From IMG/VR virus record IMGVR_UViG_3300042288_000528, positions 1 through 29,525 of that record: 29,525 nucleotides of DNA. The stretch is one strand, 5' to 3'. The position numbers and the translations under genes are program-made. The notes under the pieces are model-generated. The model had not been told where the DNA came from. It did no database searches and saw only the letters and a program-made list of their open reading frames with translations. The stretch's first letter is position 1; each line of letters begins with the position of its first letter. The stretch is from a virus. This document shows positions 1 to 29,525 of this stretch, piece after piece.

Positions 1-603
1 GTAGCGGCATCTGAGAAGGGCGCTAAGGGCTATGTCAAAACCAAGATGGATACGGCTCAAGGTGAGCATCACACGCCTAAAAAGACGGGTGACGTATCCA
101 TGGGTAAGCCTGGTGGCTACAAGCGTGGTGGCAAGGCGTATGCCAAGGGTGGTGGCGTTGAGGGTAATGTCTCAACATCCTCGCCTGGTGTAAGCAATAC
201 CACCACAGGCGAAGTCAAGAAGGGCAACGCTGGTGGCTATAAGAAAGGTGGTGCTCCAAAAAAGCACTACGCTACGGGGGGGCTTGTTGATTCAGGCAAA
301 CCCGTAGCCTACCCCAAGCACCCAGTATCGAAGCCTGTAGCTAATACCATTCAATCGGGCACTTTCAAGAAGGGCGGCAAGGTATACAACCAGGGTGGCA
401 CTGCCAAGCCTGATGTATCCAAGCCTGTTGCAGATCCCGAGGCCACCGCAGCGAAAGCCAAGCGTGACCTTGAAGATGCCTTGAATCCCGTAAGCATGGT
501 CAAAGAGCTTGGCGGCAAGTTGATGGATAAGATCCGCGGTAAGGGATCAGTCACTGAGACCAAAGAATCGGTCACAGTAACGCCACCACAGGCTAGGCGC
601 TAG
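1..603 (+). CDS. Gly/Lys-rich repeat protein, 5'-truncated by the window edge
   Basis: The reading frame is open from base 1 and runs to TAG at 601-603. An ATG at 46 exists, but the 15 codons before it are also open and have the same Lys/Gly/Ala character, so the true start is probably upstream of the window. The protein is basic and low-complexity, with recurring units of the type GGYKRGGKAY, GGYKKGG and FKKGGKVYNQGG separated by Thr/Ser/Pro-rich linkers. A short predicted helical tail (about residues 140-170 counted from the ATG) follows. Proteins with repeated KKGG units are common beside virion genes of uncultured aquatic phages, but their function is not known to me. A role in binding nucleic acid or as a disordered virion component is possible from the charge. 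No catalytic motif is visible. Confidence 0.6.
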   Translation, partial: VAASEKGAKGYVKTKMDTAQGEHHTPKKTGDVSMGKPGGYKRGGKAYAKGGGVEGNVSTSSPGVSNTTTGEVKKGNAGGYKKGGAPKKHYATGGLVDSGKPVAYPKHPVSKPVANTIQSGTFKKGGKVYNQGGTAKPDVSKPVADPEATAAKAKRDLEDALNPVSMVKELGGKLMDKIRGKGSVTETKESVTVTPPQARR

Positions 604-606
604 ATA

Positions 607-626
607 GCGGGGGCTTCGGCCCCTGC
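607..626 (+). terminator. Strong UUCG-loop hairpin between genes
   Basis: An 8-bp stem with one G-U pair (GCGGGGGC / GCCCCTGC) closed by a TTCG tetraloop lies four bases after a stop codon, in the largest gap of the + strand unit. No T-run follows, so it is not a standard intrinsic terminator. It may attenuate transcription or protect or process the mRNA end. The next gene has its own AAGGA Shine-Dalgarno at about 636-640. Confidence 0.45.
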
Positions 627-645
627 ATCACATTGAAGGACAATC

Positions 646-948
646 ATGAAGGTAGTGACCGTATCCAAGACTGGTACAGGCTCAAGTAGCACCGTGGTCA
701 TGAATACCAACATCAGCCCGTTCAATGTGGGCTTTGGTGTCACGGTATCAGGCACGGTTGATTACACCGTCCAGCACTCATTTGACGACCCTGCAGGCAC
801 CATTTCTACTTGGTTTAGTCATCCCACGGTAGCAGGCGAAGTAGCGGCTGCTGATGGCAACTATGCATTCCCGGTGACGGCCATCAAGCTACTGGTTAAC
901 TCAGGCTCTGGTACTGCAACGCTTAAACTCATTCAAGCGGGTATTTGA
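646..948 (+). CDS. Small beta-rich virion protein (hypothetical)
   Basis: 100 residues starting at ATG 646 with AAGGA about 6 bases upstream. The sequence alternates hydrophobic and Ser/Thr/Gly residues throughout, as in a single beta-sandwich. It has no cysteines, no signal peptide and no membrane segment. The C-terminal half carries a motif of the form ADGNYAFPVTAIKLLV followed by SGSGTATLKLIQ, a pattern I associate with small minor structural proteins of phages (possible head decoration or neck proteins), though I cannot name a family. It is followed immediately by another small protein (TGATG overlap), which places it in the virion operon. Function is inferred from context only. Confidence 0.6.
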   Translation: MKVVTVSKTGTGSSSTVVMNTNISPFNVGFGVTVSGTVDYTVQHSFDDPAGTISTWFSHPTVAGEVAAADGNYAFPVTAIKLLVNSGSGTATLKLIQAGI

Positions 949-1187
949 TGGCTCCTGTTGGCTACTCAAGCGTTGCCAACCAAGCCAATACCTCGGATGG
1001 CTTTGCATTAGGTGTTGGCGCCCAGAATGTTATCGGTGGCACCGACTACGGCCTTGATGTTGGTGATAATGGCGTAGTCGATACTTATGGCACCTTGCCG
1101 CCAACCACTTTTTATATCCTGGATGAGACTTCTCCAGGGTATGTGCTGCAAGAAGACAACAGCAAAATTGTTTTGGAGCAATCGTAA
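948..1187 (+). CDS. Small virion-associated protein (hypothetical)
   Basis: 79 residues. ATG 948 overlaps the preceding TGA (TGATG), which favours this start over an in-frame TTG three bases earlier. The N-terminal half is Gly/Asn/Asp-rich (GVGAQNVIGGTDYGLD). The protein ends in a short hydrophobic/acidic segment, YVLQEDNSKIVLEQS, of the 'ILLESGD..L.E' style often seen at the ends of small phage structural proteins. No enzyme motif is visible. Position between two beta-rich structural genes suggests a virion role; the function is unknown. Confidence 0.55.
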   Translation: MAPVGYSSVANQANTSDGFALGVGAQNVIGGTDYGLDVGDNGVVDTYGTLPPTTFYILDETSPGYVLQEDNSKIVLEQS

Positions 1188-1771
1188 TGGCTGACCAAAA
1201 AATCTCGGCAATGCCAGCAGCCGCAACGCTGACGGGCGCAGAGCTTGTGCCGTTAGTGCAAAGTGGCGCGAATGTGCAATCAACCATCGGTGATTTGCGT
1301 GCGTTTAGCGCGGCTTATGGCGGCTTTAGTAGCACCCTAGATCAGACGGGAAGCACCACCGCTGGCACGGCCATGACTTGCAATACGGTAGACATTACCG
1401 ATGGCATTACCCTGGTTAGCAATAGCCGTTTTACGGTGCCCAATGACGGCATTTATAACTTTCAATTCAGCGCCCAGTTCAAGAATGTCGCTAACGAGCA
1501 GCACATTGTCACAATTTGGATAAAGGTCAACGGTTCAGATCTTGCCAACTCATCAACGCAAGTTACGGTGCCAGCGCGTAAGAATGCGGGCATCTTTGGT
1601 TTTGCGGTGGCCGCCTGGAACTTTTACTTAGATTTGAACGCCACTAACTATGTGCAGTTGTTTTGGCTGCCTGAATCAACGGATGTAACGCTTGAGGCAC
1701 TGCCATCAAGTGTGACGCCTGCGTACCCGGCCATCCCTTCGTTGATTGTTACCATGGGGCAGATAGCTTAA
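1187..1771 (+). CDS. C1q-like jelly-roll virion protein with fibre-type N-terminus
   Basis: 194 residues, start at ATG 1187 inside TAATG. Residues 1-38 form a module (KISAMPAAATLTGAELVP followed by VQ.GANVQSTIGDLR) shared with the N-terminus of the collagen-like fibre encoded at 3589, probably an attachment or trimerisation segment. From about residue 45 the sequence resembles the C1q/TNF-like jelly roll found in phage fibre and spike proteins: a GIYNFQFSAQF strand, an IWIKVNG strand, and a closing segment with STDVTLEA and PAIPSLIVTMGQI. This fold usually trimerises and often binds ligands such as carbohydrates. A short fibre or head-fibre role is likely. The fold call is from pattern memory, not a search. 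Confidence 0.65.
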   Translation: MADQKISAMPAAATLTGAELVPLVQSGANVQSTIGDLRAFSAAYGGFSSTLDQTGSTTAGTAMTCNTVDITDGITLVSNSRFTVPNDGIYNFQFSAQFKNVANEQHIVTIWIKVNGSDLANSSTQVTVPARKNAGIFGFAVAAWNFYLDLNATNYVQLFWLPESTDVTLEALPSSVTPAYPAIPSLIVTMGQIA

Positions 1772-2176
1772 ATGCCTGCCAAGACTAAAGCGCAGTTCCG
1801 GCTGATGAAAGCTGCTGAGAACAATCCCAAGTTTGCCAAGAAAGTAGGCATTCGACCTGATGTGGCTGCAGAGTTTACGCAGTCCAATGTGAAAGGGAAA
1901 TCGTATGCAAAACTTCCTGAACGGCTTAAAGACGGCGGTCCGAGCCTTGCGATTGGCCGTGGTGAGAAGCTTCCAGCGGATCAAGGCGCGGGTCTCACGG
2001 CCAAAGGCAGAGCCAAGTACAACCGAGAAACAGGATCAAATTTGAAGGCGCCACAGCCTGAAGGTGGCGCAAGGCGAGATTCATTTTGCGCTCGCATGGG
2101 TCCTGTAGCGCGCAAGTCTGAGCGCGGATCACGCTCCAGAGCTTCCATGAAGCGCTGGAATTGCCCAGGGTGGTGA
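1772..2176 (+). CDS. Small basic phage protein with DUF6321-like C-terminus
   Basis: 134 residues starting at ATG 1772, directly after the previous TAA. The N-terminus is helical and basic (KAQFRLMKAAENNPKFAKKVG). The C-terminus has GLTAKGRAKYNRETGSNLK, then RRDSFCARMGPV and finally MKRWNCPGW. That C-terminal pattern matches a domain of unknown function I recall as DUF6321, widespread in aquatic phages next to virion genes; the family number is from memory. Two Cys (in SFCARM and WNCPGW) are characteristic of it. The gene precedes an adaptor-like gene, as the DUF5872-like gene at 16278 precedes the second adaptor. Biochemical function unknown. Confidence 0.6.
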   Translation: MPAKTKAQFRLMKAAENNPKFAKKVGIRPDVAAEFTQSNVKGKSYAKLPERLKDGGPSLAIGRGEKLPADQGAGLTAKGRAKYNRETGSNLKAPQPEGGARRDSFCARMGPVARKSERGSRSRASMKRWNCPGW

Positions 2177-2177
2177 G

Positions 2178-3248
2178 ATGTCCTATTCCGATACCTATGG
2201 CCAGGTTTTTAATGTCCAGACGCTGATTGACCACGCTGCGAGGCGCTGTGGCAAGCTTGCTGAAGAACTAACCAGCGAGCAATTACTAACCGCACGCGAG
2301 TCGCTTGGCTTCACACTGACTAACCTGATCAACATCGGCATCCAATACTGGGCCATCAAGAAGGAAGTCATCGGCTTAACGCCAGAAAAGTACATTTACA
2401 CCTTGCCGGTGGGCGCTAATGACGCCTTGAATGTGCTCTACCGCACATTAACAAGGCCCTCGGGCAGCTACTCAAGCAGCGCTGGTGGCAATGCAGCTTA
2501 TGCAGGAGACAGCGATGTCGATACTTACTGCCTGCAAACAAGCACGAATGGCAATATCGCGATCAATTTTGGCACCAGCAACCCGATTTATGCTGGGTCA
2601 ATCGGCCTGCTCCCCTATATTTCTGGTGGTGGAAGTGCCACATGGACGCTCACCCTCGAGTATTCGACCGATGCTATTACCTGGAACACCCTGTATGACA
2701 TCGGATCAGTGGTTGTAACCGACAAAAAGTGGGCCTGGTATGACATTGACCCCGGTCAGAGCGTCCAATACTACCGAGTAAGGGCCTCTGGCGGCACGAC
2801 ACTAGCCTTGCGTGAGTTTTATGTGGGCAATAACTCGCGTGAAATCCAAATGGCAAGGCTTAATCGTGATGATTACACCAATTTGCCCAACAAAAACTTC
2901 ACGGCCAATCAGCCTTACCAGTTTTGGTTCAATCGGACGGTCCCGCAGCCTGAAATTTACCTCTGGCCGGTCCCCAATGAGTGGTATGTGCAAATGACCG
3001 TCTGGTATTCCAAGCAAATCATGGATGTGGGCGATCTAACCGACGAATTGCAGATCCCGCAGCGGTGGTATCTGGCCACAATCGGCATGTTGGCGCACCA
3101 ATTGAGCATGGAATTACCTGCTGTGCCCATGGAGCGCATCAAATACCTCGAGGATCAGGCTGGCAAGTACCTGGCACTGGCTGAGGCTGAAGAGCGCGAT
3201 CGCAGCCCGATCTACTTTGCCCCCAACATTTCGGTGTACACGAAATAA
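2178..3248 (+). CDS. Tail accessory / adaptor-like protein with inserted beta-sandwich
   Basis: 356 residues. Residues 1-95 are helical followed by a short strand region (VQTLIDHAARRCGKLAEELTSEQ, then YIYTLPVGANDALNVLYR), the layout of P22 gp4-type tail accessory factors that dock onto the portal. Residues about 100-215 form a Gly/Ser/Tyr-rich beta-region with LTLEYSTDAITWNTLYD and YYRVRASGGTTLALREFYVG, resembling a discoidin (F5/8 C-type) sandwich inserted into the scaffold. Residues 215-356 return to the scaffold: RLNRDDYTNLPNK, NRTVPQPEIYLWPVP, and a helical end, DELQIPQRWYLATIGMLAHQL. A head-tail connector or tail-wall role is likely. The family assignment is from pattern memory; it could alternatively be a separate collar protein. 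Confidence 0.55.
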   Translation: MSYSDTYGQVFNVQTLIDHAARRCGKLAEELTSEQLLTARESLGFTLTNLINIGIQYWAIKKEVIGLTPEKYIYTLPVGANDALNVLYRTLTRPSGSYSSSAGGNAAYAGDSDVDTYCLQTSTNGNIAINFGTSNPIYAGSIGLLPYISGGGSATWTLTLEYSTDAITWNTLYDIGSVVVTDKKWAWYDIDPGQSVQYYRVRASGGTTLALREFYVGNNSREIQMARLNRDDYTNLPNKNFTANQPYQFWFNRTVPQPEIYLWPVPNEWYVQMTVWYSKQIMDVGDLTDELQIPQRWYLATIGMLAHQLSMELPAVPMERIKYLEDQAGKYLALAEAEERDRSPIYFAPNISVYTK

Positions 3249-3589
3249 TGCCAATGTTTCTTGACACGGAGGGCTACAGCGACATCGCTATTGGTATTTG
3301 CGATCGTTGCCGCATGAAGCGCCCTCACGCCACCCTGGGACCTGACATCAACTTCCCAGGGCTGATGGTGTGTGAAGAAAATTGCAGAGACGAGAAAGAT
3401 CCGTATCGCCTGCCAGCCCGGCAAACTGAGCGCATTAACCTGCGCTTTCCAAGGCCTGATGTATCGGTGGCCGCAATCCAGGATAATCTGGTGACAACGG
3501 ATCAGCAAAATGTCATTGTCTCGACGGAAGGCAACACCCAGACGCCTGAGAACAATGGGAACCTTGATGGAATAGCGGTGTCACCCTAA
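3248..3589 (+). CDS. Zinc-ribbon virion-region protein
   Basis: 113 residues, ATG 3248 overlapping the previous TAA. The N-terminal third holds two cysteine pairs, C18-x2-C21 and C42-x3-C46, in a CDRCRMKRP...GLMVCEENC arrangement that fits a zinc ribbon. I recall small proteins with the motif CDRCG....GLMVC..C followed by an Arg/Pro segment next to tail-accessory genes in many uncultured phages. Residues 60-113 are Asn/Thr/Gln-rich and probably disordered. The gene sits between the adaptor-like protein and a fibre, suggesting a structural or assembly part rather than a transcription factor, but this is not shown by the sequence. Confidence 0.6.
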   Translation: MPMFLDTEGYSDIAIGICDRCRMKRPHATLGPDINFPGLMVCEENCRDEKDPYRLPARQTERINLRFPRPDVSVAAIQDNLVTTDQQNVIVSTEGNTQTPENNGNLDGIAVSP

Positions 3590-5406
3590 TGGCCAATCAA
3601 ACCATCACCCAGTTACCGACCGCCGATGCCCTCACGGGCACCGAGCTTGTGCCCATCGTTCAGGATGGTGGCACCGTCAAAACAACGGTGGCAGATATTG
3701 CCGCGGTTCCTGTAACCAACTACAGCTTTGTCACAGCAACCAGTGAAGGCTCACTTTCACAGTCACGGCAATTAAGCACTTCAGGCGGTGGTTTAACGCT
3801 TACGGACAACGGTGCTGGCTCAACCCTTGTTCTAAGCCTCTCAGGAGCCGCTGCAAGCCTCGTAGCCGCCGGGACGGGTATTCAGGTCAAGACCAGCGCA
3901 ACAACGCTCACAGCGCGCTCTATAGCGGCTGGAACGGCAGGTATTAGCGTTGCTGATGGCGATGGCGTTGCTGGCAACCCAACCGTGTCACTTTCTGGCT
4001 TGGTTTTGAACCTGGCACAGTCTTCAGGCGTTGGTCTTTTGTCGCGCACTAGTGGCAACAGCATTGGCGTTGTCACGCTCACGGGTACGGCTGATGAGAT
4101 TGATGTAACCAATGGCACGGGTGATGGTGCTAATCCCACCGTGGGATTGGCTGACAATCCGGTAGTGCCGGGCACTGCATCGTTGACCTTGCCCAAAGGC
4201 AACACATCGCAAAGGCCTGTCGCACAAGACGGGATGATTCGCTTTAACACGCAGTCATCGCAGTTTGAAGGTGCAATTGGCGGCACTTGGACTAATGCAC
4301 TAGGCGCGTCAGGCGTTTCTGGCTTCTCAGGTTTTAGCGGCACATCTGGCTTTAGCGGTTTTTCCGGCACTTCAGGATTTAGTGGGGTATCGGGGGCGTC
4401 AGGCACCTCGGGATTTTCTGGCGTCTCTGGATTCTCAGGTGTATCTGGGTTTTCAGGCGTGTCTGGTTACAGCGGCGACAATCCTGGCTCAAGTGGCGTC
4501 TCAGGATTCTCGGGCGCATCAGGCGTCTCAGGATTTTCTGGAATTTCAGGCTTTAGTGGCTTTTCTGGGCTGGGTCTTTCTGGTGTTAGTGGATTTTCAG
4601 GCTTTAGTGGTGTCTCAGGATTCTCTGGAGTTAGCGGTTTTTCAGGATTTTCTGGCACATCAGGATTTAGCGGTGTCTCAGGATTTTCTGGTGTCTCGGG
4701 TTTTTCTGGCACTAGCGGGACATCTGGAACGTCAGGGTTTAGCGGCATTTCTGGCTACAGCGGTGACAATCCAGGATCAAGTGGTGTGTCAGGGTTTTCA
4801 GGTGCTAGTGGCACTTCAGGGTTTAGCGGCACCTCGGGATTCTCAGGCACCTCCGGGTTTTCTGGGACTTCAGGGTTTTCAGGCGTCTCTGGCACGAGTG
4901 GATTTTCTGGTGTTTCTGGTTTTAGTGGAGTGTCAGGATTCAGTGGTGCATCGGGCACAAGTGGCTTCTCAGGAACTTCTGGGTTCTCAGGTAGTGGCGT
5001 TTCAGGGTTCTCTGGGACCTCTGGATTTTCGGGCGCGTCAGGTACAAGTGGATTTTCTGGTACGAGCGGATTTTCTGGCACATCAGGATTTTCGGGTGTT
5101 TCAGGTTTTAGCGGCGCATCAGGCACGAGTGGCTTCTCGGGGACGAGCGGATTTTCAGGCACCAGCGGCTTTTCTGGAGCTTCTGGCACTTCTGGCTTTT
5201 CAGGCACTTCAGGCTTTTCGGGTACTAGCGGATTTTCTGGTGCCCCACCGGCAACTGTGGCCACAACGGCCAGCACTTCAGCAGGCTTTATTCTGTTTGC
5301 GGCAAGCTCATCAACTGGCAATCAGTCCGTTTTGGTTGATGCAGGCTTGTCAGTTAATGGGAGCACCAATGCAATTACTGGCGGGGTTGATGGTGGGACT
5401 TTCTGA
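3589..5406 (+). CDS. Collagen-like tail fibre with Gly-x-Ser triplet shaft
   Basis: 605 residues, ATG 3589 inside TAATG. Residues 1-38 are the fibre N-terminal module (TITQLPTADALTGTELVP) shared with the protein at 1187. Residues 40-238 are a beta-rich Ser/Thr/Gly region with two related copies of a G(D/N)GDG..NPTVxL motif and an IRFNTQSSQFEG element typical of phage fibres. Residues 239-552 form a Gly-x-Ser triplet shaft (x mostly Phe, Val, Thr, Ala, Ile), with almost no Pro or Lys. Residues 553-605 are a short beta cap ending in ITGGVDGGTF. There are no cysteines. Collagen-like triplets in phage fibres make trimeric triple helices. A receptor-binding fibre or its shaft is the likely role. 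The glycosyltransferase gene overlaps its stop codon (TGATG). Confidence 0.8.
   Translation: MANQTITQLPTADALTGTELVPIVQDGGTVKTTVADIAAVPVTNYSFVTATSEGSLSQSRQLSTSGGGLTLTDNGAGSTLVLSLSGAAASLVAAGTGIQVKTSATTLTARSIAAGTAGISVADGDGVAGNPTVSLSGLVLNLAQSSGVGLLSRTSGNSIGVVTLTGTADEIDVTNGTGDGANPTVGLADNPVVPGTASLTLPKGNTSQRPVAQDGMIRFNTQSSQFEGAIGGTWTNALGASGVSGFSGFSGTSGFSGFSGTSGFSGVSGASGTSGFSGVSGFSGVSGFSGVSGYSGDNPGSSGVSGFSGASGVSGFSGISGFSGFSGLGLSGVSGFSGFSGVSGFSGVSGFSGFSGTSGFSGVSGFSGVSGFSGTSGTSGTSGFSGISGYSGDNPGSSGVSGFSGASGTSGFSGTSGFSGTSGFSGTSGFSGVSGTSGFSGVSGFSGVSGFSGASGTSGFSGTSGFSGSGVSGFSGTSGFSGASGTSGFSGTSGFSGTSGFSGVSGFSGASGTSGFSGTSGFSGTSGFSGASGTSGFSGTSGFSGTSGFSGAPPATVATTASTSAGFILFAASSSTGNQSVLVDAGLSVNGSTNAITGGVDGGTF
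4303..5244 (+). repeat. Gly-x-Ser coding repeat (collagen-like shaft), about 942 bp
   Basis: About 104 consecutive triplets, nearly all Gly-x-Ser. The phase is broken at a GYSGDNPGSSG element present twice (near 4468 and 4750, one extra residue), and by two triplets short of one residue (GFSGLGLSG near 4560, GFSGSGVSG near 4990). Ser, Gly and Phe codons are scrambled, so the repeat is strong in protein and weak in DNA. Confidence 0.9.
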
Positions 5407-6692
5407 TGAATTACTCGATTGTCATCCCGACTTACAACCACTGTGAGGACCTGCTCAAGCCCTGCCTAGAGTCCATCTTTAAGTACACTGATATGACCGA
5501 TGTTGAGTTGGTCATATCAGCAAATGGTTGCACTGATAGCTCGGCTGACTATCTCAAGGCGCTTAAAGCACAGTTTGAAAGCATTGGATTTGATGATCAC
5601 TTAAAGGTGGTGTGGAGTGATGCGCCACTTGGTTATGCAGGCGCATCCAACGCCGGCATCGCAGCATCAACAGCAGACAAGATTGTGCTGCTCAACAACG
5701 ATGTGATCTTGCTGCCCCAGGCTAAAAGCCAATGGCTGCAAATGCTTGATGAGCCTTTGAGCAACCCCAAATGCGGCATTTCAGGTGCCTTGCGGTTATT
5801 TTCTGAAGTCACTCAGCGCGAGTTCATTGTGTTTTTCTGCGCGATGATACGCAGGCAGGTCTTCAACCAGATTGGCCTGCTCGACATCAGTTTTGGCGTT
5901 GGTGGCAGTGAAGACATTGACTTTTGTGTTCGCGCTGAAAAAGCCGGCTGGGATATTAGCGAGTGCTTCCCAAAGACTTGGGATGGTGTGCAGTGGGTTA
6001 ATTGCTTCCCCATGTATCACAAGGGTGAGGCAACCATGCATGACCCTGGCTTAGTACAAAACTGGAGCCAGATCTTTGCGAGAAACACCTTAAAGCTTGC
6101 TAAGCAGCATAACTTGGATTGGTATCGCTGGAAGCTCTCCAACAATTACGAGCGTGCTGTGTTTTTGAAAGGTGATGAAGTATTTCCGCGGGAGATGCGG
6201 CGCTATCAGTGGGCTGCTAAGCACATGCGGGGCACGAAAGTATTAGAGATTGGCTGCTCAACGGGTTACGGCGTACAGTTCATGCCGCAAAGCGTTAACT
6301 ACACAGGGCTGGATTACGACCCCATCATTGTGGATGTGGCTAACGAGCAGGGCTGGAGTCCAAGCGCACAGTTTGTTCATGCTGACATCAACAAGATTGA
6401 GCTTGGTCAGTACGACACGATCATTGCCTTTGAGGTGATTGAGCATCTGGACAACGGCTTGGAAGTGCTACAAAAGCTTAAGAACCAGTGCAAGACGCTG
6501 CTTTTTACGGTTCCATGGAACGAGCCGCCAGGCTTTTGGGGTGAGCATCACAAGCTTCACGGCTTGAATGAGTCGCACTTTCCTGGCTTTGAGTTCAATT
6601 ACATTGACGAGCACGGCAACATTACGCAGCAGGTCAGGCCTATCAATGAGCAAAACCGTTTCAACCTCATGATTGGATACTGGCATGCCTAA
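5406..6692 (+). CDS. GT2 glycosyltransferase fused to class I SAM methyltransferase
   Basis: 428 residues, ATG 5406 overlapping the fibre's TGA. Residues 1-225 are a GT-A fold family 2 glycosyltransferase: start YSIVIPTYNHCEDLL, a nucleotide-binding NNDV at 97-100 in the DXD position, and an ED motif in GGSEDIDFC at 166-174. Residues about 250-428 are a Rossmann methyltransferase: SAM-binding motif VLEIGCSTGYG at 279-289, an acidic LDYD next-strand end, and AFEVIEHLD around 340-347. The pair would transfer a sugar from a nucleotide donor and methylate an acceptor, perhaps the sugar itself. No membrane segment or signal peptide is present, so it acts in the host cytoplasm. Position directly after the fibre suggests the fibre as substrate; host surface glycan is an alternative. 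Confidence 0.85.
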   Translation: MNYSIVIPTYNHCEDLLKPCLESIFKYTDMTDVELVISANGCTDSSADYLKALKAQFESIGFDDHLKVVWSDAPLGYAGASNAGIAASTADKIVLLNNDVILLPQAKSQWLQMLDEPLSNPKCGISGALRLFSEVTQREFIVFFCAMIRRQVFNQIGLLDISFGVGGSEDIDFCVRAEKAGWDISECFPKTWDGVQWVNCFPMYHKGEATMHDPGLVQNWSQIFARNTLKLAKQHNLDWYRWKLSNNYERAVFLKGDEVFPREMRRYQWAAKHMRGTKVLEIGCSTGYGVQFMPQSVNYTGLDYDPIIVDVANEQGWSPSAQFVHADINKIELGQYDTIIAFEVIEHLDNGLEVLQKLKNQCKTLLFTVPWNEPPGFWGEHHKLHGLNESHFPGFEFNYIDEHGNITQQVRPINEQNRFNLMIGYWHA

Positions 6693-7653
6693 AGTGCTTT
6701 GCTCCATATCAACGCGAGGTCGGACGGACAGCACGCTGCCGATGGCCATTCAAGCCATCATGAATCAAACGCGCAAGCCCGACAAGCTTGTCATTTTTGA
6801 TGACAACGACGAGCAAAAAGACATGCGCGAAGATCCGATTTATTCGCGCTTGCTTTGGATGCTAAGTGCCAAAGGCATTGCTTGGGACTGGCTTTGGGCC
6901 GGCAAGAAAGGCCAGCATCACAATCATCAAATGGCCAACTGGATGGGTTACGAGTGGGTGTGGCGCGTGGATGATGATGCGCTGCCAGAGCCTGGCGTAC
7001 TGAATAACTTGCTCAAGCACATTGGACCCAAGGTTGGCGCTGTTGGTGGCTCAGTGCTCATGCCAGGCCATGACTTTGAACATGCCAAGGCCACGGGCAA
7101 GATTGAATACATTGATCACGAGCCAAATCCACAGTGGAAGCATATTGAAAAGGTCCAGGAAGTCGATCACTTGCACTGCACTTTTTTGTACCGTGCAGGG
7201 GTTTATGACTACAACACAGGACTGTCTCGGGTGGCGCATCGTGAAGAGACGTTATTCAGTTGGGGCTTGAAGCGTAAAGGCTACAAATTACTGATTGTGC
7301 CCAACGCGATAACTTGGCACTTAAAAGCACCCTCGGGCGGCATTCGGATGAACAGTCGGACTGAGATGTTTGCCCATGACGAGCAGATCTTTCGCAACAC
7401 CCTAGCGCACAGGGACCATACAATAGTGGTCCTGGATAACGGCATGGGCGATCACATTGTGTTTAAGCATGTACTGCCCGATGTTAGCAATCCTATTGTG
7501 TTTGGATGCTATCCCGAGATAGTGCCCTGCAGGCCAATCGCTGAAGCAAAAGCGCTTTTTGGTGACATTGATATGTTCAATGTGTACAGCAAGATGATGC
7601 GCTGGAATTGGCAGGAAAGCCTTGAGAGCGCCTATCGAAAGCTTTACTTATGA
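6685..7653 (+). CDS. GT2 glycosyltransferase with a GT9 N-domain-like C-terminus
   Basis: 322 residues from ATG 6685, which overlaps the upstream stop by 8 bases (ATGCCTAA); a TTG 12 bases earlier is possible but less likely. Residues 1-235 are a GT2 domain: KVLCSISTRGRTDSTLPMA, KPDKLVIFDDND, and a DXD motif VDDDA at 95-99. From about residue 248 the sequence changes to a second domain with IVVLDNGMGDHIVFKHVLPDV, VFGCYPEIV and EAKALFGDIDMFNVYS. This resembles the N-terminal Rossmann half of heptosyltransferase-type (GT9) enzymes, which carry a G-x-GD-h loop after the first strand. The next gene supplies what looks like the missing GT9 half. The GT2 assignment is firm; the GT9 half is by pattern and by the neighbour. 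Confidence 0.8.
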   Translation: MPKVLCSISTRGRTDSTLPMAIQAIMNQTRKPDKLVIFDDNDEQKDMREDPIYSRLLWMLSAKGIAWDWLWAGKKGQHHNHQMANWMGYEWVWRVDDDALPEPGVLNNLLKHIGPKVGAVGGSVLMPGHDFEHAKATGKIEYIDHEPNPQWKHIEKVQEVDHLHCTFLYRAGVYDYNTGLSRVAHREETLFSWGLKRKGYKLLIVPNAITWHLKAPSGGIRMNSRTEMFAHDEQIFRNTLAHRDHTIVVLDNGMGDHIVFKHVLPDVSNPIVFGCYPEIVPCRPIAEAKALFGDIDMFNVYSKMMRWNWQESLESAYRKLYL

Positions 7654-8108
7654 TTGTCATTGCGCCATTTGCCAAGAAGCTACCAAGTGGGAAGATGAAC
7701 CCCAAGGATTATCCATTTTGGGAAGAGCTTATCCCGATGCTGCCCAAGCCTGTCATCCAGGTTGGGGTTGATGGCGAACCACGCTTGGTTGAAGACTTCC
7801 GCAAAAACTTGCCATTGAATGCTTTGCGTCATTTGATCCTTCAGTGCGACACCTGGATTTCATGCGATAGTTTCTTGCAGCACTTTGGTTGGGATTTGGG
7901 CAAGCCTGGCATCGTGCTGTGGTCAGTATCGGACCCCAACATCTTTGGTCACCCTGAGAACATCAACCTGCTCAAGGACCGCGCTAATTTAGCGCCCAAC
8001 CAGTTTTTATGGTGGGACTTCTGTGAGCATGACCCCAACAAGTTTGTCGCGCCAGAGGTTGTTGCAAAGGCTGTTCAAAGCCTTTTGTACCTTGAACGCG
8101 CAGCCTAA
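7650..8108 (+). CDS. GT9 (heptosyltransferase-type) C-terminal domain, free-standing
   Basis: 152 residues, ATG 7650 overlapping the previous TGA by 4 bases (ATGA). The sequence follows the C-terminal Rossmann half of GT9 enzymes: an opening strand IVIAPFAKKLPSGK, then WEELIPMLPKPVIQVGVDGEP, LNALRHLILQCDTWISCDSFLQHFGWDLGKPGIVLWSVSDP. That last stretch corresponds to the 'aDlfig.DSGp.HlAaalgkP.v.lfG.tdP' donor-binding region of the family. Complete GT9 proteins are about 320-350 residues; this is half. Because the preceding gene ends in a GT9 N-half-like domain, the two products probably pair to form one active site with sugar-nucleotide donor specificity unknown. It is expected to be translationally coupled to its neighbour. 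Confidence 0.7.
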   Translation: MIVIAPFAKKLPSGKMNPKDYPFWEELIPMLPKPVIQVGVDGEPRLVEDFRKNLPLNALRHLILQCDTWISCDSFLQHFGWDLGKPGIVLWSVSDPNIFGHPENINLLKDRANLAPNQFLWWDFCEHDPNKFVAPEVVAKAVQSLLYLERAA

Positions 8109-8132
8109 AAATGATCAAATCGACTGATTGAC

Positions 8133-8137
8133 GGAGG
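8133..8137 (+). promoter_or_regulatory. Shine-Dalgarno GGAGG for the 8142 fibre gene
   Basis: A perfect GGAGG ends 4 bases before ATG 8142, in one of the few real gaps (8109-8141) of the operon. This gene therefore starts a new translation block rather than being coupled to the glycosyltransferase genes. No convincing -35/-10 promoter was seen in the gap. Confidence 0.65.
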
Positions 8138-8141
8138 CCTT

Positions 8142-8993
8142 ATGCCAGCCACAAATTACACCCCGATTTTGCTTTATAGAAGCTCAACTGCAGCAGCAGC
8201 GCCGTCAACGGCTAATCTTAATGCAGGCGAGCTTGCCATCAATTACAACGATGGCAAGTTATTTTACAAGGACAATGCTGGAACCCCTGCCATTCAGTTA
8301 ATTGGTGCTCGACTAGGTACCAATACAACGACGGGTGGAACAGTTGCAACAGCACTTGGCTCCGAGCTTAACAAGACGGGCGGCTTAGTCTCCCAATCTG
8401 GAACGCTAGCCTCTAGCGCGCTTTTATTGGGCGGCGGGTCAGGTGTAGCCATTACTTCAACCACCACAGGCACAGGCGTAGTAACGGCGGTTGGTAACGC
8501 AGTCAATACCACGGGCGGTTTGGTTACACAATCAGGAACCTTAACGGCTAATAATATCTTGCTTGGTGGTGGTGCAAGCACGGCCATTTCTTCATCAAGC
8601 CTTTTAGCCACTTCGGCTGCGGTAACTTCGGGTACTTACATTAAAGCAATTGGGTATGCCGATACGGTTGTGGCGCTTGGTAACACGGGTACAGCAATAA
8701 ATCTGGATGTTGTGAGCGGCGGCGTATTTACGGCAACACTTACAGGAAATGCGACGATTACACTTCGTTATCCCGTGTCTTCTGGCTCATCATCGTTTAC
8801 GCTCATTCTCACAAATGACGGAACAGCAGGTCGCACGGTGGCTTGGGCTGGCGGTTCGTTTAGGTTCCCTGGTGGTGCAGCATCCTTATCTCGCACAACG
8901 ACAGCTAATGCTATCGACATTTGGGTCTTCTTCACGCCAGATGGCGGGACGACTTGGTATGGCAATATCGCCATGAAGAATATGACAGCTTAA
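8142..8993 (+). CDS. Tail fibre / fibre-like virion protein
   Basis: 283 residues. Residues 3-45 match a fibre N-terminal module common in aquatic phages: YTPILLYRSSTAAAAP, then LNAGELAINYNDGKLFYKD. Residues 50-170 are Thr/Gly/Ser-rich with two related passages, each running GGLV(S/T)QSGTL.(S/A)...LLGGG followed by (V/T)AI(T/S). Residues 180-283 form a compact beta domain (FTATLTGNATITLRY, FTLILTNDGTAGRTVAWAGGSFRFPGG, WVFFTPDGGTTWYGN) of the kind found at the tips of side fibres. It has no cysteines and no signal peptide. A second or alternative host-contact fibre is the likely role, possibly stacked on the fibre from 3589. Confidence 0.7.
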   Translation: MPATNYTPILLYRSSTAAAAPSTANLNAGELAINYNDGKLFYKDNAGTPAIQLIGARLGTNTTTGGTVATALGSELNKTGGLVSQSGTLASSALLLGGGSGVAITSTTTGTGVVTAVGNAVNTTGGLVTQSGTLTANNILLGGGASTAISSSSLLATSAAVTSGTYIKAIGYADTVVALGNTGTAINLDVVSGGVFTATLTGNATITLRYPVSSGSSSFTLILTNDGTAGRTVAWAGGSFRFPGGAASLSRTTTANAIDIWVFFTPDGGTTWYGNIAMKNMTA

Positions 8994-8994
8994 T

Positions 8995-8999
8995 AGGAG
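8995..8999 (+). promoter_or_regulatory. Shine-Dalgarno AGGAG for the 9007 gene
   Basis: AGGAG lies 7 bases before ATG 9007 in the 13-base gap after the fibre gene. It gives the helical protein, and the oxygenase genes coupled behind it, their own strong ribosome entry site. Confidence 0.65.
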
Positions 9000-9006
9000 T
9001 AAGAAA

Positions 9007-9240
9007 ATGGCTTTAACCACAGAGCAGCAAGCACAAGTAGATATTCAGTTGGCTGTCGAGAACGCACGACATGCTAATCAAATGCAAGCCGAGGCAGTTC
9101 GTGCAAAGCTTGAAGCAGTCCGTTTAGCAAAAGAAACGCTGATTGAGAACGCTCGCAGTAAACCTGTTGATTCTCGTGATGTATCAGCGGCTGATATTCA
9201 GGCTTTTGCTCAAACGCTTGTGTCGTACATCAACGGATGA
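9007..9240 (+). CDS. Small helical (coiled-coil-like) protein
   Basis: 77 residues. Nearly the whole protein is predicted helix: residues 5-52 are rich in Ala, Gln, Glu and Lys (EQQAQVDIQLAVENARHANQ, then KLEAVRLAKETLIENARSKP) with heptad-like spacing. Residues 56-77 (RDVSAADIQAFAQTLVSYIN) form a second short helix. I recall closely similar small proteins beside fibre and oxygenase genes in aquatic phage genomes, but no function is established to my knowledge. Its stop overlaps the first oxygenase start (ATGA), so the two are coupled. A scaffold or chaperone-like partner for the fibre or oxygenases is possible but is inference. Confidence 0.65.
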   Translation: MALTTEQQAQVDIQLAVENARHANQMQAEAVRAKLEAVRLAKETLIENARSKPVDSRDVSAADIQAFAQTLVSYING

Positions 9241-9830
9241 TTCAGGGTTTTGCTTATTTTCCTGCCATCGTTTATCGCGATGAGCATCCTGAGTGGGTTG
9301 ATTATGCGCTGAAGATTTCACAGAAATACTTTGACGCACAGCCTAATCAGGGTGCTATGTGCCAGACGGGGCATATGGGGAATGATCCTGACATGAAGTT
9401 TTTAACGGATTACTTGCAGTCAACCAGCCATGACATCTTGGCAAGTCAAGGCTATGCAATGGATCGGTATGAACTTTATGTCTCGGGCTTGTGGGGGCAG
9501 GAAGTCAAAGGGCATGGCGGCACGAATGTGCATGTGCATAAGCACAGTCAACTTTGCGGTTGGTTCTTTTTAGAAGCCCCTGAAGGTGGCTCATACCCTG
9601 TGTTTTATGACACTCGTGCTAACAAGCAAATGATTGAGCTTGACTTTGCGCCAAGCGATGAAGTGACTAACGCAACTTCAACTGTTCACTTTAATAACAT
9701 TGTTCCAGGTACTGTACTACTAGCCAACTCATGGATGCAACATCAGCTAACCCCAAACATGACAGATAAGCCAACCAAGAGTATCCACTTTATCGTTTCG
9801 CACAGGGATAAGCCATGCAGTACATGCTGA
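9237..9830 (+). CDS. 2OG-Fe(II) oxygenase-like protein (2OG-FeII_Oxy_5 type)
   Basis: 197 residues, ATGA overlap with the previous gene. The core fits the PF13759-type double-stranded beta helix. The first metal-binding segment is NVHVHKHSQLCGWFFLEAPEGG (split here as NVHVHKHS at 98-104 and the following strand), with His at 99, 101 and 103. It is followed by PVFYDTRANKQ, a PGTVLLANSWMQHQL segment with the distal His169, and SIHFIVSHR as the closing strand. Enzymes of this fold use 2-oxoglutarate and O2 to hydroxylate a substrate. Which of the clustered His residues bind iron cannot be fixed by eye, and the usual HxD is not obvious. First of four adjacent oxygenase genes between two virion genes; substrate unknown. 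Confidence 0.7.
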   Translation: MIQGFAYFPAIVYRDEHPEWVDYALKISQKYFDAQPNQGAMCQTGHMGNDPDMKFLTDYLQSTSHDILASQGYAMDRYELYVSGLWGQEVKGHGGTNVHVHKHSQLCGWFFLEAPEGGSYPVFYDTRANKQMIELDFAPSDEVTNATSTVHFNNIVPGTVLLANSWMQHQLTPNMTDKPTKSIHFIVSHRDKPCSTC

Positions 9831-10402
9831 CACCTTATGCCGAGTCGGTTGAGCCTTTTGCTTGGTGGGAGGGTGCGTTTAATGATCAAGAGCTTAATTG
9901 GTTACAAGAGCGAGCTATCAAAGCCGATCAAAGAGCGCAAGTTGGTGGTGGGTCAGACCCAGAGCGTTTAGCGCAAATTCGCCGCTCTCATGTGTCATGG
10001 ATGGACTGCAATCAAGAAACCGAGTGGGTGTTTCGCAAGCTAGCCCATGCTATCTCGTCGCTTAATTCTCAGTTTTATCGGTTTGATCTCACTGGATTTG
10101 GTGAGGCTTTACAGCTTACTAATTATGACCAATCCGAGAATGGTATGTATGGTTGGCATCAGGATTACGGTGGCAGGCGCAGTGTAAGTAGAAAGCTTTC
10201 AGCAGTGCTTCAATTGACCGATCCAGCACAGTACGAAGGTGGCAACCTTCAGATTATGACTAGCGGTAACCCTATGAATGTGCGTAAACAGCGCGGGCTA
10301 ATTGCGGTGTTTCCATCCTATACCCTTCATCAAGTAACGCCCGTAACTCAAGGCAGCAGGCAAAGTCTTGTGGCATGGCTTTCAGGACCGGCATTTCGAT
10401 GA
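9815..10402 (+). CDS. PKHD-type 2OG-Fe(II) oxygenase
   Basis: 195 residues, 16-base overlap with the preceding gene. This is the clearest oxygenase of the four. The iron triad is visible as H115-x-D117 in YGWHQDYGG and H172 in YTLHQVTPV, and the 2-oxoglutarate-binding Arg is R182 in GSRQSLVAWLSG. Intervening strands RKLSAVLQLTDP and YEGGNLQI and the RGLIAVFPSY segment match the PKHD hydroxylase family (prolyl/lysyl hydroxylase-like fold). Expected reaction: hydroxylation of a protein side chain or small molecule with decarboxylation of 2-oxoglutarate. It is a cytosolic enzyme with no signal peptide. Gene order suggests a virion protein substrate, which is inference. Confidence 0.88.
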   Translation: MQYMLTPYAESVEPFAWWEGAFNDQELNWLQERAIKADQRAQVGGGSDPERLAQIRRSHVSWMDCNQETEWVFRKLAHAISSLNSQFYRFDLTGFGEALQLTNYDQSENGMYGWHQDYGGRRSVSRKLSAVLQLTDPAQYEGGNLQIMTSGNPMNVRKQRGLIAVFPSYTLHQVTPVTQGSRQSLVAWLSGPAFR

Positions 10403-10995
10403 ATATTGATTACAACGGATTCATTGGCATTTATAACAATGTGTACCCTGAAGGGTATTGTCAGCATTTGATCAATGAATTTGATCGTTTGGAAAGGGAT
10501 AGCGCAGGGTCTAACCGCTGGCAGTCTGAAAAAGCACCTGAGTCAAGGAAAAATGACTACCAAATTGGTTTAGATTTGCGTGGTCATAGTACCCATGACT
10601 TTGAAGATAGACGCATCGTGCCGATGTTTTTTGATGGGTTGCAGGCTTGCTATGACGAATACACACGAAAGTTTTCAACGCTTGCTGACGGTAAGATCCG
10701 CGCTAATGTGATGAAGATGCAGCGCACTCCTCCTGGTGGTGGCTATCATGTGTGGCATGGCGAACAAGGTGGGGGTGATCACGCGGCGCGAGTGCTGGTT
10801 TATATGCTTTATCTCAATACCCTTGAGCCACATGAAGCAGGTGAGACTGAATTCTTGTATCAGCAACAACGCTTTCGTCCCACTGAAAACCAAATAATCT
10901 TGTGGCCTGCTTCATTTACGCATACGCATCGAGGTAATACAGTGTTTGGTGAGCGGTCTAAATATGTTGTGACGGGGTGGTTTTACTATGACTAA
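10399..10995 (+). CDS. 2OG-Fe(II) oxygenase with HxE-type iron motif
   Basis: 198 residues from ATG 10399 (ATGA overlap with the previous stop); an ATG 24 bases upstream in frame is less likely. The core has YHVWHGEQGG with H120-x-E122 as the probable first iron motif (Glu in place of the usual Asp). Then come a RVLVYMLYLNTL strand, ETEFLYQQQRF, a PTENQIILWPASFTHTHRG segment with the distal His at 175 or 177, and ERSKYVVTGWFYYD, in which R186 or K188 may bind 2-oxoglutarate. The overall pattern is that of the P4H-like phage oxygenases common in marine phages. It differs clearly from its neighbours, so this is not a simple tandem duplication. Substrate unknown. Confidence 0.82.
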   Translation: MNIDYNGFIGIYNNVYPEGYCQHLINEFDRLERDSAGSNRWQSEKAPESRKNDYQIGLDLRGHSTHDFEDRRIVPMFFDGLQACYDEYTRKFSTLADGKIRANVMKMQRTPPGGGYHVWHGEQGGGDHAARVLVYMLYLNTLEPHEAGETEFLYQQQRFRPTENQIILWPASFTHTHRGNTVFGERSKYVVTGWFYYD

Positions 10996-11575
10996 GCCAG
11001 AAGAATTTGAGCAATACGGATGTGTGCTCGTGGAAGGTTTTCTTGATCCGCTAACGGTAAAAACCATATCCATGTACATGGAAAACAAAATTCGTCGCGA
11101 TGGGTGGCGAGGAAAAGTAATGGACGACCCGGTTACTAAACTTGCTTATTACGCTGATCCTTTAATTGAAACGGTGCTTCAAGCAAGCCTGACTTTAGTA
11201 ACCGAGACCTGCGGGAAAGAGCTTGATCCGACTTACTCTTACATGCGCGTGTACCAACCTGGAGAAGAGCTTGAGCCACATGTTGATCGCCCGTCATGTG
11301 AAATTAGCGTAACAGTCAATGTGGCTTCAAAGGGTACGCCCTCATCAATCTGGATGCACTATAAAGACAATGCGCCACACGCCTACACACTTAATCCCGG
11401 TGATGCGGTTGTTTATAAAGGCTGCGAAGCTAAGCACTGGCGCAAGCCTTTTGAAGCAGATCAGTTGAATGTGCAATTCATGTTGCACTATGTTGATAAA
11501 CATGGACCCCATGCTGAGTGTAAATTTGATACACGCCCAAATCTTGGCTTTCCTTTTGAAACGCGGGGGTCATAA
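10988..11575 (+). CDS. 2OG-Fe(II) oxygenase-like protein
   Basis: 195 residues, 8-base overlap with the preceding gene. A jelly-roll oxygenase core is visible: YSYMRVYQPGEELEPHVDRP with H98-x-D100, strand ISVTVNVASKG, IWMHYKDNAPH, a LNPGDAVVYKGCEAKHWRKPF segment with the distal His150 and Arg152, and a closing strand NVQFMLHYVD. The N-terminal 60 residues are helical. The C-terminal tail after residue 175 includes one Cys and is not part of the fold. It is the last of four oxygenase-like genes and its stop overlaps the start of the glycine-rich tip-like protein. Of the four it is the most divergent from the PKHD pattern, but the HxD...H spacing supports activity. Confidence 0.75.
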   Translation: MTKPEEFEQYGCVLVEGFLDPLTVKTISMYMENKIRRDGWRGKVMDDPVTKLAYYADPLIETVLQASLTLVTETCGKELDPTYSYMRVYQPGEELEPHVDRPSCEISVTVNVASKGTPSSIWMHYKDNAPHAYTLNPGDAVVYKGCEAKHWRKPFEADQLNVQFMLHYVDKHGPHAECKFDTRPNLGFPFETRGS

Positions 11576-12477
11576 TGCCTGCTGGTACACCTAAAGTTAC
11601 GATGTTTGGGGGCAAGGCACTTGTCCCTGGTGGCTGTCAAACCTTTAATGCGCCTGGAACTTTTACGGTTCCTACAGGGGTAACAAAAATTAATCTCGTT
11701 GGTTACGGCGGTGCTGGTAATCCAGGTAACGCTGGCAACCCTGGCGGTAGGGGGGCTGGTGGTAGTGGGGGCAAAGGAGCTAATGGATGTCCTAACCCGA
11801 TATATCTAACACCCGGTGGCGCTGGCGGTGCTGCAGGCAGTTCCGGTAACTCAGGATCGGCAGGAAATGCGGGGTCTAGTTCGACGGGGTTTTGCAAAAC
11901 TTTCCCTGGGGGAAGTGCGGGTAATGGCGGCACTGGTGGTACTGTTGGAAACACAGGAGGTACAGGCGGGGCAGGAAATCGCTTTGCACCCGGTGGCGGT
12001 CCCGGTGGATGCCCTGGCGGGGGTGCAGGAGGGAGTTATGGCAGCACCATTCACCCTCAATTTTATCGTACCTTTGCCGGTGGCGGCGGTGGAGGGGCTG
12101 GTTTATGTAATCCAGGATCTGCGGCCAGTGGCTTTTCTCCAGGTGCAGGAGGTAACCCAGGAGGTGGTCCTGGCGGTATTGGTTTTTATTGCCAACAGAA
12201 TAACCCGTGTGGTTCATGCCCTCAGACTGCCGTCGGTGTTAAAGGATCTGCCGCAAATGTTTCGGGTGCGGGGGGTGGAGGTGGAGGTGGTGCATCAAGT
12301 TCCTTCTGCAACGGCGGGGGAGGTGGTGGCCGAGGGAATGCCGGTAATGCTGGCAACCCAGGCAACCCAGGTTCAAATGCTAATCCAACATCATTTAATT
12401 GCGTATCTGTAAATCCAGGCGGTTCGTACCCTGTAACGGTTAATGGACAGATCAAAGTATCCTGGAATCCGCAATGA
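11575..12477 (+). CDS. Glycine-rich tail tip / adhesin-like protein
   Basis: 300 residues. Residues 18-45 form the short N-terminal strand pair FTVPTGVTKINLVGYGGAG typical of glycine-rich phage tip proteins. Residues 45-280 are dominated by GG, GNPGNAGNPG and GGAGGSGG runs interrupted by short non-glycine patches. This is the composition of polyglycine-II helix bundles seen in T-even-type gp38 adhesins, where the variable loops contact the receptor. Residues 285-300 (YPVTVNGQIKVSWNP) close with a strand. Ten cysteines are scattered through it, unusual for a phage fibre. It follows four oxygenases and precedes a tail assembly chaperone-like gene two positions on, which supports a fibre-tip role. 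Confidence 0.75.
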   Translation: MPAGTPKVTMFGGKALVPGGCQTFNAPGTFTVPTGVTKINLVGYGGAGNPGNAGNPGGRGAGGSGGKGANGCPNPIYLTPGGAGGAAGSSGNSGSAGNAGSSSTGFCKTFPGGSAGNGGTGGTVGNTGGTGGAGNRFAPGGGPGGCPGGGAGGSYGSTIHPQFYRTFAGGGGGGAGLCNPGSAASGFSPGAGGNPGGGPGGIGFYCQQNNPCGSCPQTAVGVKGSAANVSGAGGGGGGGASSSFCNGGGGGGRGNAGNAGNPGNPGSNANPTSFNCVSVNPGGSYPVTVNGQIKVSWNPQ

Positions 12478-12983
12478 AAAAAGAAACCAAAAAAGCCTTT
12501 GATGACCTGCGTTCTAAACAGGATATAGCTAATGCCACGGGCGAACTTACTCGTGCCAGATCAATAGCAGTGGGCACGGCGTTTGGTGGCATTACTGAGC
12601 TTTCTATGCGAGGCAATGATGGGTCTCATTTATGGTGTTTGATGCAGCCTGTTGAAGTCATTGAACTTATTCATCAGCTTGCTGCTAATGTAGGGTGTCA
12701 TATTCACATTCAACCGCGCCGAGATTTTTCAGCTTGGCGTGATTGGAAATACACCGAGGAAGAGTTAGCGCATTATCGTGGCAATCAAATTGGTCCTTGG
12801 CAAGCAGGATCAGGCTGGGCACCTCATGTTAACGATATGGCACCTCATCAAGACAAAGGCGCAGTGCTGCCGCCTCCTGAAATGCAGCCGGGGTTAAAGA
12901 TTGAAAGGAATAATCATGAGCCTGTGGCAACTGAAAAAACTGTCAACCGGCGAAGCGCTAAACGAGCCGCAGCCACTGCCTGA
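12474..12983 (+). CDS. Hypothetical protein of the fibre region
   Basis: 169 residues, ATGA overlap with the glycine-rich protein. I do not recognise it. The N-terminus is charged and helical (KKETKKAFDDLRSKQD). Residues 30-85 look like an alpha/beta domain (GTAFGGITELSMRGNDG, LWCLMQPVEVIELIHQLAANVGCHIHIQPR). Residues 85-125 are Trp/His/Gly-rich (YRGNQIGPWQAGSGWAPHVNDM), and the C-terminal 40 residues are Pro- and then Lys/Arg/Ala-rich and probably disordered. The last 68 bases are shared with the next gene in another frame. Placement between a tip-like protein and a chaperone-like protein suggests involvement in fibre assembly. Confidence 0.55.
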   Translation: MKKETKKAFDDLRSKQDIANATGELTRARSIAVGTAFGGITELSMRGNDGSHLWCLMQPVEVIELIHQLAANVGCHIHIQPRRDFSAWRDWKYTEEELAHYRGNQIGPWQAGSGWAPHVNDMAPHQDKGAVLPPPEMQPGLKIERNNHEPVATEKTVNRRSAKRAAATA

Positions 12984-13302
12984 AAACTGGGGGCCGATCT
13001 TCGGTCTTCATGGCTTTATGGATCGACTTGGTGATTTGTCATGGTTAGGTGAAGCCTATAACGACCAAGGCTGGGTGCAGGTTGGCGAAGCGCCACCGTC
13101 TCCGGTAGTGGCAACCAAAGCGCAGCTTGAATGGGATCGCGCCAAGAAAATGCTGCAAGAGTCAGATTGGTCGATGCTACCTGATGTGCCCATGACGGCT
13201 GGTGATAAAGCTGCGTGGATTGAGTATCGGCGTGGGTTGCGTGAGATTCGACTGCAAGTTGGTTTTCCAGATAGCATTGAATGGCCGAAGGGGCCAAAAT
13301 AA
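12916..13302 (+). CDS. Phage tail assembly chaperone-like protein
   Basis: 128 residues from ATG 12916, preceded by AAAGGA, and overlapping the upstream gene by 68 bases; an in-frame TTG at 12901 is less likely. Residues 70-128 match the tail assembly chaperone family I recall as Phage_tail_APC (PF16778): WDRAKKMLQESDWSMLPDVP, AAWIEYRRGLREIRLQVGFP and IEWPKGP. These proteins, related to the Tfa-type fibre chaperones, help fold or trimerise tail fibres and tend to be encoded just after the fibre they serve. Residues 1-60 are a Trp/Leu/Gly-rich region without a clear family. The nearest candidate client is the glycine-rich protein at 11575. Confidence 0.75.
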   Translation: MSLWQLKKLSTGEALNEPQPLPENWGPIFGLHGFMDRLGDLSWLGEAYNDQGWVQVGEAPPSPVVATKAQLEWDRAKKMLQESDWSMLPDVPMTAGDKAAWIEYRRGLREIRLQVGFPDSIEWPKGPK

Positions 13303-14027
13303 TGTTTTGGTTTTGCAAGCCTAAAATTCTTAACATTGACTTTTTTACAACTAGGGAAGACATTTTTCATAGTGCCAAGCCAAAAAAAGCGGCTCAATTT
13401 TTTCCAAAATGGTTCAAAAACTTACCAAAACCATTTTTTGAGGAAGATCGCAACGCGCCATTAGTGCTTAAAAAAACCATAAAACATTGCCCCGCATTTA
13501 TAAATTTGTATGCTTCTGGATTTATGTTTCCATTATGGTCTGATTTGAACATAGAAGTTAAAAGTGAAACTTATAGGTATCAATTTGCAGATAATCAATC
13601 AACGGTAAATTTTCACTCAAAAAAACAATTTTGTGGTTTTGATTTTGAAGATAGTCATCTTCAAATAAAGCTATTAAACCCGTGGCACATGATTACAAAC
13701 AGAGATGTAAATATGCTTTGGACCGCTCCGGTATGGAATAACTTTGGCGTTGAGGATATTGTTATTGCTCCCGGTGTGTTTTCAGCATACAAAGGTTTAT
13801 ATGAAGCAAATATAAATATGTTCGTCAAAAAAAATGAAACAAAAATTTATCAATTAAATTTTGGAGACCCTCTGGTTCATATTGTTCCATTAACAAATAT
13901 GCCAATTAAACTCCACTATCATTTAGTTTCACAAAAAGAACTTGAAAGCAGATGGTCTAAGTTTCCGATAAAACTAATGCAATTAGATGGGTACAGACGC
14001 GCAAGAAAATTATGCTCACATGCCTAA
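13302..14027 (+). CDS. DUF6065-like protein, AT-rich gene
   Basis: 241 residues from ATG 13302 (TAATG junction); an in-frame ATG at 13281 would extend into the previous gene. The sequence has an ordered set of features: AAQFFPKWFKNLPKPF near residue 30, LKKTIKHCPAFINLYASGFMFPLWSDLNIEV around 55-85, IKLLNPWHMITNRDVNMLW around 125-142, and GDPLVHIVPL near 195. These match a phage protein family of unknown function that I recall as DUF6065, found near fibre genes of T4-like cyanophages. The base composition is strikingly AT-rich, with long A and T runs, unlike every neighbour. No known catalytic motif is visible. A late-acquired accessory gene is likely. Confidence 0.65.
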   Translation: MFWFCKPKILNIDFFTTREDIFHSAKPKKAAQFFPKWFKNLPKPFFEEDRNAPLVLKKTIKHCPAFINLYASGFMFPLWSDLNIEVKSETYRYQFADNQSTVNFHSKKQFCGFDFEDSHLQIKLLNPWHMITNRDVNMLWTAPVWNNFGVEDIVIAPGVFSAYKGLYEANINMFVKKNETKIYQLNFGDPLVHIVPLTNMPIKLHYHLVSQKELESRWSKFPIKLMQLDGYRRARKLCSHA

Positions 14028-14262
14028 CTATACGATTCGGTTTAACAAAAGCCGAGGGCAACCAGGGCGAGGAACCATAGAGCATGTATGGAGAGTTTTT
14101 GAAGATGGACGCGAACACCTTGCACGGCACTTGCAAATCCGAGTGCCGACTTGGAGCGAGTTGGATGCCAACGGTCAGGACTACAACATTGCCTGCCGAG
14201 GCAAGATGCTTTGGTTTGCCGACACAGATACAGCGGTGATTATTGATGAATCGAACTTGTGA
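14020..14262 (+). CDS. Small hypothetical phage protein
   Basis: 80 residues from ATG 14020, overlapping the previous stop by 8 bases (ATGCCTAA); an ATG 33 bases upstream in frame is less likely. The protein reads as a compact alpha/beta fold: NYTIRFNKSRGQPGRGT, then HVWRVFEDGREHLARHLQIRVPTWSE, and GQDYNIACRGKMLWFADTDTAVI. Proteins of this pattern occur in T4-like and aquatic phage fibre regions, but I know no function for them. Base composition returns to that of the rest of the region. Its last bases overlap the cysteine-cluster gene. Confidence 0.6.
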   Translation: MPNYTIRFNKSRGQPGRGTIEHVWRVFEDGREHLARHLQIRVPTWSELDANGQDYNIACRGKMLWFADTDTAVIIDESNL

Positions 14263-14653
14263 CGGATGTTCAGAGTGCTGTAAAGGTTGGCTTAGGGGTC
14301 ATGCGATGGGGCATGACTTTTACCCTGGCAAGAAGTGCTATTACCTGCAAAAAATATGCTCAATTTATGAAAACCGCCCGATTGATCCATGCCAAAGTTA
14401 TAAGTGTCATTGGTTAGCTACTGATGATTTACCGATGTGGATGCGCCCCGATTTAAGCAACGCGTTAGTCACACAAAGAAGCAATAACGGGCACTCATGG
14501 TTAGAAGTGGCAGAGTGCGGCAGCAAAATGGATTCCGAGGTCTTGTCATGGCTTGTCATTTGGGCTTTGAATCAAGGCAAAAACTTGAAGTATCAAATCA
14601 ATGGTGGCTGGAGCAAGATAGGCTCTAAAGAGTTTCTGGAGGCGCAAGTGTGA
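14246..14653 (+). CDS. CxxCxxCC-type cysteine-cluster protein (YkgJ-like)
   Basis: 135 residues from ATG 14246 (a TTG three bases earlier is in frame). The N-terminus has CDGCSECCKGW at 5-15, the CxxCxxCC signature of the YkgJ family of putative zinc- or iron-chelating proteins. It is followed by KKCYYLQKICSIYENRPIDPC and YKCHW, where the next conserved cysteines lie. Eight to nine cysteines in the first 60 residues support a metal cluster. The rest is a mixed helical domain (SEVLSWLVIWALNQGK). The family's biochemical role is not settled; a link to metal supply or to Fe(II) enzymes has been a natural guess. Close proximity to four Fe(II)-oxygenase genes is notable but not proof. Confidence 0.78.
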   Translation: MNRTCDGCSECCKGWLRGHAMGHDFYPGKKCYYLQKICSIYENRPIDPCQSYKCHWLATDDLPMWMRPDLSNALVTQRSNNGHSWLEVAECGSKMDSEVLSWLVIWALNQGKNLKYQINGGWSKIGSKEFLEAQV

Positions 14654-14850
14654 TGAGTGATGATCTTGATAAACGATTATCAGTGCATGAGGCGATTTGC
14701 GCCCAACGCTACGAGAACATCGAGAAACGCCTCGGTGATGGCAGCAGGCGCATGCGCCACATTGAGTGGCTGCTTTACATCACGATCGCTGCTGTCTTGC
14801 TTGGGCCAGGCGTTGCGGCCATGTTTGTTAAGAAGCTGCTGGGGATATGA
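14653..14850 (+). CDS. Small single-TM membrane protein, lysis cassette
   Basis: 65 residues from ATG 14653 (TGATG junction with the previous gene). Residues 1-35 are a charged helix (DDLDKRLSVHEAICAQRYEN then KRLGDGSRRMRHIEW). Residues 36-58 are a single membrane segment (LLYITIAAVLLGPGVAAMFV) ending in KKLLGI. Charged helix plus one TM is the layout of small XhlA-like haemolysin/holin-associated proteins. It is the first of three membrane-protein genes that lead into the endolysin, so a holin partner or antiholin role is plausible. Confidence 0.65.
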   Translation: MSDDLDKRLSVHEAICAQRYENIEKRLGDGSRRMRHIEWLLYITIAAVLLGPGVAAMFVKKLLGI

Positions 14851-15266
14851 TGGATGACAAAACCCACGAGCTAGCAGTACTGAAGGCGCAAGCCAAAATC
14901 AGGCTTGAGGAGCTAAAAGCTCAAGACTCTGCCAAGGAAGTGGCCGGCAAAGCCATTGGCGAAGATGGACTGCTTTACATCTTCTTGATTGTGCTCGTTG
15001 GTGTTGGGGCATCACTTTTCCTTGAGGGTGAAAAAATTGCTGCTGTTATGGGCCTTTTGGGTGCTTCACTTACTGCACTTATTCAAATGCTGAATGGCAT
15101 TGCTGGAACCGCGCCAAAGCAGGAAAAGCCTGAGTTTGAGGTTATCAAGGACCTTATCACCCGCCTGGACAAGTTGGACCGTGCCGAGCCGCCTATGCAA
15201 GTGGATGTTGAAGGCTCCAAAGTAACAGTCAAGAAGGGTGCCGACATCGTAACGGCGAAGGGGTAA
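14847..15266 (+). CDS. Two-TM membrane protein, lysis cassette
   Basis: 139 residues. ATG 14847 and ATG 14850 are adjacent and either could be used; the upstream stop overlaps. Residues 5-40 are a charged helix (HELAVLKAQAKIRLEELKAQ). Two membrane segments follow: about 43-62 (LLYIFLIVLVGVGASLFL) and 65-85 (AAVMGLLGASLTALIQML). The C-terminal 50 residues are charged, ending in a small strand region (MQVDVEGSKVTVKKGADIV). Topology fits a holin-like or spanin-like membrane protein. Gene order places it between a one-TM protein and a 3TM holin-like gene. Which of the three is the actual holin cannot be decided by eye. Confidence 0.65.
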   Translation: MMDDKTHELAVLKAQAKIRLEELKAQDSAKEVAGKAIGEDGLLYIFLIVLVGVGASLFLEGEKIAAVMGLLGASLTALIQMLNGIAGTAPKQEKPEFEVIKDLITRLDKLDRAEPPMQVDVEGSKVTVKKGADIVTAKG

Positions 15267-15268
15267 TC

Positions 15269-15772
15269 ATGCTTTCACTCCTCTCAACACTTGGCGGCCT
15301 GCTGATTTCTGGCCTGCCCAAATTGCTTGATTACTTCCAAAACAAAGCTGATCAGGCTCATGAGCTTGAGCTTGCCAGGATGCAGTCAGAGCGTGAGCTT
15401 GCACTGGCCAAAGAGGGCTACATTGCCCAGCAGCGCGTGGAAGAGATTCGCACTGATCAGATTGCCATGCAGACGGATGCTCAGATGACTGTGGCGGCGT
15501 TGGACCATGACAAGCAGATCATCGAGAAATCCAGCAAGTGGGTGGTGAACTACATTGGCACGGTACGGCCTAACGTCACTTACTTGCTCATCTTAGAACT
15601 CATCGCAATCAACGGCGTGCTTGCTTATTACGTCTGGCAGCACCCGCATCTTGTGCAAAACATTGATGACCTGGTTCGGGTCAGTACGATCATCTTTTCT
15701 GATGATGAAATGGCGATGCTTGGCGGCATCATTGGCTTTTGGTTTGGATCGCGTAGCTGGCAGAAAAAATGA
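15269..15772 (+). CDS. Holin-like protein of the 3TM (GTA_holin_3TM) type
   Basis: 167 residues. A short hydrophobic N-terminus (LSLLSTLGGLLISGLPKLL) is followed by a charged coiled helix at residues 25-90 (ELELARMQSERELALAKEGY and beyond). Then come two membrane segments: VRPNVTYLLILELIAINGVLAYYVW near 103-125 and MLGGIIGFWFGSRSW near 150-165. The order KWVVNYIGTVRPNVTY ... IIGFWFGSR matches the GTA_holin_3TM family (PF11351, number from memory). It would form the membrane lesions that release the endolysin at the end of infection. Its stop overlaps the endolysin start (ATGA), which is the usual holin-endolysin coupling. Confidence 0.75.
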   Translation: MLSLLSTLGGLLISGLPKLLDYFQNKADQAHELELARMQSERELALAKEGYIAQQRVEEIRTDQIAMQTDAQMTVAALDHDKQIIEKSSKWVVNYIGTVRPNVTYLLILELIAINGVLAYYVWQHPHLVQNIDDLVRVSTIIFSDDEMAMLGGIIGFWFGSRSWQKK

Positions 15773-16278
15773 AAACAGGGCAGGCTGGCATTGATTTGAT
15801 GCACCGCTTTGAGGGTAAGAGTCTTAAGCCTTACTTATGCCCTGCTCACATTTGGACCATCGGTTATGGCCATGTTTTGTATCAAGATCAGATCAAACTA
15901 CCCGTATTAAGGAAAGATGGCTATACCGGCATCCTTCGCAAGGACTACCCGCTCGCAGCCCAGGATAATCGCACTTGGTCGCAGGAGGAGATTGATCGCC
16001 TTTTTGAGGATGATCTCGTCCGTTTTGAGCGCGGTGTACTGCGAATGTCTCCTAATCTTGCTGGCCGTCAGTCAAGCTTCGACGCTGTGGTCAGTTTTGC
16101 GTTCAACGCTGGAGTCGGGAATTATCAGCGGTCTACGATAAGAATGAAAAACAACCGCGCCGACTTTAGCGGTGCTGCCGAGGCTTTCATGGCATGGACC
16201 ATGGGTGGTGGCAAGGTATTGCCAGGCCTGGTTCGTCGCCGTAACGCTGAAAAATCGCTTTACCTGAGAGGTGATTGA
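15769..16278 (+). CDS. GH24 endolysin (T4-type lysozyme) with E-C-T triad
   Basis: 169 residues. The catalytic region reads RFEGKSLKPYLCPAHIWTIGYGH: Glu15, then Cys24 nine residues on, then Thr30 six residues later. These match the spacing of T4 lysozyme Glu11, Asp20 and Thr26, so the Asp is replaced by Cys. The C-terminal half has the expected FDAVVSFAFNAGVGNYQRST and GLVRRRNAEKSLYL segments. Residues 36-70 hold an insertion (IKLPVLRKDGYTGILRKDYP) compared with short lambdoid lysozymes. The N-terminus has no signal peptide or SAR segment, so release depends on the holin-like genes just upstream. It cleaves the MurNAc-GlcNAc bond of host peptidoglycan. Confidence 0.9.
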   Translation: MKTGQAGIDLMHRFEGKSLKPYLCPAHIWTIGYGHVLYQDQIKLPVLRKDGYTGILRKDYPLAAQDNRTWSQEEIDRLFEDDLVRFERGVLRMSPNLAGRQSSFDAVVSFAFNAGVGNYQRSTIRMKNNRADFSGAAEAFMAWTMGGGKVLPGLVRRRNAEKSLYLRGD

Positions 16279-16670
16279 TGACATCAGCAACTAAGTCAGA
16301 TCCGGCCAAGTGGAAACGCATCGTTGCATCCGTGAAAGCTTCCGGCAAAGGGGGCAACCCAGGCCAGTGGAGCGCCCGTAAAGCGCAGTTAGCCACCCAG
16401 AAATACAAGCAGTCAGGCGGGGGTTACAAAGGGCCTAAAAAAGCGGATAATTCGCTCTCAAAGTGGACCAAAGAGGACTGGGGTACGCGCAGTGGCAAGC
16501 CCAGCACTCAAGGACCCAAGGCAACCGGCGAGCGTTACTTGCCCAAGGCAGCACGAGAGAAGCTCACACCTTCTGAATACGCGGCAACAACTCGAGCCAA
16601 GCGTGAAGGCATGAGGCAAGGCAAGCAATTTGTGCCCCAGCCCGAATCGATCAAGAAGAAGGTGTGGTAA
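16278..16670 (+). CDS. Small basic phage protein, DUF5872-like
   Basis: 130 residues from ATG 16278 (TGATG junction; a TTG three bases earlier is in frame). Residues 1-50 are Lys/Gly-rich (WKRIVASVKASGKGGNPGQW, then SARKAQLATQKYKQSGGGY). Residues 58-130 have SLSKWTKEDWGTRSGKPS, KATGERYLPKAAREKLTPSEYAATTRAK and GKQFVPQPESIKKKVW, a pattern I recall as DUF5872. The protein is strongly basic and has no cysteines. It directly precedes the SU10-type adaptor gene, as the other small basic protein (1772) precedes the first adaptor-like gene. Function is unknown; DNA contact at the connector or an internal virion role would fit the charge. Confidence 0.65.
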   Translation: MTSATKSDPAKWKRIVASVKASGKGGNPGQWSARKAQLATQKYKQSGGGYKGPKKADNSLSKWTKEDWGTRSGKPSTQGPKATGERYLPKAAREKLTPSEYAATTRAKREGMRQGKQFVPQPESIKKKVW

Positions 16671-17299
16671 TGGCCTACGCAATGACCTACAACAACCTGG
16701 TGACGGACATCCAGCAGTACCTGGAGCGCACCGACGCCGAGACCGTGGCTCGTATTCCTACCTTTATTGGACTTGCTGAACAAGTCATTGCCAGCCAGAT
16801 CAAGTTTCTTGGCAATCTGACCGTGCAAAACAGCGCGATGAACGCGGCAAACCCAGTCATTGACAAGCCTGCGCGCTGGCACAAAACCGTGTCCATGAAC
16901 ATCACAGTGGCAGGCAAGCGTTACCCTGTCCTGCTACGAAAGTATGAATACTTGCGTGAGTATTGGCCTGATCCGACGCTGACTGGGGTGCCAAAGTTTT
17001 ATTGTGATTACGATTACACGCACTGGTTCGTAGCGCCGACGCCAACGATCGCCTACAACTTTGAAGTGCTTTATTACGAGCGTGTCGCGCCGTTAGACAT
17101 CACGAATCAAACCAATTGGTTTACGGTTTACGCGCCGCAAGCATTGCTTTATGGGTCGCTCTTACAAGCCATGCCGTTTTTGAAGAATGACGAGCGCACT
17201 CCCGTGTGGCAAGCGCAGTATGACGCCATCATGCAAACCCTCATGGCCGAGGATAAGCTGCGTATCGCTGATCGCCAGGCCATTGCCGCGGATAGTTAA
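16670..17299 (+). CDS. Head-tail adaptor protein (SU10-type)
   Basis: 209 residues from ATG 16670 (TAATG). Residues 8-50 are helical (YNNLVTDIQQYLERTD, IPTFIGLAEQVIASQIKFLG). A central beta region (KTVSMNITVAGKRYPVLLRKYEYLREYWPD, PKFYCDYDYTHWFVAPTP, YNFEVLYYERVAPLD) follows, and then a helical end (FTVYAPQALLYGSLLQAMPFL, WQAQYDAIMQTLMAEDKLR). This order matches the adaptor proteins that bind below the portal in SU10-like podoviruses, and is the more canonical of the two adaptor-like genes in the window. It is followed by a neck/fibre protein and the nozzle-like protein, the expected gene order of a short-tailed connector. Confidence 0.75.
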   Translation: MAYAMTYNNLVTDIQQYLERTDAETVARIPTFIGLAEQVIASQIKFLGNLTVQNSAMNAANPVIDKPARWHKTVSMNITVAGKRYPVLLRKYEYLREYWPDPTLTGVPKFYCDYDYTHWFVAPTPTIAYNFEVLYYERVAPLDITNQTNWFTVYAPQALLYGSLLQAMPFLKNDERTPVWQAQYDAIMQTLMAEDKLRIADRQAIAADS

Positions 17300-17301
17300 T
17301 C

Positions 17302-18543
17302 ATGAGCTATACCAGTCCCTTCACTGGCGATGTCGTCCAGCCTACGGATGTCTCGTATGAATCCATCACACTGACTGCCAACTTGCAGTTGGTGTGGCCT
17401 ATCAATGGCAACCTCAGTACCGACACCCCGGCAGCACGCATTATGGATGTGTCAGCCTCCAGTGCCGGCCTTGAGTTGCGCATGCCTGCTGCTGATCAAG
17501 TCTCAGTGGGTCAAGACGCGCTCATTAAAAACACGGGCGCTCATACCTTTACCGTTAAGACTTATGACGGCACAGGCACGATCGTTGCCATCGCATCAGG
17601 CACATCACGCTACATTTACCTGACCAATAACAGCACTGAAGCAGGCTCATGGTCCAACTTTGAATTTGGTGCTGGGACCTCAAGTGCTGATGCGGCCACG
17701 CTTGCTGGTGCTGGCCTTTTGGCTTCGGGACTGACGCTTAATCAAAGCCATCCTGTGGTTTCAATTGTCGCAAGCCAATCCTTTGTTGATGGCGATCGCG
17801 CTAAGACTTATGTATGGGGTGGTGGCGCTACAACGGTGACTTTGCCTTCAGCGGTAACGGTGGGTGATAGCTGGTTCATGCTCATCAAGAACAATGGCAC
17901 GGGCACGCTTACCCTGGATGCGCCAGGCTCACAATTGATTGATGGCGCTTTAACCAAAGCCTTCCAGCCCAGCGAGTCGGCCTTTATTGTTTCAACGGGA
18001 ACGGCCTTTGTCACGATCGGTTATGGCGTCAGCACGCAGTTTGAGTTTGGCGTACTGACCAAAACAGTCACAAATGGAACCTACACGCTGACAGCCAACG
18101 AAGCTGCCAATGTCATACAAATTTATAACGGCGTCTTAAGCAATGATGTCACGATCATTGTCCCGCCCGTTACTAATTTTTATATCATCAGCAATCAAAC
18201 TACGGCCGGTGGTTTTACGCTAACCATTTCAACGGGCGCTGTAGGTGCCAATACGGCCACGGTTCCCGCATCAGGTCAGGCATCGCTTTTTTGCGATGGC
18301 ACAAACATTTTTAACGCTAATACCACGCAAGCAGGCGGCACCTCGTTTAGCCTTGTTAACGGTTCTGCTGGCAGCCCATCACTTAACTTTGGATCTGAGA
18401 CCAATACGGGCATTTACAGGCCTGGCGCAGGGCGTTTTGGTATTTCAGTGCTGGGAACTCAGATTGTTGATGTCAATGCGAATGGCGTCGATGTCACAGG
18501 TACAGGCAACTTTACGGGCGGTGTTAGTGGGGGCACCTTCTAA
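17302..18543 (+). CDS. Neck or tail fibre-like structural protein
   Basis: 413 residues. The N-terminal 115 residues (MSYTSPFTGDVVQPTDVSYE, LTANLQLVWPINGN, ARIMDVSASSAGLELRMPAADQVSVGQDALIKNTG) match a structural protein family recurrent directly after adaptor genes in aquatic podoviruses. Residues 120-340 contain repeated beta-sandwich-like passages (DSWFMLIKNNGTGTLTLDAPG, TNFYIISNQTTAGGFTLTIS). Residues 350-413 resemble a fibre C-terminus (SLNFGSETNTGIYRPGAGRFGISVLG) and end with GNFTGGVSGGTF, a tail shared with the collagen-like fibre. There is one Cys. Probably a fibre or collar attached at the adaptor/nozzle level; no enzyme motif. Confidence 0.65.
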   Translation: MSYTSPFTGDVVQPTDVSYESITLTANLQLVWPINGNLSTDTPAARIMDVSASSAGLELRMPAADQVSVGQDALIKNTGAHTFTVKTYDGTGTIVAIASGTSRYIYLTNNSTEAGSWSNFEFGAGTSSADAATLAGAGLLASGLTLNQSHPVVSIVASQSFVDGDRAKTYVWGGGATTVTLPSAVTVGDSWFMLIKNNGTGTLTLDAPGSQLIDGALTKAFQPSESAFIVSTGTAFVTIGYGVSTQFEFGVLTKTVTNGTYTLTANEAANVIQIYNGVLSNDVTIIVPPVTNFYIISNQTTAGGFTLTISTGAVGANTATVPASGQASLFCDGTNIFNANTTQAGGTSFSLVNGSAGSPSLNFGSETNTGIYRPGAGRFGISVLGTQIVDVNANGVDVTGTGNFTGGVSGGTF

Positions 18544-20840
18544 TGACCAATAAGGTCTTTGCGCTTGATACCAAGCCTGGCATTCAAAGGGACGGCACGA
18601 TCTTTGATAAGGAGTTCTATACCGATGGCCGCTGGGTGCGCTTCCAAAAGTTTGGGGGTGGCTTAGCGCGACCACGAAAGATGGGTGGTTATCGAGAGAT
18701 CGTTAATAACCTTGCAGGCCCCTCACGGGGCGTTTTTGTAGTGGTAAGGAATCAGTACAACAATGTCTATAGTGGCTATAGCGATGGCTTGCAAGTTGTG
18801 CCCATCAGCAATACTGGCGTGGGTTCTGGCGTTACAGACTTTAGCTTTGGCGGCCCGGTCACTGCTTTAAGCATTGTGGATGGTGGCACGGGCTATGCAA
18901 GTGCAACTTATACCAATGTGCCTTTGATTTATAGCACCTCGGGTACTGGCCTGGGTGCTGTGGCCACAATTACAGTGACAGCGGGTGTCATCACCGCGGC
19001 CACAATTACAGGTGGCGGCGTTAGGTTTGTGGCTGGTGACTTGTTAACCGCAACTGATGCAAGCCTGGGAAGTGGTGGTGGCTCGGGCCTAGTCTTGCAA
19101 GTCTCAACGATTGATTCGCCGTTTGTTGCATCAGACATGAATTCATGGCAGTTTGATACTTTTACTGACACGGTCAGTTATCAAACCAATCTGCTTGTAG
19201 CGCATCCTTCGCAAGACTTAGACAGCATTGACTCAGAAATCAATACTAGGCTTTTATGCGGCCCTTTAACGGGCACGACCTTATGGGCTGCAGGCCTTTT
19301 TGCGGTTGATAGTTGCGTGGTTACAAGTGGATCTGCCACCGTCACGCTTGCAGCACTTGATCCTAAAATTGCCGCAGGGCAAGTCGTCAAAGGCTATGGC
19401 ATTCCTGCCGGTACAACCGTGGTTTCTGTCGTCGCAACGACAGTCACATTGAGTGCCAATGCAACAGCTTCAAGCACGACGACACTGACCTTTGACAATG
19501 AAGTATCCATTTCAGGCGGTGTCGTCTCATTGCATCCGTATGTTTTTGTTTATGGCAATGATGGCCTGATTTGGAATTGCTCGGCAGGTGACATTGATGA
19601 TTGGGTCTCAGCAGACGCCAATCAGGTCAATGCGGCCACGGGCAAGATCTTGCAAGGCTTACCAGTCCGAGGCGGTTCTAACGCGCCTAGCGGCCTATTT
19701 TGGTCCTTGGATAGCCTGATTCGCGTGTCTTATGCGCCGCAATCACTGGGCGTTCCTGGCACGGCAAATTTTGCCGCTACGACTTACTGGCGTTACGACA
19801 TCATCACAAGTCAATCATCGTTCATGTCGTCTTCAGCAGTCATTGAGTACGACGGTATTTATTACTGGGTGGGCGTTGATCGATTCATGCTCTACAACGG
19901 GGTGGTCAAAGAAATTCCCAACCCGATGAACCAAAACTATTTCTTCGACAACTTGAACTACACCCAGCGTCAAAAGGTGTGGGCATGCAAGGTTCCCAGG
20001 TTTGGTGAGGTGTGGTGGTTCTACCCTCGAGGCGATGCTACTGAATGCACTGATTGCGTGATCTTCAATGTTCGAGAGGGGACTTGGTATGACACGGGCG
20101 AAGCTTTGGGTTCGCAACGCTCTGCTGGCTACTTCTCTCAGGTCTTCCGCTTCCCAGTGGAGGCGGGTTATGAGATCAATACGGCAGATGCCATCAATCA
20201 GGTAAGCATTACCGATGCTGGCAGCGGCTATGCTGATGACACCTATTCATATCAAACGCTAACAGGTGGCACGGGAACGGGCGCCACCGCAACGATGGAA
20301 GTCGTTAATGGCGTGGTGGTATCAGTCATCATCAACAATCGTGGTTCAGGCTACACGGTGGGCGATACGCTGACTGCAACGCTTGATGGTGTCGGCATAG
20401 ATTTTGAAATCACGGTTGATACGCTCATGCAGCTTGTGTCTTTATGGCAGCATGAGATTGGCAAAAACCTTGTGCAAGGCACCAATGTACTGGCCATTGA
20501 AAGCTCATTTACGACTTCAGACTTGGGCGTGATTGCTGGTGGTCCGGCAACCTTTTCCCCGGTCGGTGAAAACAAATGGACGCGGATTGAGCGTGTCGAA
20601 CCCAACTTTATTCAGGTCGGTGATTTAGACCTTTACATCGTTGGCAGGCCCTATCCAGACCAGCCCGATCAAGTGACAGGACCCTATACCTTTGCGCCTG
20701 GCACAAGCAAGATTGACATGAAAGAGCAGCGCCGTTTATTGCGCTTAAAATTCGTATCCAATCAAGTCGATGGCGATTACCAAACAGGCAAAGTGATTGT
20801 GGATGCAGACTTTGGCGATGTGCGGGGGTACACCGTATGA
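18543..20840 (+). CDS. Tail nozzle / stabilisation-like protein with two GSGY inserts
   Basis: 765 residues, ATG 18543 inside TAATG. The N-terminus (IFDKEFYTDGRWVRFQKFGGGLARPRKMGGYREI) and the central passages (VVVRNQYNNVYSGYSDGL, HPYVFVYGNDGLIWNCSAGD, TYWRYDIITSQSSFMSSSAVIEYDGIYYWVGVDRFMLYNGV, KVWACKVPRFGEVWWFYPRG) match the beta-propeller-like tail nozzle or gp10-type proteins of short-tailed phages, which close the tail channel. Two related inserts, at about residues 105-190 and 549-626, share VDGGTGYA/TDAGSGYA, ATITVTAGVIT/ATMEVVNGVVVSVIIN and GDLLTAT/GDTLTAT cores. The C-terminus (NKWTRIERVEPNFIQVGDLDLYIVGRPY) returns to the propeller. The nozzle role is by pattern. Confidence 0.75.
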   Translation: MTNKVFALDTKPGIQRDGTIFDKEFYTDGRWVRFQKFGGGLARPRKMGGYREIVNNLAGPSRGVFVVVRNQYNNVYSGYSDGLQVVPISNTGVGSGVTDFSFGGPVTALSIVDGGTGYASATYTNVPLIYSTSGTGLGAVATITVTAGVITAATITGGGVRFVAGDLLTATDASLGSGGGSGLVLQVSTIDSPFVASDMNSWQFDTFTDTVSYQTNLLVAHPSQDLDSIDSEINTRLLCGPLTGTTLWAAGLFAVDSCVVTSGSATVTLAALDPKIAAGQVVKGYGIPAGTTVVSVVATTVTLSANATASSTTTLTFDNEVSISGGVVSLHPYVFVYGNDGLIWNCSAGDIDDWVSADANQVNAATGKILQGLPVRGGSNAPSGLFWSLDSLIRVSYAPQSLGVPGTANFAATTYWRYDIITSQSSFMSSSAVIEYDGIYYWVGVDRFMLYNGVVKEIPNPMNQNYFFDNLNYTQRQKVWACKVPRFGEVWWFYPRGDATECTDCVIFNVREGTWYDTGEALGSQRSAGYFSQVFRFPVEAGYEINTADAINQVSITDAGSGYADDTYSYQTLTGGTGTGATATMEVVNGVVVSVIINNRGSGYTVGDTLTATLDGVGIDFEITVDTLMQLVSLWQHEIGKNLVQGTNVLAIESSFTTSDLGVIAGGPATFSPVGENKWTRIERVEPNFIQVGDLDLYIVGRPYPDQPDQVTGPYTFAPGTSKIDMKEQRRLLRLKFVSNQVDGDYQTGKVIVDADFGDVRGYTV

Positions 20841-21088
20841 CGATCGCACTGGTTTATGACCCCAGGTATCACACCTTTGACTCATGGGCATCGCTTATGT
20901 GCGAGGCTTATGCTGGCCAGCAACTGCAAATTCCTGGGCCTGATGTCGAGTGGCAGTCATGGGCTGCCGGCCTTAAAGCGATCGATATTTTTGCCAATGA
21001 AGCGATTCCTGAGCCTTATGGTTTTGAGGAGTGGTATGACTGGGCAACCGCAGTGGTCAATGCTGTGAACTCGAGGCCAGGTCAATGA
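20837..21088 (+). CDS. Small acidic, Trp-rich protein (hypothetical)
   Basis: 83 residues, ATGA overlap at both ends (with the nozzle-like gene and with the 1183-residue gene). It is acidic and unusually rich in Trp and Ala (FDSWASLMCEAYAGQQL, VEWQSWAAGLKAIDIFANEA, FEEWYDWATAVVNAV), with alternating helical stretches and a single Cys. Similar small proteins sit between nozzle and internal virion genes in aquatic podoviruses, to my recollection, but no function is known to me. The tight coupling suggests a fixed stoichiometric partner of one of the flanking virion proteins. Confidence 0.6.
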   Translation: MTIALVYDPRYHTFDSWASLMCEAYAGQQLQIPGPDVEWQSWAAGLKAIDIFANEAIPEPYGFEEWYDWATAVVNAVNSRPGQ

Positions 21089-24000
21089 GCACATCAACCG
21101 CCTATCAATATGCAACGGGTGAAGGTGGCATTGGCTTAGATGCCATGAATGAGAACATTCGCAAGTTTTTTGCGGGTACGCCCACGGAAGAAGCCACGCG
21201 TGCTGCCATGTCGCAGTTCGGCGTATCGGATGAAGACATTCAAAGGGCTACAGGCAAGTCACTTGCTCAATACTACCCTGGCGCATTACCGACAACGAGT
21301 ACAGCGCCAGCAACTGGCGCACTGCCAACTGCAGCATCACCACTTAGTGTGGCATCAAATCAACTGACACCAACCGCTGATGTAAGCCTAACGCCTTCAG
21401 GTACGGGAAACTTAGCGCCTATTGGATCAACCGCTTATCGTTCTGCAATTGGTCAGGGTGGCATCGGCCTTGAGGCCATGAATCAGAACATTCTGAATTA
21501 TTTGGCTAACAATCCAACCGAAGTTGCGGCTCTTGCTGAAGCTAAAAAGTGGGGCGTATCTCAAGAAGATATTGAGCGCGCAACTGGCAAGTCTTACGAC
21601 CAGATTTTTCCAGAGCTATTTAGGCCTGGCAGGGTGCTTACCAGTGGGTTTGGAAGCCTTTCTCAAGCTGATCCGAGTACACCCTTTGGCACTGTACAAG
21701 TCACTGACACGGGTGGCGAGGGAACTGCCGCAGAGACGAGATCAGTCCCAGCGACTGCTTTAGATTATTTGTTGCAACAAAATCCAATTATTGCCAATGC
21801 AGTCCAAGGGCATACTGATGCCAGCGCAAATGCTTTTAAGCTGGTCAACGGGCAATTACAACAAGTAACTGCAGATCAAATTACGCCCCAAGATATTGCA
21901 TCAGGCAATGCGTTTTTCTTGCTATCTGGGGCCACGGGCGAGGCTAAGGATGTTGCAGGCCCTCGCGCTCGAATGTCCCAGCTTTATCGGGCCGAAGGCA
22001 ATGATCTAGTTCCTGTTGGTGATGCAAAACGCTATACGGGCACCAAAATCACTGGTCTTGAGCCAGTCGATATGGTTGCGTCCATGCTTGCTATGGTTCC
22101 AGGTCCGTGGCAAGTTCCTGCTCAAATTTACACTGCAGCGCGAGCAGCCCAAAAGGGCGATATAGCTGGCGCTGTTGCCTCTGTCGCAGGCGTCGGTGGA
22201 TTTACGGAAGTACAACAAGCAGCAAATCTGTATAAAGCGATTGACAGCAAAAATCCCTTGGCGATTGCGACATCGTTGATGGGTACGAGTTACGGAAGAG
22301 AGATTGCTGGCATGGACATTGGCGGCGTTAAAGTAGGTGACGCCGTAAATGCCGCAAGAGTTGTTGAAGCACTTAACAGAGGCGATTATGCAGCCGCTGC
22401 CATGGCTGGTGCCCAGTTAACAAATAGTCCTGAAGCAAGGCTTGCCGCACAAGGTGCAAGGCTAGTTCAGGCATTTGAGCGCGGCGATGTTAACGGCATG
22501 ATGAGTTCACTTGCAGGGTTTGGCAATGCGGCTAACAAGCTCACAAATGTGCCTAAGCCAACAGACAATTCATCGTTGGCAGCCGACGCATATACGCGCG
22601 CCATACAAGCAGGCGCGTCAGTTGATGAAGCCTTTGAGGCTGCAAGTGCAATTGATCCTCGCATTACAGGCCAAGGCGTTGGTGGCAGCATATTTGACCC
22701 ATATCTTTATCGGGAGGGTCCAGGAAGCACGATAAATGTCAGCGATACAACGATCGGCGCTAGTGGCAATGACACAATCACTGGCGGCGCTGGAGACCCT
22801 AATCAGGTGTCTTCAATGAATCAATTGTTTACAAATAAAGAGCCTGCCACTTTATCTGACGCGGTTCAATTATTTAGAAATTCTGGGTATTCAATAGAGC
22901 AAATCCACGACTGGATGGTGACAAACGGCATTTTTGACTCGCAGCAAGCAACTGATATTTTGACTGGCATGTTTGGGGCGCCTTCAGATGAAGTTATAAC
23001 AAATAATCAGGGCCTTGTAAGTGGCGCAGGCACTGACATCACAGCTTCAACGCCAGCAGCACAAGATACGCTAAGGACATTGGGCGGCATTCTCGGTCTT
23101 GGCACTGAAGACCCTGATGCGGCTTACCAAGCCTTATTTGGTGGTGCCAGTGGTGGCGTTGGCGATATTGCTGTGCTTGGCTTTGATCAGTTAAGCGGCC
23201 TGAGAGATCAGATTGAAATTATCCTTGATGATCCTGAGTTGCCAGATGATGCTCGCGATGAAATCACTCGAATGCTTGCTGAGGTTAACCGTCAGGTAAC
23301 TGAAGCACAAACGGCAGCATCAACTTCCGTCCAAGACGACATCACTGCAGCAGCACAATTGGCCGCAGCACAAGCAGCCCTTGGTGGCAATGCGCCAGGG
23401 GGTGGTGATGGAGGGGGCGGCGAACCTGGTGGTGGTACTCCAGGTGGTGGAGGTGGCACCGATCAACCATTAGCCACTGACATTACGCTTGGCACGCAGC
23501 AAGGTGAAAAGCCTGGATTGTCAGGCGTATCAGGTGATGGCAAATCAGGGTTGTCAGGTACATCTGGTACGGAAAAGTCTGGTATTTCAGGCGTGTCTGG
23601 AGTGTCAGGATTGTCAGGCGTGTCTGGCACGGAAAAGTCTGGCACTTCAGGAGTATCTGGAGTTTCTGGAGTTTCTGGAGTTTCTGGAGTATCCGGGGTG
23701 TCTGGGGTATCAGGTGTTTCTGGTGTTTCAGGGGTATCTGGAATTAGTGGCGTATCAGGCGTCAGTGGCGTATCTGGGGTAAGCGGCATCTCTGGCATCT
23801 CTGGCATCTCAGGTATCAGCGGCATCTCAGGCGTCTCGGGCGTCTCGGGCGTCTCGGGCATAAGCACTATTTCTGGCGTCTCAGGCGTCAGCGGCTTTTC
23901 TGGCATTAGTGGGACGCCACCTCCTCCACCTCCTCCACCACCACCACCACCACCGCCGCCACCGCCCCCACCCGTGGTTACGACACCACCATCAACTACC

Positions 24001-24636
24001 ACGCCAAGGGCTGGAGTGCCAGCATCGCCACAGGCAGGCCCCATCACAGGACCAGAGATTGCACGCTTGCAAGGCAAGATGCTTGAATCAAAAGTGCTGC
24101 AAGAAAGACAGATTGATCCTCTGGCAGCCATGAAACAAAGGATTGAAGAGATGAACTCGATTGACCCTATGCTCGCAGCCGTGCTATCACAACGATTGGG
24201 TTTGCCACAACCGCAACCTGAGACGCCCACCTACACTTATGGCCAGGAAACATCGATCGATGACATCCTGGGACTGACTAATCGCGGGTACGCTGAAGGT
24301 GGCTATGTCGAACCCTTAAAAGCCACCGGCGGTGCCATGAACCCTCAGTTTATGTTCCGTGCTGGTGGCTCACGCGAAGACTTCCGCGATGGCAAGCATG
24401 TGGCTGGTGATGGTGATGGTCAGTCCGATGACATTCCTGCATGGCTAGCTGATGGTGAGTTTGTTTTCCCAGCCGATGTGGTTTCAGCACTCGGAAATGG
24501 CTCAACGAAGGCAGGAACCGATAAACTCTACAAGATGATGCATGAGATCCGCGCACGGGCCAGGTCCACCAAGGAAAAGGACCTGCCACCCCCAGCGCAT
24601 AAGTCTCCACTCGACTACCTCAAAAAGGGTAAGTAA
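21085..24636 (+). CDS. Large virion protein with Gly-x-Ser shaft, poly-Pro and DGQSDD C-terminus
   Basis: 1183 residues. An approximately 55-residue unit occurs twice near the N-terminus (12-66 and 123-177), each with GGIGL(D/E)AMN.NI, (T/N)PTE and a (G)VS.EDI.RATGKS core. The middle (200-780) is Ala/Gly-rich and helical, as in internal or ejection proteins. Residues 785-810 are a Gly/Pro linker, 811-943 a Gly-x-Ser/Gly-Val-Ser tract, and 945-963 nineteen prolines in a row. The C-terminus has [14 protein letters not shown] and [30 protein letters not shown], a signature widely found in phage virion proteins, often at the end of tape-measure-like or ejection proteins. It lies between nozzle and internal virion genes. 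Exact role uncertain. Confidence 0.7.
23515..23973 (+). repeat. Gly-x-Ser repeat tract followed by 19-codon proline run
   Basis: About 130 codons of mostly GVSG/GISG units (with three DGK or TEK interruptions near the start), then 19 proline codons at 23917-23973. At DNA level three different 9-bp units each occur as three perfect tandem copies: GGAGTTTCT at 23659-23685, GGCATCTCT-type at 23785-23811, and GGCGTCTCG at 23830-23856. This shows recent slippage or duplication. Confidence 0.9.
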
Positions 24637-24638
24637 TC

Positions 24639-25856
24639 ATGGCCGGATTATTTGAAGGCATTGCGCCACCGAATGTTGACACCTCGCGTACCACTGCACA
24701 ACAGGCGCCTGGGTATCTCACCGATTACCTGACCAAACTGGCTCAAGCAGGTACCAGTGCGCTTGGCACCACCACCCCAGCGGTTAAAGATGCTGCAGGC
24801 AACATCACAACGCCAGCATCGTTTACTCCGAAAACGGGCGAGGAACTTATTGCTAGCAGGCCTGATTACTACGCCAACCTAGTTGGTGGTATTGATCCCA
24901 CCACTGGCAAGCCTTATGAGGCCAAGGAAATGCCAGGCCTTAGCGATTTGGGCCGCTATAAAACGGCTTTAGATGCGGCCACATCCGCAGGCAAATTAGC
25001 AGCATCGCCGATTGGCGTCAGTTATGACAAAGATGGCAAGCCCGTCTTTTCTGACACGCTGCAAGCGTTTTACGATCCCTTCCAAAAAAATGTCATTGAC
25101 GCCATGCGCGAAGCGTCGGATGTCAACTTACAACGCAGCGTATTACCAGGACTTAAGGCTATTGGGATTGGCTCAGGTCAATTTGGCAGCAGTCGTGCCG
25201 GCACGCTTGGCGGTCAAGCCTTAGCAGATTATGGCGCAGCAGCTAATCGCCAAGAATCAGAATTGCGTTCTGCAGGCTATAAAACTGCGCTTGATGCTGC
25301 ATTGAGACAGCAAGCAAACTTAACAGGCGCGGCATCGGCATTAGGCAATATCGGGGGCACTGAGGCCACAGCATCGCAAAATGCACTTAAAGCACTTGCA
25401 GGTTTTGGTGAGCAGGACTTGGCATACGACCAATCCAAGATTGAGGCGCCTTTGACCCGTGCTGCCAATGTGGCTCAGATACTGCGTGGCTACAACTACC
25501 CAACCACAACGACTGAGACTTACAAGGGTCCTGCATCGGTTTACGGTCCGTCTGTCATGTCTCAGATTGCTGGCTTGGGATCGTTGGTCGGCGCAATGTT
25601 CCCTGCTGGCGGCGGTGCTGGCGATCGTGCATTAAATGCTTTGAAGAGCGTATTTGGCGCGCAAAATCTTGGTGGCGTAGGCGGCAGCGGATTAACGCAA
25701 GAACAATTGGATGCGCTGACTCGCCAAGCTGGACTTGATGTTGTGGGCATGGGTGACTTGCCAGCAAGCTTTGGTGGCGCAGGCGTGGCGCCTTACACTC
25801 AAGGCGATCAAGGCAGCGATTCAGGCGAAGGTTTATTCGGACCCCCAGGCGGTTAA
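24639..25856 (+). CDS. Virion structural / internal protein (hypothetical)
   Basis: 405 residues. The core at about 125-270 reads FYDPFQKNVIDAMREASDVNL, LPGLKAIGIGSGQFGSSRAG, GGQALADYGAAANRQESELR. This pattern (DPFQ..V.D, then SG.FGSSR, then Ala/Gln-rich helix) recurs in virion-associated proteins located between nozzle and lytic transglycosylase genes of aquatic podoviruses. The C-terminal third is Gly/Ala-rich (VGAMFPAGGGAGDRALNALKSVFGAQNLG) with a short hydrophobic stretch, and ends in a disordered tail. No catalytic residues or cysteines are visible. An internal capsid or DNA-ejection role is likely from order and composition. Confidence 0.65.
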   Translation: MAGLFEGIAPPNVDTSRTTAQQAPGYLTDYLTKLAQAGTSALGTTTPAVKDAAGNITTPASFTPKTGEELIASRPDYYANLVGGIDPTTGKPYEAKEMPGLSDLGRYKTALDAATSAGKLAASPIGVSYDKDGKPVFSDTLQAFYDPFQKNVIDAMREASDVNLQRSVLPGLKAIGIGSGQFGSSRAGTLGGQALADYGAAANRQESELRSAGYKTALDAALRQQANLTGAASALGNIGGTEATASQNALKALAGFGEQDLAYDQSKIEAPLTRAANVAQILRGYNYPTTTTETYKGPASVYGPSVMSQIAGLGSLVGAMFPAGGGAGDRALNALKSVFGAQNLGGVGGSGLTQEQLDALTRQAGLDVVGMGDLPASFGGAGVAPYTQGDQGSDSGEGLFGPPGG

Positions 25857-25866
25857 GAGGTAAGCA

Positions 25867-27513
25867 ATGGCAACTAAATCACCCCTAGCACTCGTGGAAA
25901 TGCCTGGCGAATCCTCTGGCATGACTGAGGCGCGTCAGACTTACATTGACGCTCAGAAAAAGATGCTCGAGGCGCTTGAGTCACGCAATCAGCTTTTTGA
26001 TCCAGTCCTTTTGGCCATGGCTCAAGGCTTCTTGGGACCAACCAAGTCAGGCTCCTTTGGCGAAAGCATTTCAAATGTTGCCGCGGCTGTAGGCCCTGCA
26101 GCAGAGGCCGAGCGCAAGCGCAACATTGAGATGGCTCAGATCCGCGCAGAGCTTGCTGCCAATCAATATGGCGCAGCACAAAAGGGCGAAGCGCTTAAGT
26201 CATTTACAAGTGCCATGCAGCCCGGTAAGCCAGGCGAGACCGTTACGGTCGGTGGCCAGCAATACCCAGCGCAATTTGTCGGCATGACGCCTGAAAAAGC
26301 AACGCAAATTGGCTTGTATGACAAAGACATGGGCGAGCTTGCCTTTAAGTTTTTGAAAGAACAGAGAGAGGGCTTTGCAGTTCAACCCACTGGCACGGTC
26401 AATCTGCGCACACCTGGCGGCCCTACCTTTACGCCATTTCCTGGCCAGGCTAATGAAATGGTTACGATTCCAGGTGTTGGCACGATTAGTGTCAGCAAAG
26501 AAGACAAGATCGCGCTTGATGTGGCCATGGGTAAGGGCGATGCAGCCACGGTCTTCAAGATTGCTGATAAGTACACGAAGCCTATGACAAGGCCTGGCGC
26601 AGAGCCTGCAGCAGCAACTACAGCACCACCTGCAGCAGGAACTGCAGCACCGCCTGCAGGCACTCCTGGGACGGGTATCAGGCCATCACCATCAGCTATG
26701 CGCATTCCTGTGACGGCTGAAGAAAAAGAAGCAGCAAAGCGTCAGCAAGAGTTAGAAGCAGCAGTGCAACGCGCTGAAGAGACAGAGCTTGCCACGCAAG
26801 GTGCCAAGCGCACAGCCTCTGCGATTGACGCGGGTTCAATGGCCGTGGCCAAGGTCCAAACCGCTAAGGACATTCAAACGCTCATCGGCACTGAGGGCAT
26901 GAACCAATACTTTGGTGCCTTCAATAAACCGAATGACATTTTTGCTGCCGTCGTTACGCTTGCAAGGCGCGCTCAGGAATCAGGTTCACAAGGCATTGAT
27001 AAGTCGCAGCTTGATAATGTGATTGCCAACTTAACACTTAACCTGCCCAAGTCTCCCAACGAGACCATGGAACAGTTCAAAGAGCGCAAGCAGCAGGTGA
27101 TTGACCGTGCGGCCATGGCAGCATCACGCATTGCTGAGATGGAGTTGTATTACTCGCAACTGATCAAGGGCCAGGGCCAGATTACTGAGGGCGAGCGCGA
27201 GATCTTGCGCAGGGCTGCAATCAATCCACGCTTTGACACGCCGAATGTGATCATGGCCAAAGCTAAAGCGATTGAAGCCATCAGTAACTTTGAGAAGTGG
27301 CGCGCTGATACGCTTGAGCAGAATCCCAAAATGACACTGGCACAGCTAAAGGCCGGCCAAGATTACAAGCGTGAAGAAGCCAAGCGTATTGCGGCTGTTG
27401 AAGATGCGATGAAGCCTTTATTGCCAAAGGGTACGCAACAAGCACCACGCTCTAGCGGTGGCTTGACCATGGATGCGATCAACAAACGAGCTAGTGAGCT
27501 TGGGGTGCGCTAA
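25867..27513 (+). CDS. Internal virion protein-like, helical (hypothetical)
   Basis: 548 residues from ATG 25867, with AAGAGG about 7 bases upstream in the 10-base gap. Residues 15-120 are helical with FDPVLLAMAQGFLGPTKSGSFGESISNVAAA, a pattern that begins many phage internal virion proteins. Residues 120-230 form a mixed region (TVTVGGQQYPAQFVGMTP, FAVQPTGTVNLRTPGGPTFTPFPG). Residues 238-275 are a Pro/Ala-rich linker. Residues 285-530 are a long charged helical domain (EEKEAAKRQQELEAAVQRAE; WRADTLEQNPKMTLAQLK). There are no cysteines. It lies just before the lytic transglycosylase, as ejection proteins do in T7-like and SU10-like phages. Confidence 0.65.
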   Translation: MATKSPLALVEMPGESSGMTEARQTYIDAQKKMLEALESRNQLFDPVLLAMAQGFLGPTKSGSFGESISNVAAAVGPAAEAERKRNIEMAQIRAELAANQYGAAQKGEALKSFTSAMQPGKPGETVTVGGQQYPAQFVGMTPEKATQIGLYDKDMGELAFKFLKEQREGFAVQPTGTVNLRTPGGPTFTPFPGQANEMVTIPGVGTISVSKEDKIALDVAMGKGDAATVFKIADKYTKPMTRPGAEPAAATTAPPAAGTAAPPAGTPGTGIRPSPSAMRIPVTAEEKEAAKRQQELEAAVQRAEETELATQGAKRTASAIDAGSMAVAKVQTAKDIQTLIGTEGMNQYFGAFNKPNDIFAAVVTLARRAQESGSQGIDKSQLDNVIANLTLNLPKSPNETMEQFKERKQQVIDRAAMAASRIAEMELYYSQLIKGQGQITEGEREILRRAAINPRFDTPNVIMAKAKAIEAISNFEKWRADTLEQNPKMTLAQLKAGQDYKREEAKRIAAVEDAMKPLLPKGTQQAPRSSGGLTMDAINKRASELGVR

Positions 27514-28715
27514 TGGAAGCAAACAAACTCGACGAGAATCAGGTCCGTTACGCCCTGCAGATTGGCGATGAAGCTCGTCGCATGGGCATCAACCCTGACT
27601 TTGTGCTGCCCATGGTGGCGGCTGAGAGCAAGTTTGATCCCAAGGCTGTCTCACCCAAGGGTGCGATCGGTCTGATGCAACTCATGCCGAGCACGGCAAA
27701 AGAGCTTGGCGTTAACCCTTATGACATCAGCCAAAATATCAAGGGCGGCTTAACCTACCTCAAGCAACTGTCATCACTGCCCGACATCGGTACCAATCCA
27801 GTTGCATTGCTGGCGGCTTATAACTCAGGTCCTAATAAAGCATATCTCAAGACACTTGATCCCAAGGACATCCCTGAAGAGACTGCAGCCTATGTAAGCA
27901 GGATCAATACTTATGCAGGCGGTACGCTGCCACAGCCCTTTATAGGCCTAGAAGGCGAGGCCGAGGGCGTAGGCGTTGGCCAAGGTGGCACCCTTACTGA
28001 AGGTGAAAGGCCAGCGCCAGCTTCTGAATTGGATTACCAGCGACTCATGCTTGATGCTGCTGGCGGTTTAACAGGCGCTGCAACTTCAGCAGGCTTACAG
28101 TTTGCAGGCTCTAAGTTTAATTTGCTTGGCCGAGCACTTGAGGGCATGTCACGCATCAATCAGCCTGACACCGCCACTTCAGGTGAGAAATGGCTGCGCA
28201 ACTGGGCTGGCATGGAAAAGCCTGGTGTTGGCGGCGTACCTCAAGCTTCAGCCACCTATGAGCGAGCCAAGGACCATGGCAAGGTATCAAGCCGTGCCAC
28301 CAAGATGTATGGCCCTCGCATGCCTGGCGAACCGATGGCCCTCGTTGATCGCTTGATTCAGCGCGGTAAGGATCAAGAGGCGTTGGTAGCCCGGCAAAAA
28401 AGCCCGTTAACGATGGCCAAAAACATCATGACATCGCCAGCAGGTAAGGTTGGCTTGGGAGCACTCGGAGGCATTAGCGCTGCAGAGCAGGCCCAACAGG
28501 CCATGAGCAAGTATGCTGAGCAGGATATGCCTATGGCAGCAGCATATGCCACAGGCGCATTAGGCTCAGCCATAACGGCCATTCCTCACACAGGCACTCA
28601 AATACTTGGTGGCGCTTTGGCAACCTCCCCCCTGGTTATGCGCGCATACCGCAAGTTACAAGAAAAAGGTATGCCATCAGGACTGCCTGCCACTTACAGC
28701 CCTTACTTCAAATAA
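27513..28715 (+). CDS. Virion-associated lytic transglycosylase (SLT domain)
   Basis: 400 residues, TAATG start. Residues 10-135 are a GH23/SLT domain: catalytic Glu38 in MVAAESKFDPKAVSPKGAIGLMQLMPSTAKELGV, the GLMQ motif at 53-56, and AAYNSG at 101-106, followed by PEETAAYVSRI. The enzyme would open peptidoglycan during DNA entry, distinct from the late endolysin. Residues 150-400 form a long tail: an Ala/Gly-rich helix (LMLDAAGGLTGAATSAGLQF), a charged middle, and a hydrophobic C-terminal stretch (GKVGLGALGGISAAEQAQQAM; TGALGSAITAIP) that could interact with membrane. It has no signal peptide, fitting delivery from the virion. Last gene of the + strand unit. Confidence 0.88.
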   Translation: MEANKLDENQVRYALQIGDEARRMGINPDFVLPMVAAESKFDPKAVSPKGAIGLMQLMPSTAKELGVNPYDISQNIKGGLTYLKQLSSLPDIGTNPVALLAAYNSGPNKAYLKTLDPKDIPEETAAYVSRINTYAGGTLPQPFIGLEGEAEGVGVGQGGTLTEGERPAPASELDYQRLMLDAAGGLTGAATSAGLQFAGSKFNLLGRALEGMSRINQPDTATSGEKWLRNWAGMEKPGVGGVPQASATYERAKDHGKVSSRATKMYGPRMPGEPMALVDRLIQRGKDQEALVARQKSPLTMAKNIMTSPAGKVGLGALGGISAAEQAQQAMSKYAEQDMPMAAAYATGALGSAITAIPHTGTQILGGALATSPLVMRAYRKLQEKGMPSGLPATYSPYFK

Positions 28716-28990
28716 CGCTTCTTAAAGCACTCCTTGCACTCTGCCAGCCACCCGCCCCTAGAACGCTCATAGAAGCCTTCTACGGGCTTTGTGACCTGGC
28801 ACTTAGAGCAAACCTTCTTGCCGTCCTTTACGGCGTTCCTGCGCTCAAATAAACGGTCTGAGGGCCATCCCTGATCGACACGCCACTTCAGGGTGTAATA
28901 ACTTAGCTTTCCGCGCTTTGCCCACTCACGGAGCGTGAGGGTGGTGGAACCGATGGTGAGAACTCTCTGGTTATGAATCGTGTTTGACAT
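28703..28990 (-). CDS. HTH plus zinc-ribbon small DNA-binding protein
   Basis: 95 residues from the ATG ending at 28990 (a second ATG three codons upstream, 28999, is in frame). Residues 5-45 read RVLTIGSTTLTLREWAKRGK, then LSYYTLKWRVDQGWPSDRLFE, a helix-turn-helix of the type often fused to HNH or homing-type nucleases in phages. Residues 57-95 carry CSKC (60-63) and CKEC (84-87), a zinc ribbon with the KPVEGFYERS spacing typical of such fusions. No HNH catalytic residues follow, so it is a DNA-binding stub rather than a nuclease. Its stop overlaps the end of the convergent transglycosylase gene by 13 bases. It probably belongs to an early or regulatory operon. Confidence 0.65.
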   Translation of the reverse strand: MSNTIHNQRVLTIGSTTLTLREWAKRGKLSYYTLKWRVDQGWPSDRLFERRNAVKDGKKVCSKCQVTKPVEGFYERSRGGWLAECKECFKKRYLK

Positions 28991-29115
28991 TTTTTGCATT
29001 CGCGTCGGCGCTCTAAATAAAATCTAAGCTTGTTGGGTTCCCAGTAAGACCGGGTATCAAGGACGGTTGTCTTGTAGGACCGTCCTGACTCGTTGCGACA
29101 GTAGGGGCATTGCAT
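28903..29115 (-). CDS. NrdR-like zinc-ribbon small protein
   Basis: 70 residues. Residues 1-50 resemble the N-terminal zinc ribbon of NrdR-type regulators: CPYC at 3-6, then RSYKTTVLDTRSYWE, RRRECKKCQTRFITRE with the second Cys pair. The ATP-cone domain of NrdR is missing, so it is a truncated or stand-alone ribbon as found in many phages. The last 20 residues are Ser/Pro-rich and coincide with the overlap with the next gene downstream (28903-28990), where the two genes use different frames. It may bind DNA or RNA; no partner is evident. Confidence 0.55.
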   Translation of the reverse strand: MQCPYCRNESGRSYKTTVLDTRSYWEPNKLRFYLERRRECKKCQTRFITREFSPSVPPPSRSVSGQSAES

Positions 29116-29333
29116 CGTGCAGTCTCTTTCTCAACTCCAACACATTCCAGGCCAGATCGTGCAAGTATTGATCGGCCAATGCTGGATCGGTTTTCATTTG
29201 GTTTTGCGCCTGGTTGTGCAGTCGCTCGATAATTTTCAATTGCTTCTCGTATAAGCTCATCTAGGTCAGCATCCATTTGATCGGGGTAGTCAACCAACTG
29301 CCTGAGCATGCGATAGCGTAGAGCATCATTCAT
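29013..29333 (-). CDS. Small hypothetical protein (overlapping frames, extent uncertain)
   Basis: 106 residues as read. The first 35 (MNDALRYRMLRQLVDYPDQM, then DADLDELIREAIENY) look like genuine coding sequence, and the start overlaps the upstream stop by 8 bases (ATGAATGA). After about residue 37 the composition becomes Ser/Pro/Thr/Arg-rich and protein-like patterns move to another frame (29057-29260). Either the gene continues as an overprinted tail or a frame change joins the two. I would trust the N-terminal part only. Confidence 0.4.
   Translation of the reverse strand: MNDALRYRMLRQLVDYPDQMDADLDELIREAIENYRATAQPGAKPNENRSSIGRSILARSGLECVGVEKETARCNAPTVATSQDGPTRQPSLIPGLTGNPTSLDFI
29057..29260 (-). 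CDS. Small helical protein (hypothetical)
   Basis: 67 residues. Strongly helical with regularly spaced hydrophobic residues (MSLYEKQLKIIERLHNQAQN; ADQYLHDLAWNVLELRKRLHD), a plausible coiled-coil protein. No Shine-Dalgarno is apparent, which could mean coupling to the upstream frame. It lies entirely inside the longer frame 29013-29333, read in another phase, so one of the two may be a shadow. The amino acid pattern favours this one over the C-terminal half of the longer frame. Confidence 0.45.
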   Translation of the reverse strand: MSLYEKQLKIIERLHNQAQNQMKTDPALADQYLHDLAWNVLELRKRLHDAMPLLSQRVRTVLQDNRP

Positions 29334-29525
29334 GCTTTTTTTTCAGGTGGTTATTGACAATCGTTTTGCCTGCTTTTGATGCTGGCCATGCAAGAACCCG
29401 ATGATCAATCGTGAAGTCCATGCCACCACTTCGCATGGCATGAAGCAGCCTGGGAGTTAGTGCTGTGAATTGTTTTGGTGCCGGCTCATCAGGGCAGATG
29501 GTCCAGGTGTAGGGTAACTTAGCCA
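29326..29525 (-). CDS. Partial CDS at right edge (C-terminal part of an unknown protein)
   Basis: The - strand frame ending at 29326-29328 (TGA) is open to the window edge, giving 65 residues with no start inside. Visible segments include KLPYTWTICPDEPAPKQF, LTPRLLHAMRSGGMDFTI and a Lys/His-rich end NNHLKKKHE. The other two frames on this strand are interrupted. The stop overlaps the next ATG (ATGAATGA), as in the rest of this cluster, which supports it being a real gene. I do not recognise the family. Confidence 0.5.
   Translation of the reverse strand, partial: AKLPYTWTICPDEPAPKQFTALTPRLLHAMRSGGMDFTIDHRVLAWPASKAGKTIVNNHLKKKHE

Follow-up and report, generated by a model that had tools for sequence, protein, structure and literature searches.

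Several described systems attach sugars to surface or virion proteins. In the available sections of PMC8968730, BclA-type Bacillus proteins have a bacterial collagen-like repeat with a hydroxy amino acid common at Y and a glycosylated stalk, and Gram-positive collagen-like proteins typically have Thr at Y and Pro at X. In Mimivirus, collagen undergoes both hydroxylation and glycosylation (cited in PMC8968730). Mycobacteriophage Che8 has glycan-bearing virion proteins and phage glycosyltransferase (GT) genes (cited in PMC11256854); the available sections of that source place this type of glycosylation on mycobacteriophage major capsid proteins and describe no collagen-like substrate. The BAHT enzyme TibC, which is GT-B-like and uses ADP-heptose, heptosylates several Ser of a repetitive surface adhesin, and has a beta-barrel, a thumb and a four-Cys iron finger (PMC4358343, in part). 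GTs and 2OG oxygenases are also common "auxiliary" genes of aquatic phages, where they are usually given host-surface or metabolic roles (PMC7029224, PMC7824862, both in part).

Collagen glycosylation and virion glycosylation are thus already known, and the first of the two gene modules described here would be a variant of these. It differs from each precedent. BclA is a spore protein, whereas the protein here is the fibre of a phage, has Ser at Y, hardly any Pro and its own adjoining GT genes, and is predicted to be glycosylated. Mimivirus also modifies its own collagen-like protein, but it is a eukaryotic virus; here modification is predicted from genes, and the oxygenases accompany another protein than the collagen-like fibre. 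With Che8 it would share glycan-bearing virion proteins and has in common phage GT genes. Heptosylation as by TibC is likewise a prediction, and on the phage side a GT9 half-domain, in which a single Cys is invariant, is paired with a GT2.

Two gene modules among the tail genes

The window, i.e., the whole stretch of DNA analysed, is an entire virus record of 29,525 bases, possibly a genome fragment. The genes of the block are all on the + strand and form a single run, in which ORFs overlap or leave only small gaps (ORF list). They are given here together with the separate gene at 21085-24636:

3589..5406, +: (Gly-X-Ser)n collagen-like fibre, 605 aa, probable module A substrate (Pfam Collagen 5.6e-43; composition, codons; tail-fibre PHROGs)
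5406..6692, +: GT2 and SAM methyltransferase fusion (PF00535 3e-17, PF13489 1.7e-10)
6685..7653, +: GT2 (GT-A fold) with a C-terminal part read as GT9 N-lobe (weak Pfam GT2 5.3e-5; alignment; AlphaFold model)
7650..8108, +: C-terminal half of GT9, heptosyltransferase family (PF01075 4.7e-4, just under cut-off)
8142..8993, +: tail fibre whose C-terminal domain is peculiar to module B (phrog_7760 4.7e-9)
9007..9240, +: small conserved ORF, 77 aa (in 60/61 loci, 39/39 clusters where visible)
9237..9830, +: 2OG-Fe(II) oxygenase OX1, PF13759/TIGR02466 type (2OG-FeII_Oxy_5 3.6e-10; TIGR02466 1.8e-14, under cut-off)
9815..10402, +: 2OG-Fe(II) oxygenase OX2, HxD motif (2OG-FeII_Oxy_3 2.4e-14)
10375..10995, +: 2OG-Fe(II) oxygenase OX3, HxE motif (2OG-FeII_Oxy_3 3.8e-10)
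10988..11575, +: 2OG-Fe(II) oxygenase OX4 (phrog_2954 7.5e-43; Pfam 2OG 9.4e-4, sub-threshold)
11575..12477, +: glycine-rich tip protein, GN(P/A)G repeats, a possible OX1-4 substrate or partner (model; oxygenases present in every locus seen)
12474..12983, +: conserved module B ORF (74/74 loci, 47/47 clusters)
12901..13302, +: tail assembly chaperone-like protein, Phage_tail_APC (PF16778 8.7e-14; 44/44 clusters)
13281..14027, +: optional passenger, phrog_7084 (PHROGs match; 6/35 clusters)
13987..14262, +: conserved small ORF of module B (53/54 loci, 34/35 clusters)
14243..14653, +: optional cysteine-cluster gene, phrog_9155, a function-unknown PHROG (PHROGs match; 5/30 clusters)
21085..24636, +: second protein with a Gly-X-Ser tract, 1183 aa (Pfam Collagen 7e-10; composition)

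A sequence-only reading had proposed one coupled block at 5406-14653, in which the phage would hydroxylate and glycosylate its own fibre or tip proteins. The enzyme and fibre genes that it named are genuine, given this single run and the identities obtained with Pfam and PHROGs. The enzymes do lie within these limits, but the Gly-X-Ser fibre, which is part of the system, sits just upstream of them. The run is close-packed as proposed, yet it consists of two separable modules, each with its own tail protein; the boundaries of the modules are observed, as are the identities of the genes and their co-inheritance. Module A (3589-8108) comprises a Pro-poor (Gly-X-Ser)n fibre, a GT2-methyltransferase, a GT2 and a GT9 half-domain. 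Module B (8142-13302) comprises a fibre, four 2OG-Fe(II) oxygenases, a glycine-rich tip and a chaperone. Judged by gene content and neighbourhood, these are two modules side by side and not a single hydroxylate-then-glycosylate pathway acting on one fibre.

Glycosyltransferases and Gly-X-Ser proteins

The fibre of module A contains a long run with Gly at every third residue, as in collagen-like repeats (105 triplets counted). Ser occupies Y in 100 of these triplets and Pro in one; F, T, V and A fill X in 94, and the eight commonest residues, Pro not among them, in 103. The 105 triplets do not show the Pro-rich X and Y positions that stabilise triple helices. The Ser at Y are encoded by 73 TCN and 27 AGY codons, and the use of both codon families points to selection more than to mere copying. 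Ser at Y does not depend on the module A enzymes, since the record of locus L015 encodes a Gly-X-Ser protein of great length, in which 338 of 347 triplets carry Ser at Y, but lacks GTs of the module A family.

Three GT genes had been proposed; GT domains are present, but as two GT2 domains and an apparent single GT9 split across two ORFs. The start codon of the GT2-methyltransferase gene overlaps the fibre stop codon. Its named matches are polysaccharide or lipid-linked GTs, and matches to the EpsD, MftF and PglI models fall far under cut-off. Phage P19250A carries only the methyltransferase part of the fusion (aligned to 225-426 of 428). In the 6685 product, D96, D97 and D98 are invariant in the alignment and form the acidic metal-binding motif of GT-A enzymes. 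The AlphaFold model of this protein (pLDDT 88) has a polypeptide GalNAc-T as its best Foldseek match (8ujg, TM 0.58), and VIA-align ties AvpGT and GalNAc-T2 at Z 18.4, with many sugar-acting GT-A enzymes within 2; the modelled fold fails to discriminate polypeptide-acting from sugar-acting enzymes. The C-terminal part, with invariant G253, G255, D256 and H257, looks by eye like a GT9 N-lobe, a reading that leans on what we take to be the GT9 family motif. The next ORF covers positions 172-218 of the 247 of PF01075. Its profile matches WaaC weakly (E 0.07), and a relative in locus L255 matches PF01075 at 1.7e-8. A BAHT (TibC)-type heptosyltransferase is disfavoured: in place of the four conserved iron-binding Cys of the TibC GT-B domain, a single Cys is invariant across the 25 GT9 halves that were aligned. 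ADP-heptose is a candidate donor because HldE/HldD-like (heptose-nucleotide-like) genes, scoring under NCBIfam cut-offs, adjoin the GTs in two relatives (L214 and L255).

The GTs and the Gly-X-Ser fibres are co-inherited. The sequence-only reading had suggested a neighbourhood survey of whether its enzymes co-occur with such fibres, and the GTs do: a Gly-X-Ser ORF lies within 6 kb of the GT2 in 39 of the 42 clusters with at least 2.5 kb visible upstream, and within 150 bp in 31. Relatives sharing the upstream adaptor-like gene (60 loci, closed or with at least 6 kb downstream, several per contig) encode both Gly-X-Ser and GT in 31 cases, neither in 25, Gly-X-Ser alone in four and GT alone in none. 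When only rows with a non-identical adaptor gene or state are kept (44, window included), these numbers are 17, 24, three and zero. The DNA tree of these rows gives six independent Gly-X-Ser contrasts, in which GT changes in the same direction in 5.3 on average and in the opposite direction in none (median p 0.0625). With the contrasts taken on GT instead there are eight, of which on average 5.8 run in the same direction and none in the opposite one (median p 0.031). These sign tests rest on 6-8 contrasts, and the Fisher values disregard relatedness among loci. There are exceptions: the 25.9-kb record of one locus with a Gly-X-Ser fibre (L297) contains neither a GT2 relative nor a match to PF00535, and three with GTs (L243, L255, L260) have no Gly-X-Ser gene within 6 kb, although L255 has collagen repeats elsewhere.

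The window encodes an additional Gly-X-Ser protein (21085-24636), which the sequence-only reading had missed. Its tract has 31 triplets, 30 with Ser at Y. Among complete ORFs of its relatives, the tract occurs in five of six GT-positive loci (four of five distinct products) and in none of 12 GT-negative ORFs, a weak comparison because the latter are mostly distant homologues (36-68% over part). One locus (L150) has GTs and a distant protein without the tract. This gives a small hint that the tract of a second, distant Gly-X-Ser protein follows the GTs too, and this protein is possibly a second substrate of module A in trans.

The usual reading of phage GTs is that they remodel the host envelope. 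Together with the oxygenases they would alter O-antigen or capsule and exclude other phages, the fibre linkage reflecting shared host-range islands. Pelagimyophage host-recognition clusters have been read in this way (PMC7029224, in part), as have cyano-jumbo phage clusters of GT, kinase, nucleotidyltransferase and 2OG genes; the GTs of L255 lie in a sugar-nucleotide cluster, a type that the same jumbo-phage review reads as modifying surface polysaccharides (PMC7824862, in part). The GT2-methyltransferase also weakly matches a GtrB-like O-antigen PHROG (9.6e-4). However, the GTs track Gly-X-Ser chemistry and not fibres generally: they are absent where an almost identical backbone carries another stalk in that fibre slot. 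Membrane segments are missing from the GTs, and Pfam or PHROGs scans of 21 of the 36 window genes named neither a flippase nor a lipid-carrier enzyme. We regard envelope remodelling as unlikely, and the GT pattern appears to fit glycosylation of the phage's own fibre better.

Tail-fibre islands recombine blockwise, and adjacency alone could yield co-inheritance of modules that hitchhike in a recombination hot spot with no enzyme-substrate relation. Yet the pairing is kept in five of seven clusters without a homologue of the window's structural genes, the isolate P19250A among them (and in 22 of 22 others). It also survives intervening genes, as the distances above indicate, and on few cases extends to the second, distant Gly-X-Ser protein. 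Hitchhiking thus seems improbable. By association across many phages, glycosylation of the Gly-X-Ser fibre by module A is well supported, and this part of the earlier proposal stands on that kind of evidence.

Oxygenases, the glycine-rich tip and its accompanying fibre

All four proposed oxygenases were recovered: OX1-3 exceed Pfam cut-offs, OX2 and OX3 have their HxD and HxE motifs, and H98, D100 and H150 of OX4 are invariant in 24 aligned rows. PHROGs and many phage records label the OX4 family "ferrochelatase", which is probably a misnomer.

Instead, close oxygenase relatives go with two other features, the glycine-rich tip and the 8142 fibre's C-terminal domain. The tip was found with oxygenases in all 58 loci fetched by tip with enough upstream DNA, and in 135 of 135 tip matches over all sets, which share contigs. 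The fibre domain had 107 matches with oxygenases and one without; it is linked as tightly as the tip, so either tip or fibre may be the substrate. The tip model (pLDDT 87.5) weakly resembles the cyanophage Pam3 fibre (7ypx, Z 6.8 over 81 residues) and the glycine-rich domain of ALK/LTK (Z 5.2 over 74 residues, ALK); we know of no oxygenases accompanying either. More distant relatives are also on record, for OX2 in 285 phage records and for OX4 in 156, most of them from cyanophages. In the only such neighbourhood examined, that of marine virus AG-345-E08, the two are adjacent, with no tip match within the 28 kb examined.

Hydroxylation of the Gly-X-Ser fibre by these enzymes, as earlier proposed, is not supported by their neighbourhoods. 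Where 6 kb or more can be seen to either side of OX4 (17 loci), a Gly-X-Ser protein is encoded in only three cases (three further flags, which were the tip ORF itself, were dropped) and GTs in two. The oxygenase set is therefore regular in phages without a collagen-like fibre, which was named in advance as refuting the idea and does so for its oxygenase half. Modification of mimivirus collagen involves hydroxylysine, and the Gly-X-Ser tract of the phage fibre contains no Lys. A coupled pathway in which GTs glycosylate hydroxyls newly made by the oxygenases, as in animal or mimivirus collagen, is very improbable: the window does combine both enzyme sets, as do the L009 and L069 records, but oxygenases of the OX families are absent from 43 of 46 GT2-methyltransferase loci and 70 of 78 GT2 loci (many contigs being short), most oxygenase loci lack both GT and Gly-X-Ser, and Ser already bears the hydroxyl needed for O-glycosylation.

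Predicted modifications of the virion

We think it probable, with some reserve, that modules A and B are two dedicated virion-protein modification modules, adjacent among tail genes, with the substrates and chemistry proposed here; all substrates, donors and chemistry are predictions. The enzymes of module A (GT2-methyltransferase, GT2, split GT9) would act on the Y-position Ser of (Gly-X-Ser)n tracts that are poor in proline, both that of the neighbouring fibre and perhaps that of the 21085-24636 protein. With ADP-heptose as a possible donor, they would make short O-glycans, perhaps with methyl caps, while the proteins are still in the cytoplasm and unassembled. A stalk devoid of collagen's usual stabilising prolines would thereby be stiffened, protected or masked. 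The four different oxygenases would act on the glycine-rich tip or its accompanying fibre, possibly on Asn or Pro within the GN(P/A)G repeats of the tip.

A bolder generalisation is doubtful at this stage: many uncultured phages would have a dedicated ADP-heptose O-glycosylation of proline-poor (Gly-X-Ser)n fibres, with a donor derived from host LPS or made by the phage, and some, like this one, would add hydroxylation of a glycine-rich adhesin tip by four oxygenases, both chemistries being undescribed in phages.

That the sugar-adding set tracks the Gly-X-Ser fibre and the oxygenases track the tip suggests, from gene neighbourhoods, that the tail of this phage is chemically decorated by the phage's own enzymes. 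In many genomes, each of the two enzyme sets keeps company with particular virion proteins. If this is true, some of the auxiliary genes that such phages carry would serve to mature the virion, and phages would offer a bacterial way of making collagen-like and glycine-rich fibres in modified form.

Genes of the two modules and their relatives

Genes for the tail and for lysis form one long series on the + strand of the window, which is the whole of a 29,525-base virus record, possibly a fragment. Pfam, PHROGs and alignments bore out the genes recognised by the sequence-only reading. Of its three glycosyltransferase (GT) genes, the GT2 domains were recovered, but the third gene (7650-8108) covers no more than a C-terminal portion of GT9 (PF01075 positions 172-218 of 247). 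In the alignment of the GT2 product of 6685-7653, a G-x-GDH stretch is invariant in the C-terminal part, which we take, from general features of the family, to be a GT9 N-lobe. The picture also takes in the collagen-like fibre (3589-5406) that immediately precedes the block first noted, and a further Gly-X-Ser protein at 21085-24636. The relevant features are:

2178-3248, upstream adaptor-like gene
3589-5406, Gly-X-Ser fibre (start of module A, 3589-8108)
5406-6692, GT2-methyltransferase
6685-7653, GT2
7650-8108, GT9 half
8142-8993, fibre (start of module B, 8142-13302)
9007-9240, small ORF
9237-11575, four 2OG-Fe(II) oxygenases, OX1 to OX4
11575-12477, glycine-rich tip protein
12474-12983, ORF
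12901-13302, chaperone
21085-24636, second Gly-X-Ser protein

Megablast of positions 1-12000 against phages gave no match, and neither promoters (5, mean of shuffles 13.3) nor terminators (11, mean 13.7) exceeded shuffles in scans of the window. Around the modules, the fibre-like product of 1187-1771 matched the BclA C-terminal domain short of the cut-off (PF18573, 9.4e-4), and the product of 2178-3248 is SU10 adaptor-like and includes a stretch resembling F5/8 type C, both matches (2e-4 and 3.5e-4) staying below threshold. Where the tail genes end, a small Endonuclease VII/HNH-like gene is encoded on the - strand (28703-28999).

Relatives were fetched from IMG/VR with OX4, the GT2-methyltransferase, the downstream and upstream adaptor-like genes, GT2 and the tip, and the gene content of the loci was compared by BLASTP against 36 window proteins. 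The loci are fragments, and each search used the best 80 matches (of 99 for OX4, of 228 for the tip, of at least 506 for GT2; among the matches listed for both adaptor-like genes). Many are overlapping cuts of one contig; clusters join loci with common exact 400-mers, one cluster being a large single-linkage chain of 73 loci. A Gly-X-Ser ORF was defined by a minimum of 8 consecutive Gly-spaced triplets, together with 8 or more GxS/T/A triplets grouped in short runs; the consecutive-triplet threshold was 10 instead of 8 when GT loci were compared with oxygenases.

Glycosyltransferases and Gly-X-Ser proteins

Among the matches listed, GT2 was found in 175 loci, corresponding to 68 clusters. Where at least 2.5 kb upstream was visible, a Gly-X-Ser ORF lay within 6 kb in 39 of 42 clusters and within 150 bp in 31 (94 and 68 of 109 when counted per locus; all among the matches listed). 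With 3 kb visible on both sides (29 clusters), the fibre was present in all 22 clusters sharing structural homologues of the window and in five of the seven lacking them. Among the module A enzymes, GT2 and the GT9 half form the core that stays constant. The enzyme upstream is a GT2-methyltransferase in 47 clusters and a methyltransferase alone in 14, under a size criterion in which truncated genes count too, and is absent from one group (L356). In an isolate within this set, Methylophilaceae phage P19250A, the gene for a 1201-aa Gly-X-Ser protein precedes those for a stand-alone methyltransferase, GT2 and the GT9 half; of 50,697 phage records, this phage alone carries the latter two. In 84,980 species genomes, scanning by pattern matched two MAG contigs.

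Fibre and GTs also vary together at a fixed genomic position. We retained loci whose upstream adaptor-like gene was at least 60% identical to that of the window and which were closed by a downstream marker or showed at least 6 kb. Among the matches listed, 60 loci, several being cuts of one contig, comprised 31 with fibre and GTs, 25 with neither, four with the fibre alone and none with GTs alone. The 44 rows differing in adaptor gene or state, window included, gave 17, 24, three and none, respectively. Fisher values of 4.6e-13 (loci) and 1.7e-9 (44 rows) ignore kinship and are descriptive only; the tree of these rows held few independent contrasts (6 and 8), none in the opposite direction. 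Four loci (L261, L262, L266, L267) encode adaptor proteins 98-99% identical to that of the window, yet lack the fibre tract and the GTs. Since fibre genes without the tract frequently retain the N-terminal part, it is the type of stalk that changes along with the enzymes. Three of the fibre-only loci (L280, L296, L330) are cut by contig ends; the record of the fourth, L297, which is not cut, has neither a GT2 relative nor a PF00535 match. Separately, L280 (5938-6555) and L330 (7119-7541) carry, near glycine-rich ORFs, an ORF that by eye is 2OG-oxygenase-like (TIGR02466-like); OX1 to OX4 were not found there.

The tract of the window fibre has F, T, V or A at X in 94 of 105 triplets and Ser at Y in 100, with no Lys and one Pro. 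The Y serines use 73 TCN and 27 AGY codons, two families that no silent single change connects, so that serine itself is maintained. Most relatives examined have similar tracts, with Thr or Pro in part of some (e.g., L236, L244). Serine at Y is no proof of glycosylation, because the tracts of L015, L297 and L330 are alike and the module A GTs were not found with them; in the L015 record, one contig end bears a GT2-like ORF of a different kind and the opposite end a Gly-X-Ser ORF.

The distant 21085-24636 product (1183 aa) has its own Gly-X-Ser tract. Among its relatives with complete ORFs on contigs that also show the GT region, the tract occurred in five of six GT-positive loci (L137, L153, L162, L163, L172, the L162 and L163 products being identical; absent in L150) and in none of 12 GT-negative ORFs (11 loci, 9 clusters), which are mostly distant homologues. 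The Fisher value, which ignores relatedness, is 7.0e-4 (2.7e-3 without L163 and L165). This comparison excluded eight GT-positive and seven GT-negative partial ORFs, and L130, L131 and L134, which have the tract on contigs ending short of the GT region. Such a pairing is hard to explain by adjacency, and hints that this protein is a second substrate of module A, in trans. L162 and L165 lie on one 101,830-base contig in which the adaptor-gene region occurs twice, once accompanied by the GT module and once without it: either two phages were joined in assembly or this is a double element. A long proline run directly follows the tract in the window protein and in L137; PPPP was looked for and not found in the proteins of L153, L162 and L172.

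Oxygenases, tip and fibre

Module B has its own constant composition. The 17 loci of close OX4 relatives inspected for gene order share, with small departures, the order fibre, small ORF, OX1, OX2, OX3, OX4, tip, ORF, chaperone (in L015 the ORF precedes the tip). In OX4-set clusters (best 80 of 99 matches) where the position is visible, we found the fibre in 39/39, OX1 in 43/43, OX2 in 45/45, OX3 in 46/46, the tip in 46/48 and the chaperone in 44/44. The cysteine-cluster gene at 14243 (5 of 30 clusters) and the gene at 13281 (6 of 35) were rejected as core parts.

Conversely, all 58 tip-fetched loci (best 80 of 228) with 2.7 kb upstream had oxygenases, of four kinds in 44, three in 13 and two in one. 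Overall, tip matches were accompanied by oxygenases in 135 of 135 cases (64 clusters, with contigs shared with the OX4 set). The rule is one-way, from tip to oxygenases and not the reverse: distant relatives of OX2 were matched in 285 phage records and those of OX4 in 156, most of them cyanophages, and marine virus AG-345-E08 (28 kb) has both side by side with no tip match. An exclusive link to the tip was rejected once the 8142 fibre was split by domain: its C-terminal domain occurred 107 times with oxygenases and once without, its N-terminal domain alone 84 times, always without. Because this C-terminal domain is as linked as the tip, the oxygenases may have either the tip or the fibre as their partner, or the two together; that they act on the tip or its fibre at all we regard as evenly balanced.

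The tip repeats, GN(P/A)G, are a plausible candidate context for hydroxylation: in 27 rows, Pro precedes Gly in 384 of 836 cases (0.46, against 0.33 by composition), and Asn follows Gly in 452 of 872. The predicted tip model (pLDDT 87.5) shows weak similarity to the Pam3 fibre (Z 6.8) and to ALK in its glycine-rich domain (Z 5.2); Foldseek gave no match at E ≤ 0.001 (best 1.6e-2), and Pfam none. Searches of PDB sequences returned no match to the tip profile at E 0.01 or to the OX4 profile at E 1. Relatives of the 2OG-oxygenase-like protein of 10988-11575 (PHROG 2954/3531) are named "ferrochelatase" in many cyanophage and pelagiphage records; on OX4 relatives, this looks like a spreading misannotation.

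The sequence-only reading had joined both enzyme sets in one candidate pathway that would hydroxylate and then glycosylate the phage's own proteins. The gene-neighbourhood survey agreed with glycosylation, as GTs co-occur with Gly-X-Ser fibres, but not with hydroxylation in the same pathway. In the 17 OX4-relative loci that show at least 6 kb to either side, a Gly-X-Ser protein was present in three and GTs in two, after removal of three flags (L006, L018, L070) that were each the tip ORF. Whole records of OX4-type phages lacked a GT2 relative in 14 of 15 cases (present in L069). Among loci of which many are short, 43 of 46 with the GT2-methyltransferase and 70 of 78 with GT2 showed no oxygenase of the OX1-4 families. 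We therefore reject the single pathway.

Acceptor, sugar donor and known systems

The predicted GT2 model (pLDDT 88, pTM 0.85) has as top Foldseek match the T. gondii polypeptide GalNAc-transferase GalNAc-T3 (E 4.5e-10, TM 0.58); second is a chain of the LH3/ColGalT1 complex (TM 0.44, rmsd 21.9), with ColGalT1 at rank 24. In VIA-align, GalNAc-T2 and AvpGT tie at Z 18.4, so the fold is GT-A but does not discriminate the acceptor. A PDB sequence search with the GT2 profile gave two chance-like matches only, and no membrane segment was found in the GTs. The weak named matches of the GT2-methyltransferase are polysaccharide GTs, which counts against glycosylation of the fibre. Taken alone, glycosylation by the phage of its own Gly-X-Ser proteins is nevertheless the best reading, and a probable one.

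The preferred sugar donor, though less likely than not, would be ADP-heptose, because half of a GT9, a heptosyltransferase family, stands behind GT2. TibC heptosylates adhesin serines from ADP-heptose in bacteria (PMC4358343). Heptose genes resembling HldE and HldD lie beside the phage GT cluster in two loci (L214:2748-4345, L255:4662-6859). Their best NCBIfam matches, below curated cut-offs, are the HldE kinase domain and ADP-heptose 6-epimerase and, in L255, also the HldE nucleotidyltransferase domain; a viral scan with the L214 kinase matched L214 itself only.

Titles and abstract openings listed in searches of the open-access literature linked neither phage Gly-X-Ser fibres with GTs nor 2OG oxygenases with glycine-rich tips. 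The proposed phage system differs in substrate and enzymes from BclA glycosylation, mimivirus collagen modification and Che8 capsid glycosylation. On a weighted judgement, we lean towards two separate virion modifications in this phage, in which module A would glycosylate Gly-X-Ser proteins and module B would oxygenate the tip or its fibre.
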